A program made the translations under genes and the position numbers. A stretch of DNA of 64,000 nucleotides, from IMG/VR virus record IMGVR_UViG_3300031857_000094, positions 1 through 64,000 of that record; one strand, given 5' to 3'. The notes under the pieces are model-generated. The model was not told the DNA's origin. It saw only the letters and a program-made list of their open reading frames with translations, and ran no database searches. This document shows, one piece after another, positions 1 through 64,000 of this stretch. The stretch is from a virus. How positions within the stretch are numbered: position 1 is the first letter of the stretch; each line of letters opens with the position of its first letter.

Positions 1-856
1 GAACATACTGTTCAGCTTTTGCCTTGGGAAGATTACCAACGTCGATGTAGAAGATACGACGCTCGGGAGCGCGCGCGAGGCGATAGATAACTACCGCGTC
101 TTCGAGCATACGCAACTGATTGAGTGGCTTAATCGCTTTGTGTAGATGCGAAAGAACCATGCGATTGCGAGCGTCGAGCAAACCGCTGTGAACGTAGCAG
201 ATAGCATCCTTCGAAATCTTTACGCCCTGTGTGAGCGTACCAGATGAAAGACCTGCTGGATTGAAGAGATAGTATTCTTCGTAGGGAGGAGCAATCAGTT
301 TAGAGTTCTGACCAACAACTGGCGTTCTTTTGATTGGCTGGCGGATCTTACGAATACGACGAGGATCGATGTAACGCAGCTCTTGGATACCTTTGCGAGG
401 TTGAGCTGTGTCGATCATGATGTGGTAGAACAAACGTCCGTCGATATACCAACGGCGGAAAATTTCATAAGCCGTGCTATTGAAATCAAGGAGCTTGATA
501 ACTTCATCAAACTCTTCTCTGATCTTTTTCTTAATGCTTTCTGGCTGTTCTAGCTTGTCAAGATTAAGTGAAATTGGATCATCATGTTCATTCGAAATGA
601 TAGCTTCATTAACAACGTCATCGACTGCAGACTCGCACTCTGGATACATCGACATTTCGCGATATCGAGTTACGAGTTCTGCTTCGTTCTTAGCTGTACC
701 TTCTAAATCAACATATGTTCCATATGCGCCACCAGGCGCAACTTCCATCGCGCCGTCAAGATTAGGTGGGGGTGCAAAGGAAGGAACTTGGACTGCCAGC
801 TTTTCAGCTGTGTCTTCGTCCTTCCCAATACGGAAGCCAAATAATTCGATCGCCAT
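1..856 (-). CDS. gp20: Portal vertex protein gp20 (partial, C-terminus off the left edge)
   Basis: This frame is open from an ATG at 856 to the window edge, giving about 285 N-terminal residues. It reads as the T4-type portal, the dodecameric head vertex through which DNA is packaged and to which the neck attaches. Family-like segments include the early MAIELFGFRIG, a DVVNEAI helix, RRWYIDGRLFYH and the ELRYIDPRRIRKIR strand around residues 110-175. It is the last gene of the colinear block gp13-14-15-16-17-18-19-20, lying 41 bases after gp19. The family is usually around 520-560 residues, so roughly half is visible. The assignment is firm; the missing part is simply outside the window. Confidence 0.93.
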   Translation of the reverse strand, partial: MAIELFGFRIGKDEDTAEKLAVQVPSFAPPPNLDGAMEVAPGGAYGTYVDLEGTAKNEAELVTRYREMSMYPECESAVDDVVNEAIISNEHDDPISLNLDKLEQPESIKKKIREEFDEVIKLLDFNSTAYEIFRRWYIDGRLFYHIMIDTAQPRKGIQELRYIDPRRIRKIRQPIKRTPVVGQNSKLIAPPYEEYYLFNPAGLSSGTLTQGVKISKDAICYVHSGLLDARNRMVLSHLHKAIKPLNQLRMLEDAVVIYRLARAPERRIFYIDVGNLPKAKAEQYV

Positions 857-897
857 TAATTTTCCTTCAATTTAATTATAACAAAACGGCGATCAAA

Positions 898-1506
898 TTA
901 CTCGTTGATCACCCTACCGTTAACGTCGGCGTCAACAGTCCAGTAATCGTATGCGAACTCTACAGTGAATTCTTCGATAGCATCAGTAGTTTCCCAATTC
1001 AGTTCGATGTTACCAACTGTTACTGGGAAGATGTTTACGAAAGTGTATTCGCGAGTAGGGATAGCTGCATCGCCAGAAGTAGTACCACCAGCGAATACAC
1101 CTGTCTTAGCATAGTGACGAACTGTAGCTGATGTGCGATATGAAGCGAGACCCTGCTCAGTGATTACTGATGGATTACGAAGATTGTTTTCGTGTGAGTT
1201 GATATATGAGCTCCACAGTTCGAAAGCGTTACGAACCAGGAAGTCTTCGTCGTTGAGAACTGTTACTGTCCAGTTTTCGAACGTGCGATTACCAGCCATC
1301 TTTACCTTACGACCAAAGTATGGAACTTCAATTGTTCCTACTGTTGATGTGGGGATTGATGTAGCTTTACATACGAAAGTGAACTGCTGTTCGGCAGTTG
1401 GCTCTGCGATGCCAGCTGGAAGCGTCAAGAACACCTCGAAAAGAGATGCTCTTGCGCCACCATATGGTAAACCTCTTGCGGCGAATGATGATACATTAAA
1501 GGGCAT
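898..1506 (-). CDS. gp19: Tail tube protein gp19
   Basis: This 202-residue protein (T4 gp19 is 163) is the inner tube subunit that stacks in rings inside the contractile sheath. It starts MPFNVSSFAARG and carries the tube-fold signature GTIEVPYFGRKVKMAGNR followed by FENWTVTVLNDEDF near residues 57-90. It lies between sheath gp18 and portal gp20, as in T4. A gp54-like paralogue with the same opening (MPFN) is encoded at 45169-45852, as expected because gp54 shares the tube fold. Confidence 0.93.
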   Translation of the reverse strand: MPFNVSSFAARGLPYGGARASLFEVFLTLPAGIAEPTAEQQFTFVCKATSIPTSTVGTIEVPYFGRKVKMAGNRTFENWTVTVLNDEDFLVRNAFELWSSYINSHENNLRNPSVITEQGLASYRTSATVRHYAKTGVFAGGTTSGDAAIPTREYTFVNIFPVTVGNIELNWETTDAIEEFTVEFAYDYWTVDADVNGRVINE

Positions 1507-1531
1507 TAGTTTTTCTCCCTATCCTTTCTAG

Positions 1532-1538
1532 TATTTAG
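1532..1538 (-). promoter_or_regulatory. Possible late promoter box upstream of gp19
   Basis: On the minus strand this reads CTAAATA, one base off the T4 late box TATAAATA. It sits 26 bases before the gp19 ATG, in the only gap between gp18 and gp19. It is weaker than the other late boxes here; gp19 may also be read from the gp18 promoter. Confidence 0.4.
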
Positions 1539-1546
1539 TTCGCCGA

Positions 1547-3493
1547 TTAGAACTTTCCTACAACTTCAGTGAAGTCAACACCCGTGCGAACTGCAACGAA
1601 GTTGAGCTGAATGAAGTTGATCGAACGAGCAGGCTTGATGTAAATGTCACCAACGAACTCGTTGCGGTCAATAACTTCTGGCGTATTGTTTGTTTCGTCG
1701 CAAACAACGCGGAAGTCTGTGATACCACGACGGCCCTGAACGTCACGAAGGAATGGTTCTACGAGAGCCTTGAACTGAGCGCGAGTGAACGCATCGTTGA
1801 ACTCGAACAGAGTATACTTGGCTGCTGTAGCGATTGCCTTTTCAAGAACAATGAACAGACGACGAACGTTGATACGGTCGAAAGCTGATGGCTTAGCCAA
1901 CATCGTCTTATCACCAAACAGGATAGTTCCTTCGCCTGGGAAAGTCGTGATTGGATTTACGCCAGCTTTGTAGAGGGCATCACGTTCTGTCTTATTAGGA
2001 TTGAACGCGAGCTTAACAACGTTTTTGATCTGACCGCGATTGTATCCAGCTGGTGAGTACCATGGATCGCGTTCGATATCTGTACGAACCATCGTACCAG
2101 CAGTATCGCCGTTGCAAGGAACATGACGGAATACGTCATTATACTTGTCGTATTGATACTTCCAGCCTGAGTCCATTACAGCGTATGAAGTTGAAATACC
2201 TATTGAGTTTTTAAACGCAATGATATCATCTACTTCTGCGCCCGCATATCCAGAGTTGTTAACAACATCTGCTTCACGCGGCGAAAAGATTGCAATACAA
2301 TCTTTGCGATATTCTACGATGTTATTGATAATATGAATTGCGCGAGTTGCGTCTGATCCTGATCCAAGGATCAATGATACATCAACAGACTCAGCCGACT
2401 TGAACAGATTATATCCATTGATGTAGTCTGCTGCTCTTGGAGCAGCGCCATCACGTCCGTTAACGAAACTTGCGTTAACTGGCAGAGACTGCGTTCCTAC
2501 GCCAAAGTTTGAACCCGAAACAACAGATTTACTTGAGTTTGTAATTCCTATTGGATGAGAAGCCCACCAAACCCAACGTGAGTTTTTGTTGATATACTTG
2601 TTATAGTGAATGTTAGTGCCATTTTCCGATTTAGCGTTTGACGCTTTTGATAAGTTCGGATGAATTTCTAGGATCGCGTCGGCAGTTCCTGTAATTCCAC
2701 CATCTTGATCTGCAATAACGATATGCATTTCGTCATTTGAGCTGCTATACTTTGCAGCTTCTGCAGAAGTTCCTGGAGCGGTTGGAACATAATCATAATA
2801 TTCCCAACGACGTGTTGTCGTAGCTTGCGTTCCAGTGTTACCAACATACTTAGTCTGAAGTGTTACAGTGTTTCCTGTAACAGAAGCAACTTTACGTTGT
2901 TGTCTATCTGGACCTAGGATAAGGATATCGCCCGCAACAACTTTCGTATTAACAGATGTGGCTGTTGTGAACGTTACAGTTGTTGAGTTATTCGTAAATG
3001 CGCAAGCGCCTGCAATAGTGCTTTCGTATGCGTTTGCAGTCAAGCAAACAGAAATACGCAAATTGTTACCAATAGAACCAGGATACTTAGCTACCCAGTT
3101 ACCTACATCAGAAATTCCAGAAGAATAATTGTTTTCGTAATCATCTTCGTTCTTAATGATTGTATTTTTAGTGTTTGCTGCATTTGTAGTAGCATTTCTT
3201 CCGCGCGCAGTGTTTGAAGCAGCTGTACCAGATTCGTTAATTACACGAACTGTATAAAGCGCATTTCCGTATGCAAGGAAGTTTGCTGCTGTAAAAAAGT
3301 CAACATAAGTGTTGCCGCTAGGCGTGTTAAACTGCTTCACGAGCGTATCTTCTGAATCTACAAGAACACGCTGCCCAACAGGACCCCACTTAAAATGACC
3401 AGCTAATGCGCCAGTTGTCGTGCTGACGGCAGGGATAATGGTTGTGAGATCAATCTCACTTACATTTACACCTGGAGAAACTTGGAAACCCAT
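1547..3493 (-). CDS. gp18: Tail sheath protein gp18
   Basis: This 648-residue protein (T4 gp18 is 659) forms the contractile outer sheath. The N-terminus MGFQVSPGVNVSEIDLTT is the family hallmark and inserts into neighbouring subunits. A middle region of lower similarity carries the surface domains. The C-terminal part (GPRE-like INPITTFPGEGTILFGDK and the closing RSINFIQLNFVAVRTGVDF) is the conserved handshake domain. A clear late box lies about 60 bases upstream at 3555-3562, fitting its status as a highly expressed late gene. It is followed by tube protein gp19. Confidence 0.95.
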   Translation of the reverse strand: MGFQVSPGVNVSEIDLTTIIPAVSTTTGALAGHFKWGPVGQRVLVDSEDTLVKQFNTPSGNTYVDFFTAANFLAYGNALYTVRVINESGTAASNTARGRNATTNAANTKNTIIKNEDDYENNYSSGISDVGNWVAKYPGSIGNNLRISVCLTANAYESTIAGACAFTNNSTTVTFTTATSVNTKVVAGDILILGPDRQQRKVASVTGNTVTLQTKYVGNTGTQATTTRRWEYYDYVPTAPGTSAEAAKYSSSNDEMHIVIADQDGGITGTADAILEIHPNLSKASNAKSENGTNIHYNKYINKNSRWVWWASHPIGITNSSKSVVSGSNFGVGTQSLPVNASFVNGRDGAAPRAADYINGYNLFKSAESVDVSLILGSGSDATRAIHIINNIVEYRKDCIAIFSPREADVVNNSGYAGAEVDDIIAFKNSIGISTSYAVMDSGWKYQYDKYNDVFRHVPCNGDTAGTMVRTDIERDPWYSPAGYNRGQIKNVVKLAFNPNKTERDALYKAGVNPITTFPGEGTILFGDKTMLAKPSAFDRINVRRLFIVLEKAIATAAKYTLFEFNDAFTRAQFKALVEPFLRDVQGRRGITDFRVVCDETNNTPEVIDRNEFVGDIYIKPARSINFIQLNFVAVRTGVDFTEVVGKF

Positions 3494-3554
3494 CGGACTT
3501 ATCTCCTTTTATGTAACGAAGTATGCTTCTTCGTGCCTTAAATCCTACTCGTTT

Positions 3555-3562
3555 TATTTATA
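3555..3562 (-). promoter_or_regulatory. Late promoter box for gp18
   Basis: The minus strand reads TATAAATA, an exact match to the T4-type late promoter -10 box, in the 81-base gap between gp17 and gp18. Late promoters of this class need only this box with a gp55-type sigma and the gp33 co-activator; gp33 is encoded at 53406-53648. It probably drives gp18, gp19 and gp20. Confidence 0.75.
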
Positions 3563-3574
3563 AAAAAAGGACTT

Positions 3575-5200
3575 TTATCCAAATCTCATATCGTCAAATC
3601 CAGCTCCGAACGAAGGATCTCCTGAATCTTCCATGGATTGGACGGCTCCGCCGTCGTCTATGAATCCAGCTGGAAGGATATCTTCATGAACTTCTCTCAT
3701 CGTTTCGTTCGCTAAGTTTCTGCGGATATCATTATTCGTCAAATCTTTGAAGTATGGCTGAGTGATAAGCCATCCAAAGAGTACCAAAGTCATCGCCAAA
3801 TCATCATGACAGCCTTCTTCAGCTCTATATGTATCTTTAGTCTCAACGAAGGTAGTCAGCTCTTCGATAGTGTCGAAATCATTGATAACGAGCTTGTTTG
3901 ATTCTACAATAGTTTTTAAGTTCGAACAACCAATTTTCTTAACAGATTTCGTTGTTCGAATACCAAAAGCTGATCGAGAACTGAATCCGCCACCAACCTT
4001 GATATTCTTGTTCTTAGTAAATGTAGCGATTACATTTTCATACTCAAGATCGGTAAACAGAGACTGAACGACCTGCTGACCAATGTTATTCGTTTCACCT
4101 AGTATCCATGCGTTGTTATACATCTTTGCGAAACGATAGATCACATCTGGAAACATAAGTGGAGTGATTTCTCGACTCCTGAACTTAGCCACCTGTCTGT
4201 ATGGGAACTGAGTCACGTCAAAGATAGACATAGCGGAGTAGTCTCCGCCTACGCCTTCGGACACGTCAAACACGCCAATATACAGTTTCCGTGGATCAGG
4301 CATCTCATGGATATCTAATCCGAACTTATCTTTCACTGGCTGAGCCCATACTAGTTCTCTGAGCTTCATTGGATGGATCAGCGTATGCGATGATCCAATG
4401 AACTCGCATTCAAACTCCTGACGGAACTGCTCTTCGCTAGTGTTAGCGATGGTTTGCTTTTTCCATTCCTCGTCTCGACCAGGAACGTCTGACCAGTGAA
4501 TCTCGATTGGTTTATACTCGCTCTTACCATCAGTCGCATCAGTCCACATCTTGTAAAAATGATTCATACCGTTAGGCGTAGAAACGATAATGATCTTGGT
4601 TGTCTTACCAGATGAAATCGTAGGATACGTTGACGCGAAGAACTGATCAGCAAGATTACGCTGCACGAACGCAAACTCGTCGAGGAAGATGAGATTATAC
4701 GATCCACCGCGGATGGCGCTTGATGAAGTAGCAGCTGCTACGACTTTAGAACCATTTTCCAGTTCAATGTTACCTTTGTTCCAAGTCACAACGCCTTGCT
4801 GAAGAAACTTAGGAAGATATTCGTATGCGAGCTGGAGCTTCGCGAGCAGATCGCGCGCGAGCGCTCCCTTGTTCGCGAGGATGGCTACATTCTGTTGATC
4901 TGTAAACAAAACAAGCCAAAGGATGTATGCGACCGACGTTGTTGATTTACCAACCTGACGAGGGAGCTTGCATATGGAAAAGCGATTATCAGCGAAGGTA
5001 TGGAGCATCTTCGCTTGGAAATCCCACATACGAAATGGAATCAAACCTTGGTCGACGTTAACGATCTTGATATAGTTGCGGGCAAAGTATTCTACGTCTT
5101 TGGCACACTTGATATACTCATCAACTTCTTCTCTTGTGTATTGATGAATGACACCAGCGGCTTTTAGATTAGGATTACCAAGATACGTTTTTACAGCCAT
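3575..5200 (-). CDS. gp17: Terminase large subunit gp17
   Basis: This 541-residue DNA-packaging motor protein (T4 gp17 is 610) has an N-terminal ATPase and a C-terminal nuclease. Walker A is LPRQVGKST near residues 79-87. Walker B plus the catalytic glutamate is LIFLDEFAF near 170-178, followed by the coupling motif VSTPNG. The RNase-H-like nuclease begins with GVFDVSEGVGGDYS near 305, whose first Asp is the metal ligand; a late Asp (GCHDDLAMTLVL) completes the site. It overlaps the small subunit by one base. All key motifs are present, so it is predicted to be functional. Confidence 0.96.
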   Translation of the reverse strand: MAVKTYLGNPNLKAAGVIHQYTREEVDEYIKCAKDVEYFARNYIKIVNVDQGLIPFRMWDFQAKMLHTFADNRFSICKLPRQVGKSTTSVAYILWLVLFTDQQNVAILANKGALARDLLAKLQLAYEYLPKFLQQGVVTWNKGNIELENGSKVVAAATSSSAIRGGSYNLIFLDEFAFVQRNLADQFFASTYPTISSGKTTKIIIVSTPNGMNHFYKMWTDATDGKSEYKPIEIHWSDVPGRDEEWKKQTIANTSEEQFRQEFECEFIGSSHTLIHPMKLRELVWAQPVKDKFGLDIHEMPDPRKLYIGVFDVSEGVGGDYSAMSIFDVTQFPYRQVAKFRSREITPLMFPDVIYRFAKMYNNAWILGETNNIGQQVVQSLFTDLEYENVIATFTKNKNIKVGGGFSSRSAFGIRTTKSVKKIGCSNLKTIVESNKLVINDFDTIEELTTFVETKDTYRAEEGCHDDLAMTLVLFGWLITQPYFKDLTNNDIRRNLANETMREVHEDILPAGFIDDGGAVQSMEDSGDPSFGAGFDDMRFG

Positions 5201-5616
5201 TACTTCCTACCATTAATCAACTGCTGAAGTTCAGCTGCATTACCAACAAAAATCGCATTTTGTGCTTGAACAGACTGAGGAGCTTTCTCCTCGTCATTCT
5301 TTTTTAAATCTTTCAGTTTTTTCTGGATGTCAAGTAGATCTTTGTTAGCGTCAACCAGCGTCTTGATAAGACCTCCGACGACTTCAAAGGCTCTTGGATG
5401 CTCTGAGGTTTTTGCGACGAGCAATGCTTCTTCCAAGGCATCATTACCTTTGTGAATGATCTGATGCAAGTTCCTGCGCGCTGTAGCAAAGTCGTCATCG
5501 ATGTCTGCATTTTCATTAACCTCAATAGGAGCTACGGCTTGTACCATAGGAGGAGACGACTCTGGAAGCCCTAAGGCTTGCTCGACGCTCAGTTCAAAGT
5601 TAGTTTTTTCACTCAT
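5200..5616 (-). CDS. gp16: Terminase small subunit gp16
   Basis: This 138-residue protein fits the size and helical make-up of T4-type small terminase, which recognises DNA and regulates the gp17 motor. The central block from about residue 40 to 105 (ARRNLHQIIHKGNDALEEAL, then EVVGGLIKTLVDANKDLL) is predicted to be a coiled coil, as in the oligomerisation core of the family. It overlaps gp15 by four bases (ATGA) upstream and gp17 by one base downstream. The call rests on both sequence character and position. Confidence 0.88.
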   Translation of the reverse strand: MSEKTNFELSVEQALGLPESSPPMVQAVAPIEVNENADIDDDFATARRNLHQIIHKGNDALEEALLVAKTSEHPRAFEVVGGLIKTLVDANKDLLDIQKKLKDLKKNDEEKAPQSVQAQNAIFVGNAAELQQLINGRK

Positions 5617-6488
5617 TGATCTTGTCCAGTTGCAGGATTATACTTTAGTCCATCCATATAGAAAAACGTGTTTGAACAGAATCCATAGTCATCGTCCGCA
5701 TCAATTTGATTGTACGGGATAGAAGCTGCGCTATTTGTTGTTGGGCTACCGTTAGCAAATAGTCCTGGCTGAATAACGATACGTGAGCTGCGTCCAGTTT
5801 GTGCGACATCTTCAAGTGTGATTTTGCTTCCGCTGTTTGCAGTAACAATACCAAAGTCGATCTGTGTGCGCTTGATAATACCCTGACGACGAACTGGTCC
5901 GTAGAAGTATGCTTTGACTGTAAAATCAAACGTATAGATCAAAGCGCGACGACTTTCGAAGTCACCTTCGTAAGTATCCTCAATAGAAACTGTGTTCAAA
6001 ATCGTAGGAATATCCTGCGTGATATTCGTTTGCGAAATGATTCGAACGCTGTTTGTCCACTCTGGACCAAAGTATGGAACGATCTGCTCGAGAATCTGTG
6101 CGCCATCGTCAGCGTTGCGAACGTATGCGTATAGATTGAACTGTAAGTCATACGGAACTGGCGCATAGTTAAAATCTAACTTGTCCTCGTCAGTTACGAC
6201 CTTGACGTTACGATTGTGCGAGTTCAGTCTGCGATTTCCATCGTAATTGAGCGTCGTCATCTCAAAGCTCATCGCAGGAAGCTGAATGGCTACTGGACGA
6301 TCTAAGTTAGGATCGGCTACTGTTCTAGCCAGAAACTTTTCCTTAGGTGCATATGAAAGGGGAACAGCGATCGCTTTTACATTGTTTCCGTTAGCGTCAT
6401 ACTGACGAACCACGATATCGTTGAACATGTTACCGAACATGATAACATATCTACGCAGCGATTGATGGTAAAACTGTGATCCGAACAT
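5613..6488 (-). CDS. gp15: Tail sheath stabilizer gp15
   Basis: This 291-residue protein caps the tail at its head-proximal end and stabilises the sheath (T4 gp15 is 272). The start MFGSQFYHQSLRRYVIMFGN and the later VPLSYAPKEKFLAR are typical. It overlaps gp14 by one base and gp16 by four bases, in the T4 order gp13-14-15-16-17. It is expected to be transcribed from the late box at 8095-8102. Confidence 0.92.
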   Translation of the reverse strand: MFGSQFYHQSLRRYVIMFGNMFNDIVVRQYDANGNNVKAIAVPLSYAPKEKFLARTVADPNLDRPVAIQLPAMSFEMTTLNYDGNRRLNSHNRNVKVVTDEDKLDFNYAPVPYDLQFNLYAYVRNADDGAQILEQIVPYFGPEWTNSVRIISQTNITQDIPTILNTVSIEDTYEGDFESRRALIYTFDFTVKAYFYGPVRRQGIIKRTQIDFGIVTANSGSKITLEDVAQTGRSSRIVIQPGLFANGSPTTNSAASIPYNQIDADDDYGFCSNTFFYMDGLKYNPATGQDQ

Positions 6489-7321
6489 TAGTAGCGATCC
6501 ACTTCAGAAAATGGGTTACGTTCACTGAAGTCAATGAAATCAAGTGACTTCCTGAAGTAAATTTCGTTGTTAGCTGTTTTAGTCTGTGTTTCGACTCTAT
6601 ACTCTTGAAGAATGTATTCGCCATCTTCGTTCTGCAGCGTATCTCCGTCTTCATAAAGGAACTGATACACAAGGATATCTTGACTGTAATTGTCCTCGAT
6701 AAGATCAATTTCTGTATTACCAGTGTTAAGGTCAATAGCTCCCATACGATCTACGAGTTCGCAACGCAGCTCGTATGTGTAGAGCTTGCCGTGCTGATAG
6801 AACACTTGCTCGTGCTCTACGAACTTGACTTCGTATAGTTTCTTATTGAGCGGGAAGTAAATGAAATCACCTTCGAATGGACGCGGCGAAGTTGTTTGAT
6901 ACTGTTCTGTTGATCCTGTTTCTAAACGAAGAGCAACAGAGTTAGCCCAACGTCCAGTGTTCGCTTCTTCGAGTTGAATGTTATATCCGACTTCTGTCAG
7001 AACTTTTTCGTTGGATACTTGTTCCCAGCGTTTGCGCGCCATAACAAGAGTCATAGAGTCGCGAATCTCAAGATTGAACTTGGAAAGGAAATCGCCTTCG
7101 CCTTCGAAGTTCTGTGTGTTCTTGACATACATTTCAATGTCAATAGCATCGTTGAACTCTGACAAAGGATCTTCGCCAAGTAGTGCATCAGGTCCAATAA
7201 TAGTGCGCGGCAAATACTTCACGTCAAGACCATGGATCTTGATTGATTCAATAATCAAATCTTCGGCTGTGTCTTGTTCACGACCGTAGGTAAAATAGTT
7301 GAAGTATTTGTTCGTGGCCAT
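6488..7321 (-). CDS. gp14: Neck protein gp14
   Basis: This 277-residue protein (T4 gp14 is 256) forms the neck with gp13 and joins the filled head to the tail. Recognisable segments are MATNKYFNYFTYGREQDTAE at the start and IHGLDVKYLPR near residue 30, with WANSVALRLETG in the middle. It lies two bases after gp13 and overlaps gp15 by one base. Confidence 0.92.
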   Translation of the reverse strand: MATNKYFNYFTYGREQDTAEDLIIESIKIHGLDVKYLPRTIIGPDALLGEDPLSEFNDAIDIEMYVKNTQNFEGEGDFLSKFNLEIRDSMTLVMARKRWEQVSNEKVLTEVGYNIQLEEANTGRWANSVALRLETGSTEQYQTTSPRPFEGDFIYFPLNKKLYEVKFVEHEQVFYQHGKLYTYELRCELVDRMGAIDLNTGNTEIDLIEDNYSQDILVYQFLYEDGDTLQNEDGEYILQEYRVETQTKTANNEIYFRKSLDFIDFSERNPFSEVDRY

Positions 7322-7323
7322 CG

Positions 7324-8067
7324 TTATCCGATCATGTCAGTAACAGGCAGCGAGTAACTGTTAATTACTTCGTTGTCTAGCTTCTCGATTTCTTCGCGAG
7401 CCTCGTCCCAAATTTTCTGACCGTTGAATGTCAATCCACCTGGAAGATTCATACCCTCGAACTTCTTAAGATTTTCACCCCACTGACGCTTAACGAGAGC
7501 AGTCGCATACTGCTTAAGCCACGGATCATTCCATACATCGGTATATACGTCTGGGTCAACTGTGCGATAGCAGTCGATGATGATATACTGTCCGACCTGA
7601 ACGTCTTCGTCCCATTTCATGTCAATATGGAGCTTATCCATATGACGATTGAAACGGATTGGCTTTTTACCTACGAATACTTCTTCAAGGAACTCGATGT
7701 GACGCATCGCAACAACGTATGGCGTTACCGATACGCTGGAAATGTTGAACAGTTCGTTGAGGTGAAGCTGATAGCGGATATTGAACAGATTCATAGCATT
7801 GTATGAATCGTTGATATCAAAAATACGAGTTACGCCAATAATCCCTTCTGGGAGCGTCACATACTTATTGACGCGATCTTCAGCTGTAACTTGATATGGA
7901 AGATATACATGCTCTGTACCGTCGTAGTGATAATCACGGAACTTGAGCAGAGCGTCGTCGATACGATCTTCAACCTGCTCATCATCGACGTTGATATCAA
8001 TAACTGGTGCACCTAAACGGCGTAAAATGTAGTCTTTAAATTGTTGTCTAGACGAAGTTGCGGCCAT
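7324..8067 (-). CDS. gp13: Neck protein gp13
   Basis: This 247-residue head-completion/neck protein (T4 gp13 is 309) begins MAATSSRQQFKDYILRRLG and continues with the conserved DDALLKFRDYHYDGTEH near residues 37-53. In T4 the gene lies after gp12 and wac. Here the accessory block ending with an adenylate cyclase is directly upstream, 34 bases away. A late box at 8095-8102 gives it its own promoter, so it need not depend on read-through from the cyclase. Confidence 0.92.
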   Translation of the reverse strand: MAATSSRQQFKDYILRRLGAPVIDINVDDEQVEDRIDDALLKFRDYHYDGTEHVYLPYQVTAEDRVNKYVTLPEGIIGVTRIFDINDSYNAMNLFNIRYQLHLNELFNISSVSVTPYVVAMRHIEFLEEVFVGKKPIRFNRHMDKLHIDMKWDEDVQVGQYIIIDCYRTVDPDVYTDVWNDPWLKQYATALVKRQWGENLKKFEGMNLPGGLTFNGQKIWDEAREEIEKLDNEVINSYSLPVTDMIG

Positions 8068-8094
8068 TGAGGAAGCTCCATTGAATACTTCCCC

Positions 8095-8102
8095 TATTTA
8101 TT
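8095..8102 (-). promoter_or_regulatory. Late promoter box for gp13-gp17
   Basis: The minus strand reads AATAAATA (GAATAAATA in context), close to the T4 late box. It lies 28 bases before the gp13 ATG and runs to the last base of the cyclase gene. The same GAATAAATA string occurs before gp25 and before the 92-residue membrane protein, which supports it as this phage's own late-box variant. Confidence 0.65.
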
Positions 8103-10165
8103 CATTTTGATGTGGCGCGATATACTCCATCCCAGTTTTTGGGTATATCAGCGTTTCGTAGCTCCTCAATGCGCTCCTCCATCATTCCATAATATTCAGT
8201 GAGTTCGCCTTTAAACGCATTTCGCAACACTTTGATATACTGTAATGCGTTATCCCAGTTTTGATAGCGATACTGTTTAATGAAGTCTCTATGAGTTTTT
8301 AGATATGTGTGATCAACTCCTGTCCCATTGACAATCGTAAAGATACGGACTCCTTTCGATTTACCTTTTACAGCGATGCAGTCTAGCTCTGCTAGTGGAT
8401 ATGCTCCGTCAAGCAGTTCTGCTGTGCGCTCACCGATGATAATACGAACGTGATACGGTTTGCTCTGTCCCTCTAACCGCGAAGCCAAGTTGACAGAATC
8501 CCCCAAACAGGTATAATCAAATCTTTGACTGGAACCCATATTGCCAACGACAACATCACCAGAATTGATACCGAGACCCATACCAAAAGGAGGAACTCCT
8601 TCAGGCGCGATAGAAGCGTTAAAAGCATCGAGATCATCGAGCATTGCGAGACCCGTGCGAACTGCGTTTTTAGCGTGTTCGCGATCATCCAAAGGCGCGT
8701 TCCAGAAAGCCATCTGCGCATCGCCGATATACTTGTCGAGTGTTCCATTGTTTTCTAAAATCCTTGCAGTCATCGCTGTCATGTAGCGATTCATTATCTG
8801 AGTAAGACCTTGAACGTCAGATCCATAATGCTCACTAATAGAAGTGAAGCCGCGCACATCAGTAAACATAATTGAAAGTTCACGAGTTTCTCCTCCTAGG
8901 CGTAGTAGCTCAGGATTCTTCTGTAACTTTTCAACAAGAGCTGGTGAAAGATATGTACCAAACTGCTTTTTGATTTGCAGCTTCAATCTATTCTCGCGCG
9001 CGAAGTTGTTATATACTAAGTGACCAAAGCTGAAAGTGCCTGCCAACAATAAATAACTAGCATCCCACAGCTGCATGTGTTCTTTGAACATGTAGTAAGA
9101 ACCATATGCGGAGGATCCAACGAATGCTAGATATAATGGCACTGTCAATGAAACAGATGTTCTTGGTACAAGAAAGAGCAATAATCCTAGCATTACAGAC
9201 AGAACGAGCAATTCAAGAGTCTTCGCGAAAGGCAGTCGGGTTATACTTGATCCATCTATCAAAGTTTGCAATGCAGCAGCTTGAACTTCATGGCTCCACT
9301 TTTCACCCAACGGCGTGCCGATAATCCCACCAACGCCTTCAATCGTTAATCCTAAGACAACAATTTTTCCTTCGACTTTATCTTTTGTAGCTTCTGTTGC
9401 ATCGACGCGCTCGAAGTTATTGTTCCATGTTGTCCAGATGCGACCACGCTCGTCTGTGGAGATTGCGGGGAACTGCGGGATGCGGACTGCTTCGACACCT
9501 GCTTGACCTGTTTTGATTTGGTAAGATGGATCTCCAGCCACTGCTCGTAGGGTTTCCAATACAAGTGAAGGATACAGTGTATCCCCAATCCTAACCAGCA
9601 TAGGCAAGCGACGAACAACCCCATCACGCTCAGGTGTTGCAGCGAGAACCCCAACCCCTTCGGCAACGTCAGCGAAAGATCGTAGAGGAGATATAGCCCC
9701 AGGCCAAGAATAGACCCATGAATTAGGGTCATCACCGATACTAGCGAAGCCTCTGCGAACAGCATCTGGCGCTCTTCGCTGAGCTGTTGGTGTTTGCGAT
9801 ATAACGACACCACCAGCCGCAATAGATTTTGCCAAATCGGCATCGCCACCAGCGCGATCTTTTTCACTAAAAAGAATAGGAACGACGATAGCTGCAGCGC
9901 CAGCAGCACGAAGACGTTCAATAGTCGCAGCGATGTCTCGACGGTCGAATGGCCATTGACCGTATTCCTGAACTGACTTTTCGCCGAACTCAACCAGAAC
10001 AACTTCATCGGACTTCTTTTGCTCCAAAGATGTTATGAAGTAGTCAAAAGTTTTCAGTTGTAAAGTTTCAATGGGAGATGGATTCAATATGAACAGGATG
10101 ACAAGCATCAAAGCTGATGCGATAGCCGCCCACGTCGAAGTGAGATATTTGCCAAACGTTTCCAT
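8102..10165 (-). CDS. CHASE2-domain class III adenylate cyclase
   Basis: This 687-residue membrane protein is predicted to make cAMP from ATP. An N-terminal membrane helix (about 11-29) leads into a periplasmic CHASE2 sensor (about 35-305), then three membrane helices (about 315-335, 339-358, 366-386) and a cytoplasmic class III cyclase domain (about 425-610). The catalytic set looks complete: metal aspartates D436 (MFTDVRGFTS) and D482 (YIGDAQMAF), ATP-selecting K478 and D550 (FDYTCLGDS), and transition-state N559 and R563 (VNLASRLE). The tail after 615 is helical. Such proteins are normally bacterial chromosomal sensors, often beside FecR-like genes. Here it is the last gene of a phage block with a FecR-like protein and curli-type proteins, just before gp13. 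The substrate is inferred from these residues. Confidence 0.9.
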   Translation of the reverse strand: METFGKYLTSTWAAIASALMLVILFILNPSPIETLQLKTFDYFITSLEQKKSDEVVLVEFGEKSVQEYGQWPFDRRDIAATIERLRAAGAAAIVVPILFSEKDRAGGDADLAKSIAAGGVVISQTPTAQRRAPDAVRRGFASIGDDPNSWVYSWPGAISPLRSFADVAEGVGVLAATPERDGVVRRLPMLVRIGDTLYPSLVLETLRAVAGDPSYQIKTGQAGVEAVRIPQFPAISTDERGRIWTTWNNNFERVDATEATKDKVEGKIVVLGLTIEGVGGIIGTPLGEKWSHEVQAAALQTLIDGSSITRLPFAKTLELLVLSVMLGLLLFLVPRTSVSLTVPLYLAFVGSSAYGSYYMFKEHMQLWDASYLLLAGTFSFGHLVYNNFARENRLKLQIKKQFGTYLSPALVEKLQKNPELLRLGGETRELSIMFTDVRGFTSISEHYGSDVQGLTQIMNRYMTAMTARILENNGTLDKYIGDAQMAFWNAPLDDREHAKNAVRTGLAMLDDLDAFNASIAPEGVPPFGMGLGINSGDVVVGNMGSSQRFDYTCLGDSVNLASRLEGQSKPYHVRIIIGERTAELLDGAYPLAELDCIAVKGKSKGVRIFTIVNGTGVDHTYLKTHRDFIKQYRYQNWDNALQYIKVLRNAFKGELTEYYGMMEERIEELRNADIPKNWDGVYRATSK

Positions 10166-10167
10166 GA

Positions 10168-10431
10168 TCAGTATTGATTGACGATATAAGGAGAAGAAGG
10201 GCAGCTACTGTAACAAGAAACGCTAAGGCTGAAAGACTGTGGAGTATTTCCTGACTGCGTGACCGAGACGCTGATGCCGTCGCCCGCCAATTGTAAATTA
10301 GCAGAATGACCAACAGCAGACTGAGTGATAGTAACATTTTGTGTTGATCCTATAATATTGACTGTTGCGTTGTTAACCTGTTGTGCGTTAGCAGAAACGG
10401 TCAGTAACAATAGAGCTGCTAATACTTTCAT
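10168..10431 (-). CDS. Small curlin-repeat-like secreted protein
   Basis: This 87-residue protein has a signal peptide (MKVLAALLLLTVSANA, likely cut before QQ). It then has two or three short repeats of the curlin type, Asn-x-x-x-Ile-x-Gln-x-Gly: NVTITQSAVGHSANLQL and ISVSVTQSGNTPQSFSL. Curlin repeats form stacked beta-strands in amyloid fibre subunits such as CsgA and CsgB. The C-terminal tail has two cysteines (SCYSSCPSS), unusual for curlin. It lies two bases after the cyclase start and one base before the FecR-like gene end, within the csgF-csgG block. A nucleator-like minor subunit is possible; this is inference from repeats and context. Confidence 0.65.
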   Translation of the reverse strand: MKVLAALLLLTVSANAQQVNNATVNIIGSTQNVTITQSAVGHSANLQLAGDGISVSVTQSGNTPQSFSLSVSCYSSCPSSPYIVNQY

Positions 10432-10432
10432 A

Positions 10433-11539
10433 TCAGTTCCCCTGCTTGATGGTGATAGTCGTAGTTCCTGCGCTGTTTACCATCTGTGTAATCTCGACAC
10501 CATCTTGTGTTAGTTTCATAGTCATGCTTTGGCTAATCGGAACTGTAACCTGAGCATACGCATTGAAGGATTCGCGATACAAGGTAACGAAATCATCTTC
10601 AACAAAGTATTTGAGCCCCGTTGCTGCATTGTATTTAGGCAAAAGTGCGTTGAATTCTGCAAGCTCATTTGTCAACATCTGCGAGCTGGAAAGATCCAAA
10701 AGATTGATAAGGAAGTCGCTGTCAAGGAAGTTGCGATCTAGTTTGTTGTATTCGGTCAGATAGTTCTTATCTAGTTCGGTATACTTTAGCAAATCTTTAC
10801 CAAGCAAATCTTCGTCGAGATAGTTATAGCCTTTAGCTTCTGTATGAACTTCTACGGTTGCAGATTTTGGCGGAGTAACAATCAAAAGATTATTGATTTG
10901 ATCCAAACTCAAATTCATGATACTTGATCTAGGAGTATTCATGCTTGTTTGAACGTTGACCGTTTCAAATGGTTTAGTTAGAATAACAGTTCCCATATCC
11001 GTTGTTACGGAAATAGATCCAGTGATACAATCGCGTTCTATGTTTTTCCAACCAGTAGGGCAAGAAGGTAGAAGAATAATAGTAGAACGACCAATCTCAT
11101 CAACTGTCCCAGAAAAGTCGGTGCCACGAACTCCAATAGTAGCAGTCGGAGTTTCCACCATAACTTGTTGCGGGTCGCTCTTCGCGATCTGTCCTGAAGC
11201 ATATTTGATTGTCCCCAATGCCATCTTCATTCCGAGCTTGCCAGTTTTTTTACTGTCATCGTAAACGAAGTTGTCGATTACTAATCTAGAATGCTCAGTA
11301 ATTTGAACTCGTGTATCATCTCTGAACGTGATTCCAGCGCGACCATTCGCGGTTGTAATAGTATCCTGCATCTCAACACCAGTATCTTTGGCGCTGGGAA
11401 TCACGTTCGTATTGCGTTTTATTTCAGCTGGTCCTGTTAACTCTGTTACTTTTCCAATATCAGCATTACTGATGGTTGGACTTGATAGTAAGAGTATTGC
11501 CAGAGCCAGTGATTGTAGAAATGACCTTAGAGTCAACAC
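10433..11539 (-). CDS. FecR-domain periplasmic protein
   Basis: This 368-residue exported protein probably starts at a GTG (11539), since its signal peptide (LTLRSFLQSLALAILLLSS, cut near SNA) lies in the overlap with the curlin gene. The FecR domain spans about residues 55-145, with typical GRAGITFRDDTRVQITEHS and TPTATIGVRGTDFS. FecR domains sense or transmit envelope signals, and bacterial FecR-like proteins often neighbour CHASE2 cyclases. The C-terminal 200 residues are unassigned and rich in Leu, Asp and Asn. The first 74 bases overlap the 3' end of the curlin-like gene in another frame. AAGG lies a few bases before the GTG. It may be the periplasmic partner of the cyclase's CHASE2 domain; that is inference. 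Confidence 0.82.
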   Translation of the reverse strand: MLTLRSFLQSLALAILLLSSPTISNADIGKVTELTGPAEIKRNTNVIPSAKDTGVEMQDTITTANGRAGITFRDDTRVQITEHSRLVIDNFVYDDSKKTGKLGMKMALGTIKYASGQIAKSDPQQVMVETPTATIGVRGTDFSGTVDEIGRSTIILLPSCPTGWKNIERDCITGSISVTTDMGTVILTKPFETVNVQTSMNTPRSSIMNLSLDQINNLLIVTPPKSATVEVHTEAKGYNYLDEDLLGKDLLKYTELDKNYLTEYNKLDRNFLDSDFLINLLDLSSSQMLTNELAEFNALLPKYNAATGLKYFVEDDFVTLYRESFNAYAQVTVPISQSMTMKLTQDGVEITQMVNSAGTTTITIKQGN

Positions 11540-12143
11540 CGCCGCCTTGCTTGATATCTACTGTGTTTGTTGCACCTAAGATATTCACGTCAGCGTCGTG
11601 ACCGTTTGTGCCAGCAGCACCAGTCTGAATAATGTTAACATCGTTTCCACCACCGCCAGCGATAAGAACAGTGCTCTTAGCTCCAGCAACAGCAGTCGAA
11701 TCATTTTGAATGTTTACAGTATTGTTATCAGTATTGATTGTAACATTGGAAATCGTAAGACCATCAGCTGATTGAGTTACAGTGTTTCCATCACCAGTAA
11801 TCGTGTTATTGATTATAGAGCTTGTACAAGTTCCGCTTACACCGCAAGCGATGTTCACAGTATTATTATCACCTGTTACAAGCGAGTTCACTTGTACGTC
11901 ATCACCCTGCACATTAATTGCAGTGATGTTAGAGTTACCGATCTGGTCAATAGTTACAATATTGTTTTGACCGTTGATTATAGCCTTATCGGTAGGATTG
12001 CCAATCGCATTCGAATTGCCTGTTTGAGTCATAGAAATTGTAGAGCCACTACCGATTTGGTCTACATACACACTATTTCCCGCGGCGTTTGCATATTGAA
12101 ACATAACCAAGAATGACAACAGTGTCATACTTGAGAGTTTCAT
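11466..12143 (-). CDS. Curlin-repeat-like fibre protein
   Basis: This 225-residue exported protein has a signal peptide ending near YANAA, followed by many Asn-rich repeats of curlin type (VYVDQIGSGSTISMTQTG, NIVTIDQIGNSN, NNTVNI repeated). Spacing is close to 20-23 residues in the first part, as in CsgA/CsgB. The later repeats are looser, with DNNTVNI and GSGNTLTI units. One Cys pair occurs in the middle (ACGVSGTC). It lies six bases after csgG, and its 3' end overlaps the FecR-like gene. It is a likely substrate for the CsgG pore, so a phage-encoded extracellular amyloid-like fibre subunit is the leading reading. A solenoid receptor-binding protein would be the alternative. Confidence 0.78.
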   Translation of the reverse strand: MKLSSMTLLSFLVMFQYANAAGNSVYVDQIGSGSTISMTQTGNSNAIGNPTDKAIINGQNNIVTIDQIGNSNITAINVQGDDVQVNSLVTGDNNTVNIACGVSGTCTSSIINNTITGDGNTVTQSADGLTISNVTINTDNNTVNIQNDSTAVAGAKSTVLIAGGGGNDVNIIQTGAAGTNGHDADVNILGATNTVDIKQGGGVDSKVISTITGSGNTLTIKSNHQ

Positions 12144-12148
12144 TCCTT

Positions 12149-12952
12149 TTACCTCTTCTTGATACTCCAGAGCTTTTTCTTAGCTCCCTCCTTAATCATA
12201 TCAGCAACTGCTGCTTCAATAGCTATTCTTACAGCGTATGTCGTAGGTTCGTTCACAGAGTTACCAGCTTCAAACTCAACGGACTTAGTGCCCACATCAA
12301 TAAACTTGAATACGTTTGCGCCAGCGCCTGTGCTCAATACAGTTTTAGATGCTCCAGTCGATAATAGAACTTCACCAGTGTTGATAGAAATCAAACGTAG
12401 CACAACAGTCACTTCGTCTTTTCTATATTCCTGATTAGCGCCAACTCCTAAGAAGCGAGCACCAATACCACCAGTTCCGATATTACTATCATATCCGACA
12501 ACTCCGCCATCCAACATAATCCCAGCAACAGTCAATGGAGTTAGTGGCTTTGCTTGATCCTTTTCGTAAAGCTCGCGCTGACTGCGAATCAGCTGACGTT
12601 CCTTTACAAGATTATCAAGCGCACTACGCTCTACAACCTGAAACCATTTACCGCGACCAGCGTCTTGTAGTGCTTTGATTAGAAACACTTCTGAACCTTG
12701 TGTCACAGCAGAACTCAAACTAGCGAAGTTCGCTGCTGGCTTACGCTGTCCTGTTAGATCAGGAAAACGATATACAGCAATTGGAATGACTGGACCATCT
12801 ACTCCAGGCAAATTCACTAGCTCGTTGAACCGCTTCGTCGTAATAACTTCAGGAGCTTCCGCTCGGGCTTCAATAGATTCTTTTGTTACCGACTCAGCTG
12901 TGCAACCAGCCAACAGTATAGTAGCAAGAATCATACCAAATATCTTTACCAT
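12149..12952 (-). CDS. csgG: CsgG-type curli secretion lipoprotein
   Basis: This 267-residue lipoprotein (E. coli CsgG is 277) forms the nonameric outer-membrane pore of the type VIII (curli) secretion route. The lipobox is LLAGC with Cys16. Family segments are VPIAVYRFPDLTGQRKP, VVERSALDNLVKERQLIR, the strand GGVVGYDSNIGTGGIGARF and a closing GAKKKLWSIKKR. The constriction loop keeps the Asn-Phe pair (PAANF) but appears two residues shorter than in E. coli and lacks the Tyr that helps form the narrow ring there. It overlaps csgF by seven bases. No csgE-like gene is seen in the window. Confidence 0.92.
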   Translation of the reverse strand: MVKIFGMILATILLAGCTAESVTKESIEARAEAPEVITTKRFNELVNLPGVDGPVIPIAVYRFPDLTGQRKPAANFASLSSAVTQGSEVFLIKALQDAGRGKWFQVVERSALDNLVKERQLIRSQRELYEKDQAKPLTPLTVAGIMLDGGVVGYDSNIGTGGIGARFLGVGANQEYRKDEVTVVLRLISINTGEVLLSTGASKTVLSTGAGANVFKFIDVGTKSVEFEAGNSVNEPTTYAVRIAIEAAVADMIKEGAKKKLWSIKKR

Positions 12953-13386
12953 GCTAAACTCCCATAAGGAACAACAACTTCAGTGACGCTACCGCCAGCG
13001 TCTGTAATTCTTAATGTGATTTGTGATCCATCAGATGACCATTGAACATTGTTTGATGCGATATCAAACGATCCACTCGTATTACCATTATCAGAAAACA
13101 ATTGCTCCGCAATTTTTTGCGATAAAGTCGCGTACACGCGCGACTCTAAGTTGTTTAGAAACTTCGCAAGGTTAGTATTTTTTGCAGCCGCAGCTTCAGC
13201 AGCTGCTTGAGCTTTTTTATCTTCGGCAATTTTTTGACGGCGTGATGCTTCTAAGTTATCAATCGTCAAAACGTGAGCAGAGTAACCAATGCCGCTGAAC
13301 GATGGACTTTTATATTGAAATTGAATTTCACTTGCTAGCGTCTGGCTGCTTATCAGTAGCAGCGTTGTTGCCATTAGAATGCGCAT
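12946..13386 (-). CDS. csgF: CsgF-type curli assembly protein
   Basis: This 146-residue exported protein (E. coli CsgF is 138) has a signal peptide MRILMATTLLLISSQTLA. The mature N-terminus SEIQFQYKSPSFSGIGYSA matches the segment by which CsgF plugs into the CsgG channel. An Ala/Lys-rich helix follows (about residues 50-72), then a small beta-rich C-terminal domain (SQITLRITDAGGSVTEVVVP). In bacteria CsgF couples secretion through CsgG to nucleation of the curli fibre at the cell surface. It overlaps csgG by seven bases and the upstream membrane-protein gene by 59 bases. Confidence 0.88.
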   Translation of the reverse strand: MRILMATTLLLISSQTLASEIQFQYKSPSFSGIGYSAHVLTIDNLEASRRQKIAEDKKAQAAAEAAAAKNTNLAKFLNNLESRVYATLSQKIAEQLFSDNGNTSGSFDIASNNVQWSSDGSQITLRITDAGGSVTEVVVPYGSLAW

Positions 13387-13633
13387 CTTTCATCTCCTCG
13401 ATTTCTTTGCCTCTTAGCGTCAGAACTACGTTGACCTTTTGATTCAATCGAATTAGGTCATTATCGAGCATACGGATACGATCAATCAACGCAATTAGAA
13501 CTGTGTTAGCTTCAGAAAGAACTGGCTTGATTTCTTGAGTAGCCCACTTCCAAACGTAGAAGATAAGATAGCCCATGCCGCCAGCAGCGACGATAGGAAA
13601 GCCATACTTATTGATCAGTGATACTACGTCCAT
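13328..13633 (-). CDS. Small single-span membrane protein, holin-like (paralogue 1)
   Basis: This 101-residue protein has one N-terminal membrane span (about residues 10-30, GFPIVAAGGMGYLIFYVWKW) and a charged helical tail with LIDRIRMLDNDLIRLNQK. The layout resembles small holin-like proteins of the BhlA/UviB kind, but no specific family can be proven by eye. It shares KYGFPI, GY-IF and the D-R---D-IR- pattern with the next gene upstream, so the two look like tandem duplicates. Its 3' end overlaps the csgF signal-peptide coding region by 59 bases. A role in lysis, or in anchoring the curli-type machinery, is possible. Confidence 0.6.
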   Translation of the reverse strand: MDVVSLINKYGFPIVAAGGMGYLIFYVWKWATQEIKPVLSEANTVLIALIDRIRMLDNDLIRLNQKVNVVLTLRGKEIEEMKDAHSNGNNAATDKQPDASK

Positions 13634-13911
13634 CAGTCTCTCCTTGCGTCGTTTTTGCCATCAGCTCTTGCGATACGATCTACGTCTGGCTTTACGCCAA
13701 GAGCATTTGACACAAGAGTGTCGACGCGAATGACGTCGTGATTCATAGTCTTCACGCGATTGTCAAGAGCCGTAATAATGTTGCTCATACCCTTGACACT
13801 TGACATAACACCAGCTAGAATAAACTTGAGCGTCAAAAAGACGAAATATCCGCCAGCAAGGGCTGATGCAATAGGAAAGCCCACTTCAGCAACCAGCTTA
13901 AAAAAGTCCAT
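13633..13911 (-). CDS. Small single-span membrane protein, holin-like (paralogue 2)
   Basis: This 92-residue protein has an N-terminal hydrophobic span (VGFPIASALAGGYFVFLTLK, about residues 10-30) and an amphipathic tail (ITALDNRVKTMNHDVIRVD). It is similar in layout and motif to the next gene (101 residues), which it overlaps by one base. It is the first gene of the minus-strand curli/cyclase block and has a late box 24 bases upstream. An oppositely directed promoter (13793-13821) lies inside its coding sequence. The holin-like label is a guess from size and topology. Confidence 0.6.
   Translation of the reverse strand: MDFFKLVAEVGFPIASALAGGYFVFLTLKFILAGVMSSVKGMSNIITALDNRVKTMNHDVIRVDTLVSNALGVKPDVDRIARADGKNDARRD
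13793..13821 (+). promoter_or_regulatory. Sigma70-like promoter for the plus-strand TctC/oxygenase cassette
   Basis: The plus strand has TTGACA at 13793-13798, then exactly 17 bases, then TAGAAT at 13816-13821. The same hexamer pair is found before the tmRNA. It lies inside the opposing membrane-protein gene, about 140 bases before the TctC-like ATG. Transcription would therefore run antisense to the start of the curli/cyclase operon and cross its late promoter. Confidence 0.7.
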
Positions 13912-13934
13912 AACACATCCTTTCAGTTTTACAC

Positions 13935-13942
13935 TATTTATT
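13935..13942 (-). promoter_or_regulatory. Late promoter box for the curli/cyclase block
   Basis: The minus strand reads AATAAATA in GAATAAATA context, 24 bases before the ATG of the 92-residue membrane protein. The same string precedes gp13 and gp25. It implies that the membrane proteins, csgF, csgG, curlin-like, FecR-like and cyclase genes are expressed late, together with virion genes. Confidence 0.62.
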
Positions 13943-13962
13943 CAGGAGTGCTATATAATAGT

Positions 13963-14937
13963 ATGCTTAGATCATTAGTTTTCTTCCTGACGCTGTCTGC
14001 GAGCGCGATGGCTCAGGAATTAAGAGTTATCACTCCTTCTCCTGCAGATAGTTACAATATCAACGCTAGAATCCTGGCTCCGTATATGGCAAAGTATCTG
14101 CTTGAGAAGCCAACTCCTGTAATTCAAGTGATGCCTGGAGCTTCGAGTTTGGTCGCTACGAATTACATGTACAACGTGGCTCCTAAAGACGGGAACACAA
14201 TCGCGACCGTTTATAAAAACATTCCGCTTGTAGGTATTCTCGGTGGCCCTACTGTTATGTTCGATCCAACGAAGTTCAATTGGATTGGCTCGACTGTTGA
14301 TGGTCGTAAAGATGCAGTCTTAGTATGGACACATCGCAAAGAATCACTCACAGAGTTTAAAACTAAGGAACTCATTGTCGGAACAGAAAGTATCGTTTCC
14401 GCAGACTCTACAAAGTTCATTCGAAACTCGCTCGGACTAAACTTCAAGCAGATCGCTGGTTACGCTAATCCAGGCGCTGCGCGACTAGCTCTTGAACGCA
14501 AAGAAGTCGATGCTGTTATTTTTAATTTGCTTGGGATCAAAACACAAACACAATGGACTGATCCAAATAGCGGCATCCGCGCATTGCTACAGTTTGGTAA
14601 CGGTAAGATTCGCCATCCAGATTTCAAAAACGTTCCAACATTCGCAGAGCTTATTACGAACGAAGATGATAAGGCTATTCTTGATATCTTCGAAACACAG
14701 TTTATCCTACTGAGACCATTCATCGCTCCACCTGGAGTTCCTGCTGCTAGAGTAAAAGAACTTCGCGAAGCGTTCAACAAAGCTGTCAACGATGTCGGAT
14801 ACATAGAAGAAGCGACTAAGGCTAGAATGGAAATACAGCTGATCACAGGTGAGCAGGCTGAGCATATTGTAGCTGTTTCATCGAATGCTTCTCAAGCAGT
14901 TTTAGATAAACTTAGAAACCTTCAGAGTGAAAAATGA
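13963..14937 (+). CDS. TctC/Bug-family periplasmic solute-binding protein (copy 1)
   Basis: This 324-residue exported protein has signal peptide MLRSLVFFLTLSASAMAQ. The mature part has the two-lobe TctC pattern: RVITPSPADSYNINAR early, IQVMPGASSLVATNYMYNV, GILGGPTVMFDPTKFNWIGS, and the late APPGVPAARVKELREAFNKA. These proteins feed tripartite tricarboxylate (TTT) transporters or act as periplasmic sensors. No TctA or TctB membrane component is encoded nearby, so it would have to use a host transporter or work alone. An in-frame GTG five codons earlier (13948) is less likely, since the signal peptide begins at this ATG. It overlaps the following oxygenase by four bases. Confidence 0.86.
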   Translation: MLRSLVFFLTLSASAMAQELRVITPSPADSYNINARILAPYMAKYLLEKPTPVIQVMPGASSLVATNYMYNVAPKDGNTIATVYKNIPLVGILGGPTVMFDPTKFNWIGSTVDGRKDAVLVWTHRKESLTEFKTKELIVGTESIVSADSTKFIRNSLGLNFKQIAGYANPGAARLALERKEVDAVIFNLLGIKTQTQWTDPNSGIRALLQFGNGKIRHPDFKNVPTFAELITNEDDKAILDIFETQFILLRPFIAPPGVPAARVKELREAFNKAVNDVGYIEEATKARMEIQLITGEQAEHIVAVSSNASQAVLDKLRNLQSEK

Positions 14938-15617
14938 TTGAACATGCACTATTCCCCACGCTAGTCTGTGAGTTTCACTATAATAAGAAGGATGAGTTCA
15001 AGCAGCTCTTCTATCAAAAGATCTTTGACTATATGACCCCAGAGGGATACTCAAACGAGTTCACTGGTCACGTCAATATCCATCACGAAGAATCGTTCGC
15101 TCCATTTTTCGCATACGCAATTAACTGTGCTAAACAGTATGCTGCACGTTTGCATATCGACACGAATAAGTTCGAGTTCAATCTAGTCAAGACGTGGATG
15201 AACATTAAGAAAGATGACTCGACGCCATATCACGCGCACGGGGATGCGCACATTTCGTTCACTTATTATGTGAACGTTCCATCAACGTTTGTTCGACCTA
15301 TTCGCTTTCATAATCATGAGCGCAGGCACGAACCATATCCTGGCTCTATCCGCTGGAATAACACAAGCGATACTTGGGATTGGTTGAACGCATACACTTG
15401 GCAGTTTGAACCAGTCGAGGGACAGCTGCTAGTATTCCCTTCGACGCTTCCTCATGATACTATTGGTCAGACAAATGGTGAAGATAAAGGTAATCCGACT
15501 GTAGAAGAGCTAAACGAAAATCGTATTTGTCTTGCAGCCGATATCCTTCTCACATACAAAGATAAGACCGCAAGTCCACTTGGTGTCCAACCAGTTAGCA
15601 ATTGGAGACAGTTTTGA
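14934..15617 (+). CDS. 2OG-Fe(II) oxygenase-like protein
   Basis: This 227-residue protein resembles the phage/marine 2-oxoglutarate Fe(II) oxygenase group that begins with a short ALFPTLVCEF strand. The iron site is readable as H102-x-D104 (YHAHGDAHISF) and H174 (FPSTLPHDT). A basic residue for 2-oxoglutarate binding should follow H174 but cannot be pinned down. Members hydroxylate amino acids, proteins or small molecules; the substrate here is unknown. It overlaps the TctC gene by four bases (ATGA) and the next oxygenase by four bases at its stop, so the three form one plus-strand operon. Confidence 0.75.
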   Translation: MIEHALFPTLVCEFHYNKKDEFKQLFYQKIFDYMTPEGYSNEFTGHVNIHHEESFAPFFAYAINCAKQYAARLHIDTNKFEFNLVKTWMNIKKDDSTPYHAHGDAHISFTYYVNVPSTFVRPIRFHNHERRHEPYPGSIRWNNTSDTWDWLNAYTWQFEPVEGQLLVFPSTLPHDTIGQTNGEDKGNPTVEELNENRICLAADILLTYKDKTASPLGVQPVSNWRQF

Positions 15618-16225
15618 GCTATACTACAATCTACAATAATCCTTGGCAGAGATCACAAATCACTTATCCATTCGTTACATGGGATAATGGATTTACAGAA
15701 GAAGAGCTTAATGCTATTATTGAATACTGCGACTCGAACGGGACTGAACTTGGTACTACGTTTGGCGCATCTTCAGAAGAAGAAATTAAAGCACATCGCG
15801 TATCAAACGTAAAGTTTCATGGCAGGAATGAGAACACAGCATGGATATTTGACAAGCTCAACTTTATCATTCAAGCATCAAACGAGCAGTTCTACAACTT
15901 CAACTTGAATGGATATTCTGAGTTTCAATATACAACATACGATCCTAATGGTCGTTATGATTGGCATACAGATATGTCATTCGGTGAAAAGTATGGTAAT
16001 GATGCAGAACCACGCAAACTATCAATGACGCTTTTATTGAATGATGGTTTTGAAGGCGGTGAGTTTCAGATCAACAATGGTAAGCAAGAAACACCAATCA
16101 CAGTAGATATGTTTAAAGGACGGGTTGTTTTGTTCCCGTCCTTTATGATTCATCGTGTGAAACCTGTGACTAAAGGTGTTCGTAAGTCGCTGGTTGTTTG
16201 GGTGCTTGGTCCTAAGTTCGTTTAA
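15614..16225 (+). CDS. PKHD/prolyl-4-hydroxylase-type 2OG-Fe(II) oxygenase
   Basis: This protein is 203 residues if started at TTG 15614, chosen because GGAGA lies at 15604-15608 with good spacing and the TTG overlaps the previous stop (TTTTGA); an in-frame TTG at 15602 would add four residues. The double-stranded beta-helix core is complete: H118-x-D120 in YDWHTDMSF, H180 in SFMIHRVKPV, and R190 ten residues later for 2-oxoglutarate. Related hydroxylases are common in T4-like aquatic phages, and their targets are mostly unknown. A perfect 10-bp inverted repeat lies inside the gene at 16115-16144. It converges with the minus-strand TctC gene, both stops sharing TTAA. Confidence 0.85.
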   Translation: MSYTTIYNNPWQRSQITYPFVTWDNGFTEEELNAIIEYCDSNGTELGTTFGASSEEEIKAHRVSNVKFHGRNENTAWIFDKLNFIIQASNEQFYNFNLNGYSEFQYTTYDPNGRYDWHTDMSFGEKYGNDAEPRKLSMTLLLNDGFEGGEFQINNGKQETPITVDMFKGRVVLFPSFMIHRVKPVTKGVRKSLVVWVLGPKFV

Positions 16226-17142
16226 TCTATATCGAACTCAATACCACGCTCAATAAACATTTTCTTTTCGTCAGCTACGAGTTTCTTAATAGCTCCATCG
16301 TTGATACACATAGGAACATACTTACGATCAGTAATCAGTTTCTTGATATCTGGATCAGCGCACACTCTATCAAAAAGGGATTGAATCTTAGTGATCAGCT
16401 CCTTTTCGCTTTTAAGAATAGCGAATGAAGTGTATGCTCCGAAGTTAAACTCAGGAAATCCAAGTTCTGCTCCTGTAGGTACGTTAGGATATTCTGACAG
16501 TCTTTCGGGGCTCGACATAGCAATAATTTTTAAAGATCCATTTTCAGCCACGTTAGCTGAAGCTGGATTGTTGATCATAAAATCAGCTTCCTTGACTATC
16601 AATGCACGAACACGATCAGGAACGTTCTTATAGTGAACGATCTTAACGTTGTTTCCTAGCTTATACTTGTCGAGGAAAATGTCAGTCAATACTGGTCCGC
16701 CACCACTTGAGTTGATTGAGCCAGCATAAAATCCGTTTCGCGCGCGCATCTGAGCTACGAACTCATCAATCGTATTAGCAGGATTATCTGGACCCACCAT
16801 GAACGCAGCATAGCTTACCATGTGCGACGTTAAGAAGTGAAACTGATCTACTCTGTTATCAGCATTCGTTTTAGGATTAGAAAAGAACGACTGATTACCA
16901 TACAGAATAACGTTGTTTCTTACGGCTAACACTCTCTGATAAGCAGACTCACCCGCAGAGCCAGGGATAGTCATGTATCTAAACTCATAGTCCGACTGAA
17001 TCTGATTCAGCTTGTTCAGAAACTGAACGGCTAACTGTCCAGAAACGTTTGAGTTTGAAATTCTAGAGATAACATCAATTTTTGTTTGTGCGTGTGCAAC
17101 GCTAGAAGCTAATAGTGCAATGATAAAGTAAATCAGTTTCAT
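16222..17142 (-). CDS. TctC/Bug-family periplasmic solute-binding protein (copy 2)
   Basis: This 306-residue exported protein has signal peptide MKLIYFIIALLASSVAHA and TctC-type features: YMTIPGSAGESAYQRV, the serine/glycine ligand loop GSINSSGGGPVLTDIFL, VHYKNVPDRVRALIVKEADF and SEYPNVPTGAELGFPEFN. It differs clearly from the plus-strand copy at 13963-14937, so it is not a recent duplication. It overlaps the upstream PP-loop gene by one base, and a link between its ligand and that enzyme is conceivable. No transporter membrane subunit is in the window. Confidence 0.86.
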   Translation of the reverse strand: MKLIYFIIALLASSVAHAQTKIDVISRISNSNVSGQLAVQFLNKLNQIQSDYEFRYMTIPGSAGESAYQRVLAVRNNVILYGNQSFFSNPKTNADNRVDQFHFLTSHMVSYAAFMVGPDNPANTIDEFVAQMRARNGFYAGSINSSGGGPVLTDIFLDKYKLGNNVKIVHYKNVPDRVRALIVKEADFMINNPASANVAENGSLKIIAMSSPERLSEYPNVPTGAELGFPEFNFGAYTSFAILKSEKELITKIQSLFDRVCADPDIKKLITDRKYVPMCINDGAIKKLVADEKKMFIERGIEFDID

Positions 17143-18341
17143 TAAAACGTTTTCCTCTTCAACGATCCTACAACGTAATGTTTAGTGACCCAATGTCTCT
17201 TCAGTAAGTTTTGGGCTTTGATGCTTTTGTATCTGTTCAAATAGTAGCTTTTCTTTTCATCAATCATTTCGTTGTAGTATCGTTTGTTTTCATTGTTTTC
17301 GATTTGATTGATAAGGAAAAGCTCTGGATTTTGTTTTGGTTTTGGTGCTATGAACTCAATGCTGTTAGTGTGATAGTATATCAGTTTGGCATAAAGTTTG
17401 TCCAAAACGTTAGGGAGTTCCTGATTGTATTCTGATAGTCCTCTATTAGATACGTTTTCCATAAACAACTTATAAACGTTAGGATGTCTGATAAGAATGT
17501 TTTTGATAACATGCGATTGCTTCACAGGTATCAATGGATAGTTAGGAGTCCAAAAAAAATCTTCCAGCGTGTATATATTGTTTACGTCCTCGCTGCGAAT
17601 ACGCCCAACACCATGCATCGGAATATCCGAAAAACGAAAAATGAGAGTATCGTTTTCAGTCGTAAACAACCACGGCTTTTCGAATCCACGAATGAATGCT
17701 ACTTTGTTTTTCTTAGGTGCATTGAGATTGTTGTACGTGTGCATGTAATAGTTGTAAATCCTTAACGGTTTGATAAGGCTCATTCCGTTAGTGGGATTAT
17801 GATTCATTCCCATATAATCAAACTTACGACCTACGATTTGATCATAGGCGTAGTCAGAAAGATCCATACTATTGATCTTAGTGTTTGGGCTTAACTCTTT
17901 GACGCGCTTTAGTTTTGGTAAAACAGCACCACGATACTCATAAAGAACACCTAGAGTATCATGCTTCTTCAAATAGTCATCGTCGAGTCGATTCAGTAGC
18001 GATTCATAATGCACCGTTTGAATCTCATCAATGAATATGCCGTTTTCCAGAAACGTTTCTAAAATCTCATTAGAATCGCTCCCTCCAGAAAACGCAAGGA
18101 TGAGATAGTCGTATTGATCACGAAGCTGTTTCGCTCTTTCTACATACATTTGCTTGAGTGGCATAGTTGGTTCAACTTTCCAATCTATGCCATCAAACAC
18201 TTCTTCGTTGTAATGAAAGATGTTTAGTTTAGGATCATAATCTTCATTCGCTAACATCAAATCTAAAAGAGTTTCGCGATCAGAAACATAATGTCCATTG
18301 TATAGATAATAGCCGCAGTGGCTTTGTTTCAAATCATACAT
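17142..18341 (-). CDS. PP-loop ATP pyrophosphatase-like protein 1
   Basis: This 399-residue protein has a PP-loop SGGSDS at residues 85-90 (YLILAFSGGSDSNEILETF). PP-loop enzymes adenylate a substrate with ATP, as in asparagine synthase, QueC, TilS and argininosuccinate synthase. It has no glutaminase domain with an N-terminal catalytic Cys. The region before the loop (DWKVEP, then LRDQYDY) is closely matched in the 346-residue protein at 18781-19821, so the two are tandem paralogues. The C-terminal 200 residues are unassigned. By eye the gene is more AT-rich than the structural genes. The substrate is unknown. Confidence 0.7.
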   Translation of the reverse strand: MYDLKQSHCGYYLYNGHYVSDRETLLDLMLANEDYDPKLNIFHYNEEVFDGIDWKVEPTMPLKQMYVERAKQLRDQYDYLILAFSGGSDSNEILETFLENGIFIDEIQTVHYESLLNRLDDDYLKKHDTLGVLYEYRGAVLPKLKRVKELSPNTKINSMDLSDYAYDQIVGRKFDYMGMNHNPTNGMSLIKPLRIYNYYMHTYNNLNAPKKNKVAFIRGFEKPWLFTTENDTLIFRFSDIPMHGVGRIRSEDVNNIYTLEDFFWTPNYPLIPVKQSHVIKNILIRHPNVYKLFMENVSNRGLSEYNQELPNVLDKLYAKLIYYHTNSIEFIAPKPKQNPELFLINQIENNENKRYYNEMIDEKKSYYLNRYKSIKAQNLLKRHWVTKHYVVGSLKRKTF

Positions 18342-18756
18342 TATTAACGGTTATCACCTCTTCTTGTCCGTTTTCGTCAATTAAAATCCACTGAGAGTTA
18401 TAGTTAGTTGGTTTTTGTTTTATAACCGAGTTAATGAATGTTTCTCTAACATTTTTGTTCGGTGTTGGAGAAGCATGAATGAAAGTGTTTGCCAAAATTC
18501 TATCGCTGAAATAATAGATTAGACGCAATTCGTTGTTACCAACGTATTCTCTATCCCACCCTTCATATCCAGGCGCATTTTTAATGTTTTCTCTAATGTT
18601 GTCTCTTATGAGAACAATTTCTGTATTGCTATACATCGTTTCCTGATCGCGTGGATCAGGTGTTGAGCTTATCGTTGAATTTATGTTTTTGATGTACACA
18701 CCAGACCAGTCTTGACTTGAAGTCTTAGTGAATTTTTTAATAGCTCTAACAGTCAT
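18334..18756 (-). CDS. Unknown 140-residue protein between two PP-loop genes
   Basis: I do not recognise this protein. It has no membrane segment, signal peptide or cysteine motif. A central stretch reads YEGWDREYVGNNELRLIYYF and the C-terminus WILIDENGQEEVITVNN, suggesting a small alpha/beta or beta-rich fold. It overlaps PP-loop gene 1 by eight bases and lies 24 bases after PP-loop gene 2, so the three are one unit. A late-type box at 18843-18850 could drive it. Confidence 0.6.
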   Translation of the reverse strand: MTVRAIKKFTKTSSQDWSGVYIKNINSTISSTPDPRDQETMYSNTEIVLIRDNIRENIKNAPGYEGWDREYVGNNELRLIYYFSDRILANTFIHASPTPNKNVRETFINSVIKQKPTNYNSQWILIDENGQEEVITVNNV

Positions 18757-18780
18757 CTAGGTTCCCTCTAAAATCAAAAC

Positions 18781-19821
18781 CTATTCTATGAAATGAGGTT
18801 TTGATCGAAACTTGTATTGTTGTTTAGTCGAAAATCCAAGTCTATTTATATACTTTAAACCGTCAATGAATATGTTATATATTTCTGAATTCTTATGTTC
18901 AAACATGAACATATCTCTTGCGCTAACAGAAGTAGAAATAGATTTGGGCGACATGAAAACCAAAGGATGTTTTAAATCATACAGCAGTTTGTTTAAGATT
19001 TCATTTTCAGTTTCGTCAGCATCACCGTAATTATTGATTCTTTTGTATGTGTTAACAACGTGTGCTTGTTTCCTTATGATGTTCGTTGCAGTAAAGTGAA
19101 CATCCGTATAGAAATTTACTCGTTGAAAATTTTCGTCGTGATACTTAGATCCATAATCAAAGAAAGAAAGATCTACGAAAAAAACGTTAGATTTATGACC
19201 TATCCGATAGTCAAGATTTACTTTGTCGGTACCCATGATATAACAGGTATCTTTAGAGTTTTGATGTCCGATAAACTTTTTAAGATCATGCCAAAATAAA
19301 GTGTGAACGCTCCTAAATCCGCCAATATGTTTAGTCCACTCACGGCCGTGATTAGAAAGAGCAGTGAAGTTAATCTTTGGGTCGTTAAACCATTTAGTAT
19401 AGTCGGCGACTGTGATTTTCGTGTTGGGTAAATTTAATCGACTAAGAGTAGGAAATACATTTTCATATAACTCTCCGTTATGATTTTCATCACTTCCCTT
19501 ATAGCTATCTCGAGCCAAAGCTCCAACCACAAGAATTTCATCGATATGAATGTTGTTATAGTAAAAAGTTTCTAAGATGTTTGTAGAGTCATGCCCACCA
19601 GAATAACAAAGAATAACATACTTGTATTTGTCCCTGATGTACTGCGCACGAATTTTGTAAAGAGTATCTAATGATTCATGTGGCTCTGTTTTCCAATCTA
19701 CCATACGCATTTCTTTATCATAAAAATAAAGATAACAGTTTTTACCAGAAAGAAGAGCATCTATTTGATTATTGTAAATATCGCCGTCTTCATCATAGTA
19801 GTAGATTGAATCAGTTATCAT
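18781..19821 (-). CDS. PP-loop ATP pyrophosphatase-like protein 2
   Basis: This 346-residue protein has the PP-loop SGGHDS at residues 74-79 (YVILCYSGGHDSTNILETF). The block DWKTEP, then Y-RA--IRDKY, then ILETF--NNIHIDEI parallels PP-loop protein 1, so they arose by duplication. The remainder has several aromatic-rich stretches and no second known domain. By eye it is one of the most AT-rich genes of the window, consistent with recent acquisition. It overlaps PP-loop gene 3 by 11 bases. Function unknown; an adenylating ligase or amidotransferase-like step is likely from the loop. Confidence 0.7.
   Translation of the reverse strand: MITDSIYYYDEDGDIYNNQIDALLSGKNCYLYFYDKEMRMVDWKTEPHESLDTLYKIRAQYIRDKYKYVILCYSGGHDSTNILETFYYNNIHIDEILVVGALARDSYKGSDENHNGELYENVFPTLSRLNLPNTKITVADYTKWFNDPKINFTALSNHGREWTKHIGGFRSVHTLFWHDLKKFIGHQNSKDTCYIMGTDKVNLDYRIGHKSNVFFVDLSFFDYGSKYHDENFQRVNFYTDVHFTATNIIRKQAHVVNTYKRINNYGDADETENEILNKLLYDLKHPLVFMSPKSISTSVSARDMFMFEHKNSEIYNIFIDGLKYINRLGFSTKQQYKFRSKPHFIE
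18843..18850 (-). promoter_or_regulatory. Possible internal late promoter box
   Basis: The minus strand reads TATAAATA exactly, inside the 3' part of PP-loop gene 2 and about 90 bases before the 140-residue gene. The region is AT-rich, so a chance match is more likely here than elsewhere. Confidence 0.35.
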
Positions 19822-20566
19822 CTATGAATTCAACTTTGTATTTGGTGTTAGGATATATCGTTCTCTTTGCTCTTATCGCAGCAAGAGCTTTTTTATATGG
19901 TAATCCATAATCATAGTTCAACTTAGGTCTAAATGGAACGTTGTATATTCGGTACTTGAAATCTTGATGATCGCCTCCATCATATTCTTTTTGCATGGCT
20001 TTAACAAGTTCTGGAGTCCACATGAAAAAGTATATACTGTTATCTTCATGAATCAGCACATCATTATAGAAATCCCACTCACTAACATCGTCGTATGCAT
20101 GCTCTCCAATAACAGCCACACCACCCATTTCTTCAGCGTATCTACCTGCCAATAAAGCCGATACAGAGTCTGAACCTATACCATTGAGTTTCATGAAGAT
20201 ATCATCGTAATAGATCTGAAGCATTTCAGCTTCGGTTTTTTGAATAACAACGGGTTTTAAACTATGTTTTTTGCAGTAGTGAAATGCGTAAGATGACTCT
20301 AGCTTGTTGCCTGGAGTATCAACGATAATTGGCGTAGGATATAGATGTTTCAGACAGTCAAACACAAACTCTGAATCCATACCTCCGCTGAGGGGAACAT
20401 ATAGTTTCTTACTGATCCATGAAAAATCTGTGATTGTGTCGAACAGAGCTTGTTCCCAGGTTAAAGTTTCAACTTCTTCAACATCATGCCAAACTTTCAA
20501 ATCTGCTGCTGGATTTGTGAGACGCTCTGCTATATTAGTTTTCAGCCAGTTGTTTTTCGTTGCCAT
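19811..20566 (-). CDS. PP-loop ATP pyrophosphatase-like protein 3 (asparagine-synthase-like core)
   Basis: This protein is 251 residues from ATG 20566; a TTG five codons upstream (20581) is possible but less likely. The PP-loop SGGMDS (SKKLYVPLSGGMDSEFVFD) matches the asparagine-synthase/QueC style more closely than the other two copies. Further motifs are PIIVDTPGNKLESSYAFHYC and GIGSDSVSALLAGRYAEE, the latter resembling the second substrate loop of such enzymes. It is not an obvious paralogue of copies 1 and 2 outside the loop. It overlaps the fatty-acid-hydroxylase gene by 32 bases. No glutaminase domain is present, so ammonia or another amine donor would be needed. Confidence 0.72.
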   Translation of the reverse strand: MATKNNWLKTNIAERLTNPAADLKVWHDVEEVETLTWEQALFDTITDFSWISKKLYVPLSGGMDSEFVFDCLKHLYPTPIIVDTPGNKLESSYAFHYCKKHSLKPVVIQKTEAEMLQIYYDDIFMKLNGIGSDSVSALLAGRYAEEMGGVAVIGEHAYDDVSEWDFYNDVLIHEDNSIYFFMWTPELVKAMQKEYDGGDHQDFKYRIYNVPFRPKLNYDYGLPYKKALAAIRAKRTIYPNTKYKVEFIDDN

Positions 20567-20996
20567 TTTTCTTAGTCCCAAAGACTAGATCCCAAATCGG
20601 AAAGAACACTCCGTAGTTTTTAGTAGGATCTTCATGATGCACCAAATGCCATCTACCACTAGTTAGTATTGGATACAGATTGACTTTGGGATTGTGTTCG
20701 ATTGCTTCTTGTATGAATGCAGCCCAAACATAGTAGAAACCAAACAGCCACCAATGGCCAGTTACAGCAGCTAAGACGAATGTAGGAATGACTTCGGTCA
20801 GCCACTGATCGACTGTGCTTTTCCAGTTGTCGAACCAGAGAAAAGCGTTTTTCCAGTTAAGGCCTTGAATGGTAGATTGGGTTACTTGCTTATGATGATC
20901 GTTGTGGAACTTGCGCATGAACGACCACACATGCGCAAGTCTGTGCATCCAGTAGATCATAAACGTCCATAGAAGAAATACTAATGCGTAGGTCAT
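20535..20996 (-). CDS. Fatty-acid hydroxylase / sterol-desaturase superfamily protein
   Basis: This 153-residue membrane protein has the di-iron histidine set: H18 and H22 (MHRLAH), H31, H34 and H35 (HNDHH), H101, and H117, H120 and H121 (HLVHHEDP). Hydrophobic helices lie at about 3-17 and 72-97. Family members hydroxylate or desaturate lipids and carotenoids at the membrane. It is shorter than typical bacterial members (about 200-300) but keeps all histidine clusters. It overlaps the PP-loop 3 gene and the upstream 134-residue gene (by four bases). Modification of host lipid or LPS acyl chains is a reasonable guess; the substrate is unknown. Confidence 0.84.
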   Translation of the reverse strand: MTYALVFLLWTFMIYWMHRLAHVWSFMRKFHNDHHKQVTQSTIQGLNWKNAFLWFDNWKSTVDQWLTEVIPTFVLAAVTGHWWLFGFYYVWAAFIQEAIEHNPKVNLYPILTSGRWHLVHHEDPTKNYGVFFPIWDLVFGTKKNGNEKQLAEN

Positions 20997-21397
20997 CTAT
21001 CATTAGCTGTAATCTTATCAATCATTTCTTGAATTTGTTCGTCAGTTAATGTGTCGAACTGAGTTTCTAGTTTACTCACATCAACAGTAAAAGACGTATT
21101 TTTCAGTTTGATAATATCAGACATAGATGTATCAATGTCTGGCGCTTGAACCTTTTCCAAAGTTTTCAACCACTCAATCGGTGCTTGTTTAATTATGAAA
21201 TCTTCTAATTCTTTTCCAATAGGAGCTGGAATAGGAAGTGTCAGAGAAACATCAGAACGACATCTTACTGGAGTTCCATCTTCGTTGCGATTAGAATCGC
21301 TAGCCAAAAACTCTTCGGAAAGAATATCTGTCCAGTATCTCGCTACAATCAAATGATCACTGGGCCATACTTCTACGATTTTATAATGTAAGTTCAT
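20993..21397 (-). CDS. Conserved-looking 134-residue protein next to the tail-fibre genes
   Basis: I recognise no domain. The protein begins MNLHYKIVEVWPSDHLIVAR, contains VSLTLPIPAPIGKELEDFI, and ends in acidic/amphipathic helices. It overlaps the collagen-like gene by four bases and the fatty-acid-hydroxylase gene by four bases. Its place directly after fibre genes suggests a fibre-associated or chaperone role, but nothing in the sequence proves that. Confidence 0.6.
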   Translation of the reverse strand: MNLHYKIVEVWPSDHLIVARYWTDILSEEFLASDSNRNEDGTPVRCRSDVSLTLPIPAPIGKELEDFIIKQAPIEWLKTLEKVQAPDIDTSMSDIIKLKNTSFTVDVSKLETQFDTLTDEQIQEMIDKITANDR

Positions 21398-22773
21398 GCT
21401 ATTGGTCCGTTTCTAGTTCCTGTTGCTATGTATCTAGTTATATTTGCATTGCCTGTTACAGCATTACCCTGAGAACCTGTAGGTCCAGTTGCACCTGCTG
21501 GAGCAAAACCAAAACCACCCGCTCCTGCTGGACCTGTAGGGCCCGTTGCACCAGCATTGCCTGGAGCACCCGCAGGACCAGTTGCTCCCAAGTTTCCTTG
21601 AGCACCAGTCGGTCCAGTAGCTCCAGCTGCACCACCTCCGCCACCAGCACCATTGTTGAAGTTATTGTTAAACGATCCAGCGCCACCAGCGGCGCCTAAG
21701 TTACCACCGACACCACCAGATCTTGGCGTCGCATTAGTAACGGTTCCGCCATTACCACCACCATTTGCTGATCCTGCACCAGCGTTTGCTGCTATAGTTC
21801 CAAAAGATGTTCCTCCAGCACCGCCAGGAACACCTGCGCCACCGCCACCACCAGCACCAGTATTCGCAATAACACCTTTACCGTCGGAGTATCCGCCGCC
21901 ACCACCGCCGCCGCCACCGCCGCCAGATCCGCCTGGACCACCAGGTCCGCCAGGTCCGCGAGCACCTCCTGGACCGCCAGGACCGCCAGGACCAGCTGCA
22001 CCGCCTGGACCACCAGGACCACCTGGTCCGCCTGTTCCACTTAAACCACCTGGGCCTCCTGCGCCACCAGGTCCGCCTGTTCCGCCAGTGAATGTACCGC
22101 CAGCATTATCTACAACTGTAATCAATCCAGTTACAGAGGGAACAGTGAAAGAAGACCCACCTGTTCCACCAGATCCACCAGCGTTGCCTGGTCCGCCAGC
22201 ATTAGCAGCATTGCCTGGTCCGCCAGCATTTCCTGGCGATCCGTTATTTCCCGTGCCGCCTGGTCCGCCTGTTCCACCATTATTTCCTGGTCCACCTGTT
22301 CCACCAGCGTTGCCTGGAGATCCACCTGCTCCAGGATTACCTGGAGCGCCGTTAGCTCCATTTCCACCACCACCACCAGCACCAGAGTTACCAGGAGTAC
22401 CAGTATTGCCTGGATTACCAGCTGCACCTGGATTACCTGTTGTTCCTGTGTTTCCAGCTGCACCAGCGTTTCCTGGTGTTCCTGGATTTCCGTTAGTTCC
22501 ATTATTACCAGGAGTTCCAGCGTTTCCTGTATTTCCGATTCGACCTGTAATCGTATTGTTATTGTCGACGTAAACGAGCGATCCACCTTTCCATCCAGAT
22601 CCTACGTCGAACGCTGGTGTTGCTGGAGAGTTAGAAGTTACACCAGCATTAATGAAGCATAGCAAGTTAAGCGGATAAGCTGGGCTTCCCGCTTGAGTAT
22701 AGAGATTGACGTTCGTAGCAGCATTGCTGATCGTAACGACTTTTGTTGGTCTTGCTAATAATGCTAGAAACAT
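21394..22773 (-). CDS. Glycine-rich, collagen-like tail fibre/adhesin protein
   Basis: This 459-residue protein has a non-repetitive N-terminal domain of about 78 residues (NVNLYTQAGSPAYPLNLL, ending VYVDNNNTITGRIG), found in phage tip proteins that continue into glycine-rich tracts. The rest is almost entirely Gly-X-X repeats: Gly-Asn-X units at about 80-200, then Gly-Gly-Pro-rich units with an 11-residue glycine run near the middle, and finally collagen-like Gly-Ala-Thr/Gly-Pro-Thr units. Either a collagen triple helix or a polyglycine-II sandwich, as in the S16-type gp38 adhesin, would fit. It overlaps the 134-residue gene and lies between tail structural genes and the accessory block, so a receptor-binding role is likely. 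Confidence 0.82.
   Translation of the reverse strand: MFLALLARPTKVVTISNAATNVNLYTQAGSPAYPLNLLCFINAGVTSNSPATPAFDVGSGWKGGSLVYVDNNNTITGRIGNTGNAGTPGNNGTNGNPGTPGNAGAAGNTGTTGNPGAAGNPGNTGTPGNSGAGGGGGNGANGAPGNPGAGGSPGNAGGTGGPGNNGGTGGPGGTGNNGSPGNAGGPGNAANAGGPGNAGGSGGTGGSSFTVPSVTGLITVVDNAGGTFTGGTGGPGGAGGPGGLSGTGGPGGPGGPGGAAGPGGPGGPGGARGPGGPGGPGGSGGGGGGGGGGGYSDGKGVIANTGAGGGGGAGVPGGAGGTSFGTIAANAGAGSANGGGNGGTVTNATPRSGGVGGNLGAAGGAGSFNNNFNNGAGGGGGAAGATGPTGAQGNLGATGPAGAPGNAGATGPTGPAGAGGFGFAPAGATGPTGSQGNAVTGNANITRYIATGTRNGPIA
21430..22540 (-). repeat. Imperfect 9-base Gly-X-X coding repeats
   Basis: Within the collagen-like gene the DNA consists of degenerate 9-base units built on GGN-NNN-NNN and variants, with frequent GGTCCTGGTGGT-like strings on the minus strand. 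Units drift from Asn-rich to Pro-rich to Thr-rich blocks, which suggests expansion by slippage or recombination. The opposite strand gives a long proline-rich shadow frame that is not a gene. Confidence 0.85.
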
Positions 22774-22781
22774 GTTATCCC

Positions 22782-23612
22782 TTACTTAACGTCTGGGAGA
22801 TAAGATCCATAAAGATTCGTACCATCAGAATAGAATGTAAACAAGTCTCTTGCACCAACTGTTGTTGTGAGCGAAGGAGCTACACCAGCAGGCCACTTGA
22901 ATACACCGTTCCATGTGATAGTGTAGCTACCCGATCCACCTTGAATGACGCTTAGAATATATGTGCCAACTTTAAGATTCGTTGGAGCAGCCATCGTACG
23001 CGAAGCGCCAATAGTTACTGTAGCAACGCGACCTAGTGATGTATCCCAAGTGATCGTAGCTTGATCTGTCAGAGTCTGATTGAGGGCGTTTGAACGATCT
23101 GTGGTTGTGCCGTTGAGTGTAGTATTACCACCAACGAAAAGATTCGTTGAAACAGTAGCACGTCCAGTTACACCAAACCAACCAGTGGCGTTTGCTGTAG
23201 CTCCAGAACCACCAACAGTAAGAGTTTTAGACGCACCACCAAGAGTCGTATTACCAGAAACAGTTAGATTTGTTCCTACTGTAGCGCGCCCCGTGATTGT
23301 TAAAAGATCTGTGGTTGCATCGCCTAGATTGATGCCGCCATTTACGTTCAGGATACCGCTGATAGTCGTGTTACCAGCTACGTTAAGATTTCCGTTCGCG
23401 CTCAGGAGTCCATTAACGATAGTTCTGTTTGAGCCAGTAGTACCTAGTCGTGTAGATTGAGAAGAAACGAATCGAACGTTGGCTGTAATAGTGTTTGCAT
23501 ATAGCTTTGAGTTGTCAATGGCAAACTGACTTAGGCGATCAAATGCTTCGTTTGATCGTGTTCTCCATGTATCAAATGTGTTGGTTAGAGCAACGTTAGC
23601 AATTTTTGCCAT
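22782..23612 (-). CDS. Tail fibre-like structural protein
   Basis: This 276-residue protein begins MAKIANVALTNTFDTWRTRS, a start shared by many T4-like virion fibre proteins of aquatic phages. The middle has repeated beta-solenoid units such as LNVAGNTTISGILNVNG, LTVSGNTTLGG and LFVGGNTTLNG at about residues 70-170. The C-terminal 90 residues form a distinct domain (YILSVIQGGSGSYTITWNG) typical of fibre tips. It is eight bases upstream of the collagen-like gene, so the two may assemble together. No enzymatic motif is seen. Confidence 0.8.
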   Translation of the reverse strand: MAKIANVALTNTFDTWRTRSNEAFDRLSQFAIDNSKLYANTITANVRFVSSQSTRLGTTGSNRTIVNGLLSANGNLNVAGNTTISGILNVNGGINLGDATTDLLTITGRATVGTNLTVSGNTTLGGASKTLTVGGSGATANATGWFGVTGRATVSTNLFVGGNTTLNGTTTDRSNALNQTLTDQATITWDTSLGRVATVTIGASRTMAAPTNLKVGTYILSVIQGGSGSYTITWNGVFKWPAGVAPSLTTTVGARDLFTFYSDGTNLYGSYLPDVK

Positions 23613-23615
23613 TGG

Positions 23616-23831
23616 TTATCCTATCTTGTCTAATAGACGCTGCATGAGCGTTTTGAGTTCGTTGACTTCCTGTCTTAAGTTATTTATATCTTCAACAGCA
23701 GACTGAATTTCCTGCTGTTTTTCGCGTTTCTTTTTGTAGGCTTGCAAAGCGGTTAAGTTAGTGTTCAAAATCGCTTTGCTATCCATATCCCTGATCAGCT
23801 CAGGGTTTTCTTTTACCTTGGCATATTTCAT
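23616..23831 (-). CDS. Small coiled-coil protein
   Basis: This 71-residue, highly charged protein has heptads from about residue 35 to 68 (IQSAVEDINNLRQEVNELK), indicating a coiled coil. It starts one base after the giant structural gene ends its upstream frame and lies three bases before the fibre-like gene, so it is translated with them. Similar small genes occur beside large structural genes in T4-like aquatic phages. A chaperone or trimerisation role is plausible but unproven. Confidence 0.7.
   Translation of the reverse strand: MKYAKVKENPELIRDMDSKAILNTNLTALQAYKKKREKQQEIQSAVEDINNLRQEVNELKTLMQRLLDKIG
23681..23688 (-). promoter_or_regulatory. Possible late promoter box for the fibre genes
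   Basis: The minus strand reads TATAAATA exactly, inside the coiled-coil gene and about 70 bases before the 276-residue fibre-like ATG. It could give extra fibre expression. The position inside a coding region lowers confidence. Confidence 0.4.
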
Positions 23832-23832
23832 G

Positions 23833-26800
23833 TTAAATCATCAGTGCTATAGCTCTCAAGTCTTTGACTCGAGGTGGATTACTGCTTGTGCTATTCGTCA
23901 GAACGATCTTAATCGCGAAATACTTAAACTTGCTATATGCAGCACGAGCAGAGTTGCGATACTCAATGATACCTGTCGAGTTGTTAGCGCCCGAACGAGC
24001 CGTATTGGTATAGTTCGGAACATCGTAAACTAGTTCAAGGAAATCATTTTTATTTTCGCTTGACGAGTAACGAGTTGCAGCAGTAAAGCCCTGAGATTCG
24101 TTAAGCTCCATTGGAATCCAACGAACGTCAGCCATACTATCATTATCTTCAGCCGCAAGGATCTTGTAGTAAACAAAGATGTTCGATCCGCTTGGCTTAT
24201 AAGCCGTCAGATAAACGCGGAGATCTTCAGCGTCCTGTCCGTCTGCGAGGCCAACGATACGTGTGATATATCGTGTTTCAGCGTTTCCGCCAAACTTGAC
24301 ATAATCTTCTGAGCTACCGATAGCGGCGTTCGTGCTGATCAAGTTATGAGTATGATACAATGCAATACGATCAAGATCGATAGCTGGAGAAGCTACGATA
24401 TTTCTTCCGTCGATCTCATACTTGATTTCCAACGATCTGTTCGTAGCCATAGTAGCAGACGAAGCAGAAGTGTTAGATTCAATGCTACGACTCAGAACAT
24501 AACGTGGAGAGCTCAGCTCTGTGTCGCCGTTGATGTTCACTCTGAAGAATGAAGAGTCGCGAGCAGATGTAGATGTTGCCATCTTAGCGAAAGCACGAAC
24601 TTGATTATTCGATGGAACAATCATGTTAGTGATCAGATTCATATTATCAATTGCAACGTTGTTGATAGTTACGATGCGAGCATTGTATCCACTTGTCTGA
24701 CCTTTGATATACGTATCAGTCGCGAAAGCACGAGCGTTGGCAAATGCAACGCCGCTATTAACATATGAAGTATTTGCTACAATCAATCTTGTATTAGCAT
24801 AGTTGATTGCATCATAGTATGTTACGCGACCAACTGGATACGTGGCTGATGTGATTCCACCAGTTGAGTTACCAGCGAGCGGCGAAGTCGTTGGGCTTGC
24901 GCCAAGACGGAAACGAACTGCTTCGCCACCACGGAACTTAGCTCCAGTCGACACGTCACGAACAACAACGTGATTTGCGCTGACAGAAACGATCTTACCA
25001 GTAGCACCAGAAGTCATACCCTGAACGAACGAGTTACCTGTAGCAGTATTACCTTTCAGTCCATTTCCTGGAGTGAACGTTCCCACCAGTCTCGTTTGAC
25101 CATGAACAACTTCACCAATGCTTGAAAGAGCACCAGTTGTATTTGCGATTGTTAAGTGATCACGAGCTGGATTCTTAACGATCAACGTACCTACTGTAGA
25201 TTTGTTAAACTCAGCATAGTATGCTGTGAACTTAAGATCTTCTTTTTGTTCTGGCTGGAATACTCTCTGATTCGCAGAAACGAACAGAACACCAGCGGCT
25301 GGCTGTTCAGAAACAATTGATTTGTCAATTAAATCTTTTCCTCCTAAAACAGCTGTATATACAGAGTAATAGGGACTACCAGACTCTGGAGTGATTACGA
25401 TAGCATATTCAGTTTCATTCGACAAATGAACTGGCGAAGGGAAATATACTGGCGTTGCTGCGCTAGAATCCGCACTAGTATTAACTTCTGCAGATGTTAA
25501 AGTTACTCTAGAATAAGGAACAACTTTCATCGTTACAGCAGATGTAAGTGGATCTACTTCACGAATATCAATTGTAACGCTTCTGATATTATCTTTTGAA
25601 GCAAAGAACAAATCAAATTTCGTTAGATACATTCCAGAAGTTTGTGTTTTCGTAGAAAGTATGCTATTAATAAAGAAACTTTGTCCAATAGGATCGCCAT
25701 GTGCTGGAACTTCTGGTGGTACCCAATCACCTCCATCGTCATTATCTTCTTCTGGAGCTGGAATAGTTCCGACAACAACCTGTCCACTTGATGTTGTAAC
25801 TGAACTTGAACTTCCATATGTTGTTGAGTTCAACGCAGATTGAGTTATTTCAACAGATTTAGTTGTAACTGTAAGCGATGAAACTGTTTGAGCCAAACCT
25901 TCTGCAGTATAAGTTGCTTCACAAGATGTAACCAACTGACCAAATGATCCAGAATTTGTTGGATTATCAGTAAATCTAAGGCGTTTTGCTCCAGTTCTAA
26001 ACTTCAAAGAAGAATCATTTGGCAGTTGGAACGCGCCATAAGCAGTGCCATAAGCATCTGTTACAAAAGCAGAACCAGCAGCAGCTGCAGGAGTAATTGG
26101 TGCTCCTGTTATCGTTTTAAGACCAGAGGTAAACTCTGCTTCTGTAAGTGGTGTAACATATGCATTAACATCAACTCCGTCAAAAAATCCATAAACGCGA
26201 ATTGATGGCATCATTCCTTGCATCTTGAAGAGAATTTGACGCGAGCGCATGTATGGGATGATTGAAGTATCTACTACGATATTACCATAAGATGCGGTCG
26301 TTGTAACAAATCCGATACCAGTTTGTTCGCCAGTTTGCGTTGTAATAGTAGGAGTAGCATAGTAATTTTGAGTTTGAGTATCCTGATAGATGATTTGAGA
26401 ACCATCTATCTGAGTAACAGCATATGTACCGCCAACATTATTTGTCGCGCTTCCTACCAGAACAGGAGAGCCTGTAAAGCTAGTAATAGGTGCATTCCAA
26501 TTTGCAGGCCATGTTGATGCTAGGTATTCCCATGAGTCCGTATTTAAATCAATTGTAATATTCGTATCTGGACCTTCAACCGTATCACACCAATAATCGT
26601 TATCAGGAAGAAGTGTTAGTGTACCAACGAAATTCCAAATAGCACCAGCGCAGTTTCTTGTTGTTGTAGCGTATGGTTGATTAACAAGAATTTTGTGCGA
26701 GTATGGAAGCGTTACGAGTTTACCAGCAGTTGTTGCTGTTACAGATGAAACATTTGCTGATTCACTTCCGCCAACAGCACGATTTCCAACTACAGTAGCT

Positions 26801-29800
26801 CCAGCTGCAAAATTAACAATTGCATCCTCAACATACAACTTATTTCCAACCCTATGTCTAATTGTAGCGGATGGTGTGCTACCAATTTTTACTTCGGTAC
26901 CAGGAAGGAAAGCTGATGATGATGGTGTAGAAGAAAGAACAATAACTTGATCTCGCGACAAACCAGCAGGCGTTACGTTCGTGCGAACAACGTTTGCTGA
27001 GTTGGCAGTCATCACGAGTGGCGTTTCGTCGTTAGTGAAACGTGGGCGCATTTCGCCCTTAGTAGGATCAATAGCAACCTTGTAGTCTAAATCAAACACG
27101 TTACCGACAGCATGTGTCGTGAACGAATCCACGAGGATACCGTTCTTGAAACGATCTAAACCGTTGGCGTCTTGAACAAGCAAGTCTTGTGCTGACAGTT
27201 CAAGAAGAGTCAGTGATGTGTAGTATTCAAGACGATCGATGCGCTCCGCAATCTTACCAATATCGCGCATTGTATAGCGACGATTGTTGAACTTGCGGAA
27301 CTTGTTAGCCTGATCTGGACGTCCAACACGACGAGCCAGAACTGGAGGAAGTGATGGATATGGAGCAAGCTCGATAGAAGCCATAGCCATAACATCATTA
27401 GGAGCAGGAGGCGTCGCAGGTCTAACTGCAGGAACACCCTTAGTGACTACAAGACTTCCGTCAGTATTCAATCCGATGATATCAACACGACGCAGATAGT
27501 ATTCAAGATCTGTCGTAAAGTCCTGGCCCGTAGGTGAGAAGTGCAAGCCACCTGAAGGAAGAACGAATGTGTTCGATGTTTTAGGATTGGTAGCAATAGT
27601 GCTTGAAGAAAGTACAGTCACAGAATTAGCTGTATCTGTCATGCGTGGGCGGAAATCTACGCAATCACGAAGATCGTATGAGATACCTGTAGAAGGTGAA
27701 ATATATACAGGAATTTCATATGTAAAAATTTTACTTGTGTTTGTTGCAGCTGTTGCATCGTCAACTGGATAAGAATCATACGAGAAAAATCCTGTTGGAT
27801 TTACCCCGTGTGTAAAGTAATCAAACTTAACAAGCAAACGATCGCCAGAAGCGATAGAAAGCGCGCTTGATGATTTCTTAACTAGACGAGAATGGCTATA
27901 ATAACTATCTAGCATACCACTGTCTAGTGTAAAGTGTGATGTTACGTCTGTACCTTCAGTTGCAGAAGCGAAGTCAGCGCTGCTCTTCTTACGAACTGAA
28001 ATAAGTTTGAAACCATCTGACAGACCGAGCGACCACGGACCAGTTGTATTGGCTGTATATCCAGACCCACCACGATTACTGCCGACATGAATCTGTACAA
28101 GTCGATTGCGCTGAACGGATTTAGACTGTTCCTGCCCATTAATTTTGTTTAACGTGGAAACAATTGTTGCACTAAGAGTAGTAGTTAAAGTTTCGTTGAT
28201 ATCAAACGTTGCACCAGTTGATGATGTAATATTGATAGAACGAGCTCCATCTTTTCCAACACCAGCAAAGTCAAGAACTTGACCAGGGAAAAATCTTTTA
28301 AAGAACGATTTACCAGAACCAGTAACACCGTTTACAGGTCCAAGAGTTGTAATCGTAGAACCACTAACTGTGCTTACAATAAACGTATTGCTGACTGAAG
28401 AAATATAAATCGCGTCTCCAGGATTTACTTTACCATCAATCGTAGCACTAGCTGTTATTGTATTTGATCCATTGGTCGTAGAAAGCGTTTCGCTGAACGT
28501 TGTAGTATTGGCGTATCCACGAGAAACGACATAAAAATCTGTTCTTGTAGCAGCATCGCTTAGAACACCAGAACCGTCAAACGTTCCATCACTAAGGGTT
28601 AATGTAGCTATTCCGCCTGTCGTAAAGGACACATTGTTCGAAACATAGAACGAATAATCGTTTCTAACGGTTCCTGATGTGGTGCGCAAACGCTTAATAG
28701 CTTGGGCTGGAAGACGGAAAACTGCACGATCAAATAGAGGATCTGAAGTGTTGGCATTTAAACCATTAGATCCAACAATATCTGCTTTACCATAAACAGT
28801 ACTACCGCCGCCATTGTAACCAATAGACTGCACAGCCGTGAACGACTGACCTGCAGCCATTGTTACGTCAGTAAGATATAGCTTGTACTGTGCGCTTGGA
28901 AGCCCAGGAGTTCCGCTGTAGTATTCGATACCACGAACACGAGCTGTACCAATTTGAGAACCAGAGAAAACAGTTGTTGAGTAGTTTCTTGAGCTAACGG
29001 CATCAGCTTGCGCTGAACGCAGAGAAACGATGCTCTGTTGATTTACATCCCAGTTACCAACAACGTTATCTACAATAACATAGTTGCCATAATCAACTAG
29101 CGCTTTTGCAGACTGTACTGCTTCTGAATCTGTTGCTTTTTGAATATTTCTGCCAATAGTAGCAATACGTTCGATATCATACCCTTTAACGTATGCTTTT
29201 CCTGGCTCAGCAAATACAACTAGGAGTTGATTGTTGCCGCCTTCAGCCGAAGTCAGTACCCCTTGATTGTTACCAGTTTTAAGGTGTTCTTTTACGTTAA
29301 TCTCGAATCCATTTACAACGTAATCACCAGATTCATCCGCGGTACGTTTTGCGATGTAATCGCGAATTTGAGAATACTGCGGACGTGTAGAAATCGACTG
29401 AACAACGCCATCCTTAACTTGGAAAAGCTCAACGAATGTGTTAGATACTGTAGCAGTAAGAGCAACAGAGCGAACGTTGGCCGTAAGTTTAAGACGAGCA
29501 GCACCAGGAGCGGCATAGTTGTATGAACCGCTCGCTGGATCAAGCAGTGATTCATCGGTTGTTTCTGTTACAATAGTTTCTGTAATATCAAAACCAACAC
29601 GAGCTGACGCGGTTGTCGATTGATAATTACTTACAAGAACAGTTTGTTCTGGAACACGAATAAAGTGATCTTTGGCATAAACAATACCAGTATTAAATGT
29701 GACTGCGGCCCCAAATCCAGTCGCACCAGATGTGATTGAGTTTGCTGAGTAAATCGTTCCACCACCAACTGTTCTGATGATTTCGTTATTAGCGAAGAAA

Positions 29801-30243
29801 CGATATCCAGTTGAGTTGTTGGCTGCAATATATTTAACATACAACGTTTTATAGTTTGGTGATGTAGATTCTGAACCGTCTTTAACTTTAACAACTATAC
29901 CAAGAACACCAGACGTTGCACCTTTAACGATCTTATTAGAAAAATCGCTAACTGTTACTGTATTACCAGTTGAATTGTTGTTGCGCAGTTTAACGAAACT
30001 ATAACGAGTATCGTAATTAGTTTCAAGACCCTGAACGGTTGAACCTTCTCTAAAAATATGCGAAGCGAAACGATCGATCTGATTTTGAAGGATCGTTTGC
30101 ATCTGCGTGAGTTCGCGAGCCTGCACAGCCAATCCTGGGCGGAACAGAATACGATGGAAGTTTTTAGACTCATCGAAATCGTCGTAGTAAGGTGATACGT
30201 TGAAGTTCGTTGAGAGCGTGACGTTATTAGCTTCTGCAGCCAT
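23833..30243 (-). CDS. Giant virion structural protein (DUF4815-type N-terminus)
   Basis: This protein is 2136 residues, starting at ATG 30243 because GGAAGG sits five bases upstream; a TTG start at 30255 would include that site. The N-terminus (NVSPYYDDFDESKNFHRILF then RPGLAVQARELTQMQTILQ) is the DUF4815 pattern of large baseplate/fibre proteins in T4-like aquatic phages. The middle contains a coiled region (RYTMRDIGKIAERIDRLEYY), and the C-terminal half has repeated beta domains with GATGKIVSVSANHVVV-type units. By position it takes the place of T4 gp9-gp12, between gp8 and the fibres. It probably forms a peripheral baseplate component or fibre stem. Confidence 0.85.
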   Translation of the reverse strand: MAAEANNVTLSTNFNVSPYYDDFDESKNFHRILFRPGLAVQARELTQMQTILQNQIDRFASHIFREGSTVQGLETNYDTRYSFVKLRNNNSTGNTVTVSDFSNKIVKGATSGVLGIVVKVKDGSESTSPNYKTLYVKYIAANNSTGYRFFANNEIIRTVGGGTIYSANSITSGATGFGAAVTFNTGIVYAKDHFIRVPEQTVLVSNYQSTTASARVGFDITETIVTETTDESLLDPASGSYNYAAPGAARLKLTANVRSVALTATVSNTFVELFQVKDGVVQSISTRPQYSQIRDYIAKRTADESGDYVVNGFEINVKEHLKTGNNQGVLTSAEGGNNQLLVVFAEPGKAYVKGYDIERIATIGRNIQKATDSEAVQSAKALVDYGNYVIVDNVVGNWDVNQQSIVSLRSAQADAVSSRNYSTTVFSGSQIGTARVRGIEYYSGTPGLPSAQYKLYLTDVTMAAGQSFTAVQSIGYNGGGSTVYGKADIVGSNGLNANTSDPLFDRAVFRLPAQAIKRLRTTSGTVRNDYSFYVSNNVSFTTGGIATLTLSDGTFDGSGVLSDAATRTDFYVVSRGYANTTTFSETLSTTNGSNTITASATIDGKVNPGDAIYISSVSNTFIVSTVSGSTITTLGPVNGVTGSGKSFFKRFFPGQVLDFAGVGKDGARSINITSSTGATFDINETLTTTLSATIVSTLNKINGQEQSKSVQRNRLVQIHVGSNRGGSGYTANTTGPWSLGLSDGFKLISVRKKSSADFASATEGTDVTSHFTLDSGMLDSYYSHSRLVKKSSSALSIASGDRLLVKFDYFTHGVNPTGFFSYDSYPVDDATAATNTSKIFTYEIPVYISPSTGISYDLRDCVDFRPRMTDTANSVTVLSSSTIATNPKTSNTFVLPSGGLHFSPTGQDFTTDLEYYLRRVDIIGLNTDGSLVVTKGVPAVRPATPPAPNDVMAMASIELAPYPSLPPVLARRVGRPDQANKFRKFNNRRYTMRDIGKIAERIDRLEYYTSLTLLELSAQDLLVQDANGLDRFKNGILVDSFTTHAVGNVFDLDYKVAIDPTKGEMRPRFTNDETPLVMTANSANVVRTNVTPAGLSRDQVIVLSSTPSSSAFLPGTEVKIGSTPSATIRHRVGNKLYVEDAIVNFAAGATVVGNRAVGGSESANVSSVTATTAGKLVTLPYSHKILVNQPYATTTRNCAGAIWNFVGTLTLLPDNDYWCDTVEGPDTNITIDLNTDSWEYLASTWPANWNAPITSFTGSPVLVGSATNNVGGTYAVTQIDGSQIIYQDTQTQNYYATPTITTQTGEQTGIGFVTTTASYGNIVVDTSIIPYMRSRQILFKMQGMMPSIRVYGFFDGVDVNAYVTPLTEAEFTSGLKTITGAPITPAAAAGSAFVTDAYGTAYGAFQLPNDSSLKFRTGAKRLRFTDNPTNSGSFGQLVTSCEATYTAEGLAQTVSSLTVTTKSVEITQSALNSTTYGSSSSVTTSSGQVVVGTIPAPEEDNDDGGDWVPPEVPAHGDPIGQSFFINSILSTKTQTSGMYLTKFDLFFASKDNIRSVTIDIREVDPLTSAVTMKVVPYSRVTLTSAEVNTSADSSAATPVYFPSPVHLSNETEYAIVITPESGSPYYSVYTAVLGGKDLIDKSIVSEQPAAGVLFVSANQRVFQPEQKEDLKFTAYYAEFNKSTVGTLIVKNPARDHLTIANTTGALSSIGEVVHGQTRLVGTFTPGNGLKGNTATGNSFVQGMTSGATGKIVSVSANHVVVRDVSTGAKFRGGEAVRFRLGASPTTSPLAGNSTGGITSATYPVGRVTYYDAINYANTRLIVANTSYVNSGVAFANARAFATDTYIKGQTSGYNARIVTINNVAIDNMNLITNMIVPSNNQVRAFAKMATSTSARDSSFFRVNINGDTELSSPRYVLSRSIESNTSASSATMATNRSLEIKYEIDGRNIVASPAIDLDRIALYHTHNLISTNAAIGSSEDYVKFGGNAETRYITRIVGLADGQDAEDLRVYLTAYKPSGSNIFVYYKILAAEDNDSMADVRWIPMELNESQGFTAATRYSSSENKNDFLELVYDVPNYTNTARSGANNSTGIIEYRNSARAAYSKFKYFAIKIVLTNSTSSNPPRVKDLRAIALMI

Positions 30244-30255
30244 GATACCTTCCAA

Positions 30256-32079
30256 TTAGTATTTAATTGCTATTTTGAAATCTTCTGTCTGAGCAGGATC
30301 GCGGAGAACAGCTTCTCTATTTTCAGTATATATGACAAAACCAGTGTGGGGTTTTGTAGCAGGTTTCGTTAGTGAAACTACGTTGGCTGTGATAGATGAA
30401 GTCAATCCTGTCAATGTTTCTCCAGGAGTAAACGATCCACCAGTTCCATTGGTTACTACACGAATGACTTTCGCGACACCTTTGGTTCTAGAAGCATTTG
30501 AGTTGGCAAAATAAACAAGTCGTGCCTTTGCACCGCTCGTTGATCCAACTACAATTTCATCCTCAACGAAATCGCCCGTAACTAACTCTACACCTATTCT
30601 GGTTGTCTGATCGATAACAGTAGAGTTGGCATATGAACCGTTAGCAAGAATAGGATCTCTAAGAATACCAATCAAACGGAAATCGTTGTTTGTTGGGAAC
30701 GTATTCGATTCTGATCCGCTAGTGCGAATGTTCAAGAAGATAGTCGTTCCACCAAGCTCGTCGACTGGATCTGATCCATGACCGTTGAGTGGTGAAATGA
30801 TAGGACGAGCCGTTGCACCAAAACCATGCGAAGAGTTAGCAGTAATCGTAGCATTCGCTGACGAATACGAACGACCCTGATTAATTATGGTGATCTTACG
30901 AACACTACCACCAGTCGTACTTGATACATACGCAGTCGCGCGCGAAGTAGTCGTTCCACCTGAATCGCCACGAATAGTAACGAGCGGAGAAATCACATAA
31001 CGACTTGATGTGGTAGGCGTGACAGTAAAAGCTGAGTTAACAATTAAAGTGTTGTTAGATCCCCAATACTTTACAATTTTACGAAGCTCTCCCGCGGCGG
31101 GTCCTTCACTTATAAACAAACCAGAACCAACATAAGTTCCGTCGATACCAGAAGAAGTTGACTGCAATTTCATTACTGTTGTACTCGTAACAGTGTGAAA
31201 CGTATTTGTTGTATGAAGATATCCAGCGCCGTCAGCGATAACCTTAACGTGATGAATTGAACCGTTACCCGATGTGCGAGCGTTTTGTTGCACCGTCCAC
31301 TGCGCACTATTACTGCTGGATGTTAAAGTTTTAACTGGCATATAATCAACAGTCAAAAACTGAGTGCGTTCTCCAGACTCGATGGTATACATGTATTTCC
31401 AACGATATCCATCGGCTGTCGTTTCGATAGATGTTCCAGTTGTCGTTGGTTTTACAGTTGAGTTGGCTCCACGATTATTATCAATGCACTTATACACATT
31501 GTAATCGTCCGTCATCATAAAGAAACGGAGCGATCCAGGCGCAGCCGTCAATGAAACTACTGCTTTATCGTCCCACTCATTGTAAAACGTATTATTAGCC
31601 CAATTGACGCGAGGAATGGCATGAGTCGCATCTGAAGACTGAATTTTCTTCATGGATGTGATGTCGTCAACTAAATCGTAGTTAACGTTGAAGTAACTTG
31701 GCGTTACAGCTGGAGGTTGAGATTCAGAAAACGTCTTACGAATATAAGCGTTTGCTCCAGTTGTGTTAGCGCCAGATGGTCTCGGTGTAACAACAATAGT
31801 TTGTGCAGTCGGAATAGAGTGAACACGAACTACTGTCGACTGACCAGTAATACCAATTCTATCACCAACGGCAAGCTCTGTCGTAAAGTATGTGCCTATG
31901 CCTACGATAGTATTAGAACTCGTCGTCGTTTTTACAGTCCCCGCGATAGGAATCGCATTAGCATATTGTTGAGGTTTCCCGATGAAAAAGTAATAGCGAG
32001 TAGGTGCTGCTTCGTTCAGTCCCTCAAGGAACTGTTGGGCGTTCAGCACTCTAAATCGACGAGGTACTAATCCTGGCAT
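30256..32079 (-). CDS. gp8: Baseplate wedge protein, gp8-like
   Basis: This 607-residue protein (T4 gp8 is 334) starts MPGLVPRRFRVLNAQQFLEG and holds PTRYYFFIGKPQ and WANNTFYNEWDDK followed by FFMMTDDYNVYKCIDNN, features of the gp8-like wedge proteins of aquatic T4-like phages. An insertion with a GIGTYFTTELAVGDRI unit repeats a motif also present in the 801-residue protein, so both carry the same small beta domain. Identity with gp8 rests on order (gp6, gp7-like, gp8) as well as sequence. It overlaps the 190-residue gene by one base. Confidence 0.78.
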   Translation of the reverse strand: MPGLVPRRFRVLNAQQFLEGLNEAAPTRYYFFIGKPQQYANAIPIAGTVKTTTSSNTIVGIGTYFTTELAVGDRIGITGQSTVVRVHSIPTAQTIVVTPRPSGANTTGANAYIRKTFSESQPPAVTPSYFNVNYDLVDDITSMKKIQSSDATHAIPRVNWANNTFYNEWDDKAVVSLTAAPGSLRFFMMTDDYNVYKCIDNNRGANSTVKPTTTGTSIETTADGYRWKYMYTIESGERTQFLTVDYMPVKTLTSSSNSAQWTVQQNARTSGNGSIHHVKVIADGAGYLHTTNTFHTVTSTTVMKLQSTSSGIDGTYVGSGLFISEGPAAGELRKIVKYWGSNNTLIVNSAFTVTPTTSSRYVISPLVTIRGDSGGTTTSRATAYVSSTTGGSVRKITIINQGRSYSSANATITANSSHGFGATARPIISPLNGHGSDPVDELGGTTIFLNIRTSGSESNTFPTNNDFRLIGILRDPILANGSYANSTVIDQTTRIGVELVTGDFVEDEIVVGSTSGAKARLVYFANSNASRTKGVAKVIRVVTNGTGGSFTPGETLTGLTSSITANVVSLTKPATKPHTGFVIYTENREAVLRDPAQTEDFKIAIKY

Positions 32080-32651
32080 TATGCAGACGCAGTATAAGTT
32101 ACGTTAACAACGTCACCGTTACCAATGGTCTTATCGCCACCTGTGAACAGACCTGCTGAGTAAAGTGAACCAGAGTATCCACCCTTAGCCGCAGCTAGAC
32201 CAGTTCCAGTGTTAGCCATCAGGAACGTACCTTTGATTGTGTTGGCTGAAGTAATCGAGAACACAGCAGCTGTTGAAGTCGCCTTCGAGCCGCTTGATGC
32301 TGCTGAAAACGATGGTGGGCGACGAGTTGTCTGTGAGTAACCTGTGAACTCAGTCCAGCCCGTATGTGAGTTAGCTGTATCGCCAGCAGCAACAGCAGTA
32401 TAACCTGTTGAGCTGATCAGACCAAGAAATACTTTTCCAGTGTATGCAGAACCAGCTAGATACGTATCTAGAAGATGATTCTTGCCCTGAGTTGTAACAA
32501 GATTACTAAACTCTTCTTCCCACTTTAGGTTTCCATGCGCATCAAAACATTGTGCAACATACTTACCTGTTACATTAACCTCTTCCATATTACCTGCTCC
32601 TCTAACGACTGTAGCGTCGGCGTGAGTTGTTGATTTGATTGATTCTGTCAT
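32079..32651 (-). CDS. Virion structural protein, 190 residues
   Basis: After a disordered N-terminus this protein has CFDAHGNLKWEEEFSNLVTT, GKNHLLDTYLAGS and VFLGLISSTGYTAV. This arrangement is common in phage tail proteins that decorate or bind sugars. The C-terminal half is Gly/Ser/Thr-rich beta sequence. A TATAAATA box lies 16 bases before the ATG, so it starts a late transcript with gp8 and the giant structural gene. The exact role is not known. Confidence 0.75.
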   Translation of the reverse strand: MTESIKSTTHADATVVRGAGNMEEVNVTGKYVAQCFDAHGNLKWEEEFSNLVTTQGKNHLLDTYLAGSAYTGKVFLGLISSTGYTAVAAGDTANSHTGWTEFTGYSQTTRRPPSFSAASSGSKATSTAAVFSITSANTIKGTFLMANTGTGLAAAKGGYSGSLYSAGLFTGGDKTIGNGDVVNVTYTASA

Positions 32652-32666
32652 AATGCTTCCTATCCG

Positions 32667-32674
32667 TATTTATA
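32667..32674 (-). promoter_or_regulatory. Late promoter box
   Basis: The minus strand reads TATAAATA exactly, in the 30-base gap between the 801-residue and 190-residue genes. It is one of the best-placed late boxes in the window. Confidence 0.72.
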
Positions 32675-32681
32675 ACTAGAT

Positions 32682-35087
32682 TTAGGACACAGTAGCGTCA
32701 ACTGTATCGTATAGATTAATTGTGATATCACCAACTGGAGTGCTTTGCTCAGAAGACACTAAGTTATCTTGATAGTTCAAGATCAATACGCCAAATATTC
32801 CGTTGGCCGTAATCGTCGCGTTTTCTGCAACAACAGTCGTGATCGACTCTGATATTGAAGTATTAGCGATAAATGTAGCATCAGGAGTTTCAGTAGGAGT
32901 GATAGATTCTGAAGCAAACGTATTAGCAATAAATGTAGCATCAGGAGTTTCAACGGATGTAATTGATTCCGTGATGTTTGTATTAGCAGTGAATGTTGCG
33001 GTGTGTGTTGCATCAGTCGAAACAGAATCAGTTACGCTCATACCGTAATTGTATTCTGCTGTCGCTGTTTCTGTTACCGCCGCCGTAATAGGCTCTCTCA
33101 CTACGCCGCGAGCAACGCTTGGCGCTTCGTCGATAACTGTGATATTTACATTCGCAGTCGAGCTAATAACGTAATCACCGAACAACTTGACGCCCGCTGG
33201 ATGAACGAGAGCCTTAATGATATCACGATACTTACTCAGCATCTGATTGACGCGAATAACGTATGAAAACTCTTGATAGTAGAAGTTATCTTGCAGCTTA
33301 TTGTTCCAGCTCAGGAAACCTTTAGTGTCGATATAACGACCTGGGAACGAAACGAAACCAGATGGTCTGGCTGTTCCAAAACCTGAGTATGTTTTCTTGC
33401 GATTCAGAGATCTATTGCTCGATGCTCCATTCGCGAAAGAGCTGCTTAAAGTTTGAATGATTGCCGCATTAGACTGCGTCAAGTTAAAGATTGTAGCATC
33501 TTCATACTTGTTAAAGTTTGAGCCAGAAGTTGTGACGCGGATTTTCGAAATTGAACCAGGCGCATTATCTGCTACAACAACTGCATTGTTACCGTGGAAA
33601 TTGCCATATCCATCTGATAGATTCAATCTTCTAATGAAATCATCTACGATTGTAATCGTAGGTAGCGAAGTGCTGTATCCCTTACCTGGATTAATAAGAG
33701 TGATTGCGTTGATTGAATAGAGCGATGTGGTACTGAATGTAAGAGCACTGACTAGTCTCGTGCTAACATTCGCAGCAGCCAAACGAATGTATGCGTTTGC
33801 GCCTGTTACATTTTGGAATGGTGTTTGCGTAGAAACGAACGAATTCGCACTAGTGATGGAATGAACGCGGGCAGTATTAGCTACGCCAAAAATGCGAACG
33901 ATATCACCAACTTGCAACTGCGAAGTAAAGTTTGTTCCAATTCCTGAAATAGTATTGGAAACACTCGATGTTGCAACAGTTCCTGTTAGTTTAGTTGCAA
34001 TTCTAGCTGTATTCGCTCCGCGACGAACAAAGAAAGATGGCGTATCAAGGCGCACATCTTTCATTGGGCCAATGAGATCTGTATTGATCGAAAGACCTGC
34101 AATAGGTTGAGATGTATATGATTCAACCTTTGCTTCGAATCCCGACCCGTTGCCGCCACTTACGAAAAGTCTAGTATTTTCTCTTGTGTATCCAGAACCA
34201 GCTTTCGTGAGTCTAACAGTGACTGCGCTTTTATTGGTAACTTCTGTGATAACGCCAGTCGCGTTTTCAGTAGAGCCAGCGCCGCTGATTTCTACGCTAT
34301 CTCCTAAGTTATGAAATGCACCACCGTCGGTTACATCAATTCCGACGATAGATCCAACTTGAGAGCTGACTGTCGTGAACTCACTAGTATTATCTGCGTT
34401 GATTACTCGTTCGCCATCGTTAAATGTTCCCACTATGTTACGAACAGTCATATCATAAACGAGAAGACCGAGAGCTTCTGTAGCGATAATATCTTCTACG
34501 AATGCAGTGGCTCCAGAAGTTACGCCACGAATGCGCTTACCTTGTAGCGTTCTTGGATTAATGTTAGACGGAGAGCCAACGCGAAGACGAGTTTCCTGTA
34601 CCCAACGTCCGTCAGACGCGCGAAGGATATCGTCGCCAGGATAATAAAAATCAATTTCTTGACCGAAGAGCGCACGGAAAAGGAAACGATATGACTCTTG
34701 CGAACCACGAGTACGATAGAACTCGCGGATGTGTTTAGTCAGCAGACGCTTATTAGCCAAAACGTCTTTAGGAATGTTGATCATAAACTGTTTGCGGAAA
34801 TATTCTACAAACGAATCAATAGTTCTGTCGATGTCTTGATTGTCGCGAATCGCACGAGCGGCATTGATTGCTTTTCCGCTCTGCTCCATATACTCGAAGT
34901 ATGCCTTCATGAAGGCAACGAACTGAGGTCCTTCTTCTCGAATGAACCCAGGTAGCTGAGTTTCAATTTGAGAAGATATCTTTTTCAAAATTTCTTCAGC
35001 ACCCACGATTGCTTTAGCATCAGTATTTGCGTCTGACGCATCACTGGTGGTAATAGATTCTGTGATACTATCTGTAAATGTAGTCAT
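32682..35087 (-). CDS. gp7: Baseplate wedge protein, gp7-like
   Basis: This 801-residue protein (T4 gp7 is 1032) has LPGFIREEGPQFVAFMKAYF near residue 45, a helical stretch with RLLTKHIREFYRTRGSQESY near 115 and FRALFGQEIDFYYPGDDILR near 140, a strongly conserved set in aquatic T4-like baseplates. It carries the GIGTNFTSQLQVGDIVRIFG beta unit also seen in the gp8-like protein. The C-terminal 130 residues contain near-identical repeats built on DATFIANT-SESIT (about 690-770). The gp7 label comes from its place between gp6 and gp8. It overlaps gp6 by one base. Confidence 0.75.
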   Translation of the reverse strand: MTTFTDSITESITTSDASDANTDAKAIVGAEEILKKISSQIETQLPGFIREEGPQFVAFMKAYFEYMEQSGKAINAARAIRDNQDIDRTIDSFVEYFRKQFMINIPKDVLANKRLLTKHIREFYRTRGSQESYRFLFRALFGQEIDFYYPGDDILRASDGRWVQETRLRVGSPSNINPRTLQGKRIRGVTSGATAFVEDIIATEALGLLVYDMTVRNIVGTFNDGERVINADNTSEFTTVSSQVGSIVGIDVTDGGAFHNLGDSVEISGAGSTENATGVITEVTNKSAVTVRLTKAGSGYTRENTRLFVSGGNGSGFEAKVESYTSQPIAGLSINTDLIGPMKDVRLDTPSFFVRRGANTARIATKLTGTVATSSVSNTISGIGTNFTSQLQVGDIVRIFGVANTARVHSITSANSFVSTQTPFQNVTGANAYIRLAAANVSTRLVSALTFSTTSLYSINAITLINPGKGYSTSLPTITIVDDFIRRLNLSDGYGNFHGNNAVVVADNAPGSISKIRVTTSGSNFNKYEDATIFNLTQSNAAIIQTLSSSFANGASSNRSLNRKKTYSGFGTARPSGFVSFPGRYIDTKGFLSWNNKLQDNFYYQEFSYVIRVNQMLSKYRDIIKALVHPAGVKLFGDYVISSTANVNITVIDEAPSVARGVVREPITAAVTETATAEYNYGMSVTDSVSTDATHTATFTANTNITESITSVETPDATFIANTFASESITPTETPDATFIANTSISESITTVVAENATITANGIFGVLILNYQDNLVSSEQSTPVGDITINLYDTVDATVS

Positions 35088-36979
35088 TAGAAGCTATACA
35101 ACCTGATTGATGGTGTTTGAATAGTAGCTGTTTGTCCGATAGTTTCAATATTCGAAGCTGTAGCCACAGTTCGATTAGTCTTATCGTCAACGATATCAAC
35201 ACGGGTTTGAGAAATCAACAAGATCTGATTTCTAACAGGACTGATGTTTGGTGAAATTGGCGAAACGAAAACAGAAACGCCAGATCCGCTGTATGCGGAT
35301 GGAAGGAACGAACTGATGTTCACTATTCCAGCTTCATACTCAATAGTTCCTGCCGAGAAGTTAGTATAAACTCTACCAAGGCGCCCAGCGCCAGAGCGAT
35401 AGTATGTTCTTAGTGTGCCAAATCCGTTGTCATCAAAAAACGACTCTTGATCCTGATAAGTGAACGACGATGAAGTTATAGATCCATATCCTGGATGGCG
35501 CGCAACTCCGCTAATCAGTTCTGGAGTACCTAGTCTCTGAATGCCATTGTTGAAGTTGATTGTATAGTTGCTAGAAATCGCTAGATTAGGAACGAACTGT
35601 TTTCTTAAACGAATATTAGCGTTGGTTGTTCTGATAGACTCATCTGTTCCGTCAACATAGTCAAGGAAACGTGAGTATCTAAAGCTCTTATTGAATGTCG
35701 ATAGATTCGTAGATTCAAACTGAATAACACGAGCTGCAACAGCACTAGCCAATTCGCCAGGAGTCAGCGTCGTAAGTGTTGGATCGTATCTGACTGTTAC
35801 TTCTGGAACGATGTAGAGATAGACTGGATCAACGACTTCGATGTCGATTGACTGCACGTTGTATTTACGAACAGCATTAACGATTTCTTGTTTTCTGTTT
35901 TGTGAAAATACAGTTGACGTTTTTGGCTTGGCAGATACAAACACTTTACCATAGATAGGCGGATCGTTTTCTTCGCCACCCCAAACAGAAATAGCTTGAA
36001 TGTCTGGATTTTGTTTCAGAAGGATACGCTCATAATCCTCAGATGTTACTGTGCGATTTTGTGTTTCATAGATACGCGGAGCATTAAATCTGACTGATTC
36101 AATATCTTCGATAGAAGCACCACCAGAAGATCTTCCGATTGGAACTACAGTGATTCCGCTTTGTCCATTGATAGTCGTGTTAACGAGATTGAATGTGTTC
36201 GCGCCATTAGGAGCAGATCCGTTGCATACGCGATACGAAACTGTAATGATAGAAGATGTCGTTGGCTGTTTACCAAGCACATTATCGCCAAATGAAATCT
36301 TATATTTTTTCTGACGATCAGCTTCAATAAAGAAAACTTGAGACGAAGAGTTGGTAGTCATCAAGTCGTCAGCAGGAATATACGTTTGAACGTTTCCGCT
36401 GGCTGTAACTGAAACAGTGATACTTGTTGTATCTACATTTTCGTTAGGAAGAACAAATGATTGATTAGCAGTTCTGTTATAAACGAAACGATGTGTAAGT
36501 GGTGTTCCCTCTTTGATTTCAACGTATCCAGCAAATCCACCAGCACTATTGGCTGTAATTGTATATGTTTGTGGTGTTACGAACACATAGCTCGTTCCAT
36601 TGACAGTCGTAGTGAACTGTGTGTTTTTAGGAACTTGAAGAGAAAGTAATGAAGAGTTAGCTGTAGTTGCAGTAAAAATCAGCTGAACGTTTGCTGTAGA
36701 GCTACGAGCAGAAGTTGGCATATAGCCAAGAGACTTGGCATGAGACACAACGCTATCATACAGCTGAGCTGTATCGATGAATCCCTCGTTCGTAGCCATA
36801 TTCGTATAGAATGCGTTCAGATATGTGTTATACGCAAGCACATCGAGCAACGTACCAAGCGCTGAATCGCTGAAGTCATAGTCAGTAAACTCTGGCTTAG
36901 ATGCGATATAGTTTCGCAGATTCGAACGAATAGAATCGAAGTCTAATCCAGTTACTACAAGATCGGTAGTCGTTGCCAT
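35087..36979 (-). CDS. gp6: Baseplate wedge protein gp6
   Basis: This 630-residue protein (T4 gp6 is 660) forms the inner ring that joins wedges around the hub. Characteristic segments are FDSIRSNLRNYIASKPEFTD, DFSDSALGTLLDVLAYNTYL and SHAKSLGYMPTSARSS in the first 110 residues, and VTSEDYERILLKQNPDIQAI near 320, shared with the J-type baseplate family. It overlaps gp25 upstream and the gp7-like gene downstream by one base each. Confidence 0.94.
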   Translation of the reverse strand: MATTTDLVVTGLDFDSIRSNLRNYIASKPEFTDYDFSDSALGTLLDVLAYNTYLNAFYTNMATNEGFIDTAQLYDSVVSHAKSLGYMPTSARSSTANVQLIFTATTANSSLLSLQVPKNTQFTTTVNGTSYVFVTPQTYTITANSAGGFAGYVEIKEGTPLTHRFVYNRTANQSFVLPNENVDTTSITVSVTASGNVQTYIPADDLMTTNSSSQVFFIEADRQKKYKISFGDNVLGKQPTTSSIITVSYRVCNGSAPNGANTFNLVNTTINGQSGITVVPIGRSSGGASIEDIESVRFNAPRIYETQNRTVTSEDYERILLKQNPDIQAISVWGGEENDPPIYGKVFVSAKPKTSTVFSQNRKQEIVNAVRKYNVQSIDIEVVDPVYLYIVPEVTVRYDPTLTTLTPGELASAVAARVIQFESTNLSTFNKSFRYSRFLDYVDGTDESIRTTNANIRLRKQFVPNLAISSNYTINFNNGIQRLGTPELISGVARHPGYGSITSSSFTYQDQESFFDDNGFGTLRTYYRSGAGRLGRVYTNFSAGTIEYEAGIVNISSFLPSAYSGSGVSVFVSPISPNISPVRNQILLISQTRVDIVDDKTNRTVATASNIETIGQTATIQTPSIRLYSF

Positions 36980-37407
36980 TAGCGGACCTTATTGAGATTG
37001 ATGTCTAGTGTTAGTTGATTCAGAGTCGTGACGTTTCGGAATCTAATCGTAACATACAACTCGTTACTATCACGATTTTCAGTAACGGTTACAGGTTTCG
37101 ACTCTCCGCTAATATCAGCTCTAGGCTCAAAGTTTTCGATCGCGTTAACAATCAAGTTCTCAAAGTCGCTAGCCGCGATATCATCAAAGTTCTCGAACAG
37201 CCTAGAGCGAATATTTCCACCATAGTTCGGAAGAAACGGACGCTCGTAAGTATTAGTCAGAATCAAATTCTTCAAGGCCTGCTTTACAGCATCATCATCT
37301 TTTTTAATCAGCAGCTTTCCCGTCGATGGATGACGACGAAACTGAAGATCAAAATCACGGAACGTGATCTTTTTGAGTGAAGCTGGTAGCGGTCTTTTGT
37401 TATTCAT
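36979..37407 (-). CDS. gp25: Baseplate wedge protein gp25
   Basis: This 142-residue protein (T4 gp25 is 132) belongs to the gp25/W family at the heart of every contractile baseplate. It contains FRDFDLQFRRHPSTGKLL, LTNTYERPFLPNYGGNIRS and ENFEPRADISG. Despite the older lysozyme name, the family is structural. A late box (37424-37431) lies 17 bases upstream, and it overlaps gp6 by one base. Confidence 0.95.
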   Translation of the reverse strand: MNNKRPLPASLKKITFRDFDLQFRRHPSTGKLLIKKDDDAVKQALKNLILTNTYERPFLPNYGGNIRSRLFENFDDIAASDFENLIVNAIENFEPRADISGESKPVTVTENRDSNELYVTIRFRNVTTLNQLTLDINLNKVR

Positions 37408-37423
37408 TGCTTTCCCTTTTCGT

Positions 37424-37431
37424 TATTTATT
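37424..37431 (-). promoter_or_regulatory. Late promoter box for gp25-gp6-gp7
   Basis: The minus strand reads AATAAATA in the GAATAAATA context shared with gp13 and the curli block. It is 17 bases before the gp25 ATG, in a 77-base gap that also holds an opposite-facing sigma70-like promoter. Confidence 0.68.
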
Positions 37432-37444
37432 CAGGAAAAAAGTC

Positions 37445-37473
37445 TTGACAATATAACCAAAGACCATTATAAT
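37445..37473 (+). promoter_or_regulatory. Consensus sigma70-like promoter pointing antisense
   Basis: The plus strand has TTGACA at 37445-37450, exactly 17 bases, then TATAAT at 37468-37473, a perfect consensus. Transcription would start near 37480 and run into the minus-strand 471-residue structural gene. No plausible plus-strand gene follows for kilobases, so the product would be an antisense or non-coding RNA. Confidence 0.7.
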
Positions 37474-37484
37474 AAGAACTGTGT

Positions 37485-38900
37485 TCAGGCGGTCGTAATA
37501 GCTGTATTCGCTCTTGCTGCTTCGATAGCTTCGTCTTCCTCAATAATAGCCAACGCTTCTAGAACTGGAGTTGTAGGCTTGATTCGTGGATGCTTCTTAA
37601 CTAGATCCTGATATGAATACTTAGTGAGCTTGCTATAGTCAACTTGACTCAATAGCTCCTGAGTTTCCTTTTCGATCTTAGCACTGATTTCCAATCTTCT
37701 CTTTTCCTGCAACTGAGTTGTAGTATTACGACCGTATCCACCTGAACCCCAGTTAACTGTATTAGCATTACCATTTAGCTTTTGATTGTAGGAAGTTTTA
37801 GCAGCAGAGTCAGCTGTAAGATTCGTTTGCGGCGCGATAGTAGAACGGATTCCCATGAACTGTGACAAAGGCTGCTTGAGTGTAGCCATAGCAGATCCAG
37901 CAGCAGCTTCTGCGAACAGATTTTTAAGTTGCACTGGCGGCTTTGGTTTAGGAGGATTAGCTGTTTTCAGCGGCTTCATTGCGTCAAGAACTGGTGTGAT
38001 ACCTGGAGCGGATAGCATCTTAATCGCTCCTCCAGCCATAACCATATTAGGAACCATGCTCTTAATGTTAAATCCCTTACCCCCAAGCGCACCAGCGATT
38101 GCTCCAGCCACCATATTAGATGCTAGTTTGTTTACGTTGATCATCGGGAATGTGCGAGCGATGTATGCAGCTTGAGCCGCAAACGCAGCTGCATTACCTG
38201 CAACAGCAGCAAGATTCGCGACTTCGGACTGTAGATTAACAGCTTTAGCAAGCTCTCCTACACCAGGAATGTCGGATAGGAAATTACCTTTAACTGCTGC
38301 GAAGATAAGTGACGCTGGTCCTTTGACGGCTACATCAAGCAACGTTTTAACTGCTACGATTTGATTTACGATATTGGCTGCTCCACCAACATTAAATGGA
38401 AGCTGCTTGGTTACGTTTCCGATAACAGCTTTAACTGCTTGAACTGGCGCATCTAATCCAGGCGGAAGGAAGTTACTAGCTAGACCAGCGACTGCTCCTA
38501 CAGCTCCGCCCGCAAGAGCACCTTTAATTGCGCTTTCAATTTGATTTTTTGATGTGTATTGGGGCCCGCAGAAGGGATCATTAACAGCAGCCAATGCACC
38601 ATACAGCGCTCCACCAATCGCTCCACCCAACACGCCATCAACGTCTCCTGTGAGAGCTGCTATTAGGCTTGGATCCATTTGATACACTGGAGGAACAAAT
38701 CCTAACGGATCACTCAGCATAAGTGAAACGTTGCGTGTATCTACCAGATCGACGTAGCCGCGTGACAAATCGTCCAACTGATCTACAATAAGATCAAGCC
38801 CAGTATACTGAACTTGTTTACCACATAAAACGAATACGTCTCCTGGAACAACATTAGGATAACGCATTCTTAGTCGAGTGTCAATCTGTAGCTGATCCAT
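37485..38900 (-). CDS. Ala/Gly-rich virion-associated protein, 471 residues
   Basis: I do not recognise the full protein. The N-terminal 60 residues (NVVPGDVFVLCGKQVQYTGL) look like a small beta domain that docks to other baseplate parts. The centre has several glycine-zipper segments (GALAGGAVGAVAGLASNF, AGAIAGALGG) that could insert in membranes or pack as helices. The C-terminal 90 residues are charged and helical. It lies between the gp5-type spike genes and gp25, in the baseplate operon, so a hub or ejection-associated role is likely. The gene faces the antisense promoter at 37445-37473. Confidence 0.65.
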   Translation of the reverse strand: MDQLQIDTRLRMRYPNVVPGDVFVLCGKQVQYTGLDLIVDQLDDLSRGYVDLVDTRNVSLMLSDPLGFVPPVYQMDPSLIAALTGDVDGVLGGAIGGALYGALAAVNDPFCGPQYTSKNQIESAIKGALAGGAVGAVAGLASNFLPPGLDAPVQAVKAVIGNVTKQLPFNVGGAANIVNQIVAVKTLLDVAVKGPASLIFAAVKGNFLSDIPGVGELAKAVNLQSEVANLAAVAGNAAAFAAQAAYIARTFPMINVNKLASNMVAGAIAGALGGKGFNIKSMVPNMVMAGGAIKMLSAPGITPVLDAMKPLKTANPPKPKPPVQLKNLFAEAAAGSAMATLKQPLSQFMGIRSTIAPQTNLTADSAAKTSYNQKLNGNANTVNWGSGGYGRNTTTQLQEKRRLEISAKIEKETQELLSQVDYSKLTKYSYQDLVKKHPRIKPTTPVLEALAIIEEDEAIEAARANTAITTA

Positions 38901-38906
38901 GTTATC

Positions 38907-38975
38907 CTAAAATTGTGCAGGTGTAATCGGTTTGATTGGTTGATTTATTGGTTCTTCTTTCTTTTCGTCAGACAT
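38907..38975 (-). CDS. 22-residue micro-ORF with a strong ribosome site
   Basis: An ATG at 38975 preceded by AAGGAG (spacing 7) opens a 22-codon frame rich in Lys, Glu, Pro and Ile (begins MSDEKKEEPI, ends PITPAQF). It sits in the 92-base gap between the gp5-type spike gene and the 471-residue gene, and its stop is six bases before the next ATG. The Shine-Dalgarno is one of the best in the operon, which argues for real translation. It may be a peptide or a coupling leader. Confidence 0.5.
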   Translation of the reverse strand: MSDEKKEEPINQPIKPITPAQF

Positions 38976-38992
38976 AATTAATCTCCTTATTT

Positions 38993-39883
38993 TTATGATG
39001 GATAAAATCCACCTATGCCAGGGATAAGTCCAGCAGTATCGATCTTAGAACCATCATCCGTTTCAACGAGTAATTTACCGCCAGCGCCAATACGAACGTC
39101 GTGATCTTTCGAAAAGATGCCAGCTTTGTATCCTGAAGCGGCCATCAAGGCTCCGCCACTACCACTGCTTATGATATTAATAGCATATTCATCTCGAATA
39201 AATGTTCCTAATTTAGCGTTTGACTGTATCTGTGATTCTGACTTTAAACTCATAATATCAGCAGAAGCGATACCCATCTGACCCCCAGAGCCAAATCCCA
39301 TACCGCCTGCCGATACAACTTGATGCTCGCCACCAGTGAGCGTTGCGTTATGTGAAGCTACGATCTGTGTGTTTTCGCCACCAATCGTTTGTTTATTATC
39401 CGATCCAACAGACTCCGTATTATTTCCACCAGTAATTGTTTCACGATCGCCAGATGTACGATGCGAAGTCTTACCGTTGACTTGAACGCGCTGATCACCA
39501 CCAAACTCCATGATATTTTTGCCAGCAGCTTTTACCTTAAAGTCCCCGTGAGTAACGATCTCGTAATCACCGCGAACTTCATGTTTCAATTTTCCTGTAA
39601 CGTGCATGCAAACGTCACCAGCAATAATTACGCTGAAGTTTCCAGTAACAACTTGATCTATACCTTTATTGAAGATCTGTTGTTCTTTTCCTTCTACCTT
39701 CGTAATTCTAACGCCGTCATCTTTAATTTCAATGCGCGTTCCTGAAGCGTGACGAATATTAATACGCCTATCACCAGGCGTGTTATCGTATTCGACCATG
39801 TGACCAGCTTCTGTGGTTACAACATGATTTCCTAGATATTGGGATTTTTTCCCGCCTGGATCTTCTTCGTTAATTTTTGCCAT
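38993..39883 (-). CDS. Baseplate spike protein, gp5 C-terminal beta-helix type
   Basis: This 296-residue protein starts MAKINEEDPGGKKSQYLGNH and has a stretch of short repeats (VTGNFSVIIAGDVCMHVTGK, then VRGDYEIVTHGDFKVKAAGK) that build the triple-stranded beta-helix needle of gp5/VgrG spikes. The segment GTRIEIKDDGVRITKVEGKE near residue 50 is typical of the helix entry. In T4 this needle, a lysozyme and an OB-fold form one gp5 chain. Here the needle is a separate gene and no lysozyme is fused. The OB-fold is at 40681-41076. Confidence 0.85.
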   Translation of the reverse strand: MAKINEEDPGGKKSQYLGNHVVTTEAGHMVEYDNTPGDRRINIRHASGTRIEIKDDGVRITKVEGKEQQIFNKGIDQVVTGNFSVIIAGDVCMHVTGKLKHEVRGDYEIVTHGDFKVKAAGKNIMEFGGDQRVQVNGKTSHRTSGDRETITGGNNTESVGSDNKQTIGGENTQIVASHNATLTGGEHQVVSAGGMGFGSGGQMGIASADIMSLKSESQIQSNAKLGTFIRDEYAINIISSGSGGALMAASGYKAGIFSKDHDVRIGAGGKLLVETDDGSKIDTAGLIPGIGGFYPS

Positions 39884-39896
39884 AATTTATCCTATC

Positions 39897-40679
39897 CTAT
39901 ACTAAACTACCAAATGTTGAGTTTGTAGGCAGATTATCAGTATTAACTCCTGTCGTGCCTACAACAGCGTCAGATAATGCTTGCGTTTCTTGCTGTGCCT
40001 TTTGTACATCGCCTAACAAATCTTGAGCTTGATCAGCTGATCCTAATGTCAAATCATATGTATCTTCTGCATCATCGCTTCCATCTGTAGCTCTAAACGC
40101 ATGTTTTCCTGGTGGCAATGCTGCATCTTTTACTTTTGTTTTTTGATCGCTCGTTGGTCTAGGATCTTCAGACCTTTCTTCATTACCAGCAGCAAGAAGC
40201 GTGGTTGATGATTGATCGTCGAGCGTAGGATGAACAGAGGGAAGTGGCGTTAGTCCATTCTTTCCGCCAAACAGCAGATTAATCGAGTTCATTAATAAAC
40301 TAAGTCTAGCATATCGCTGGCGCAAATTATATTGCTGCTGAGAAGCTGATTTTCTTGTAGGCGGCGCAGTAATAATAAGCTCATTGACTGTATCGTCAGA
40401 AGCAATGATTTGATTTGTTGCGATATCGTATACGATAGCCTCTACGTCATACGTTCCTGGATATAGCGGAGAGTCAAAACGCAGCTTCCACTCATTGGGC
40501 GTTTTCGTTTCGTCTAGTCCAAGATTACCTTCGAACAGTCGATATGGAACATAGTTCACATAGACTTCAATCGACTCCTTCGCTTTTCCAGGCGCACTGA
40601 AACGCTGGAACTCTACGGTCCCTGTGAGCGTGGGAGTAGTATTAGAAGTCGTAAGTTTCTTTACGGTTATTTTAGCCAT
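39897..40679 (-). CDS. Ig-like structural protein of the baseplate hub region
   Basis: This 260-residue protein has an N-terminal beta-sandwich of about 100 residues (TTSNTTPTLTGTVEFQRF, then SPLYPGTYDVEAIVYD), similar to bacterial Ig-like domains that bind ligands or decorate virions. The rest is helical and low-complexity (ADQAQDLLGDVQKAQQETQA). It lies between the gp5 OB-fold and gp5 needle genes, one base from the OB gene, so it probably sits on the spike or hub. Confidence 0.65.
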   Translation of the reverse strand: MAKITVKKLTTSNTTPTLTGTVEFQRFSAPGKAKESIEVYVNYVPYRLFEGNLGLDETKTPNEWKLRFDSPLYPGTYDVEAIVYDIATNQIIASDDTVNELIITAPPTRKSASQQQYNLRQRYARLSLLMNSINLLFGGKNGLTPLPSVHPTLDDQSSTTLLAAGNEERSEDPRPTSDQKTKVKDAALPPGKHAFRATDGSDDAEDTYDLTLGSADQAQDLLGDVQKAQQETQALSDAVVGTTGVNTDNLPTNSTFGSLV

Positions 40680-40680
40680 A

Positions 40681-41076
40681 TTACTTCTTTACGTTCGATC
40701 CAGATCCAGGCGCATTATCGCCAATATTCTTTTTCGTTTGAACATGTGGAAGCGATCCAATAATTACTGGAATCTGCTCGCCGTCATCATCCATAAAAAA
40801 TCCTACGACTTTACTGTTCTCGACTAATCCTGTAGGACTGCATCCCGTTCCGCTAATGCTTGCTGAAGTCGTTGGAGTCATAACATACGCCCAAGGAAGT
40901 TCTTTTGTTGGGAGTTTGCTTTTATCTTCCGTATGTCTTCCGTGAATGCGAATCTTTACGCGCCCAATCTTCAGCTCATCTTTCTCACCTGAGAACTGTC
41001 CTGTGCCACGATCTTCAACAGTGGCGATAAACCACTTCAAACCGCTCTGACCAACCATTGATTTGAATAGTGACAT
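40681..41076 (-). CDS. gp5: Baseplate hub gp5 OB-fold protein (no lysozyme domain)
   Basis: This 131-residue protein matches the N-terminal OB-fold of gp5: FIATVEDRGTGQF, KIGRVKIRIHGRHTED, LPWAYVMTPTTSAS and a late strand VVGFFMDDDGEQIPVIIGSL. T4 gp5 is 575 residues with OB-fold, lysozyme and needle; here the OB-fold stands alone. It overlaps the gp27-like gene by one base, matching the gp27-gp5 contact. The absent lysozyme appears to be replaced by domains in the 791-residue hub protein at 46757-49132. Confidence 0.86.
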   Translation of the reverse strand: MSLFKSMVGQSGLKWFIATVEDRGTGQFSGEKDELKIGRVKIRIHGRHTEDKSKLPTKELPWAYVMTPTTSASISGTGCSPTGLVENSKVVGFFMDDDGEQIPVIIGSLPHVQTKKNIGDNAPGSGSNVKK

Positions 41077-42344
41077 TAAGAAGCTACTCCAGAAGGTGAT
41101 GATTGTTTATTGGCGTGAGAGTCAGACTTACACTCAAGAATGCAGTTATATTTAACGTCCTGCACTTCTTTATATAGCACGTGTCGGACTGACGTTACGA
41201 GGAACGTTCCCGAGCGGGGATCAAGTGAAGTGCCGTCTTGGTTAGATGGAATATTCAATTTAATTTTAATTCCAGGTTTCAGTGAAGTATCACCAGGAAC
41301 GCGAACGTTCATAATGAGATTGTCTAACTGCAATGCAGCCGACGATTGTGCGGCGTGTTCTGGAAGAGTGCGCTTATATTCTACAGCCTTGGGATCGCGC
41401 GCTTTTACGAATCCGCTATCCTTTGCTGATGCGCCTGGTGCAACGATGAAGGAACGAACAGCGCCAGTCTCAGATTTTTTATCTTCAGTCAGTGTATCTT
41501 TTCCTGTATGATTTCCCTCACCAGCGCCATCGCGCTTGCCTTTCTTAGGAACTGAGTCGATTTTTCCTACGAGCGGATCATAATAATAAACATGCTCTGA
41601 CTCAGCACCATTTTCAGTTGATTCATTTCTATTAAAATCTTTTGCCTGATCGAACGAGATAATATTCTTTGATTCGTCTGACGCTCCTGCGCTTCCGATA
41701 TTCTGACTGGCGTATGCGAACGTTGCTGTCTCAGATCCCTTGAGCATAGCGTCGATTGTCTTGAAGTGATATCCATCGCGATCTTGCCAATACAGATAGT
41801 TCGACGCTTTGGATTCGGAAGACATACCTTCCTTAGCAGCCCAACGAATCGCAGTCGTGGGAGAGCGACCAGTTCCAACGTAGCTCTGATTCCCCTGCGT
41901 TTCTTCGTTAGTGACTAGATCTTTTTTAATTGTATTTGTTTCTTTTACATAATCATCATGCCATTCTTTCACCATCTCAGATATCTTTTTGCCGTTATAT
42001 GCTTTCGCGATATCCTTACGGTGATTATCAATCATTTCTTGGGGAACGCCGACGATGAGATACATATCGAGATTATCTTTCGCACGAATGCGATCCGTGA
42101 CGCGCTCGACCTTGAATTTCATACGGATTGATTCGCCTTTGCGAGCAGCGAAGTTGATAGATATTTCCTCGCCGCCCTTCAGCTTCGCGCGCTCGTGGAA
42201 TCCGCTACCATCGGATAGCGTAATATTGCACGATGCTGCTGTCGAGTAAACGCTCTCGAAATAATCTAGCTGAGTGACAAGGTTTTTAATATCGACGTTG
42301 TCAACCGTGCACTCATTAAATATACCGCCGCCTACATCACTCAT
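41076..42344 (-). CDS. gp27: Baseplate hub protein, gp27-like
   Basis: This 422-residue protein (T4 gp27 is 391) has the tail-tube-like start (DVGGGIFNECTVDNVDIKNL) with TQLDYFESVYSTAASCNITL, and a second such domain near the C-terminus (LDNLIMNVRVPGDTSLKPG, then FLVTSVRHVLYKEVQDVKYN). The gp27 trimer links spike to tube. The middle 150 residues are low-complexity and variable. It overlaps gp53 by four bases. The family call is supported by fold-level pattern and context more than by strict identity. Confidence 0.78.
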   Translation of the reverse strand: MSDVGGGIFNECTVDNVDIKNLVTQLDYFESVYSTAASCNITLSDGSGFHERAKLKGGEEISINFAARKGESIRMKFKVERVTDRIRAKDNLDMYLIVGVPQEMIDNHRKDIAKAYNGKKISEMVKEWHDDYVKETNTIKKDLVTNEETQGNQSYVGTGRSPTTAIRWAAKEGMSSESKASNYLYWQDRDGYHFKTIDAMLKGSETATFAYASQNIGSAGASDESKNIISFDQAKDFNRNESTENGAESEHVYYYDPLVGKIDSVPKKGKRDGAGEGNHTGKDTLTEDKKSETGAVRSFIVAPGASAKDSGFVKARDPKAVEYKRTLPEHAAQSSAALQLDNLIMNVRVPGDTSLKPGIKIKLNIPSNQDGTSLDPRSGTFLVTSVRHVLYKEVQDVKYNCILECKSDSHANKQSSPSGVAS

Positions 42345-42934
42345 CTTACAAACGTGCCTTCTTCAAAGATATATGGGTGCTGTTCTTTAATCAGCTGCAG
42401 ATAGTTCAAGTCAATTAAATATATGTGACGTCTTTGCTCATTTAAATTGTTTTCATAATCAAACACAGAAACAGATTTTCTTTTATCTGCTGCCAGCGTG
42501 AGATATGTGGTATAGTCCACTTCTAATGTTCTTTCAGGCAAAATGCGCTGAATGCCGTTCTCAACAATCAATCCTTGTGACTGCAAAATCTGCTCGTAAT
42601 GATGAACAGTTTGATAAGCATTTCGAACGGTGCCATATTTTTGAGCAAGATAGGAATTGAACTGCTCATAGGAAAGTGGCCACTCATAATATGGATCATG
42701 AATTTCGTTGGCTAACAGAATCAGCCAGTCCATAGTTTCATCGTCGTAATAATCGTATGCTACTGTATCTGGACGCTCGCCATCCTGAACATAGTATTCG
42801 TCGAAGTTAACTCCAGCGTTTCTTACGAAATTAGCCACAGAAAATCTACGAGTGATATCTGTCACTGCAATAGTTTGCTTCGTTCCAGGAATGCGATAGG
42901 GAATAGTAGGATGGGCTCTAAAATAAAATGCCAT
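42341..42934 (-). CDS. gp53: Baseplate wedge protein gp53
   Basis: This 197-residue protein (T4 gp53 is 196) contains the conserved core RRFSVANFVRNAGVNFDEYY, DGERPDTVAYDYYDDETMDW and LILLANEIHDPYYEWPLS, in which a bound wedge contacts its neighbour. It lies between gp48 and the gp27-like gene and overlaps the latter by four bases. Confidence 0.93.
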   Translation of the reverse strand: MAFYFRAHPTIPYRIPGTKQTIAVTDITRRFSVANFVRNAGVNFDEYYVQDGERPDTVAYDYYDDETMDWLILLANEIHDPYYEWPLSYEQFNSYLAQKYGTVRNAYQTVHHYEQILQSQGLIVENGIQRILPERTLEVDYTTYLTLAADKRKSVSVFDYENNLNEQRRHIYLIDLNYLQLIKEQHPYIFEEGTFVR

Positions 42935-44062
42935 TTATCTTCCCTCTTGTTCTGGATTTAGTCGAGGTAAGGATCCATCCATTGTGCTAGGAACATTATC
43001 TGCTCTTCTATGCTGTATGATATTTTCTCTTCCAACTGGAGCAGGTGGTGTTGGCTGATTGCGAAGTCCTCTCGTAAGAGTATTCTTCGTGATAACTTCC
43101 GTTTCCTTAAATGATAGTGACAGAGTAACTTCTGCTGGAGCAGGAATACCACTGCCGTCAGCGTCACGAATATATGCTGGGAATCCCTGTCCGTGATAGT
43201 CGATACGAACGTCGGTACATACTGATGGCTCAAGCTCGAACAGATATGATGGATGACGGAATTTAATTTTAAAGAACTCAGGATATTTAAAGAATAATCC
43301 ACCAGCGAGATATTCTGGATGCGAGTAAAACTTAAACATCTCGCAAATTAAATGAATATCATTTGATTCTTTTCTGCTTCGTGGAGATAGTTTCCAGCTG
43401 AACGTATGATCGCGGAAGCCAACGCCTGTGAATAATACAACCTTATGTGGATTAACCGCTACGCCGCCTAGCACTTTTAGTGCAGCATTTACGCCTTCAG
43501 CGCCGACACCAGGAATAGAAGCGGCTTTAGTGGCTGCTACAGTTGTTGCTAGGCCTGCGGCTCCATTTTGTGCAGCCGTTGCTATTGCGCTACTGGCTGT
43601 TCCCATCTGTGCTTCTGTTTCCAGATCGCGATTTCCATACATGTTGCGATCAAATGGTTTTAGTGCTGCACCAGCCGCTGGTCCTAAATCTTGCTCAGTA
43701 TATTGTGGATTATAATCTGTAGATAAGCTGGAGGGCATTGGCAGTCGAATCGTGCCGCCATTAATTATACTTCCTCTAGCTCCAGGCAGACTGCTAGCAA
43801 TAACATCCGTCGCGAAACCTTTTGTTTCTTGCGCAACGAATTCAATCCAGTGATCGTTATCAACTAGATCTTCTGGAAACTGAACAGAGGCACCAGCATA
43901 TGGATCTGCTGTTGAAGCAGATTTACCCATAAGAGAATAAAGCGAAGCGCCTGCAGCTATAGCTAGTCCAACACCACCAACAATTCTTGCTTTGTCTGCT
44001 ACGCTGATTCTATCGTTTCTGAGGTTTCTGCTGCTACCGCTTGTTCTTGGTGCTCTTGCCAT
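42935..44062 (-). CDS. gp48: Baseplate tail-tube cap protein gp48-like
   Basis: This protein is 375 residues from ATG 44062, chosen because AAAGGGA lies just upstream; an ATG eight codons earlier (44086) is less likely. It contains VQFPEDLVDNDHWIEFVAQE near residue 60, and a tube-initiator-like C-terminal domain (FTGVGFRDHTFSWKLSPRS, then LEPSVCTDVRIDYHGQGFPA). T4 gp48 is 364 residues and caps the hub to start the tube with gp54. The N-terminal part has an Ala/Gly hydrophobic stretch. It faces gp4 across a short divergent region. Confidence 0.82.
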   Translation of the reverse strand: MARAPRTSGSSRNLRNDRISVADKARIVGGVGLAIAAGASLYSLMGKSASTADPYAGASVQFPEDLVDNDHWIEFVAQETKGFATDVIASSLPGARGSIINGGTIRLPMPSSLSTDYNPQYTEQDLGPAAGAALKPFDRNMYGNRDLETEAQMGTASSAIATAAQNGAAGLATTVAATKAASIPGVGAEGVNAALKVLGGVAVNPHKVVLFTGVGFRDHTFSWKLSPRSRKESNDIHLICEMFKFYSHPEYLAGGLFFKYPEFFKIKFRHPSYLFELEPSVCTDVRIDYHGQGFPAYIRDADGSGIPAPAEVTLSLSFKETEVITKNTLTRGLRNQPTPPAPVGRENIIQHRRADNVPSTMDGSLPRLNPEQEGR

Positions 44063-44087
44063 TAAAATCCCTTTCGTGAGATACATT

Positions 44088-44095
44088 ATTTATAT
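44088..44095 (-). promoter_or_regulatory. Late promoter box for the gp48 baseplate operon
   Basis: The minus strand reads TATAAATA exactly, 26 bases before the gp48 ATG, in the divergent region to gp4. No equally good box faces gp4 on the plus strand. Confidence 0.72.
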
Positions 44096-44111
44096 TGAAA
44101 TACATAGAGTC

Positions 44112-44555
44112 ATGGCAGCATATAGAGGTAGATTTCAACCGAAGAATCCCAGTAAGTATAAGGGCGATCCTACGAATATCGTTTATAGATCTTCGTGGGA
44201 GTTGCGCTTTATGAACTATCTGGACAGCAATCCCAATGTTATTCAGTGGGCTTCTGAAGAATTATTCATTCCATATAAATCTCCGCTCGATGGTAAGTGG
44301 CATCGCTATTTCCCTGACTTCATTATTCGTATGAGAGATAAGGACGGAAAAACGCTCGTGAAGATGATTGAGATCAAACCGCGCTCTCAGTCTGTTCCTC
44401 CACAACCAAAAGCCAAAGGCGCGCACAGCAAGAAGTATCTACGAGAGGTGGCGACATTCGGAATAAATAGTGCTAAGTGGCACGCAGCGAAAGAATATTG
44501 CGCTGACCGTAACTGGGAATTCGTCGTACTCACAGAAAAAGAATTAGGGATTTAA
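44112..44555 (+). CDS. gp4: Head completion protein gp4
   Basis: This protein is 147 residues (T4 gp4 is 150), starting at ATG 44112; the frame extends further upstream only as antisense to gp48. It has a PD-(D/E)XK nuclease-like core: RSSWELRFMNYLDSNPNVIQ, then WHRYFPDFIIRM with its Asp, and KMIEIKPR with the Glu and Lys. It acts on packaged heads to allow tail joining. It overlaps the next gene by one base and begins the plus-strand late cluster. Confidence 0.92.
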   Translation: MAAYRGRFQPKNPSKYKGDPTNIVYRSSWELRFMNYLDSNPNVIQWASEELFIPYKSPLDGKWHRYFPDFIIRMRDKDGKTLVKMIEIKPRSQSVPPQPKAKGAHSKKYLREVATFGINSAKWHAAKEYCADRNWEFVVLTEKELGI

Positions 44556-45166
44556 TGGTCGCTTACGTTTTTGATAGAGTATTACAGCGAGGATCGCAAG
44601 CGGGTGTGGCTCCGTCAATTAAACGCGAGTCGCGTCAGTGGTTCCGTCAGCAGACTAAGAATTTAACTGTTAGTCCTACTCGCATGATTCGCAGCGATCG
44701 CACAAGATTAACGGATAAGCCGCTACTAGGTCGCATGTATCTGTTTCAGTATGATCCTAAAGGAAAGAAAACATTACCTTACTATGATAGATTTCCTCTT
44801 GTTTTTCCGATCGATTCTACACGCACCAGTGGATTTGCCAATAGTGGAGGATCGTTCTTGGGAATTAATCTCCACTATCTACCGCTCCCTCTTAGAGCCA
44901 GATTAATGGATGCGCTGTATGATACGATCACAACAAAAGAATTAGACGAGAGCACTCGTATTCGTATCTCATATAATATTCTACAGCAAGCGAGCAAGTA
45001 TCGTTTCTTCAAGCCTTGCATCAAGAGATATCTTATCTCTCACGTTAAATCTAGATTCTTTTATATCGAGCCGACTGAATGGGAAATGGCATTATTCTTA
45101 CCGCTCGATAGATTTGTCGGAGCTAATATGTCGCGTATCTATCGCGACAGTCGTAACAGGATCTAA
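44555..45166 (+). CDS. Conserved T4-like virion/head-completion protein (possible gp2 equivalent)
   Basis: This 203-residue basic protein has a strongly patterned core: LLGRMYLFQYDPKGKKTLPY, YDRFPLVFPI, GINLHYLPLPLRARLMDALY and RFFKPCIKRYLISHVKSRF. This pattern recurs in T4-like aquatic phages directly after gp4. In T4 the neighbours of gp4 include gp2, which protects packaged DNA ends, so a gp2-like role is possible, but the sequence does not prove it. It starts on the last base of gp4. Confidence 0.72.
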   Translation: MVAYVFDRVLQRGSQAGVAPSIKRESRQWFRQQTKNLTVSPTRMIRSDRTRLTDKPLLGRMYLFQYDPKGKKTLPYYDRFPLVFPIDSTRTSGFANSGGSFLGINLHYLPLPLRARLMDALYDTITTKELDESTRIRISYNILQQASKYRFFKPCIKRYLISHVKSRFFYIEPTEWEMALFLPLDRFVGANMSRIYRDSRNRI

Positions 45167-45168
45167 CA

Positions 45169-45852
45169 ATGCCATTTAATATCGCAGATTTCAACTCAGA
45201 AATAGCACGATCAGGTATCGCTTCGACATCACAATTCGAAGCATGGATTCTTGGTGGACCTGGATCGCGTTATGGCATAACTGGAATTCTCGAGCAGTAT
45301 GGATTGAAAGAAGGAATGCGCCTTCGTATCGAAGCAGCGAATATGCCAGGACGTCAGCTCGTCACGCTGGATCAAAACTATTATGGGCCTGTTCGTCGTA
45401 TTCCGTATCGCTTTAACAATCAGCCAGTCACGCTCTCAGTCATTCTATCCAAAGACATGCGCGAGCGCGAGATCTTTATGAAGTGGCAGGATTTCTTTGT
45501 CGGTCACTATCGTACGAACGTAAATCGCTCGAATATGGCTGGAATGTTTGATGGAAAATACTTTAATGATGGAGTCGGTAGCATCGACATCGTTCAGTAT
45601 TCTTATCCAAATAATAATGGTGGATACGGATATTATTTCGAATCTGAGGGCGGAACGTATGAAGTTCAGAATGTGATTACGCTCGTAGAAGCATACCCAG
45701 TCAATGTCAACGATATTCAGATGTCGTGGAACGATGAGGGATATGGTAAGCTACAAGTGGAAATCAATTATCGTTATGCTATCGAAGATAATACAAACTT
45801 TGGAAGTGGTAAGAATTACGAGATCGATCGCGCTGGTCGTGGAAGATATTAA
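45169..45852 (+). CDS. gp54: Tail tube initiator gp54-like
   Basis: This 227-residue protein (T4 gp54 is 320) opens MPFNIADFNSEIARSGIAST and has RIEAANMPGRQLVTLDQNYY, then GPVRRIPYRFNNQPVTLSVI. The C-terminal strand VEAYPVNVNDIQMSWNDEGY shows the tube-protein fold shared with gp19. It would sit on gp48 to start tube polymerisation. It is two bases after the preceding gene and 17 bases before gp26. Confidence 0.82.
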   Translation: MPFNIADFNSEIARSGIASTSQFEAWILGGPGSRYGITGILEQYGLKEGMRLRIEAANMPGRQLVTLDQNYYGPVRRIPYRFNNQPVTLSVILSKDMREREIFMKWQDFFVGHYRTNVNRSNMAGMFDGKYFNDGVGSIDIVQYSYPNNNGGYGYYFESEGGTYEVQNVITLVEAYPVNVNDIQMSWNDEGYGKLQVEINYRYAIEDNTNFGSGKNYEIDRAGRGRY

Positions 45853-45869
45853 TTAAATTGAGGTGAATT

Positions 45870-46577
45870 ATGGCATTACCTAAGGTTGCGACTCCACGCT
45901 TTTCGCTGGAGCTACCGTCTAATGGAAAAAGAGTATCGTTTAGATCATTCTTGGTGAAGGAAGAAAAAGTATTGCTGATGGCCGCTCAGTCGGAAGATCC
46001 GTTGGCTATGATTGATGCAGTGAAGGATGTTATTGCGTCGTGTATCGTTGATGATCTCGATGTTAATAAGCTGCCCTACTTTGATCTGGAATATCTGTTT
46101 CTGAATATTCGCGCCAAGTCTATCGGCGAAATCGTCAAGATGGAGTATCGTCATATCGACGGCGTGAACTATCAGGGAATTAAATGCGAAGCGGTGACGC
46201 CCGTAGAGATTAATCTAGAGCAGGTCAAGGTTCAACGCGGCGAAGGACATACGAGCAAAGTCAAGCTCGACGATAGACTAGGAATTGAACTGAGATATCC
46301 TACGATTAATGACGTCAAGCTGATCACGGGTGGTAATGACGAGATCGAAATGCTAGCTCGTTGCATTCTTAGCGTATATGACGCGAATGATGTGTATGAG
46401 CCAGATAATCTACAGGATGCAGTTCAGTTCGTTGAGTCGTTGAATTCAAATCAGTTCGCTGAGATTATGAAGTTTATTGACACGATGCCCAAGCTAAGAC
46501 ACACATTTAAATATAAGTGCAAGGGATGTGGACAGGAAGATACCATTACGCTGGAGGGTATGTCTGATTTTTTTTAA
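45870..46577 (+). CDS. gp26: Baseplate hub assembly protein gp26
   Basis: This 235-residue protein (T4 gp26 is 208) matches the T4_baseplate family: TPRFSLELPSNGKRVSFRSF, LVKEEKVLLMAAQSED and LPYFDLEYLFLNIRAKSIGE. It ends in a single CxxC (YKCKGCGQED), likely half of a zinc site. GAGG is well placed before the ATG. Its stop overlaps the gp51-like start by one base (TAATG). Confidence 0.9.
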   Translation: MALPKVATPRFSLELPSNGKRVSFRSFLVKEEKVLLMAAQSEDPLAMIDAVKDVIASCIVDDLDVNKLPYFDLEYLFLNIRAKSIGEIVKMEYRHIDGVNYQGIKCEAVTPVEINLEQVKVQRGEGHTSKVKLDDRLGIELRYPTINDVKLITGGNDEIEMLARCILSVYDANDVYEPDNLQDAVQFVESLNSNQFAEIMKFIDTMPKLRHTFKYKCKGCGQEDTITLEGMSDFF

Positions 46578-46753
46578 TGATCCTCTCTCATAATACGCTT
46601 GCGAACTATTATCAGACTAACTTTTCGTTGATGCAATACCACAAATATTCACTGAGTGACGTTGAAACAATGGTTCCGTGGGAGAGGGATATCTACGTTA
46701 AGATGCTGGTAGATTATCTAGAGAAGCTGGAAGAAGAATCTAAGAGAAGGTAA
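46577..46753 (+). CDS. gp51: Baseplate hub assembly catalyst gp51-like (58 residues)
   Basis: This short gene starts at the ATG overlapping the gp26 stop (TAATG at 46575-46579) and ends three bases before the next ATG. The product has FSLMQYHKYSLSDVETMVPW then ERDIYVKMLVDYLEKLEEE. This mix of HKYSL-D and PWERDIY is typical of gp51 equivalents in T4-like and other myophages, where they follow gp26 and help hub assembly. The class often overlaps or frameshifts from the upstream gene; here it is simply coupled. Its size hides it from most ORF cut-offs. Confidence 0.82.
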   Translation: MILSHNTLANYYQTNFSLMQYHKYSLSDVETMVPWERDIYVKMLVDYLEKLEEESKRR

Positions 46754-46756
46754 TAA

Positions 46757-49132
46757 ATGGCAGATAAAGAGAGCGGCGAAGATATTCTCCGTGCCATTTT
46801 AGAAAAGGGAAATAAGAACGTCAAGGATCAAGTCGCAAAGATCCTAGAAGAACAGACGGCTGCTCCCACTCCAGCAAAGCCAACGAAAGCTCGTAAGAAG
46901 AAACTTGGTGTAGTCGTAGGAAAGGTCGGACAGTCGCGTTTCTTCAGAACTCCCGAAGGTGCAGTCGTCGATGAGAATGGAAAGCCAGTTTCTATTGGAC
47001 TCGCGAAAGCATTTTCTCAATACGAGCCCAAAGCGAAAGCAGCTGCTCAAACAAATGAACCAAAGCCCAGTGGTGGGCTCGCGCGAGCGCTCGAGCGTGA
47101 TCTACGTCGCAGCATACAGCTATCCAATAATATCGTCAAGGCCCAGGAATTAATTAATAAAAGAATTCCTGTGATGATTAATAATACGACTAATCTTGTC
47201 GATAAGATGTCAAAACAAAATGAACAGATAATTGGTTCATTCATACAGCAAAATCAAGAATTCCAAGATAAAGTTGTAGAGGCTATGACTGGCGTGAAAG
47301 CTCCTACTCGCGCGGGAGGAGCGAAAGCAAAGCTATCCAGAGGCGTAGGTGCTTCTCGTGCAGCTCGTCGTGTTAAGCCACGAGATACAGAACGCGCTCA
47401 GTATGTTCGTGATAGAGCTGAGCGTATAGCTGATATTCGTATGAAGCGCAATATCGCTTCCATCGCTGGCGCTGGATTACTGGGTGCTGGTGTTGGACTT
47501 GGTGCAGCTGCTGGAATCAACGCGCTTATCAATAAAGCTCCGTCTGATGCTGAGCCGTCTGGTCCTATCACCAAGTTCGAGGGACTAGGAAGCATTTCGC
47601 AGAAGTATGAGTCAGGAAACAAAGGCGTTCATACAGTATCCTCAGGCGCTGGTGATCCAGGCGGCGTATCGTATGGAGCACATCAGCTCGCGACTAATAC
47701 TGGAACGATGGCTCGCTATCTCGCATCAGCAGAAGCAAAAGATTATGCAGGACAGTTCGCAGGATTACAGCCAGGAACTGAGCCGTTCAATCAAAAGTAT
47801 AAGCAAGTCGCAGCAAGTGATCCACAGGGATTCGCTGCATCACAGAAAGCATTTATCACAAGAACACACTTCGATCCAGTATCAAAGCATGCTGGTGATC
47901 TTGGCTGGGCTGTAGCTGATCCACGAGTTCAAGAAGTTCTGTATAGCATGGGCGTTCAGCACGGCGGCGCTAAGAAGATTGTTTCTCAGGCTGGTAATCC
48001 GCAAGGCAAGAGCGTAGAAGAGCAAGTCAAGATGCTGTTCGAAGCGCGAAAAAACTACGTCGCTGGCGTATCTATGCCAGAGGGAACGAGACAGTCGCTC
48101 TATAGAAGATACGCAAGCGAGCAGCGAGATGTGCTTGCTATGACTGCTGCAGCTGGAGCTGCAACTACAACTGCTTCTGCTCCTGCAGCTGCTCCATCAA
48201 GTCCTGCCGCTGGTGCTGCTGCGACTGCTGCAACTAGTCGCGCTCAAGCACCTGGTCCATCTGGTGGTCCTGCGCAATCTCTAGCTGCTCAAACTGCTGC
48301 TGGTGCTCGCGCGCAAGCTCCTGGTCCTTCGGGTGCACCTGCTCAAGTTCAAGCAGCGACTACTGCAAGACAACCTGGTCCTGGTGCTCCTACTGCTGAA
48401 CAGATGGGAGCAGGCGGTGGAGCTGGCAACGTCAGAATGACTAATCAGGGAGCGACGAGAAACAAGCCAATTACTCCGTATCTATTGAGTGCTATTTCTA
48501 CAGCAGTCACTGATGTATATGGTCCTGGTGCTCGCGCTGAAATTTATTCTGGAGGACAAGAGCCATATCCGAGCCGACAGAGAACTGGATCTACACGACA
48601 CGACGGCGGTATGGCTGCTGACGTTTATGTTTATGTCGGTGGACGTAAAGTATCGGGAGACGATCTTGGTCGTTTAGCTCAGTATTGGCTTGCTCGCAGA
48701 CTCGGTGGTGCTGGTATTGAAATGCGTGGCGGCGGTATTCACTTGGATCAGCACACGAATCGTCATCCATACTGGTTTTATAATGCTGGCGAAACAGCTA
48801 AGTCACGCGCGATGGTTATGGCTGGCGTTCAGGGACAGATGCCTGAAGCCGCTGGATCAACTATGATAGCACAAGGACCTGGCGCTCCAGCTGGCGCTTC
48901 TGCTGGTGGAGCTCCTCGTCAATACGGCGCACTTGGTGCTTCATCGCGCGCAAATGAAATGAGAGAGATGCAAGCAACAACAGCTAGACCCATTATCATA
49001 GAAAATAGAGTTATGAATCATCAGCAATTCATTACTAGAAACTCTTATCCTGTAGGTCAAAGAAGCGAACAGTTTAATCCACTCGAAGTTGCTGTTGCCG
49101 CAGGAATCGGTAAAGCTCTGAGGTTGTTCTAA
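46757..49132 (+). CDS. Hub/tape-measure-like protein with muramidase and M15-peptidase domains
   Basis: This 791-residue protein has a charged N-terminal half with coiled coil (about 105-180), a hydrophobic Gly/Ala helix at about 232-257, and two predicted peptidoglycan-hydrolase domains. Domain one (about 276-462) resembles the VgrG3-type muramidase: KYESGNKGVHTVSSGAGDPG with likely catalytic E285, then GGVSYGAHQLATNTGTM. An Ala/Pro/Gly linker (about 463-555) follows. Domain two (about 565-690) has zinc-peptidase M15 spacing: STRHDGGMAADVYV with H615 and D622, and GGGIHLDQ with H662. It occupies the place of central hub/tape genes after gp26 and gp51. Since gp5 here lacks lysozyme, this protein probably opens the cell wall during infection. 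Confidence 0.8.
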   Translation: MADKESGEDILRAILEKGNKNVKDQVAKILEEQTAAPTPAKPTKARKKKLGVVVGKVGQSRFFRTPEGAVVDENGKPVSIGLAKAFSQYEPKAKAAAQTNEPKPSGGLARALERDLRRSIQLSNNIVKAQELINKRIPVMINNTTNLVDKMSKQNEQIIGSFIQQNQEFQDKVVEAMTGVKAPTRAGGAKAKLSRGVGASRAARRVKPRDTERAQYVRDRAERIADIRMKRNIASIAGAGLLGAGVGLGAAAGINALINKAPSDAEPSGPITKFEGLGSISQKYESGNKGVHTVSSGAGDPGGVSYGAHQLATNTGTMARYLASAEAKDYAGQFAGLQPGTEPFNQKYKQVAASDPQGFAASQKAFITRTHFDPVSKHAGDLGWAVADPRVQEVLYSMGVQHGGAKKIVSQAGNPQGKSVEEQVKMLFEARKNYVAGVSMPEGTRQSLYRRYASEQRDVLAMTAAAGAATTTASAPAAAPSSPAAGAAATAATSRAQAPGPSGGPAQSLAAQTAAGARAQAPGPSGAPAQVQAATTARQPGPGAPTAEQMGAGGGAGNVRMTNQGATRNKPITPYLLSAISTAVTDVYGPGARAEIYSGGQEPYPSRQRTGSTRHDGGMAADVYVYVGGRKVSGDDLGRLAQYWLARRLGGAGIEMRGGGIHLDQHTNRHPYWFYNAGETAKSRAMVMAGVQGQMPEAAGSTMIAQGPGAPAGASAGGAPRQYGALGASSRANEMREMQATTARPIIIENRVMNHQQFITRNSYPVGQRSEQFNPLEVAVAAGIGKALRLF

Positions 49133-50826
49133 TGGCTATTTCAAATCTAGTTACGCCAAGCGGAAATGTAAATAGACCTAGCGTCGCTGCTATGTTTGGT
49201 CAGCGCGCATCTAATGATAACTTCGCGAAAGAGTCGGATATCATTTCTGGATCGTTCGTTGCTTCTGCTGCGAACTCTATCACACAGCTCAATACTCAGT
49301 TAGCTAAACTGCAGGAAAGTTCTAAAGCAATTGTCAAGTCGATTAACGACTCGGTGAATAAGATTAAGACAGTCGACAAAGATATGTCGCAGCGTTTCAG
49401 AAAACTGAATGCTGAAATCGCTGCTTCACGTCCAGACTTTGGTAAGTTTCTTTACAAAGCTCCTCCGCTTCCATTAGCAGAAATTGCTCCAGGATCTATT
49501 CAGCAAGGGAAGTTGGCGAATACTGCTGGATTAGTTCCACCAGCACTACCAATCCCAGATATTGATCTTCCTAATAGAAAACGCACTTCAACGGGTGGTG
49601 GTAATGAACCAACAAGATCAAAAAAACCTGTTACTCAAACTGAACGTCCGCCAGTCACTAAAGCTGAACCACCAAAAGCTCCCGTTGATACGGAAAAGCC
49701 AAGAGCTCCTGTTGATACGGAAAAGCCAAGAGCTGGTGCTCCCGAATCGACTGCTAGACCATCACCAGCTCCTCCTCAAGGAGCACCAGAAAGAGCGCAG
49801 CCAGTATTAGATGAGCGAGGAAGAGGATCGCAGTATAGAGATCCACAGAGCGGTAGATTTGTAAAGGTAACTCCAGAAGAACTAGCTGCTAAACAAAGCA
49901 AACTGTCTAAGACATTAGCAGGCGGAGGAAAAGCTACAGGTATGATATTGGGGCCTGTTGCTACAGTATTTTCTGCTGTTATTGCTGGTATGGAAGCGAA
50001 AGATGAATATAAGAAGTATCAGGAAACTGGTGATAAGCAACATCTAAAAAGAGTTTATGAAGTTATCGGTGAAGAAGCTGGATCAACAGGCGGCGGATTT
50101 GCTGGCGCGATCGCAGGTGCATTCGCTGGTGGACCTATTGGTTCAATCGCAGGTGGTTTAGTTGGTCTCGTGAAAGGTGGTGATACTGGTCTCGCTGTTG
50201 GTAGAGCATTGTATGCGCACAATCACGAGGGAATGGATTTCATGCAAGCGTTAGAAATAGAAACGCTTAGACTCGCTAAAGAAAACAAAGATCGTTTAGT
50301 TGCTGGACAAAAAGAAAGAATGGAAGGTAGCACCATAGTCACTAGAGGTGCGCAACAACAGCTCAGCAGATTACAGGCAGATGCCGCAGATATCACTGCT
50401 AGATTAGACAGATCACTAGAAAATGCTGTAGGCGATTCTGCAGGATTCACAGGTGCGTCTGGTGATATTCTTCAACAAGCAACTAAACCTACAGAAGCTC
50501 CAGGTGGTGGTGAAGCTGGTGAAGAAGGTGGAGAACGCGGCACCACGTCTGCTCCTACAGGAGAAGCGACTGCTGATAAAACAGCAGTGGGTGCGCCTAC
50601 AGCAACAACGCCAACTCCTACTACACCATCAGCTCCTCCTCCGCCCCCACGACCAAATCAAGGAGCAGGTGGAGCAGATGTAGTTGTAAACAACACAACG
50701 AATACGACTGCTTCAAGTTCAGGTGGCGAAGGACAGAACGTCACTAACCCTAACATGAAACTGAATGCACATAATCCTTTCATAAAGGATTCGCTTGGTC
50801 GTCAGATGCTTCAAGAGCACAATTAA
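49132..50826 (+). CDS. Hub/tape-measure companion protein
   Basis: This 564-residue protein has an N-terminal coiled coil (AANSITQLNTQLAKLQESSK, about 43-105), a Pro-rich linker with a tandem repeat of APVDTEKPR, and a strong glycine-zipper region at about 315-350 (GGGFAGAIAGAFAGGPIGSI). A helical segment and a Gly/Pro/Thr-rich C-terminus follow. I recognise no catalytic motif. It overlaps the 791-residue gene by one base and ends the plus-strand late cluster just before the terminator region. Zipper and coiled coil suggest a tape-measure or membrane-inserting ejection protein. Confidence 0.7.
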   Translation: MAISNLVTPSGNVNRPSVAAMFGQRASNDNFAKESDIISGSFVASAANSITQLNTQLAKLQESSKAIVKSINDSVNKIKTVDKDMSQRFRKLNAEIAASRPDFGKFLYKAPPLPLAEIAPGSIQQGKLANTAGLVPPALPIPDIDLPNRKRTSTGGGNEPTRSKKPVTQTERPPVTKAEPPKAPVDTEKPRAPVDTEKPRAGAPESTARPSPAPPQGAPERAQPVLDERGRGSQYRDPQSGRFVKVTPEELAAKQSKLSKTLAGGGKATGMILGPVATVFSAVIAGMEAKDEYKKYQETGDKQHLKRVYEVIGEEAGSTGGGFAGAIAGAFAGGPIGSIAGGLVGLVKGGDTGLAVGRALYAHNHEGMDFMQALEIETLRLAKENKDRLVAGQKERMEGSTIVTRGAQQQLSRLQADAADITARLDRSLENAVGDSAGFTGASGDILQQATKPTEAPGGGEAGEEGGERGTTSAPTGEATADKTAVGAPTATTPTPTTPSAPPPPPRPNQGAGGADVVVNNTTNTTASSSGGEGQNVTNPNMKLNAHNPFIKDSLGRQMLQEHN

Positions 50827-50850
50827 AAAAGGGGGAGCCGAAGCTCCCCC
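50825..50850 (-). terminator. Intrinsic terminator after gp32
   Basis: On the minus strand a perfect 8-bp stem GGGGGAGC/GCTCCCCC closes a stable TTCG tetraloop and is followed by six T. It lies 37 bases after the gp32 stop. On the plus strand the hairpin has no T-run, so it mainly stops gp32 transcripts and keeps them out of the opposing hub genes. Confidence 0.9.
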
Positions 50851-50886
50851 AAGTTAAATCACAGGTGAAAGGAATAAGCCCTGTGA

Positions 50887-51801
50887 TTATTCATCGTCCT
50901 CAGCCAGCTTGTTGAAGAAATCCAAATCGTCATCTTCATCAATAGTAGGCTTCTTTGCAGGAGCAGCCGTCTTACCAACTGCTGGAGCCGCAGACGGACG
51001 CGGAGCAGGACGCTCAAAAGGGATATCGTCATCCTCACTCTTACGAGCAGCGCCGTTTGGTTCAGACAGAACCTTTTCCAAACGCTTCTTGAGTTCATCA
51101 TAGCTCTTGAACTTATCAGCAGCTACGAGTTCAGCAAGTGAAAACTGCGTCTTCCAGATTGCTTCCATATCATCATCGTCATCGAGCAGCGGAGCTGGTT
51201 CATCGAACTCAGACTTGTCGTAGTTACGATAGCCTTCAACCTTACGAATCTTCAGCTTGAAGTTAGCGCCAGCCCACAGATCGAATGGATTCGTCGGCTT
51301 TTCGTCTTCGAACTCAGGATTCATCTTCTCGTTGATCTTGTCGAAGATCTTCTTACCAAACTTGTAAAGGAAAACCTTTCCTTCGTTCTCAGGATGAGCG
51401 GGATCCTTGACAACATAGATGTTGGCGATATAGTTCAAGCGACGCTTCTGCTTACGAGCAATCTCCTTGTCCTTGTCGTTACCTGAGTTCCAGAGCTTGG
51501 AGTTATACTCAGCGACAGGATCGGTCTGATTGAGAGTAGTCAGAGAGTTTTCGATATACCATCCGCCTGGACCTTGGAAACCATGATTCCAGATACGGAC
51601 CCACGGAAGTTCTTCGTTAACAGGTGCGGGAAGGAAGCGAATGATAGCGTATCCGTTACCAGCCTTATCAACTTCTGGCTGCCAGTAGCGATCATCAGAC
51701 GAAGATCCCTGTTCCTTGTTGGCGAGCTTGTTGATTTCTTTGGTGAGACGCTCCAGCGAAGAAGTGCGCTGACGCTTGAGGGCAGAAAATGATTCGTTCA
51801 T
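50887..51801 (-). CDS. gp32: Single-stranded DNA-binding protein gp32
   Basis: This 304-residue protein (T4 gp32 is 301) coats ssDNA in replication, recombination and repair. The basic N-terminus ALKRQRTSSLERLTKEINKL is the cooperative binding arm. The core has YAIIRFLPAP, VRIWNHGFQGPGGWYIENS, and KFGKKIFDKINEKMNPEFED. The acidic tail (DDDDLDFF, AEDDE) recruits partners such as gp59. T4 gp32 binds zinc through three Cys and one His after the WYIE segment; here that loop (LTTLNQTDPVAEYNSK) has no cysteine at all. It has its own strong promoter (51850-51878) and terminator. Confidence 0.94.
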   Translation of the reverse strand: MNESFSALKRQRTSSLERLTKEINKLANKEQGSSSDDRYWQPEVDKAGNGYAIIRFLPAPVNEELPWVRIWNHGFQGPGGWYIENSLTTLNQTDPVAEYNSKLWNSGNDKDKEIARKQKRRLNYIANIYVVKDPAHPENEGKVFLYKFGKKIFDKINEKMNPEFEDEKPTNPFDLWAGANFKLKIRKVEGYRNYDKSEFDEPAPLLDDDDDMEAIWKTQFSLAELVAADKFKSYDELKKRLEKVLSEPNGAARKSEDDDIPFERPAPRPSAAPAVGKTAAPAKKPTIDEDDDLDFFNKLAEDDE

Positions 51802-51849
51802 GTATGTCTCCGTTGTATGTTCGGTGTGTTACGTCTTATCCACTTAATC

Positions 51850-51878
51850 ATCATATAAGTTATATAGCGTGTTGTCAA
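51850..51878 (-). promoter_or_regulatory. Sigma70-like promoter for gp32
   Basis: The minus strand has TTGACA at 51878-51873, 17 bases, then TATGAT at 51855-51850, about 50 bases before the gp32 ATG. The -35 box overlaps the last codons of gp59. The context TCTTGACAA is shared with four other promoters in this window. Confidence 0.78.
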
Positions 51879-52471
51879 GACGCAAATACATCACGCATAA
51901 CTTTTTTTATCGTAGCCTTCTCGACCTTTACGAATGGGCGATACTTACTCAGCTGACGATAGAACTCAGGCCAGACAACTGGATCGTCGATTTCGTTGTT
52001 CCATTTGTCTAGAACATCAAATGTAATATCAAAGGCAATAACAGTTTCGGCTGCAATCTTGTTCGCCATATACATCTTCAATAATACTGGATGCGTCTTT
52101 TCAACCAGAAGAATACGGCTTACGCTGTTATTGCATTCATCAAGTAATGTTTCCAGATCTTGCTTCAGATAGTATGAAAAGGCTTCCATACGTTTCTGCC
52201 AGTTGAGATAAACTTTCTCAGACTCTGGACCATTCATTTCTCCAACCCAGCGAACTCCTGCGTTGGATACAAAGTTAGCAACGAAGAAATCTGTTAGTTC
52301 TTCATCACTGTATTTACGTTCCAACTTACGAAAGAGATACTGATCCTTTCGCTTGAGGAACGATTCCTCGCTGATCTTGCGGATCTTGCCACCATACTTC
52401 ACAAAGTCATAATCAGAAGTGAAGTGTAGCTTGAGCGCCTGATAGCGGCTGTAGGCTTTCATCCCTTCCAT
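51875..52471 (-). CDS. gp59: DNA helicase loader gp59
   Basis: This 198-residue protein (T4 gp59 is 217) loads the gp41 helicase on gp32-coated DNA. It contains AYSRYQALKLHFTSDYDFVK, FFVANFVSNAGVRWVGEMN and YYLKQDLETLLDECNNSV, in the usual order of N-terminal HMG-like and C-terminal helical domains. The ATG at 52471 overlaps the upstream stop (TAATG); a second ATG three codons in is also possible. It sits directly before gp32, as in T4. Confidence 0.9.
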   Translation of the reverse strand: MEGMKAYSRYQALKLHFTSDYDFVKYGGKIRKISEESFLKRKDQYLFRKLERKYSDEELTDFFVANFVSNAGVRWVGEMNGPESEKVYLNWQKRMEAFSYYLKQDLETLLDECNNSVSRILLVEKTHPVLLKMYMANKIAAETVIAFDITFDVLDKWNNEIDDPVVWPEFYRQLSKYRPFVKVEKATIKKVMRDVFAS

Positions 52472-53406
52472 TAGATGAACGCAATTTCAGATTTCCAACC
52501 GCGATCAAAGAACTTTTGATAACGCCAATACTCTGGCGTCTTATCACTATTCGGACGAAGAGTTTTGTTCTTAATAAGATTAAAAACTTCGCGGCTCATG
52601 AACATCTTATCATTCGCATAATCGTATGACACGCAGCAATGCTTGAAGTCGAAGCTGTCGATGAGTTCCTTGCGCGTATTATATTTCGTATAGATGTACT
52701 GAAGAGCAGTGCGACCAAGTGATACTGTTTTTTCGATCTTGTCGTTCTTGAAATATTCCTTATCGTTGATCTTGGTAGAAGTAGGGCTTAACGCAGATTC
52801 CTTCACTGTCAATAGATTCAACGCCAACTCATTACGAGAATTATTAAGTAGGAATATGTCGAAGTCTTTTACAACTTCATCGTTCATCATGGAAGCAAAG
52901 CAACCACCAGCAACGACAACGCCAGACATATCGAAGTCATATGTAGGCATGTGTTTATGAATATACGAACGAATAGATTTCTTCACTTCCATGATCTGAA
53001 GTTGTTCATCATCGCTAAACAGTTTCTTAGCAAGCACATCTTTCTGAGCCTGCTCCGTGTAGTATTCATCAACATATGCGGGTGCGCCCATTGCTCCACG
53101 CATCCCAATCCCACCAGCTCCTCCAGAACTGACAGAATATTGTCCTGCTCCTCCTAGAGCACTAGTATGAACTGATCCAGTCGTAGGTAACATTTGAGCA
53201 ATCGTTTCTATTATCGCCTGTCGTCTAAACGCGGGTTCCAGATATTCAATGGTCATCCTACTAACAATCTTAGATTCATTAGTAGTTCTGTTGCGAATGG
53301 CTATTGAATCTGTTGCATAGTCTACATCAAAAGATATATCGTTGATCTTGATACTCGTAACCCAGTTCAAGAACTCTGACCAGTTTTCTGAGGGTGATCC
53401 GAACAT
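52471..53406 (-). CDS. Nucleotidyltransferase-like phage protein
   Basis: This 311-residue protein is conserved next to gp33 and gp59 in T4-like aquatic phages. Its middle reads VVVAGGCFASMMNDEVVKDF then DIFLLN, the Gly-Gly then Asp-x-Asp pattern of the polymerase-beta nucleotidyltransferase fold. The C-terminus has FDFKHCCVSYDYANDKMFMS and TPEYWRYQKFFDRGW. A Gly-rich loop precedes the domain (about 85-105). The target could be tRNA, protein or a small molecule. It overlaps gp33 and gp59 by one base each. Confidence 0.7.
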   Translation of the reverse strand: MFGSPSENWSEFLNWVTSIKINDISFDVDYATDSIAIRNRTTNESKIVSRMTIEYLEPAFRRQAIIETIAQMLPTTGSVHTSALGGAGQYSVSSGGAGGIGMRGAMGAPAYVDEYYTEQAQKDVLAKKLFSDDEQLQIMEVKKSIRSYIHKHMPTYDFDMSGVVVAGGCFASMMNDEVVKDFDIFLLNNSRNELALNLLTVKESALSPTSTKINDKEYFKNDKIEKTVSLGRTALQYIYTKYNTRKELIDSFDFKHCCVSYDYANDKMFMSREVFNLIKNKTLRPNSDKTPEYWRYQKFFDRGWKSEIAFI

Positions 53407-53648
53407 TAGATTGGTAACCTTGATCCAGTGCGTTTGATAAGATTGAGAGTCATAGCTTCTGACTGAAGCAGCTTACGCATGGCTGGAGTCATGAGCTTCG
53501 ATACGTTCTCGAACTCCAGTCCAGTCTTTTCACATACATCGGTAATCGCTTCAAGATAGCTCATACCCTTATCGCTGATACGTTCTTCTACCATAGACAC
53601 GAATGTATTAGAACTCATAATGCTTGCTACAGCAGCTGTCTCTGTCAT
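53406..53648 (-). CDS. gp33: Late transcription co-activator gp33
   Basis: This 80-residue protein (T4 gp33 is 112) bridges RNA polymerase to the sliding clamp for late transcription. The core SYLEAITDVCEKTGLEFENV and the end MTPAMRKLLQSEAMTLNLIK match the family; the last hydrophobic residues serve as the clamp-binding tail. It overlaps the cupin gene upstream by four bases. Its presence fits the TATAAATA-type late boxes found in this window; the partner sigma gp55 is outside. Confidence 0.88.
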   Translation of the reverse strand: MTETAAVASIMSSNTFVSMVEERISDKGMSYLEAITDVCEKTGLEFENVSKLMTPAMRKLLQSEAMTLNLIKRTGSRLPI

Positions 53649-54172
53649 TTATCATATCCTTCATAGGGAACATTATCTAGAGCGCTGTCGATATCGACTT
53701 TGATTCTTCCAGCTTCTGCGATCTCAGCAAGAGTGCGTCCGCATCCAATACATCTTTCACCTGATTCATCGAGCTGACAAATCTTAACGCACGGTGACTT
53801 CTTAGGAACAGTGATAGGAACAGTTGCCTTACCACCGACGCTGCGGCGCACGATATCTTCGCTGATAGCTTCTGGATAATAGAGTTCTAGTGCAACACAG
53901 TCTTCAACGCAGTTGAACCAATGGAACTCGCCAGGACGGACAGTAGTAAAATCGCCTGCTCGAAGTGTAGTAATGTCGGTGAGATCATAGTTATTCTTTG
54001 CGACATGGATTTCCAACACTCCACTGATGACATAGAATCCGTTCCACTTGTGTTCATGCTTATGCTCCGAGCAGCGATAGCCAGCTTTGATATTGATCTT
54101 ATGGAGTTCGACGAGTGGCGTCTGAATAAGAACGCTCGTGTCGCCCCATACTTTTCCAGTGATATTTCCCAT
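53645..54172 (-). CDS. Cupin - DUF1289 fusion protein
   Basis: This protein is 175 residues from ATG 54172, two bases after the upstream stop, with AAGG in place; a longer frame begins at 54214 but would overlap the neighbour. The N-terminal cupin (about 10-105) has the metal set HKHEHKWNGFYVISG and PGEFHWF. The C-terminal part (about 120-160) is DUF1289-like, with four cysteines in CVKICQLDESGERCIGCGR. DUF1289 is normally a small stand-alone protein. The pairing beside KDO-8-P synthase hints at sugar-related metabolism, but function is unknown. Confidence 0.78.
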   Translation of the reverse strand: MGNITGKVWGDTSVLIQTPLVELHKINIKAGYRCSEHKHEHKWNGFYVISGVLEIHVAKNNYDLTDITTLRAGDFTTVRPGEFHWFNCVEDCVALELYYPEAISEDIVRRSVGGKATVPITVPKKSPCVKICQLDESGERCIGCGRTLAEIAEAGRIKVDIDSALDNVPYEGYDK

Positions 54173-54174
54173 AA

Positions 54175-54357
54175 TTAACCTTTCGGAACACAAGCCAGTT
54201 TGTATTGATCCCACATTCCACGACCGTATTTCTTTTCTTCGATGAACTTCAGCGCATACATGCAGGATTCGTATGTATTGAACTCTTGGAACTTTACATT
54301 CTGACCGTTGCCAGCATTGCCAGAAAAGTATGTGATGACTATGAGAACGTAGATCAT
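54175..54357 (-). CDS. Small exported or membrane-anchored protein (60 residues)
   Basis: The first 15 residues (MIYVLIVITYFSGNAG) are hydrophobic and suit a signal or anchor sequence. The remainder (FNTYESCMYALKFIEEK, two Cys) is a compact helical domain like small periplasmic proteins common in phages. It overlaps kdsA by four bases and is followed by the cupin gene. Function unknown. Confidence 0.65.
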   Translation of the reverse strand: MIYVLIVITYFSGNAGNGQNVKFQEFNTYESCMYALKFIEEKKYGRGMWDQYKLACVPKG

Positions 54358-55181
54358 CGCCTTAAACTCCGTTTGGAGATATAATCCAATTCTATTAAAT
54401 CATATAGTAGTTGCTCGAAATTGTCAAGACGAACCATGTTCGGACCATCGCTTGGAGCGGATTCTGGATTCTGATGAACTTCAATGAACAGAGCAGCCAC
54501 GCCAACAGCTACAGCAGCGCGGGCCATCGTAGGCACGAACTGACGTTGTCCGCCAGAGCTTGTGCCATTACCACCAGGAAGCTGAACTGCGTGAGTGCAA
54601 TCCATGATGACACGGTCAGTATATTGCTTCATCACTTCTAGCGAACGCATATCGACCACAAGATTATTGTAGCCAAACGTTGTTCCGCGTTCAGTGAACA
54701 GATACTTATCACAGCCAAACGTTCTTAGCTTCTCAGCTACGTTTGCCATTTCCCACGGAGATAGGAACTGACCCTTCTTCACGTTGACTGGCTTACCACT
54801 CAGTGCAGCAGCTTGAATCAGGTCAGTCTGTCGGCAAAGGAACGCAGGAATCTGAATGATATCAGCTTGAACTGCTTCGCATTGCCAAGGTTCGTGAACG
54901 TCCGTGAGAACCTCGATTCCTCGAGCACGGACGGCCTCCATTCCGTAAAACGCCTCGTCGAAGCCGCCACCTCTACTACTATTCGCGGAACTTCGATTTG
55001 CTTTATCGAAAGAGGTCTTATAAATGAAGTTGATTTCTGTATCGAATCTATTACCAACGCTGAAGCAGATATCACGCAGTGCAGTAGCCATTTCCACTGC
55101 GTGATCCTTAGTTTCAAAAGCACAAGGTCCAGCGATAATGCTCAGGGGTTTATCATTCCCGCAGTTGTCATAGAAGCTCAT
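54354..55181 (-). CDS. kdsA: 3-deoxy-8-phosphooctulonate (KDO-8-P) synthase
   Basis: This protein is 275 residues from ATG 55181 (E. coli KdsA is 284). It condenses phosphoenolpyruvate with arabinose-5-phosphate to make KDO-8-P, the precursor of the LPS inner core. Signature segments are KTSFDKANRSS, TDVHEPWQ, IQIPAFLCRQTDL, NVKKGQFLSPWEM and FGYNNLVVDMRSLE. The Cys in IIAGPCAFE marks the metal-dependent class II (E. coli has Asn here); the other ligands are the HAVQ His, the FIEVH Glu and the SDGPN Asp. It lies in an early operon with the cupin-DUF1289 gene. A host-derived auxiliary gene affecting LPS is the likely reading. Confidence 0.93.
   Translation of the reverse strand: MSFYDNCGNDKPLSIIAGPCAFETKDHAVEMATALRDICFSVGNRFDTEINFIYKTSFDKANRSSANSSRGGGFDEAFYGMEAVRARGIEVLTDVHEPWQCEAVQADIIQIPAFLCRQTDLIQAAALSGKPVNVKKGQFLSPWEMANVAEKLRTFGCDKYLFTERGTTFGYNNLVVDMRSLEVMKQYTDRVIMDCTHAVQLPGGNGTSSGGQRQFVPTMARAAVAVGVAALFIEVHQNPESAPSDGPNMVRLDNFEQLLYDLIELDYISKRSLRR
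54399..54427 (-). promoter_or_regulatory. Sigma70-like promoter inside kdsA
   Basis: The minus strand has TTGACA at 54427-54422, 17 bases, then TATGAT at 54404-54399, within the 3' end of kdsA. It would transcribe the 60-residue gene, cupin-DUF1289, gp33, the nucleotidyltransferase-like gene and gp59. Confidence 0.72.
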
Positions 55182-55183
55182 GA

Positions 55184-55768
55184 TTAGTCCCACAGAGAGC
55201 GATAGTACCTACCAAACAAACGAAGACCGTTTTGAATACGTTGATTGTGTGCATCTAGTGCATCTTTGTCCCAACCACTTACTTCGGCATAGAACAGATC
55301 ATAGTCGTTATCGTTCTTGAGTTGTTCGAACGTCCATACGAGTTCGTCCATCACCCAGTTATAGCGATCCTGTGCGTTCGTGTCGCTGTGACCAAAATCA
55401 GTTTCATCACCCTTACCGATGTGAGGAACGTCTTCAGCATCTGGATGAAAGAAACCGTGATTCGTGTCACGAAGCTGAACCAGCATGGGATGAATGATAA
55501 AAGCGAGCGTGTGATCCATGGACCAAGTATCGTAAGGATCAATGCGAACCTTTACATCGCGCTCACGATCGCCGATCATTTTGTTGACTGTTGCGTTTAG
55601 AACATCTTGAATGATATCGCAGATACGCTCGATGAACTTATCAGTCTTGGTGTATTCACTATCTTGAACAGACCAATATGACTTGTCGTGTTTCCACTCC
55701 ATATACTTGTCGAATAAAGTGTATGCGCTGATATGAGTTGTGCGATAAGGACCAATGTAAACTTTCAT
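55184..55768 (-). CDS. Conserved phage protein of unknown function (194 residues)
   Basis: Start chosen at ATG 55768, with GGAG upstream; the open frame extends into the tRNA gene only as read-through. The product begins MKVYIGPYRTTHISAYTLFD and holds VRIDPYDTWSMDHTLAFIIH, PMLVQLRDTNHGFF and DALDAHNQRIQNGLRLFGRY. The pattern recurs in T4-like aquatic phages without an assigned role. The many His and Asp could form a metal site. It ends two bases before the kdsA start. Confidence 0.72.
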   Translation of the reverse strand: MKVYIGPYRTTHISAYTLFDKYMEWKHDKSYWSVQDSEYTKTDKFIERICDIIQDVLNATVNKMIGDRERDVKVRIDPYDTWSMDHTLAFIIHPMLVQLRDTNHGFFHPDAEDVPHIGKGDETDFGHSDTNAQDRYNWVMDELVWTFEQLKNDNDYDLFYAEVSGWDKDALDAHNQRIQNGLRLFGRYYRSLWD

Positions 55769-55783
55769 AACAATCTCCAAAAA

Positions 55784-55859
55784 TGGTTCGGGGTGATGGG
55801 ATCGAACCACCAACCTACGGATTCAAAGTCCGCTGTTCTACCAATTGAACTAACCCCGA
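55784..55859 (-). tRNA. tRNA-Gln (anticodon TTG)
   Basis: A full 76-base cloverleaf can be folded. The acceptor stem is TCGGGGT/ACCCCGA with discriminator A and an encoded CCA. The D arm is GTTC/GAAC, the anticodon stem GCGGA/TCCGT with loop CTTTGAA (anticodon TTG), and the T arm GGTGG/CCATC with loop TTCGATC. It reads CAA and CAG Gln codons. It lies between the 74-residue and 194-residue genes. It is the only tRNA seen in the window. Confidence 0.95.
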
Positions 55860-55863
55860 ATGA

Positions 55864-56088
55864 TTACTTACCTGCGTGTTCGGTGAGAAGTTGAGTTACG
55901 TTCTTGACTGTTGGGTCGCGAATGTCGTCGATGAACTTCATAAGCTCGTCGGCTTTCTTGATAACTTCAGCTGTGGTTGGAAATGGTTTCTGCTCACCGC
56001 CGCGTTCAGCAGCGATAAGATATTCCGCATCGCACATCGACTGTGCCATTTGAAGAACGGAAAGACGGATATGCTTTTCTTCGGACAT
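55864..56088 (-). CDS. Small conserved phage protein (74 residues)
   Basis: This acidic, helical protein (MSEEKHIRLSVLQMAQSMCD, then TTAEVIKKADELMKFIDD) has no recognisable domain. GAGG precedes the ATG. It follows the tmRNA gene by about 20 bases and ends four bases before the tRNA-Gln, so all three may share the transcript from 56394-56422. Similar short genes occur in T4-like genomes without known function. Confidence 0.68.
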   Translation of the reverse strand: MSEEKHIRLSVLQMAQSMCDAEYLIAAERGGEQKPFPTTAEVIKKADELMKFIDDIRDPTVKNVTQLLTEHAGK

Positions 56089-56109
56089 AGTGAATACCTC
56101 AATGTAGGA

Positions 56110-56387
56110 AAGTGGGGGGATTCTGTTTCCAAGCTCCCCCCGAGCTCATTCTTAGGCAGCTAGTGCGTAAGAGATAGGTGCATTATCGTTTGCATCTAAA
56201 ACGCGCTTTTGGTCTCTTCGCATCTTTACTACGCACGTCGATCCTAGTTCACCCCCATCAAAAACAGTAGCATCCAATCCTTACAGCGATGGTTCACATT
56301 GGGCTTCCTACTGCTTATGGTGGAGGCGGCGGGTACTGCCCCCGCGTCCGAAACGTTTATTCCATACGCCTCAACGACCTTAGCATA
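56110..56387 (-). ncRNA. ssrA: Circularly permuted (two-piece) tmRNA
   Basis: tmRNA rescues stalled ribosomes and tags the peptide. The acceptor piece comes first (about 56387-56318): T-stem GCGGG/CCCGC, acceptor strand CGCCTCC, discriminator A and CCA at 56320-56318. The coding piece starts at 56256 with GGGGGTG, which pairs fully with CGCCTCC and gives the G3-U70 pair that alanyl-tRNA synthetase needs. Its tag frame runs from GCA at 56193 to TAA at 56152 and encodes ANDNAPISYALAA. A 7-bp GGGGGGA/TCCCCCC stem follows the tag. The spacer between pieces (56317-56257) must be removed. The T-loop GGCAGTA is not the usual TTC type. The outer ends are approximate. This layout is typical of alphaproteobacterial tmRNA. 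Confidence 0.92.
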
Positions 56388-56393
56388 GTATTT

Positions 56394-56422
56394 ATTCTAG
56401 CTTGCTTTACTCTGATTGTCAA
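56394..56422 (-). promoter_or_regulatory. Sigma70-like promoter of the tmRNA gene
   Basis: The minus strand has TTGACA at 56422-56417, 17 bases, then TAGAAT at 56399-56394, placing the start near 56387. An AATAAATA late-like box overlaps the -10 (56389-56396), so the gene could be read both early and late. Confidence 0.8.
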
Positions 56423-56431
56423 GAACTCATT

Positions 56432-57766
56432 TCACAAAAAATTTTCTAGGAGTTCTACGACATCTGGAAAGGTTTCTTTCCAGTCTGTACCACGAAGTTT
56501 ATCTAGGGCGTCGCTTCGCGCGATGAAACTTTTTATATTTTGGGCGCAAACTTCTTCAGAGTCAGAATTGTATGTGTTCTTAACATAGCCCAAAGTCATG
56601 GCTTTGTGTTGCAGTTTTAGATCAGATTCTTCATATGCTTTGATTATCTTGTCTTTGGCTTTGCGTGGATACCATCTCAAATCGTAGCACTTTGGCGAGC
56701 GCAGTAATCTAAACGAAAACTTATCGAATCCAAAATTTTGGAAATGAGGAACTACTCTCATAGGAGCATACACGTCAAATATGCCTACACAAGAAGTGAT
56801 GGTACAGAACATATTAGAATGTTTCTTCAATCGAAGAATGTTTTCGTTCAGTTTTCTCCAGCTTGATGGATATCTGATTAGTTCGTATCTTTTTTCAGTA
56901 TCATCCACGCTTATACCAAATCGAACTTCTTTGAAGCGATCGAGTTTCTGTAAAATCTTGTCATTGATAACAGTTAGATTCGTGTCGTAAACCAATCGTA
57001 TCTTTTCAGCCTGACCGCATGAAATTAAACGATCTAGCATTTCTTCGTGTGCTGGTTGAAGAAATGGTTCTCCGCCAGTAATGTATACATGCAACAATCT
57101 ATTTTTAATTGTTTCGAACTGTTCCCACCAGATCGGAGAATCGTGCCATCGAACAAAATCGCTTTTGAGTTTGTTTCCTTCAGCGTGGATATGATATTCT
57201 TTAGGTCCAACCCAAAACGTATTCTTACCAGTCAAAGCAACATGATCAGAATACCACAGAGTAGAATATTGCGGCTCGCATTGAATACATTTAGAATTGC
57301 ACAGATTGGAAAAGCGAATATCGAGAGCTATCGGTAGATTGCTGATGGATCCATCAGAGTTCATGATTCTGCTTGCGTCTTCGAGGTTTACTCCGTTTTC
57401 TTGATCTTTCATGTGAGTAAACGTTCGACCTATGCGATAAGACAAACCGCCAATAGTTTCTGGTTCGAAGTATTCTTCCTGTTGCAGTTTTCTGTTGGCA
57501 TCTTCTTTATCCCAACAGACACGACACACTGGATGTCTTTTGTCTTGGGATTGGAAAAGCCTCAGTTCTTTATGAAGATCGCTGTTAAGAGCTTGTTCAA
57601 ATGTATGGGTGAGAATGTTCATCACTTCACCCGTAGATTCATCTTTACCTATTCCATGATCTTTAGTGTTATCATTTCCAGAAAAACAGCAGATCTTGAA
57701 ATTACCCGAGGGATTGATTTGAATTGAAGCCCACGGAAGAGCGCAAAAAGTATTCTTAGAAAACAT
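56432..57766 (-). CDS. Radical SAM protein with twitch/SPASM-like cysteine clusters
   Basis: This protein is 444 residues from ATG 57766; an ATG 11 codons earlier is possible. The N-terminal FCALPWASIQINPSGNFKIC and a CRVCW pair form an auxiliary iron-sulfur cluster pattern. The radical SAM motif CxxxCxxC is C156, C160, C163 in FSNLCNSKCIQCEP. GGEPFLQP follows for SAM binding. Such phage proteins are common in T4-like aquatic genomes with unknown targets, often peptides or nucleosides. It overlaps the nuclease gene upstream by 11 bases, and the tmRNA follows directly. Confidence 0.88.
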   Translation of the reverse strand: MFSKNTFCALPWASIQINPSGNFKICCFSGNDNTKDHGIGKDESTGEVMNILTHTFEQALNSDLHKELRLFQSQDKRHPVCRVCWDKEDANRKLQQEEYFEPETIGGLSYRIGRTFTHMKDQENGVNLEDASRIMNSDGSISNLPIALDIRFSNLCNSKCIQCEPQYSTLWYSDHVALTGKNTFWVGPKEYHIHAEGNKLKSDFVRWHDSPIWWEQFETIKNRLLHVYITGGEPFLQPAHEEMLDRLISCGQAEKIRLVYDTNLTVINDKILQKLDRFKEVRFGISVDDTEKRYELIRYPSSWRKLNENILRLKKHSNMFCTITSCVGIFDVYAPMRVVPHFQNFGFDKFSFRLLRSPKCYDLRWYPRKAKDKIIKAYEESDLKLQHKAMTLGYVKNTYNSDSEEVCAQNIKSFIARSDALDKLRGTDWKETFPDVVELLENFL

Positions 57767-58451
57767 TGCTCTTGCTTCCTTGTTCTTTCCTCCACTCATA
57801 CTGATCGCGAACGCGAATCAGTTGACGAACATAGTCGTTGCGCTTGCCTTCGAAGCAGTCGAACTCGCCTTCATCTGATACGATGAGAATGGCAAAGTCA
57901 TGACATTCAATGCCAGTGTGTTCTTCGAACATGATAGAGTATGCAGTAGCCTGAAGGAAGTAATCTGTGATCATATCTGCAGTCTTTCTCTTACGAGAAG
58001 TCTTGAAGTCGATCACCGTTACTTTGCCATCCCACTCGCAGATTAAGTCCGCGGTCCCTGCGATTCTGAGGATGTCCGAGAACATCGGCGTTTCAGACGC
58101 ATAAACAAGCTGTAAGTTTTTGTCAATACATTTCTGAACAATACGAAAACGTGCGAGTGTCGAGGGCATGATTTTCTTGGCATCTATCTCATCTCCCAGA
58201 ATGTATGATTCCATAAGATTGTGAAGTTCAGTTCCACGATTTGCAGCTTGTCTGCTAATCTTGTTAGCTTCTTCTTCACCGACACGAGCGCGCCACTCAG
58301 CGAGAGATTTTTTCTTTTCAGGCTGATCGCCGAGTAGAGTTGTGATTGATGGGTAGACGTTACCATCTGGAGTTTGATAACGTCTACCGTTTGGAGTGTT
58401 TATCTGACGGGCTCTTGGCAAGTCAATATATGGATCATGATTAAATTTCAT
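57756..58451 (-). CDS. PD-(D/E)XK exonuclease (RecB/Cas4/MGME1-like)
   Basis: This 231-residue nuclease has the motif set RGTELHNLMESYI (His for motif I), IAGTADLICEWDGKVTVIDF with catalytic Asp, then the Asp-x-Lys of DFKTSRK, and the QATAYSIMFEEHTGI helix with its Gln and Tyr. T4-like phages use such enzymes for DNA degradation or end processing. It follows phoH by 11 bases and overlaps the radical SAM gene. Confidence 0.88.
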   Translation of the reverse strand: MKFNHDPYIDLPRARQINTPNGRRYQTPDGNVYPSITTLLGDQPEKKKSLAEWRARVGEEEANKISRQAANRGTELHNLMESYILGDEIDAKKIMPSTLARFRIVQKCIDKNLQLVYASETPMFSDILRIAGTADLICEWDGKVTVIDFKTSRKRKTADMITDYFLQATAYSIMFEEHTGIECHDFAILIVSDEGEFDCFEGKRNDYVRQLIRVRDQYEWRKEQGSKSNVF

Positions 58452-58462
58452 ACTATTATATA

Positions 58463-59233
58463 TTACGCAATAACGCCGCGCTCCTCAAGATTACATCTAG
58501 TCAGGATATACTCTTTGACGAAGCCCGAACGAACAACGTCTTCCTTGTGAAACTTGACGATTTCGAAAGAACGCATCTCACCTGCAATCTTTAGCAGATT
58601 GTTCATACCAGACCCTTCACGAGTATAGTCCTTCTGTGTAAAGTCACCACAGAAGATAACACGACATCCTTCACCAACGCGAGTCATGACCGTATGGATT
58701 TCGTGGTCGCTCAGGTTTTGACACTCGTCGATGATAATGATGTTGTCGCGGAAAGTCATACCACGAAGGAATGACGTGATATCAAACTGAATGTATCCGT
58801 TCTGCTTCATCCACTCATATGGCTTATCGCAAATCTCGGAAACGATTCCTTGATACGGAGCTTCATAGACTGCTGCTTTATCCTTCGCGTTGCCAGGAAG
58901 GAATCCGATGTCGCGAGTAGGAACAACGCTGCGTAGAATCACGATTGGCTTAGGGGCATCTCCACTAAGCATAGCGTTCATGGAAAGCCACAGAGCGAGG
59001 AACGTCTTACCAGTTCCAGCGCAACCATGAAGGATTAGATTTTTGTCTGAATTGAATGCGTCAACAACTATACGTTGAGCTGCTGTTCTAGGGGATACAC
59101 GACACAAGCTAGGAATCACTGGTTGTCGATAACCAGTTCCCTTTGCTCTCTTCTTTTGTTTTCGTTCTTTTCTCGTCAAATACTTCGATGCTTCGGCTTC
59201 AAGAAAGGCTTCGTCTATGATTGCAGTCTGCAT
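58463..59233 (-). CDS. phoH: PhoH-like ATPase
   Basis: This 256-residue protein has Walker A GCAGTGKT near residue 69-76, Walker B IIIIDECQN near 167, and the PhoH-typical FRDN, CGDFTQKDY and GSGMNNLL segments. PhoH-like proteins are frequent in aquatic phages; roles in RNA or phosphate-stress metabolism have been proposed but not settled. The N-terminal 35 residues are basic (RKERKQKKRAKG). It lies 11 bases before the nuclease gene. Confidence 0.93.
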   Translation of the reverse strand: MQTAIIDEAFLEAEASKYLTRKERKQKKRAKGTGYRQPVIPSLCRVSPRTAAQRIVVDAFNSDKNLILHGCAGTGKTFLALWLSMNAMLSGDAPKPIVILRSVVPTRDIGFLPGNAKDKAAVYEAPYQGIVSEICDKPYEWMKQNGYIQFDITSFLRGMTFRDNIIIIDECQNLSDHEIHTVMTRVGEGCRVIFCGDFTQKDYTREGSGMNNLLKIAGEMRSFEIVKFHKEDVVRSGFVKEYILTRCNLEERGVIA

Positions 59234-59302
59234 GGCTGCTCCGCTGTTATTGTTTATGGGATCATAACGAACGAGAACGAGTTCTGTGTCGTGCGGGTCT
59301 CC

Positions 59303-59536
59303 TTAAAATGTGTTGACGGTTGAGCGTGGATGGCGCTTCTTGATTGTCTTAAGAATGTCGCGGAATCCCGAGTCGGGCTTATTACGACCCGACGAAACGC
59401 CGCTTACAATAAGGGGAGCGCCAATTTCTTGACGAATGTGGGGATTCTCCTCAAGATAGGTTTCCATCTGGGAGATAGTCATGAAATCATCAAAGACTTC
59501 GTTGGTCTTCGTATTGACGAAAGTATATCTTGGCAT
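59303..59536 (-). CDS. Small phage protein resembling a degenerate FmdB-type domain
   Basis: This 77-residue protein opens MPRYTFVNTKTNEVFDDFM and ends GFRDILKTIKKRHPRSTVNT. FmdB-like zinc-ribbon proteins share the opening Y-F-C/N pattern and the Asp/Glu that follow, but here the Cys pairs are absent. It is widespread beside PhoH in T4-like aquatic phages. It is separated from phoH by 69 bases with no clear promoter. Confidence 0.68.
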   Translation of the reverse strand: MPRYTFVNTKTNEVFDDFMTISQMETYLEENPHIRQEIGAPLIVSGVSSGRNKPDSGFRDILKTIKKRHPRSTVNTF

Positions 59537-59541
59537 ACGAC

Positions 59542-60225
59542 TTATTTAGTATCCTGCTGAAGTACGTCTGTGAGAGACGGGAAAATCTTTATGATTTCGT
59601 CCCATGCTAGGGATGCGATTTCACGGTGTTCTTTCTGTGTTTCGACGCCCATACGCAACTCGCAGTAGTGAATCCAGCTACGCAGCGTTCCGTTCATATA
59701 CATACGGGACTGCGTAAGACCCTCAGGAAGCACAGCGCGAGCCTGTTCCTTAGCGACACCATTCTCAATAGCCCATTTATATGCATCTTCTGCCGAGGCT
59801 TTTACACACTTCTGAACATTTTCCCATTGCATTTGTAGATCATCATCATCAGTCTCAATACTATTCTGACGATTCTTCATATCCTGCAAACGAGCTTCGC
59901 GTGTAACAAAGCCAAGATCCTTGGTCGGATCAGCATAACGCTGTGAGAACTCTTGGAAAGAAAACGAACGATGACGCAGAATTTGACGAGCGATATCACG
60001 GGTCGTGTCGATTTCCATGCAGATAGAAACCATTTCGAATGGCGACCAATGCTTGTGCTTGGCAAGATACTTCAACAGCTTGGGAGCTGTCTGGGTATTC
60101 ATCTGATTGCTGGGATTACTTACACGAGCAACATAAGCAATGAACTCATCAACACCAACGATATATCCTGTAATAGGATCGCTGATTGTCGGTTTACTTA
60201 CAGCTACAATTTTCACGCTTTGCAT
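59542..60225 (-). CDS. thyX: Flavin-dependent thymidylate synthase ThyX
   Basis: This 227-residue enzyme makes dTMP from dUMP using FAD and folate. The signature RHRSFSFQEFSQRY (RHRxxSxQExSxRY) is intact near residue 83-96, with the upstream KHWSPFEM. The later GLTQSRMYMNGTLRSWIHY supplies substrate-binding arginines. It supplies thymidine for phage replication. It overlaps the 77-residue FlbD-like gene by 32 bases. Confidence 0.95.
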   Translation of the reverse strand: MQSVKIVAVSKPTISDPITGYIVGVDEFIAYVARVSNPSNQMNTQTAPKLLKYLAKHKHWSPFEMVSICMEIDTTRDIARQILRHRSFSFQEFSQRYADPTKDLGFVTREARLQDMKNRQNSIETDDDDLQMQWENVQKCVKASAEDAYKWAIENGVAKEQARAVLPEGLTQSRMYMNGTLRSWIHYCELRMGVETQKEHREIASLAWDEIIKIFPSLTDVLQQDTK

Positions 60226-60427
60226 TTAATACCTCATTCAATTTGCTTACGACTTCACTCAAACTTTCTTCGACGAACCATTCGTTTCCGTTTGTAGCAT
60301 AGATCGTTGTTGTCAGACTGGCGCCTTGGGTACGCCGTGATTCATAAACGGACAAAACGTTCCTAGCATTAATATACACTGGCATATCAAGGAAGTTAGC
60401 ATTTAGATTAGTCAGCTTGATGAACAT
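60194..60427 (-). CDS. FlbD-like small protein
   Basis: This 77-residue protein reads MFIKLTNLNANFLDMPVYIN, followed by a strand pair and WFVEESLSEVVSKLNE. The order (L-x-Asn, y-Asn-x-x-x-V, Val-x-Glu-Ser, then a helix) is that of the small FlbD-type fold, more a structural likeness than proof of flagellar function. Two Cys end the chain (NCSCK). It overlaps thyX by 32 bases and the 181-residue gene by 20 bases. Confidence 0.62.
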   Translation of the reverse strand: MFIKLTNLNANFLDMPVYINARNVLSVYESRRTQGASLTTTIYATNGNEWFVEESLSEVVSKLNEVLNAKRENCSCK

Positions 60428-60953
60428 CGAACCACTCGGGTGTTGGGCGATTCGACCATTTCGCGAATCGTTTCTTGTGCTCTATGTAGTATGTGCGATA
60501 GCCGTCTACTGGATTTTCGCGCTTGCAATCATCGGGCATCGCTTGTGGAAACTGTGTTAGCGGACCGACAGGAATATTCCTAGGTGGTTTCGACAGTTCA
60601 TCAAACAGCTGACTGCACTTGTGCTGTTTGCCGTAGCGATACTCATATTCCTTGAGCAGAGCGCCAAGCAAGCAAACTGACCAGTTGTAGTTGTTGTTTG
60701 TCTGCATCGACCACTGAGTGCATGGATGATTGATATGCGTGACTTGATAGATCTTATCGTCGCGCTCATCGTCGAGCTTCCAGCGTTTAGCCTTGCGACC
60801 AGACTTCGACTGACCTTCATACTCAGTGCCGTCGAGAATACGATGCGCAGAAGAAAGCATCTGACATTCTTCGAGGATCATCTTGACGACGTGCTTGTCG
60901 CAGTGCTGTTGTGCAGCTACGATAGGATCTTTATCGAGAATGAATCTATTCAT
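60408..60953 (-). CDS. Conserved phage protein of unknown function (181 residues)
   Basis: The start is at ATG 60953, in an ATGA overlap with the 55-residue gene. The product begins MNRFILDKDPIVAAQQHCDK and continues HVVKMILEECQMLSSAHRIL, with a HINHPCTQWSM segment and GYRTYYIEHKKRFAKWSN. The His/Cys/Asp residues early on could bind metal. The pattern is frequent in aquatic T4-like phages without an assigned function. Confidence 0.72.
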   Translation of the reverse strand: MNRFILDKDPIVAAQQHCDKHVVKMILEECQMLSSAHRILDGTEYEGQSKSGRKAKRWKLDDERDDKIYQVTHINHPCTQWSMQTNNNYNWSVCLLGALLKEYEYRYGKQHKCSQLFDELSKPPRNIPVGPLTQFPQAMPDDCKRENPVDGYRTYYIEHKKRFAKWSNRPTPEWFDVHQAD

Positions 60954-61117
60954 TTCGCGTCTTCCCATTTCCATTCAAAAACATAATACATCATCTTACG
61001 AGTCAACCAACGTGGACGCTTGAATGCAGTGAACTTGATTGTTGTAACTGCACTAACACTTCCTGGCATAATCCAATAACCAACAGGCTTTGGTGAAGGT
61101 TCGATCTTATATTCCAT
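60950..61117 (-). CDS. Small protein (55 residues)
   Basis: This short frame runs from ATG 61117 to TGA 60950, sharing ATGA with the next gene. The product reads MEYKIEPSPKPVGYWIMPGS and ends YYVFEWKWEDAK; it is basic and aromatic with no known domain. It lies one base after the phosphoesterase stop. Its tight coupling on both sides supports it as a real gene. Confidence 0.62.
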   Translation of the reverse strand: MEYKIEPSPKPVGYWIMPGSVSAVTTIKFTAFKRPRWLTRKMMYYVFEWKWEDAK

Positions 61118-61118
61118 A

Positions 61119-61784
61119 TTAGATTTCTACGATCAACGGCTTATAGATTCCGTGATCATCGTGTTCGCCTTTGTATCCACGCGGATGACAGATCACTCGT
61201 GTTTCACCGATCATGTAGTCGAAGCGATCATGCGTGTGTCCGTGAATCCACAGCTTTGGCGGCTTACGCATAGAAAGGATTTCTTCTTCCATATCGTTGG
61301 AGAACGATGTGTTGTATGGGCTTGTCAGATATCGCGGATGAATAGACTTGCGCGTGGGTGTGTGATGTGACACGATGATATCCGCTTCGCTAGTCATCAG
61401 GAACTTCTTGTGATATGCGTGTGTCGCAATCATGTCCTCTTGATTAAGATCCTTGATATAGCGATAGTCGATAAGCCCGTTCACATAGTAGACCCAGTCC
61501 ATGGTTTTAGACAGATCAGTCCACAACGTAGCACCAGCAATCTTAACATCATCAACAGTTCGCGTCAGCAAGTGCATGTATGCGTCGCTGAACGTCGATC
61601 CATAGTAATCATGATTACCAAGGATAGCGAACATATGATCTGCGTGACGCTGCACGAACTCATCACGGAAATCGTGCTGCTCGCTGATATCACCAGCACA
61701 GATATAGAACACATCGTCCTCAGGCTCGAAATCCCAAGGGCGCTCACGATACATATGCAAGTCTGAGATGATACCAATCTTCAC
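61119..61784 (-). CDS. Calcineurin-type metallophosphoesterase
   Basis: This 221-residue enzyme has the full metal-site set: ISDLH at residues 6-10, CAGDISE at about 29-35, GNHD at about 55, IVSHHTP at about 138, and IHGHTHD at about 181-187. Members cut phosphoesters in nucleotides or proteins; the substrate is unknown. It overlaps the membrane-protein gene by four bases, and a consensus promoter (61824-61852) lies just upstream. Confidence 0.92.
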   Translation of the reverse strand: MKIGIISDLHMYRERPWDFEPEDDVFYICAGDISEQHDFRDEFVQRHADHMFAILGNHDYYGSTFSDAYMHLLTRTVDDVKIAGATLWTDLSKTMDWVYYVNGLIDYRYIKDLNQEDMIATHAYHKKFLMTSEADIIVSHHTPTRKSIHPRYLTSPYNTSFSNDMEEEILSMRKPPKLWIHGHTHDRFDYMIGETRVICHPRGYKGEHDDHGIYKPLIVEI

Positions 61785-62020
61785 AGCCCTACTCCATAAT
61801 GTTGCATCAGACCCATTAGATATATTATAGTCACAACGATCTGAATTGTCAAGAGCGAATACTTACGCCAGATCCAGCCAATAACGAACCAGCCAAAGTT
61901 ACCAGCGAGCGATAGCCATACGTTTAATGGATAGATGTTCCACGCAGTCAATGCTACGCCAATGATAAGAATCGCTGTCGATATCCATTCGATCCAAAAT
62001 TCTGTTCGCTTGCTTACCAA
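61781..62020 (-). CDS. Small three-span membrane protein (79 residues)
   Basis: The start is probably a TTG at 62020, overlapping the stop of the 51-residue gene (CATTGGTAA); the ATG 16 codons upstream lies in the coding region of that gene. The product reads VSKRTEFWIEWISTAILIIG, then LNVWLSLAGNFGWFVIGWIW and IQIVVTIIYLMGL, which makes three hydrophobic spans. Such proteins recur in aquatic T4-like phages without known function. Confidence 0.7.
   Translation of the reverse strand: MVSKRTEFWIEWISTAILIIGVALTAWNIYPLNVWLSLAGNFGWFVIGWIWRKYSLLTIQIVVTIIYLMGLMQHYGVGL
61824..61852 (-). promoter_or_regulatory. Perfect-consensus sigma70-like promoter
   Basis: The minus strand has TTGACA at 61852-61847, exactly 17 bases, then TATAAT at 61829-61824. 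It lies inside the three-span membrane-protein gene, about 40 bases before the phosphoesterase ATG, and should drive the phosphoesterase-thyX-phoH series. Confidence 0.8.
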
Positions 62021-62169
62021 TGTCGAATAACCCCCGCCACAATAAATATGTTCGTGATGATATAACACAACACAATAAGAGTGCGGATAAGTGCTACCTT
62101 ATCCGCCTCCTTATCGTTTTTGCCAGCTTTCTCACCTAGAGCTTTAGCCCATAGACGCCAGAAGTTCAT
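62014..62169 (-). CDS. Small single-span membrane protein (51 residues)
   Basis: This frame from ATG 62169 shares ATGA with the 35-residue gene and ends at TAA 62014. The product begins MNFWRLWAKALGEKAGKNDK, then has a hydrophobic span VLCYIITNIFIVAGVI. The FWRLWAKALGEKA start is typical of small phage membrane proteins. A perfect 9-bp hairpin (62083-62106) lies in the coding sequence. Confidence 0.68.
   Translation of the reverse strand: MNFWRLWAKALGEKAGKNDKEADKVALIRTLIVLCYIITNIFIVAGVIRHW
62083..62106 (-). other. Perfect 9-bp inverted repeat within a coding region
   Basis: GCGGATAAG and its complement flank a 6-base loop, inside the 51-residue gene. On the minus-strand RNA it would form a stable stem. 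No T-run follows, so it is not an ordinary terminator; it may be an RNA-processing or translation-control stem, or chance. Confidence 0.45.
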
Positions 62170-62273
62170 GACAGCATGTAAGCCCAATATGCGATGATAT
62201 CATCTTTGTTTGCTGGATCCCAACCGTTCACGAACATATCGTATTCGACAAGAAGTTCAAGTTCACTCTGCAT
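62166..62273 (-). CDS. Very small protein (35 residues)
   Basis: The ATG at 62273 follows AGGAG with good spacing and overlaps the end of the 156-residue gene by 11 bases. The product is MQSELELLVEYDMFVNGWDP, then ANKDDIIAYWAYMLS, acidic and aromatic. It ends in an ATGA overlap with the 51-residue gene. Its strong ribosome site and coupling support it. A longer frame (62166-62387) is the same stop with a false start. Confidence 0.6.
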   Translation of the reverse strand: MQSELELLVEYDMFVNGWDPANKDDIIAYWAYMLS

Positions 62274-62733
62274 TTTTACGCTCCTGATGTTTGAGGGAAT
62301 ACATTCGATAGTGTTCACCGCAAGTCTGACGATATCCACCTTCTGCTGGAAAACCAGCGCTGATCTGCTCATAGCATCCTGGCTCATCGCAGCAGCTCAG
62401 AATCTTCTTCAGCTTGTCATGATCGTTTTCAGCAAGCGCCTTACGAGCATCTGGAACTACATCGAGATCAAACTCGTTGCTGATAGTCATACCATCAGAG
62501 CAGAGCGGAGCGTATGCTTCTGGACCAAAGCCCAAACGATCATAGATCAGATAGCGATAGCTTCCACCTTCGCTTGCGTGAGCAACGATGTGTTTCATTA
62601 CCCACTTAGTCACAGCGAGCTTCATCAATGGTGAGCACTCGTCAGCCATCTTGGCATATTCGGCGTCGATATCTTGAAATGCTTTCTGGATGTTTTCTAC
62701 AGCATCCCAGAATTTTCTATTGTCTTCGGTCAT
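62263..62733 (-). CDS. Hypothetical Cys/His-rich protein (156 residues)
   Basis: This protein has an N-terminal helical part (NRKFWDAVENIQKAFQDIDA) and a C-terminal part with CCDEPGCYEQ and TCGEHYRMYSL, five Cys/His that could bind zinc. No family is recognised. It overlaps the 70-residue gene by four bases upstream and the 35-residue gene by 11 bases downstream. Confidence 0.65.
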   Translation of the reverse strand: MTEDNRKFWDAVENIQKAFQDIDAEYAKMADECSPLMKLAVTKWVMKHIVAHASEGGSYRYLIYDRLGFGPEAYAPLCSDGMTISNEFDLDVVPDARKALAENDHDKLKKILSCCDEPGCYEQISAGFPAEGGYRQTCGEHYRMYSLKHQERKNAE

Positions 62734-62942
62734 GGGAACATATCCACTATTCGATCCGTTTGTTCACTGACTACGCGAACGCGAGCAGTATGTGTTGCGC
62801 TCATATTTCTTTTCATCGCGAGCGCGCGAGGAACGTAAATCTTTGGATCGTTCTGAACAGAACCTTCCATCGTAGTCCAGTTCTGAAGAACGTAGTCTCC
62901 TGGTCCATTTACTAGCATGAACTCGATGCGAACAGTATCCAT
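62730..62942 (-). CDS. Small protein of unknown function (70 residues)
   Basis: The start is taken at ATG 62942, in a TGATG overlap with the preceding stop, rather than at the GTG one codon earlier. The product is MDTVRIEFMLVNGPGDYVLQ then NDPKIYVPRALAMKRNMSAT, beta-rich and basic, with no known domain. It is part of the run of coupled small genes. Confidence 0.62.
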   Translation of the reverse strand: MDTVRIEFMLVNGPGDYVLQNWTTMEGSVQNDPKIYVPRALAMKRNMSATHTARVRVVSEQTDRIVDMFP

Positions 62943-63148
62943 CACTTCACTCCAAAGTGTTCTTTGATCTGTTGAAGGTCTCTTTCGTTTTCACAGAGGC
63001 TTAGGCATTCTTCGACAATGAGTTTAGCAAACTCCTCAATCTCATCATTGAGATCATATCCCTCGATATACGGAGAATAGAGACCATCATCATTTTTGTA
63101 TTTCTTAAAGCCAGATTTGATTGCAAGTTCTTGGATTCGCTCGTTCAT
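62942..63148 (-). CDS. Small phage protein (68 residues)
   Basis: The start is at ATG 63148, with GAGG seven to eight bases upstream; a longer frame exists but lacks a ribosome site. The product begins MNERIQELAIKSGFKKYKND and holds LNDEIEEFAKLIVEECLSLC, an acidic helix typical of small phage early proteins. It shares TGATG with the 52-residue gene. Confidence 0.7.
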   Translation of the reverse strand: MNERIQELAIKSGFKKYKNDDGLYSPYIEGYDLNDEIEEFAKLIVEECLSLCENERDLQQIKEHFGVK

Positions 63149-63306
63149 CACACATACCTCTTTACGATAACAGGACCAAGTCTCCAACAGTGATATGGAG
63201 AATAACCATACATAGATCCTGCGCCGTTCAAACGAAAATCATTCCAAATGAACAGCGAACCTTTCCAACCAATATATTCGATTGTCCAGCGATTGTTGAT
63301 GCGCAT
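63148..63306 (-). CDS. Small aromatic protein (52 residues)
   Basis: This frame runs from ATG 63306 (TGATG overlap with the SWIM gene) to TGA 63148. The product reads MRINNRWTIEYIGWKGSLFI, then GAGSMYGYSPYHCWRLGPV, aromatic and basic. The tight coupling on both sides argues that it is real. Function unknown. Confidence 0.58.
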   Translation of the reverse strand: MRINNRWTIEYIGWKGSLFIWNDFRLNGAGSMYGYSPYHCWRLGPVIVKRYV

Positions 63307-63680
63307 CACTTGCACTCCCGAACATGCTTGCAGTCTTTACGGAAACCAAAGCCAACACAAGTGCAGCTCCAATGCGAACCATCGCGAGTGACTGTATAAG
63401 TTGATCCAGGCTTTGAACCCTGAACGACGAACGTTTCAGTGCGAGGCTTATCGCAGGATACGATAGCCGCATCCAACCCAACGATCCGCTCACGATCAAT
63501 GATACGGAAAGGGAACTGGGTGTCGCCAGTAGAGATGCAGATGGAGTCTGAGGTTACCCACTTGGGATTAGGTAAGATCTGACCAGTATACTCACAGAAC
63601 TCGCGGATGACGCCACTAGCATACAATGCAGGATTGCGAGTATCGCGCACGCGGATCGTAACAGAATCACCAACGTTCAT
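63306..63680 (-). CDS. SWIM zinc-finger protein
   Basis: This 124-residue protein ends in a SWIM motif: SHWSCTCVGFGFRKDCKHVR (C-x-C, then C-x-H). The N-terminal part is a beta domain (MNVGDSVTIRVRD, then SGVIREFCEYTG) like KOW or SH3 folds. SWIM motifs bind DNA or proteins. It is the first gene after the 63704-63732 promoter and heads the run of small genes down to the phosphoesterase. Confidence 0.82.
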   Translation of the reverse strand: MNVGDSVTIRVRDTRNPALYASGVIREFCEYTGQILPNPKWVTSDSICISTGDTQFPFRIIDRERIVGLDAAIVSCDKPRTETFVVQGSKPGSTYTVTRDGSHWSCTCVGFGFRKDCKHVRECK

Positions 63681-63703
63681 AGCCGAACTCCATCGTATAA
63701 ACT

Positions 63704-63732
63704 ATTGTATCAGCGTTTCAGGTAACTGTCAA
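63704..63732 (-). promoter_or_regulatory. Sigma70-like promoter for the small-gene operon
   Basis: The minus strand has TTGACA at 63732-63727, 17 bases, then TACAAT at 63709-63704, about 25 bases before the SWIM-protein ATG. The -35 overlaps the 3' end of the upstream kinase gene. Confidence 0.78.
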
Positions 63733-64000
63733 GAATAACATCTGCGGTGCCACACATCTGTTCGATTGTGCCATCGTTGTGAATTGCAGCATCCATTGGC
63801 TCTCTATTCCAAGCCCGTTCGGACTCGTGGATCGACGGATCATCTTTGCCAAACCAATCAGGAAGCGGACCGCGGCGAACATGCCAAATCTTTCCGCCAT
63901 TACGACGAATCATAGCAATCTCGTTGGGAAAGCGCACATCGCTGATAACGAAGTTAGGCTTCTGACCAGTCATCTCAGCAAACATCTTTTCTGTATCAAG
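63710..64000 (-). CDS. Deoxynucleoside monophosphate kinase-like protein (partial, N-terminus off the right edge)
   Basis: The frame is open to the window edge and ends at 63710, so 96 C-terminal residues are visible. PNFVISDVRFPNEIAMIRRN then GGKIWHVRR and the later HESERAWNRE match the C-terminal half of T4-type gp1 dNMP kinases, which make dNDPs for replication. The P-loop lies outside the window. The first visible Met is internal, not a start. Confidence 0.78.
   Translation of the reverse strand, partial: LDTEKMFAEMTGQKPNFVISDVRFPNEIAMIRRNGGKIWHVRRGPLPDWFGKDDPSIHESERAWNREPMDAAIHNDGTIEQMCGTADVILDSYLKR

Follow-up and report, generated by a model that had tools for sequence, protein, structure and literature searches.

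The 64,000-nucleotide stretch of viral DNA analysed here (the window) carries a block of eight genes on its minus strand at 8102-13911, namely TMa, TMb, csgF, csgG, a first curlin gene, a FecR-domain gene, a second curlin-like gene and a gene for a CHASE2-adenylate cyclase. The block encodes what defines type VIII (curli) secretion: a CsgG pore lipoprotein, its CsgF partner and one or more exported curlin-repeat subunits. We propose, with about as much belief as doubt, that it is a late curli-type module in which export of a surface amyloid would be monitored by FecR and CHASE2, with the resulting cAMP acting on the host. A phage-encoded amyloid exporter combined with second-messenger synthesis is unusual, and what it gains the phage is a question that the literature leaves open; our survey yields a clean, conserved eight-gene unit with which it can be tested.

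Gene content, integrity and distribution of the block

A Pfam profile search recovered every gene that a sequence-only reading of the window had named, each on the minus strand and in its place, including the three proteins (cyclase, CsgG and CsgF) whose failure to be placed by HMM searches would have refuted that reading. All six of its gene identities stand, but the span holds two further genes, at 13633-13911 and 13328-13633, that were missing from it. The CsgF homologue, a pore-associated chaperone (12946..13386, minus strand; PF10614, 2.7e-17), has an N-terminal signal-like segment, and the CsgG homologue, the outer-membrane curli pore (12149..12952, minus strand; PF03783, 2.9e-52), has a lipoprotein-type N-terminus with an LLAGC lipobox. 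The sequence-only reading had also proposed two curlin-repeat-like proteins. The first (11466..12143, minus strand), a candidate major fibre subunit, matches Curlin_rpt (PF07012) above the Pfam cut-off, in two stretches (8.6e-5), whereas the second (10168..10431, minus strand; 87 aa) is a weak match below it (E 0.07). This short protein has a C-terminal Cys pair, belongs to a consistent family that occupies the same slot in relatives, and is a candidate minor or tip subunit.

Neighbouring genes within the block overlap or almost abut on one strand, and the same arrangement is seen in over 100 independent phage contigs, in agreement with the operon-like unit that had been described. Because of this recurrence, the block is not chimeric. 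Bacterial DNA wrongly assembled into a phage contig, the possibility on which the sequence-only reading would have fallen, was not borne out and is practically inconceivable: the cyclase and gp13 occur together in 24 distinct contigs, the phage cyclases (including that of the window) form one clade with support of 100, separate from the cellular ones, the block is also present in the sequenced isolates HTVC008M and Melnitz, and its GC content equals that of the window (43.6 vs 43.5%). Every module gene is under purifying selection, with dN/dS of 0.02-0.28 against relatives from the window's own and neighbouring groups.

In INPHARED, HTVC008M and four Melnitz genomes carry the block, and scans of IMG/VR returned at least 595 relatives of the cyclase and at least 571 of CsgG. 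The survey of co-occurrence that had been suggested for CHASE2 cyclase, FecR and CsgGF showed csgF, csgG, FecR and cyclase in one stretch in 116 of about 208 distinct contigs retrieved; a curlin is present in all 116. No CsgE (PF10627) was detected in the window's own record or in 16 relatives, although the same profile does match E. coli. The CsgE gate is present in enterobacteria and is not required of all curli systems.

The impression that the full set is new did not hold, as a paper on pelagiphages already reports the whole set, FecR and cyclase included (PMC9599517), and the annotation of the Melnitz genomes contains it too. CsgF, CsgG, CsgA-B, FecR, a second curlin and the cyclase were described in myo- and podo-pelagiphages (Wittmers et al. 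2022, PMC9599517), following partial reports (Zaragoza-Solas et al. 2020, PMC7029224; PMC9004378). The pelagiphage module of HTVC008M shares with the window the gene order CsgF, CsgG, curlin, FecR, second curlin, cyclase, as well as small genes before csgF and the lack of CsgE. The window phage nevertheless belongs to a T4-like lineage of its own, its terminase matching those of HTVC008M and of cyanophages at about 56%, and adds a further such lineage to those carrying the module. Its cyclase is 39% identical to that of HTVC008M, its block lies before gp13/gp14, unlike the pelagiphage module, and its genes before csgF do not encode kinases. The Methylophilales phage Melnitz (PMC9004378; MZ577095-98) has the same gene set as the window, including TMa and TMb, with proteins of 34-64% identity; its cyclase is without the equivalents of D550 and N559, both of which the window cyclase keeps.

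Late-type promoter boxes and two small partner proteins

A late-type promoter had been proposed for the block and was supported by a box (AATAAATAG) at 13934..13942 on the minus strand: among 18 distinct sequences taken from upstream of TMa in relatives, 14 have ATAAATA at the corresponding position. A separate box lies at 8094..8102 (minus strand) before gp13, and here all 21 distinct sequences from relatives keep ATAAATA. In T4-type late promoters, ATAAATA forms the -10 element. The 9-mer box is not significant in the window alone (3 seen, 1.6 expected), so its support comes from conservation across relatives and not from its frequency within the window. Given ATAAATA at both sites in relatives, the block is probably a late unit under its own promoter, with gp13 under another. 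The conservation of late boxes before the block and, separately, before gp13 is a new finding.

The gene for gp13 (7324-8067; PHROG head-tail adaptor) is followed by gp14; both come after the block, and its T4-like context is supported. The sequence-only reading had the block run straight into gp13. This is correct for spacing, as the cyclase and gp13 reading frames abut or overlap slightly in 20 of the 24 distinct contigs having both, but not for control, as gp13 has its own conserved late box. The position before gp13/gp14 and the late boxes would also fit curlin-like proteins that are parts of the virion or tail fibre. We consider this very improbable, since the proteins have N-terminal export signals and a dedicated outer-membrane pore, gp13 has a separate promoter, and the block is located elsewhere in the genome in HTVC008M, Melnitz and many contigs.

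The two genes missed at the start of the block encode TMa, a 92-aa membrane/coiled-coil protein (13633..13911, minus strand), and its 101-aa paralogue TMb (13328..13633, minus strand), predicted to be a single long helix; both belong to PHROG 18771. Both are present in 103 of the 116 distinct contigs with CsgF, CsgG, FecR and cyclase. In INPHARED, TMa is confined to the 6 records carrying the csg block, and TMb was found in isolate phages only alongside that block. Module genes appear in the same stretch at 73 of 80 TMa loci in IMG/VR, and all 34 TMa loci of at least 19 kb have csg-module genes within 10 kb. The pair precedes csgF in 45 contigs, whereas in 47 it follows the cyclase on the opposite strand and in 7 it is interleaved as TMb-csgF-TMa-csgG; wherever it lies, it keeps the same company. 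TMa is the most conserved module member overall, with identities of 84-99% vs 65-98% for the cyclase among relatives of the same wider group, distant isolates excluded. TMa and TMb are near-obligate partners of the module, and their recognition as non-kinase members of it is new.

One or two "histidine kinases" were reported always to precede csgF in pelagiphages (Wittmers et al. 2022, PMC9599517), and we infer that these are probably TMa and TMb. The absence of a kinase domain rules out a histidine kinase as the identity of either protein: neither (92-101 aa) had a Pfam match to HATPase_c or HisKA, and no HATPase_c above cut-off was found in 17 phage records. Both proteins are probably located in the inner membrane, although for TMb this is a prediction because no segment exceeds the simple hydropathy threshold used. 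Comparison of TMa and TMb with solved structures gave chance-level matches only, and TMa was not found in 372 alphaproteobacterial genomes in a search run without a positive control.

Extending a proposal made for Melnitz (PMC9004378), the block might alternatively serve lysis, with CsgG (and CsgF) permeabilising the outer membrane late in infection, TMa and TMb acting as holin-like components in the inner membrane, and cAMP or depolarisation timing lysis. The late promoter agrees with such a role, as do weak matches to holin PHROG 4898 in 11 of 14 TMa/TMb-type proteins (best 1.4e-4) and the presence of other small membrane proteins directly before csgF in contigs without TMa and TMb. The holin match covers only about 19 residues, however, and recurrent as it is we treat it as only a lead. 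A bare pore would need no CsgF, curlins or FecR, yet all are under purifying selection and a curlin is kept in 116 of 116 complete modules; we think a lysis device unlikely. A 73-aa membrane protein that replaces TMa and TMb in some contigs had no match among isolate phages. No match was obtained for a GH108-type autolysin as proposed for Melnitz, but the control gave none either.

The FecR protein, the cyclase and their cellular relatives

The FecR-domain protein (10433..11539, minus strand; PF04773, 1.5e-11) has a GTG start at 11539 that overlaps the end of the curlin gene and gives a signal-peptide-like N-terminus. In the relatives inspected, the FecR protein likewise has a hydrophobic N-terminus, and in the window protein this export signal is the sole hydrophobic segment. 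The window protein is thus exported and carries a FecR domain, but is not a FecR-type anti-sigma regulator, a candidate that we rejected as there is no cytoplasmic anti-sigma part, no internal transmembrane segment and no ECF sigma gene in the block. Its structural model resembles the periplasmic domains of FecR/PupR (fold match 4m0h/6ovk), a comparison informative for the N-terminal FecR part only. The C-terminal tail (...ITQxVNxxGTTTITIKQ) is conserved in relatives.

The CHASE2-class III adenylate cyclase (8102..10165, minus strand; CHASE2 PF05226, 1.4e-39; Guanylate_cyc PF00211, 4.8e-20) retains all of its metal, base-specifying and transition-state residues (D436, D482, K478, D550, N559 and R563). 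These six are intact in 103 of 106 phage cyclase copies, and the Melnitz group has lost two of them (D550S, N559S). No cNMP-binding protein was detected in the window's record or in 16 larger phage records (17 in total), and the effector of cAMP must therefore be the host's. This combination of an intact active site with no cAMP receptor in the phages examined is also a new finding. The window shows no enrichment of CRP-type sites, with 2 present against an expectation of 3.2.

The nearest cellular relatives of the cyclase are nearly all alphaproteobacterial (32-38% identity). At 22 of 66 assessable alphaproteobacterial loci, the related CHASE2 cyclase has a FecR-domain ORF ending within 250 bp on its upstream side, and FecR lies within 9 kb at 32 of the 66. 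These ORFs encode proteins of about 500-3080 aa, several of which, among those sampled, have cadherin, Ig, VWA or RTX domains; some of the sampled loci have ABC and HlyD exporters alongside, and one, a marine locus, also encodes a cNMP-binding protein. Pairs of FecR and CHASE2 cyclase go with secreted surface polymers in cells too. As in the window, an exported FecR-domain protein adjoins the cyclase; unlike in the window, FecR there forms a fusion with a giant RTX/cadherin/Ig adhesin and export is of type I rather than type VIII. That the nearest cellular cyclases have as neighbours FecR-domain RTX/cadherin adhesins of giant size, with type I exporters, and not curli, is a new observation; no description of the pairing turned up in the literature searched, which does not prove it new.

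Alphaproteobacterial curli loci resemble the window in having CsgF, CsgG and curlin-type neighbours. At five such csg loci, we found no FecR, CHASE2 cyclase, TMa or TMb within about 9 kb on each side, which agrees with the published statement that FecR and the cyclase are not parts of bacterial curli operons (PMC9599517). Read most simply, the phage module brings a curli exporter together with a FecR/CHASE2-cyclase pair that works for type I adhesins in other settings. The bacterial pair is the likely source of the module's regulatory half, and what the cyclase senses consequently becomes a question of binding and activity that can be put to ordinary laboratory bacteria. We regard as rather unlikely the broader idea that phages joined two unrelated cellular devices, the exporter and the sensor, together with the phage-specific TMa and TMb, so that cAMP signals to the infected cell that its surface fibre is in place. 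If it is true, bacteria in general would use the FecR-CHASE2 logic to report that a surface polymer is being exported.

A model for the module and the role of FecR

In the late-module model that we prefer, the genes would be expressed late in infection, CsgG and CsgF would form an outer-membrane pore, and one or two phage-coded curlin-like subunits would pass through it and reach the outside of the infected cell. Located in the periplasm or else at the pore, the FecR-domain protein, which is exported, may signal the presence of the secreted fibre to CHASE2, the periplasmic domain of the inner-membrane cyclase, with TMa and TMb as probable inner-membrane partners. The cyclase would then change cytoplasmic cAMP, acting via a host cAMP receptor. 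The infected cell may end up with an altered surface, so that cells aggregate or rivals are excluded, and the host may also be reprogrammed or the timing of lysis shifted. Points against this model are that both curlin proteins match only weakly, the second of them falling below the cut-off, and that CsgE is lacking in 17 phage records. Cell clumping was looked for with phage Melnitz and not seen (PMC9004378). The Melnitz cyclase has lost two of six catalytic residues.

Sensing of fibre export by FecR and CHASE2 is plausible, and the alphaproteobacterial pairing of FecR adhesin and CHASE2 cyclase lends it indirect support. In the CyaD1-Clr-SMc02177 system of S. meliloti, a CHASE2 cyclase is likewise encoded near a FecR-domain envelope protein, but there the cAMP receptor Clr is present and no curli genes are mentioned (PMC5498481). 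CyaD1 without CHASE2 produces cAMP constitutively (PMC5498481), which is consistent with CHASE2 acting as a gate on the phage cyclase. The cyclases there receive their activating signal without SMc02177, which speaks against monitoring by FecR, and SMc02177 is itself under cAMP/Clr control (PMC5498481); FecR is therefore favoured as an output rather than an input in Sinorhizobium.

By analogy, the phage FecR protein could be a cAMP-controlled output or a structural part (a fibre anchor or terminator with a curlin-like tail), with the cyclase sensing something else. This reading is favoured by the behaviour of SMc02177 and by the conserved C-terminal tail, which ends in a Q-rich strand pattern resembling curlin. 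The resemblance of the tail is visible by eye, but a profile search was not significant (6 curlin and 9 unrelated matches, E<=10). We judge this reading improbable; against it, the frequent adjacency of FecR and cyclase in bacteria argues for a direct link between the two.

Cyclases of the Melnitz group and a bacterial locus

The cyclase of the Melnitz phage (L003:8998-11046) and those of L120 and L123 carry serine at two catalytic positions, where the window protein has its base-specifying Asp (D550) and its transition-state Asn (N559). Judged from these residues, the cyclases of this group are perhaps inactive or changed. The marine alphaproteobacterial locus L208 (L208:9965-21230) encodes a CHASE2 cyclase, a cNMP-binding protein, DUF1538, HlyD, an ABC exporter and a FecR-domain protein, the last recognised by profile; from its gene content, the locus looks like a complete adhesin-cAMP circuit.

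Flanks of csgF and gp13

In contigs that lack the paralogous small helical proteins TMa and TMb, unrelated small proteins of membrane or coiled-coil type fill the slot directly before csgF (L374:4254-4472, L359:2704-3898), as if a small membrane protein were required at this position. The 5' leader of the neck gene gp13 (8066-8095, minus strand) holds a conserved hairpin between the start codon and the late box, with both-sided changes in 3 of its 6 pairs across 14 contigs. The GGAG ribosome-binding motif is placed at its edge, and the hairpin is a possible translational control element.

Host and upstream genes

The phage encodes a permuted tmRNA of alphaproteobacterial type (56111-56426, minus strand; tag ANDNAPISYALAA), a hint of an alphaproteobacterial host. 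Upstream of the curli-type block, a region containing a tandem pair of 2OG-Fe(II) oxygenase-like genes (14934-16225, plus strand) is bordered by two genes for TctC-type solute-binding-like proteins (PF03401; 13948-14937, plus strand, and 16222-17142, minus strand), cargo that is unusual in phage.

Follow-up and report, generated by a model that had tools for sequence, protein, structure and literature searches.

The presence of three PP-loop ATPase genes in a row in a phage genome raises the question of what chemistry they perform and on which substrate. The window analysed here (64 kb) comes from a viral record of 82.6 kb; its terminase and tail sheath place the phage, an uncultured, marine-type virus of bacteria, among T4-like viruses, near cyanophages, pelagiphages and methylophages, at about 47–57% protein identity. 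The trio occupies the minus strand at 17142–20566, and, as the initial annotation had claimed, each of its three ORFs carries an intact SGGxDS loop. In order of transcription these are the AsnB synthetase-domain-like protein C (20566–19811; 251 aa from the ATG, with an alternative TTG start at 20581; loop PLSGGMDSEF), the AsnB-like ligase A (19821–18781; 346 aa; loop CYSGGHDSTN) and the AsnB-like ligase B (18341–17142; 399 aa; loop AFSGGSDSNE). The small gene that the initial annotation had seen between two paralogues is present: c14 (18756–18334; 140 aa) sits between A and B, is unrelated to PP-loop proteins, is a homologue of c15 in other phages and often immediately precedes B.

The trio forms part of a longer coupled run on the minus strand. 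It begins with a collagen-like, Gly-rich tail protein (21394–22773; PF01391 match), which overlaps c2 (20993–21397; 134 aa) by 4 nt, and continues with a 153-aa fatty-acid hydroxylase superfamily protein (20535–20996; PF04116), a membrane di-iron hydroxylase that adjoins C. After C, A, c14 and B comes a TctC-type periplasmic solute-binding protein (16222–17142) with a signal-peptide-like N terminus. Overlaps of 4 to 32 nt were found between successive genes from the collagen-like gene to A, c14 starts 24 nt past A, B and c14 share 8 nt, and the final base of B is also the first of the TctC gene. A convergent flank on the plus strand encodes a 2OG-Fe(II) oxygenase related to PiuC and prolyl 4-hydroxylase (15602–16225; PF13640), a second 2OG-Fe(II) oxygenase (14934–15617; PF13759) and a second TctC-type binding protein (13948–14937). 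The whole cassette lies between the baseplate/tail-fibre and neck genes of the T4-like genome. The T4-type late promoter TATAAATA has five matches, all on the minus strand, against 2.6 expected by chance, a count that gives a hint of late expression; sigma-70-like sites and terminators showed no excess over shuffles. Elsewhere, the window holds a radical SAM/SPASM protein (56432–57799), a similar-looking protein being seen by eye beside the cassette in another contig (L070, 7996–9273), and a complete-looking curli cluster at 8102–13386 (CHASE2-adenylate cyclase, FecR protein, curlin-repeat protein, CsgG and CsgF), an arrangement already published for pelagiphages (PMC9599517).

Are the three proteins recent copies of one another? 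The initial annotation had described a block of about 60 residues common to two of them. The homology of A and B stands, and its extent is far greater: the BLASTP alignment runs over 329 columns with 28% identity (E 3e-19), and that between profiles over 295 columns (E 1.2e-54). C is linked to both at the profile level (E 7e-7 with A, 1.6e-6 with B). On these alignments, A and B are full-length old paralogues and C is a shorter relative. When 173 relatives were placed in a tree, sequences labelled A, B and C fell almost cleanly apart, with 3 changes against a minimum of 2, B not being strictly a single clade and some long branches being unsure; the duplications are therefore old. A recent tandem duplication was considered and is ruled out by the tree. 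Across roughly 50 to 70 sequences per family, the SGGxDS loop varies little or not at all, and dN/dS of A, B and C against near relatives is 0.03–0.12. Because the loop is conserved across relatives and selection is this strong, the three are real genes rather than chance ORFs. Purifying selection extends over all genes tested (dN/dS 0.007–0.15).

Assignment to a family could not be made from single sequences. No family model of Pfam, PHROGs or NCBIfam reached its cut-off with A, B or C, searches of the PDB with B and C found no family, and PF00733 (Asn_synthase) did not match the three proteins of the window at E up to 1. Weak PF00733 matches were obtained for 14 of 29 relatives of C (best E 1.2e-4), and the C profile retrieved TtuA, NH3-dependent NAD synthetases, GMP synthase and carbapenam synthetase (CarA) from the PDB; hhalign with E. 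coli AsnB as the sole target added little (probability 5% for the C profile and 0.3% for that of A). AlphaFold models built from alignments of relatives had high confidence for A (pLDDT 93.6) and C (pLDDT 95.5). Structure comparison (VIA), which the initial annotation had proposed, placed AsnB first for A (Z 11.6, rmsd 6.1, 284 aligned residues) and human ASNS and E. coli AsnB first for C (Z 13.3, rmsd 3.8, 237 aligned residues). For both models the next group is the beta-lactam and carbapenam synthetases (Z 9–12.5), and matches across the superfamily comprise AsnB, NadE, LarE and GuaA. In a viral library, the closest structural neighbours are uncharacterised proteins of uncultured Caudovirales (best TM 0.90). 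A, B and C belong to the N-type PP-loop ATP pyrophosphatase superfamily, A and C by their models and loop, B through its homology to A over 295 columns. The three are mutually related and no known family claims them; they do not split into separate, already described phage families, each with its own substrate.

AsnB-type enzymes convert a carboxylate to an acyl-adenylate, which then reacts with ammonia or an amine. Among the chemistries raised in the initial annotation, amide formation has the best structural fit, AsnB/ASNS being followed by the beta-lactam and carbapenam synthetases. Judging from the models, amide formation rather than other adenylate chemistry is likely; the likeness of the modelled fold to AsnB is nevertheless insufficient as proof of the reaction. 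An invariant lysine is present in each family (C K204, A K251, B K274), a candidate at most for the catalytic lysine that the beta-lactam and carbapenam synthetases have in the synthetase site beside a Tyr-Glu pair. The initial annotation was also right that no glutaminase domain is present: no Pfam model for this N-terminal, Cys-nucleophile domain matches A, B or C, and with about 55–84 residues ahead of the loop the proteins are too short to have room for it. The alignment of the A model starts at AsnB residue 73, and from this aligned range alone A may keep a remnant of a former N-terminal (glutaminase) domain.

PP-loop enzymes also modify nucleic acids, and the initial annotation had listed base or tRNA modification among its possibilities. 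A QueC-, TilS-, TtuA- or DndC-like role in base, tRNA or backbone modification would agree with weak matches to QueC-like and PAPS-reductase PHROGs, with matches of the A model to TilS, NcsA and LarE at Z 7–8 (TilS, 1ni5, Z 7.7 across 165 residues), and with the QueD-like neighbours, noted by eye, of some distant relatives of C. All of these matches of A stay under Z 8, clearly below that to AsnB. The cysteines of A and B also tell against such a role. B has no conserved cysteine and A none above 0.86, let alone an invariant one, so that thiolation in A and B is disfavoured; C has one near-invariant cysteine (C98 of P0004), and by the same count the zinc-binding four-cysteine set of QueC is absent from A, B and C. 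The likeness to DndC and PAPS reductase extends over a 37-residue stretch of A at the loop (E 0.0023), with no full-length match, and PF01507 found no match in the viral record. The cassette contains no nucleic-acid-modification partner and is located in a tail/host-recognition operon. A role in nucleic-acid modification is thus disfavoured and is held to be highly improbable. The distant C relatives beside QueD/6-pyruvoyl-tetrahydropterin synthase-like genes (L097, L100 and L102) may have a different function.

The cassette is not confined to this phage. Query P0003 retrieved 38 viral loci and the C profile 70; after removal of copies 76 loci were mapped, or 65 once near-duplicates were dropped. 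A search for the same cluster in other phages, which the initial annotation had suggested, thus showed it to recur in uncultured viral contigs, about 65 of them when counted without redundancy. In 50,697 phage records tblastn detected none of A, B, C, the hydroxylase, TctC and c2, and no cultured phage with the cassette was found there. Two scans of GTDB contigs (about 85,000 prokaryote species) gave pattern matches and zero confirmed relatives, a conserved peptide pattern being required such that distant cellular relatives could escape. A recent acquisition by the phage is not supported: the groups A, B and C are old, all their members came from viral contigs, and no cellular relative was confirmed.

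With rearrangements, the recurring order is tail fibre, collagen-like protein, c2, A, hydroxylase, C, a 2OG-like protein or amidoligase, c14 or c15, B and TctC, followed on the opposite strand by two 2OG oxygenases and a TctC. The window differs in that the hydroxylase and C lie ahead of A. In variant cassettes a Rieske protein replaces the membrane hydroxylase, and B12-type radical SAM, ATP-grasp, Amidoligase_2 and TctA proteins occur, as do two further PP-loop families, one with QueC-like cysteines. One PP-loop family, Q (L032, 8679–9539; L008, 6091–7011; L023, L028 and L036), has four invariant cysteines and adjoins TctC in six of seven cases. Amidoligase_2 (PF12224) is inserted after C in L025 (10184–10984), L029, L031, L028, L036 and L058. 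Compared with L044 over 16222–20996, the hydroxylase, B and TctC are 99%, 98% and 96% identical, as against 86% for A, 82% for C and 73% for c14; such uneven identity suggests separate recombination of different parts of the cassette. Gene content that is mosaic and variable among phages would also suit a defence or counter-defence module. PADLOC gave only short weak matches, to DndC for A and to QatC for Q, and neither a nuclease nor a sensor partner accompanies the genes; such a module is extremely unlikely.

Within the recurring cassettes, the neighbours are specific. C adjoins the hydroxylase in 33 of 61 cases (shuffled mean 5.0, maximum of 1000 shuffles 13), B adjoins TctC in 33 of 46 (7.3 and 16) and A adjoins c2 in 25 of 46 (4.3 and 11), where the null is gene order shuffled inside each locus and the counts reflect conservation rather than independent events, since related phages inherit gene order by descent. 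The median gap is −1 nt, and c2 lies mostly directly ahead of A or the hydroxylase. The association with a fatty-acid hydroxylase and a TctC protein, first noticed in this phage alone, is therefore conserved in many others, far beyond shuffled order. Since the His motifs of the hydroxylase (43 relatives) and the HxD...H...R residues of the 2OG oxygenases are kept in nearly all relatives, these partner enzymes look active, as far as conserved residues can tell. Members of the PF04116-type superfamily are membrane bound and their known substrates are mostly lipids. The nearest PDB structures of TctC are terephthalate-binding proteins and BugD, an aspartate-type carboxylate binder.

The pairing of B with TctC, and of family Q with TctC, could indicate a small-molecule pathway. 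A carboxylic acid taken up by TctC, with a host or phage TctA, might be converted to an amide or lactam-type nutrient, metabolic effector or inhibitor. TctA is indeed present at 3 of 76 loci, TctC is closest to terephthalate-binding proteins and BugD among PDB structures, and beta-lactam biosynthesis pairs AsnB-like synthetases with 2OG oxygenases. The transporter membrane subunit is, however, missing from most cassettes, the gene set matches no known pathway, and the position in the tail region is left unaccounted for. A small-molecule product is rather unlikely.

Alternatively, the cassette could modify the phage's own tail protein, with the 2OG oxygenases hydroxylating the collagen-like product of 21394–22773 and A, B and C amidating or cross-linking it. 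Its gene heads the coupled run and is joined to c2 by the 4-nt overlap, in 24 of the 35 cases that allow the test a tail-fibre or collagen-like gene is no more than six genes away on the upstream side of A, and one flanking oxygenase resembles prolyl 4-hydroxylase. The B12-type radical SAM proteins and amidoligase of variant cassettes would also agree, and the joint action of AsnB-like enzymes and iron oxygenases on peptides has precedent (PMC13060819). Tail fibres are expected in this region regardless, however, which makes adjacency weakly informative, and modification of a cytoplasmic tail protein would not be expected to involve a membrane fatty-acid hydroxylase, a Rieske oxygenase or an exported TctC. 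Modification of the tail is unlikely on balance; it and the small-molecule product are nonetheless serious rivals of the reading favoured here.

That reading, amidation of the host envelope, is favoured because a lipid-type hydroxylase lies beside C, an exported TctC lies beside B and the cassette occupies a host-recognition position. From the fold, motif, gene set, coupling and selection we infer, tentatively, that A, B and C are phage-lineage AsnB-type ligases acting with the iron hydroxylases in a single pathway directed at the host envelope. Each would adenylate a carboxylate, converting ATP to AMP and PPi, and pass it to ammonia or an amine to give an amide. Lacking a glutaminase, the three would require free ammonia, an amine substrate or another donor as nitrogen source. 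Hydroxylation would be carried out by the membrane di-iron hydroxylase beside C (a Rieske protein in other phages) and by the 2OG oxygenases at the flank, and the exported TctC beside B would bind a carboxylate in the periplasm. The pathway is likely to be expressed late. An envelope carboxylate (lipid, LPS or peptidoglycan), or a precursor of one, is a possible target, falling somewhat short of probable. The altered surface of the infected cell might exclude other phages or prevent released virions from re-adsorbing. The same phage encodes KdsA (Kdo-8-phosphate synthase; 54354–55193, strong matches to solved structures), an LPS-sugar enzyme, and in Lactobacillus casei the AsnB-type enzyme AsnH acts on the cell wall, asnH mutants being phage resistant (PMC3885529); both are compatible with envelope amidation. 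There are two counterpoints. Beside the cassette in this window neither a glycosyltransferase nor a gene known from lipid synthesis was recognised, and the collagen-like protein at the head of the coupled run also fits modification of the virion.

The terms used retrieved no published work on phage TctC, AsnB or PP-loop cassettes. Enzymes of this kind are known; what appears to lack a description in the libraries and papers searched is the families themselves, their missing glutaminase, their triplication and their operon. Three related enzyme families are defined here, found in this analysis only in uncultured phages, and the conserved operon that they share has a clear biochemical signature. 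If envelope or tail is indeed modified, phage surface chemistry would extend past glycosyl- and acetyltransferases, and the pairings of C with the hydroxylase and B with TctC lead to testable hypotheses on substrate and order of steps. A wider, doubtful extension is a virus-specific system in which AsnB-like ligases, interchangeable iron hydroxylases and carboxylate binders decorate a surface molecule or tail with hydroxylated amides, diversified between phages much as a combinatorial code would be, so that receptors are masked or recognised.

Among known systems, asparagine synthetase B/ASNS (PF00733) shares the SGGxDS loop and synthetase-domain fold and is the top structural match of the A and C models. 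These enzymes have about 550 aa with an N-terminal glutaminase, in contrast to 251–399 aa without it in the phage proteins, which further differ in number, as one operon holds three paralogues along with hydroxylases and TctC. The beta-lactam and carbapenam synthetases (CarA), the second-best structural group, are AsnB-like, have 2OG oxygenases as natural partners and keep a full, inactive glutaminase-like domain; genes of carbapenem or clavulanate pathways were not recognised at the phage cassette. In ribosomal-peptide systems (PesC nitrile synthetase, TsrC and lasso cyclases), an AsnB-like enzyme follows an iron oxygenase on a peptide (PMC13060819), and the nitrile synthetase ArtA (9lei) is among the structural matches of C (Z 9.1), although no precursor peptide was identified at the phage cassette. 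The envelope amidotransferases AsnH and LtsA, compared by description, are likewise AsnB-type and envelope acting, but are glutamine dependent and come from Gram-positive hosts, whereas the phage proteins have no glutaminase domain. A word search of the paper on the host recognition cluster of pelagimyophages and cyanomyophages (PMC7029224) gave no asparagine, tricarboxylate, oxygenase or amidotransferase. The cluster itself occupies the same position in T4-like genomes and combines tail fibres with surface-related enzymes, in pelagimyophages including surface-modifying glycosyltransferases (PMC7029224).

Follow-up and report, generated by a model that had tools for sequence, protein, structure and literature searches.

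A tail-operon protein with two peptidoglycan-hydrolase domains as the probable entry lysin of a T4-type phage with a lysozyme-free spike

T4 gp5 joins an OB fold, a GH24 lysozyme with one bond specificity and a beta-helix needle in a single chain. In the virus studied here (IMG/VR record IMGVR_UViG_3300031857_000094, of which positions 1 to 64,000 were analyzed as one stretch of 64,000 nucleotides, hereafter the window), the corresponding spike is split and lysozyme-free. We propose, with a probability of about three in four, that a 791-aa protein encoded in the same region is the tail entry lysin of this T4-type phage, serving as a two-slot platform that replaces the gp5 lysozyme.

A split spike without lysozyme

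The spike components are encoded on the (-) strand by three separate genes, and the one-chain arrangement of T4 gp5 was not found among them. The OB-fold protein (131 aa, 40681-41076) matches PF06714 (1.8e-16) and, in a PHROG profile search, aligns to positions 14-112 of phrog_430, while the needle (beta-helix) protein (296 aa, 38993-39883) aligns to positions 330-533 of the same family (5.4e-30); by these matches, both are homologous to gp5. A GH24 lysozyme aligns to approximately positions 101-303 of phrog_430, a stretch that is absent from the spike genes of this phage. The place where gp5 would have its lysozyme is occupied by the gene of a 260-aa protein with an Ig-like N-terminus (39897-40679), which matches PF19077 at E = 0.03 only and is kept in all relatives with coverage. 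The initial annotation had assigned the OB fold and the needle to separate lysozyme-free genes, and the open reading frames, all at the coordinates given there, and the family matches bear this out; the gene order of this region is conserved among relatives. A gp27-type hub protein of 422 aa is encoded on the same strand (41076-42344; phrog_350, 9e-63).

A gp5-type lysozyme elsewhere in the genome would have contradicted the initial annotation. Searches with PF00959, in which positive controls gave matches, found no T4-type lysozyme in the 82.6-kb record, itself a fragment outside which another lysin could lie, nor in five relatives, including relatives of 154.7 and 157.6 kb. As part of the best explanation, the spike lysozyme of gp5 would have been replaced by the enzymes of the 791-aa protein. 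The earlier wording that wall cutting has "moved" is right as to the lysozyme-free gp5, but too simple in its picture of a transfer, as the receiving slot has been repeatedly exchanged and holds a glycan cutter unlike T4 lysozyme.

The 791-aa protein and its two enzymatic slots

The 791-aa scaffold protein, with its two peptidoglycan-hydrolase domains, is encoded on the (+) strand (46757-49132). Upstream on this strand are genes for a tail tube protein (45169-45852; phrog_45, 3.8e-16), a gp26-type baseplate hub protein (45870-46577; PF12322, 6.3e-63) and a gp51-like protein of 58 aa (46577-46753), shortened as in cyanophages. The gp51-like gene, between gp26 and the 791-aa gene, was missing from the initial annotation. 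The initial annotation called the 791-aa protein a hub protein. We considered it as the gp27 hub and rejected this, because gp27 is the separate gene described above, and the 791-aa gene instead stands behind gp26 and the gp51-like gene. The next (+) strand gene, for a 564-aa partner protein (49132-50826) that matches the tape-measure family phrog_167 (1.7e-6), has a start overlapping the stop codon of the scaffold gene. Wherever the sequence of a relative could be read that far, this partner came after the scaffold, with the exception of L056, where no match was found; its N-terminus could be aligned among relatives.

The scaffold protein contains a helical core (residues 115-215, 47099-47401), recognized as conserved in alignments and carrying the motif QNQEFQDKVIE, followed by a Gly/Ala-rich hydrophobic segment (residues 230-262, 47444-47542) directly before slot 1. 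This segment was present at the same position in 19 of 19 relatives examined; in the 791-aa protein, its hydropathy did not exceed that of a composition-preserving shuffle. A Pro/Ala-rich linker (residues 456-555, 48122-48421) separates the slots, and the protein ends in a conserved motif, IIIxNxxxN...FNPL...GKALRLF (residues 747-791, 48995-49129). The scaffold was not found in a search of genome contigs, and psbA, sought as a clue to the host, was not found either.

Slot 1 (residues 277-455, 47585-48121) is a VgrG3-type muramidase domain by homology. The Pfam family PF21277 (T6SS VgrG3-like C-terminal) covers residues 277-422 with E = 5.6e-41 and a score of 141 bits, as compared to a curated cut-off of 27, and the slot matches the PDB entries 4NOO and 4NSO at 6e-23 and 9e-23, respectively. 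Aligned to VgrG3, Glu285 of the KYES motif (47609-47611) is the predicted catalytic acid and Asp300 (47654-47656) the second predicted catalytic residue, separated by 15 positions as in VgrG3; the aligned Glu and Asp are the catalytic pair of that enzyme. The VgrG3-like domain named in the initial annotation is thus confirmed by family profile, structural entries and the retained Glu/Asp pair, and the slot probably acts as a muramidase cutting the glycan strand.

Slot 2 (residues 556-701, 48422-48859) had been described as M15-like, and the evidence for it comes from structure prediction and from predicted zinc ligands. The domain had no Pfam or NCBIfam match up to E = 1, phmmer against the PDB returned no relevant match, and a profile search of the PDB gave only two weak ones, LysECD7 (E = 0.22) and an M15C peptidase (E = 0.62). 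Its AlphaFold model reached pLDDT 89 and pTM 0.87, and in the fold search with this model the top 38 aligned entries were all LAS/M15 proteins (Z 5.0-7.8), with the first unrelated entry at Z 4.1; the best Z, 7.8, is below 8, and the best Foldseek E-value was 0.025. The matches include Hedgehog, the closest, as well as LysECD7, Ply500, LysB4, VanX, ChiX and MepA. His615 and Asp622, predicted zinc ligands, lie in an HxxGxAxD motif (H615-xx-G-x-A-x-D622, 48599-48622), and Glu655, a possible catalytic base, and His662, the third predicted ligand, follow at 48719-48742. Altogether, the model and the ligands support the earlier description, and slot 2 is predicted to be a zinc peptidase of the M15/Hedgehog fold. 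Failure of both domains to match hydrolase folds, which would have spoken against the initial annotation, was not observed, slot 1 being recognized by profile and slot 2 by predicted fold.

It is conceivable, though unlikely, that slot 2 has the LAS fold and is nevertheless an inactive, wall-binding remnant. A family HMM match was not found, and the closest fold is Hedgehog, which, to our knowledge, has a zinc site and no proven peptidase activity. However, the close relatives of the window-type domain retain both HxxGxAxD and the third His, a zinc motif was present in all 24 scaffold proteins checked (in L009 by eye), and other M15 types in slot 2 of relatives match the catalytic families VanY and M15_4. 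In a profile comparison of window-type M15 with VanY-type slots, the active sites did not align.

Exchange of the slots among relatives

At least 20 relatives encode the scaffold, immediately behind gp26-gp51. Slot 1 usually holds a glycan cutter, of which there are five types, and slot 2 a domain of the M15 type; a strict rule assigning glycan to slot 1 and peptide to slot 2 fails, as L009, L010 and L050 start with an M15_4 domain, and L050 also has a middle domain. Close relatives can have nearly the same DNA in one slot (95-100% identity) and unrelated sequences in the other, with flanks of about 90% identity. For instance, L022 and L025 share 98% identity in slot 1 and 41% in slot 2, whereas L023 and L025 share 100% in slot 2 and 44% in slot 1, with flanks 88-93% identical in both comparisons. 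Moreover, all four combinations of a VgrG3 or transglycosylase-like slot 1 with a window-type M15 or VanY-like slot 2 were found (in the window, L055, L007 and L023). The transglycosylase-like assignment was made from a profile match to phiKZ gp144 (2e-7); an assignment by fold was discarded, as the AlphaFold model was poor (pLDDT 60) and the fold search meaningless. Judged from the nucleotide comparisons, both slots have been swapped independently between relatives by recombination. A large survey of tape-measure proteins could not confirm recent exchange (PMC10684548); unlike that outcome, the scaffold shows clearly that domains were exchanged recently in a protein at the tape-measure position.

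Role in infection

In the mechanism that we propose, the N-terminal coil, the Gly-rich segment and the C-terminal motif would anchor the 791-aa protein in the tail, where, together with the 564-aa protein, it may form a tape-measure-like or hub-plug component. Tail contraction would release two flexibly linked enzymes into the periplasm, the VgrG3-type muramidase presumably cutting the glycan strand and the predicted M15-type zinc peptidase the stem peptide. In relatives, the same scaffold would usually present one of several glycan cutters in slot 1 and one of several M15 peptidases in slot 2. The initial annotation had two bond specificities delivered from within the tail: two hydrolase domains directed at different bond classes are indeed present in one tail-operon protein, and their delivery from there is part of the mechanism proposed here.

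A virion location is suggested by cyanophage counterparts. The gene order gp26-gp51-E1-E2, with gp48/gp53 alongside, is alike in S-SM1, S-CREM2, S-N03 and metaG-MbCM1. In the three complete marine Kyanoviridae genomes (S-SM1, S-CREM2 and S-N03), gp5 has an OB fold and no lysozyme match, and the sole GH24 domain of the genome lies in E2, the second "endolysin" after gp26-gp51; E2 of S-SM1 adds a sub-threshold M15_3 match to its GH24, and that of metaG-MbCM1 combines a cell-wall hydrolase with M23. CsCl-purified virions of S-CREM2 yielded 73 unique peptides of ORF208 and 71 of ORF209 (PMC10665884), which, through position, supports virion association of the 791-aa protein. No sequence similarity was detected between the N-termini of the cyanophage endolysins and either the scaffold or the 564-aa protein, nor between the latter and T4 gp29. 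As the scaffold is unlike its cyanophage counterparts and the 564-aa protein unlike gp29, it is position that carries the assignment of the virion location. Protein length follows tail length in direction (S-CREM2: 418 nm, 1565 and 1456 aa; S-N03: 138 nm, 933 and 722 aa); this comparison was not taken as evidence, as it covers only two phages and the ratio misfits a simple helix ruler.

Two other readings were weighed for the 791-aa protein. It could be a late, holin-released lysis endolysin that lies in the tail operon by chance, in line with the endolysin labels of the cyanophage counterparts in PHROG and GenBank and with the lack of a separate lysin in a listing of 25 families from the remainder of the record. 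We regard this as very improbable, since conservation holds for the core, the Gly-rich segment and the C-terminal motif but not for the enzymes, which would be odd in a soluble lysin; moreover, the position behind gp26-gp51 is invariant, with the 564-aa gene start overlapping, and the counterparts are well represented in purified S-CREM2 virions (PMC10665884). The S-CREM2 authors themselves propose encapsulation of the two endolysins (PMC10665884), and the Gly-rich hydrophobic segment would suit an ejected pore protein, so that the 791-aa protein might be packaged inside the capsid and leave it along with the DNA, like T7 gp16. This, too, appears improbable: the gene lies within the baseplate/tube cluster beside the tail tube, gp26 and gp51, and a search of eight genomes or records with PF25671, the T4-type tape measure, found nothing at E <= 1, which makes the scaffold and its 564-aa partner the obvious candidates for that role.

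A tail entry lysin, the reading that we prefer, has a wider version, which we advance tentatively at somewhat less than even odds. Many T4-type phages outside the T-evens may have given up the spike lysozyme and may perform entry lysis with a two-slot protein at the tape-measure position, whose slots are exchanged independently, probably fitting the host wall; the cyanophage "endolysins" would then be misnamed entry lysins as well as the missing tape measures. Puncturing and wall cutting would be separated in such tails, and "endolysin", a common annotation in marine cyanophages, may be functionally wrong. The relatives also provide a natural set of matched scaffolds differing only in the entry enzyme, with which one could test what each bond specificity contributes to infection.

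Comparison with known systems

Slot 1 is homologous to the C-terminal muramidase of Vibrio cholerae VgrG3 (4NOO, PF21277), with catalytic pair and spacing kept, but that domain is fused to a T6SS spike and here to a tail scaffold. With T4 gp5, the phage shares a homologous OB fold and needle and, presumably, wall cutting at entry. A two-domain chain is also found in phi29 gp13, a virion tail protein with glycan-cutting and peptide-cutting domains; phi29, however, is a podovirus, in which the protein belongs to the tail knob and has M23 instead of M15, and we know of no module exchange there. In Rhizobium phage RHph_Y65, the tail protein gp296, encoded downstream of the tube gene, carries Phage_lysozyme2 and then the same M15-like type on a different scaffold. 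The Kyanoviridae compared above differ in having gp5 as one gene rather than three and, in part, in their enzyme sets. In Anabaena phage A-1(L), the hub protein gp15 contains a lysozyme-like domain together with an endoglucanase and a peptidase domain; the endoglucanase and the peptidase were shown to degrade host cells, and for the spike only an OB fold and a beta domain are described (PMC10966104). Its central tail protein thus carries several hydrolases, like the 791-aa protein; there, however, they lie within the hub itself, whereas here the gp27-type protein has none and a separate protein bears them. The lysozyme-displaced arrangement is, overall, not unique, being shared with three complete Kyanoviridae genomes and the dual-hydrolase hub of A-1(L), and by analogy the 791-aa protein would fall among the virion-associated lysins, already known as a kind.

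Tail gene order and the split gp5

The record (82,568 bases, of which the window covers 64 kb) belongs to a T4-type phage, and the window contains its tail sheath, gp8 and baseplate wedge protein genes, together with those for gp26, the tail tube, gp27 and gp48/54-type proteins. The gp5 of this phage is split and has lost the lysozyme: the needle (38993-39883) and the OB-fold protein (40681-41076) are encoded by separate genes, which adjoin that of an Ig-like protein (39897-40679) lying between them. The OB-fold protein and the needle match positions 14-112 and 330-533 of phrog_430, annotated as 'baseplate hub subunit and tail lysozyme', and the missing part is the lysozyme, since the GH24 lysozyme of a relative aligns at 101-303, between the two. 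Moreover, PF00959 had no match in the record and five relatives, among them contigs 154.7 and 157.6 kb long, in a search in which control genomes gave matches. Among relatives (viral contigs with a related gene for the 791-aa protein, hereafter the scaffold), nearly every OB gene encodes about 128 aa, exceptions being L010 (164 aa) and L007 (200 aa).

Wherever relatives have coverage, one strand carries needle, Ig-like, OB, gp27, gp53 and gp48/54 in identical order, and the opposite strand keeps tube, gp26, scaffold and a 564-aa protein. Between gp26 and the scaffold gene (46757-49132, plus strand) lies a 58-aa gp51-like gene (46577-46753), found at all 20 loci checked, its ORF being shortened in L029. 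The start of the 564-aa gene overlaps the scaffold stop; no match to its product was found in L056. A 471-aa protein with Ala/Gly-rich hydrophobic repeats adjoins gp25 (37485-38900, minus strand) and is kept in relatives with coverage; profile searches gave it no family match.

A two-slot scaffold with exchangeable enzymes

The 791-aa protein matches PF21277 (5.6e-41) over residues 277-422, and this region also matches the V. cholerae VgrG3 domain of known structure (6e-23); its Glu285 and Asp300 are spaced as in the VgrG3 pair. Family HMM searches of residues 556-701 gave no match; the model predicted for them is confident (pLDDT 89), and in its structural alignment the top 38 entries all have the Hedgehog/M15 (LAS) fold, ahead of the first unrelated entry, with H615, D622 and H662 as the expected zinc site of the prediction. 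The zinc motif occurs in 24 of 24 proteins checked (by eye in L009).

Scans of viral contigs returned more than 20 scaffold relatives, in which the core (residues 115-215 in the window protein), Gly-rich segment (230-262) and C-terminal motif (747-791) are conserved and the enzymes vary. Slot 1 (277-455) is VgrG3-type in the window, L003-L006 and L055, phiKZ gp144-type (transglycosylase-like) in L007, L023, L024 and L026-L029, a glucosaminidase in L022 and L025, Phage_lysozyme2 in L011, L021 and L052-L054, and T4-type GH24 in L056, L058 and L059; the nearest phage matches of the L058 domain are cyanophage 'lysozyme murein' or 'endolysin' genes. Slot 2 (556-701) holds window-type M15, VanY, a VanY-like form or M15_4. 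L009, L010 and L050 have M15_4 at the front and other domains after it, the second in L009 matching a solved phage endolysin.

Direct sequence evidence shows that the slots have been exchanged independently between close relatives. For slot 1, DNA identity between L022 and L025 is 98%, and their slots 2 are unrelated; for slot 2, identity between L023 and L025 is 100%, and their slots 1 are unrelated; the common flanks are 88-93% identical. In addition, two slot-1 and two slot-2 types occur in all four combinations (window, L055, L007 and L023). In a survey of phage protein mosaicism, recent exchange could not be confirmed for tape measure proteins (PMC10684548).

The window-type M15-like domain is also found in other phage tail proteins, adjoining Phage_lysozyme2 in a tail protein of Rhizobium phage RHph_Y65. 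In the contig L035, a spike-like protein with a DUF2345 beta-helix region (7289-10179) carries Phage_lysozyme2 and the start of a window-type M15, the same enzyme pair being on the spike and not on the scaffold.

Host hints and other genes

A permuted (two-piece type) tmRNA (56061-56426, minus strand; tag ANDNAPISYALAA), adjoined by a tRNA-Gln (55784-55859), hints at an alphaproteobacterial host, as it matches the family alpha_tmRNA (RF01849, 3.3e-33); a psbA search for host clues found none. A 687-aa protein with CHASE2 sensor and adenylate/guanylate cyclase domains (8102-10165, minus strand; PF05226, 1.4e-39; PF00211, 4.8e-20) is unusual in a phage. There are also two TctC-type tricarboxylate-binding protein genes (13948-14937, plus strand; 16222-17142, minus strand) and a DAHP synthase-like gene (54354-55193, minus strand; PF00793, 1.8e-61), and the matches listed for the record's remaining ORFs include the curli-secretion families CsgG (2.9e-52) and CsgF (2.7e-17).

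Proposed role and known parallels

Most likely, the 791-aa protein is carried in the tail and brings wall cutters into the periplasm, thereby taking over the role of the gp5 lysozyme. After contraction, its glycan and peptide cutters would be released and reach the periplasm in active form; we infer this, the virion location and the exact peptide bond cut.

In the marine cyanophages S-SM1, S-CREM2 and S-N03, gp5 likewise has an OB fold without a lysozyme match, and in each genome the sole GH24 is part of the second of the two 'endolysins' that follow gp26-gp51. As the scaffold and these counterparts have no detectable relationship, the analogy rests on gene position. Purified S-CREM2 virions contained both 'endolysins', represented by 73 and 71 unique peptides (PMC10665884). 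Moreover, the A-1(L) hub has active endoglucanase and peptidase domains (PMC10966104), and tape measure and tail tip proteins with lysin domains are well known (PMC6116005).

Follow-up and report, generated by a model that had tools for sequence, protein, structure and literature searches.

A two-piece tmRNA gene without a PK1 segment in the genome of a T4-like phage

The cluster C mycobacteriophages carry a gene for tmRNA, an RNA that releases stalled ribosomes; this gene is phage-borne like the one described here but is of the one-piece form with standard gene order. A two-piece tmRNA was described by Buchholz et al. 2022 (PMC9004378) for the T4-like methylophage Melnitz, in the same genomic slot as ours, and of the 53 two-piece phage tmRNAs reported in that paper 50 were of marine or aquatic origin. 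A tmRNA database of 2025 lists 79 unique phage sequences (PMC11915505). The two-piece phage tmRNA itself is hence already known, and the initial annotation of the present DNA, which took phage tmRNA to be known in one-piece form, is superseded on this point.

The gene described here is a permuted, alphaproteobacterial-type tmRNA gene located by Infernal/Rfam at 56111–56426 on the minus strand of the window, by which we mean the whole 64,000-nucleotide stretch that was analyzed; the source record is a linear virus contig of 82,568 bp. Melnitz (MZ577097) resembles the window in having a permuted, alphaproteobacterial-type tmRNA in a PhoH–PDDEXK–tmRNA–gp33–gp59 slot, with TTGACA and TATAAATA upstream. 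It differs in a D-loop-to-tag distance of 70 nt, in which a PK1-length segment is kept, and in its tag, ANDNYVPVDYALAA. A glutamine riboswitch has also been reported for Melnitz, whereas no Rfam match to a riboswitch of this kind was found in the window. The pelagiphage HTVC008M likewise possesses a permuted, unannotated tmRNA in this slot, on the downstream side of the exonuclease gene (NC_020484.1, 145161–145370; about position 6228 of our locus L298), though with a different tag, ANFNEYALAA. The alphaproteobacterial two-piece tmRNA (RF01849; Caulobacter type) shares with the window the T-loop GGC[AG]GUA, the AGGAUCGACG D-loop, the permuted order, the ANDN tag start and the 3′ pseudoknot; in contrast to it, the window lacks PK1. 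In the publications consulted we found no earlier description of the near-constant slot, the composite promoter or the PK1-less subgroup, and their priority is uncertain.

Anatomy of the gene and its promoter

The alpha_tmRNA model (RF01849) matched 56426–56111 on the minus strand over model positions 1–355 with 117.8 bits (E = 1.7e-31) against a gathering score of 50, which was the covariance-model check that the initial annotation had set beforehand. The tmRNA_permuted model (RF04321) gave 102.5 bits (E = 7.5e-19; cut-off 47), and ARAGORN reported a permuted tmRNA (tmRNA*) at 56061–56414 (−) with the tag ANDNAPISYALAA. The phage is T4-like by its genes, which include those for tail sheath, large terminase, baseplate/tail tube cap, gp32, gp33, gp59, PhoH and ThyX. 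The first reading of the locus, a permuted tmRNA of the alphaproteobacterial type carried by a T4-like phage, was thus confirmed by ARAGORN, two Rfam models and this gene set.

On the minus strand, the acceptor piece (56318–56379) is followed by a 61-nt intervening sequence (56257–56317) and then by the coding piece (56114–56256), the two pieces being delimited with Rfam and the alignment. The acceptor piece consists of the 5′ P2 strand, a T-arm with the loop GGCAGUA and the 3′ acceptor strand, and it terminates as CGCCUCC-ACCA with an encoded CCA end at 56318. The intervening sequence is expected to be excised. In relatives it measures 58–142 nt and is unconserved, and in the window it folds into a hairpin prolonging the acceptor stem; folding of the precursor yielded z = −3.8. 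The coding piece begins with GGGGGUG at 56256 and contains the 5′ acceptor strand, the D-loop, the 3′ P2 strand, the tag and the 3′ pseudoknot. The acceptor stem hence spans the permutation, and its seven pairs can be read directly from the sequence (G1-C72, G2-C71, G3-U70, G4-C69, G5-C68, U6-G67 and G7-C66). The initial annotation had proposed both the CCA-bearing acceptor piece and this pairing, and its coordinates and pairings were right. U70 of the alanine identity pair G3-U70 lies at 56324 (−), and this pair is invariant, being U-G in 25 of 25 phage tmRNAs.

Between P2 and the resume codon lies a 17-nt linker, AAAAGCGCGTTTTAGAT (56194–56210, −), which occupies the position of PK1 in bacteria according to Rfam and the alignment. 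The tag reading frame noticed initially was recovered by ARAGORN at 56193–56152 (−), where 13 codons starting with the alanine resume codon specify ANDNAPISYALAA and are closed by the stop UAA; constraint on the tag, described below, also speaks for this frame. The 3′ pseudoknot after the tag (56114–56147, −) is composed of a GAGCUC/GAGCUU stem, of which the loop GGGGG pairs with a downstream CCCCC, and is supported by covariation.

The sigma70-like promoter of the initial annotation was also verified. It is formed by a −35 hexamer TTGACA (56417–56422, −) and a −10 hexamer TAGAAT (56394–56399, −) separated by a 17-nt spacer (whole element 56422–56394), and matches 11 of the 12 sigma70 consensus positions. 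Overlapping its −10 hexamer is AATAAATA (56389–56396, −), which fits the T4-late-type pattern NATAAATA. Upstream of all 31 distinct phage tmRNAs examined we found TTGAC[AT]-17-TANNN[TA], and NATAAATA overlaps this sigma70-like element in at least 28 of the 31 loci, the scanned stretch having been truncated in the other three. By itself, NATAAATA shows no enrichment in the window, with 3 and 9 sites on the two strands compared with approximately 5 and 8 expected, so only its composite with TTGAC is informative. The 82.6-kb record contains this composite a single time, at the tmRNA, and G001, G004, G284, G285 and G281 likewise each contain it once, at the tmRNA. We infer that it may be used as both an early and a late promoter.

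PK1 loss, selection and probable function

The missing PK1 was overlooked in the initial annotation. The subgroup to which the window belongs is devoid of the PK1 segment of approximately 20 nt, so that P2 and the resume codon are 17 nt apart. The D-loop-to-tag distance is accordingly short, 51 nt in the window and 50–53 nt in the subgroup and some other phages; of 191 alphaproteobacterial tmRNAs, 190 have 70–75 nt and the remaining one has 85 nt. Covarying columns were present at the PK1 position of 154 aligned bacterial sequences, within the segment that is absent from the window. In the phage linker, the UAG that immediately precedes the resume codon is retained. A spacing pattern of PK1 length was detected in 223 of 385 alphaproteobacterial genomes, and among the matches listed nearly all read as tmRNA. 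The PK1-less spacing pattern was found at 16 places in 15 of the 385 genomes, none of which reads as tmRNA; since the pattern requires ATCGAC and an ANDN start, other PK1-less forms could escape it. PK1-length segments are kept in other phages of the slot, Melnitz included, so that the PK1 loss looks derived. The PK1 label needs six changes on the FastTree tree described below, which may reflect noise or repeated loss. A substitute hairpin within the 17-nt linker was considered and rejected on inspection by eye: an AAAA/UUUU pairing is possible in the window, but no pairing was seen to be conserved among relatives.

The importance of PK1 has been argued from engineered mutants. When PK1 of the E. 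coli tmRNA was changed to single-stranded RNA, tagging was still efficient (PMC4236655), which indicates that PK1 loss need not abolish function. PK1 is otherwise near-universal among tmRNAs (PMC1168896), and in the literature we found no natural PK1-less bacterial tmRNA beyond that of Oenococcus oeni, which is without helix 4, in addition to organellar forms. A natural PK1-less tmRNA that is apparently kept by selection constitutes a natural test of the role of PK1.

Selection on the RNA was evaluated with 25 phage tmRNAs, which were aligned by MAFFT after removal of the intervening sequences and with structure ignored; the structure that was counted was the one written from the Rfam alignment together with the 3′ pseudoknot. 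Paired cells amounted to 88.1%, against 75.4% in shuffles. Doubly changed cells numbered 102 against 29 in shuffles, a count reached by none of 500 shuffles, and the slid controls gave 11–27. In the 3′ pseudoknot, 3 of the 6 pairs of helix 6 and all 5 pairs of helix 7 carried double changes, and 85% and 97% of the cells of these helices were paired, respectively. The acceptor stem is changed on both strands yet remains paired in L005, L012, L276 and L283, in an alignment that misplaces two L005 bases. For the tag, a crude pN/pS of 0.65 was obtained in frame, versus 2.9 and 5.8 when the frame was shifted, for contigs sampled by the neighboring nuclease and not by the tag, and 0.45 was obtained in the T-loop-sampled phage set; these figures are descriptive, as the sequence pairs are not independent. 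Third positions of the tag are the most variable in the nuclease-sampled contigs. At the level of sequence, the constraint on the tag is real and frame-specific, but moderate and not strict. Among these contigs, the tag ANDNAPISYALAA itself occurs at ten loci in seven DNA versions. That loci of the same tag differ only synonymously was discarded as evidence of constraint, because the loci had been grouped by tag and the argument is circular.

We consider it probable that the locus encodes a working two-piece tmRNA of the phage itself, passed on for the most part by vertical descent in a group of T4-like phages. Most likely it would use host SmpB and rescue ribosomes during infection. A search for SmpB (PF01668) gave no match in the record, nor in any of 16 relatives, and dependence on the host SmpB is hence presumed. 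In the mechanism that we propose, host RNase P and 3′-processing enzymes would excise the intervening sequence, host AlaRS would charge the acceptor piece, and host SmpB and EF-Tu would carry the tmRNA to ribosomes blocked on truncated mRNAs. Translation would then resume at GCA, append (A)ANDNAPISYALAA and stop at UAA, after which the ribosome would be recycled, while the LAA end would direct the product to ClpXP-type proteases. The use of such a system would most likely be to keep ribosomes available during the mRNA degradation that takes place in infection.

The RNA might instead act as a decoy or competitor, tying up host SmpB or AlaRS and thereby damping host trans-translation without tagging proteins itself, for which it could be said that resumption may suffer from the loss of PK1. 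However, the tag frame, the stop codon and the UAG resume signal are all intact, and a frame-specific constraint on the tag would be needless for a pure decoy, making this explanation unlikely. A decaying, non-functional remnant left by the PK1 loss is very unlikely: the RF01849 scores of the phage copies (79–131 bits) are well below the bacterial scores listed and one copy (G276) is degenerate, but the covariation, the promoter conservation and the tag constraint were all observed among sequences of which most are PK1-less.

Genomic slot, tags and origin

The slot was surveyed in 32 contigs picked by the PDDEXK nuclease, to avoid RNA-based sampling. A tmRNA was located in the slot downstream of PDDEXK in 31 of them, 25 by ARAGORN and 6 more by RF04321 above its cut-off. 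The remaining contig (G276, 133104–133293, locus L274) bears a sub-threshold remnant of 29.5 bits in the usual slot, possibly a case of gene decay. The gene order orf77–PhoH–PDDEXK–tmRNA–...–gp33–gp59–gp32 is retained, with insertions, in relatives at 35–95% protein identity. In the window, where all of these genes lie on the minus strand, the conserved upstream neighbors are a PhoH-like gene (58463–59233) and the PDDEXK exonuclease gene (57756–58451). Downstream are the uncharacterized orf74 (55864–56088), conserved in close relatives, and the genes for a gp33-like late transcription coactivator (53406–53648), a gp59-like helicase loader (51875–52471) and a gp32-like single-stranded DNA-binding protein (50887–51801). 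In cyanophage MED4-213, PDDEXK adjoins gp33 without a tmRNA, and no tmRNA was found in Sinorhizobium phage phiN3 and phage C48C1. The fixed slot and the near-constant presence of the gene suggest that these infections regularly require ribosome rescue and that the gene is not accidental cargo. The tmRNA gene is a standing fixture of a whole phage group, and the copy in the window has dropped an element of the structure that is retained in bacteria.

A scan with the tag pattern matched 28 viral contigs and none of approximately 85,000 bacterial and archaeal genomes, which is evidence against a recent capture. On a FastTree tree of 248 short sequences, all bacterial and all phage tmRNAs were split with one change at a node of support 0.66. 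Together with the conserved slot, this implies that any capture was old, and these sequence comparisons favor an early acquisition with largely vertical inheritance thereafter; the tree and the slot identify neither donor nor host. The initial annotation had proposed capture from an alphaproteobacterial-type host; capture by this phage from its present host is not supported, in view of the single conserved slot across a broad T4-like group and of the phage/bacterial split, albeit on a weakly supported tree. That a host ssrA was captured recently and is carried as passive cargo is highly improbable, for although the alphaproteobacterial-type T-loop and the covariance-model match would agree with it, the same slot is found in phages of which the neighboring proteins are just 35–50% identical, no tag is common to the phage and bacterial sets (55 and 94 distinct tags), and the two sets separate on that short-alignment tree.

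The initial annotation had suggested that the tmRNA could serve rescue upon mRNA decay and that its tag could redirect degradation; of this, it was the difference between phage and bacterial tags that was measured. The tags also differ in their ends. With tag-selected contigs left out, 29 of the 55 distinct phage tags terminate in [YF]ALAA, as compared with 5 of the 94 distinct bacterial tags (Fisher p = 5e-11, kinship ignored), so that aromatic-ALAA ends are uncommon in the sampled bacteria, unlike in the phages. One streamlined bacterial order bears AKSDYAEYALAA, and aromatic-ALAA ends are therefore not claimed to be phage-exclusive; the phage tag may match that of its true host. As a tentative extension of the phage-gene reading, we suggest that these genes could form an old phage tmRNA lineage, one branch of which naturally works without PK1, with tags often ending in aromatic-ALAA unlike the bacterial ones, and which could perform rescue and protein turnover on phage terms.

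Several further genes are located around the tmRNA in the window. A radical SAM/SPASM gene (56432–57799) lies between PDDEXK and the tmRNA, and a tblastn screen of close relatives did not detect it at that position in any of them. A tRNA-Gln (TTG) gene (55784–55859) is located downstream of the tmRNA, and a DAHP/KDO8P-synthase-family gene (54354–55193) and a cupin-DUF1289 protein gene (53645–54214) are kept near the tmRNA in many relatives. At locus L291, ARAGORN gave an implausible tag, VSATKFFAPQLV, yet RF04321 scored 99.5 bits; the frame was probably set wrongly. Furthermore, Stenotrophomonas phage DLP_6 (KU682439.2, 102838–103059) carries a permuted tmRNA of 136.8 bits far from PDDEXK and PhoH, which probably represents a separate acquisition.
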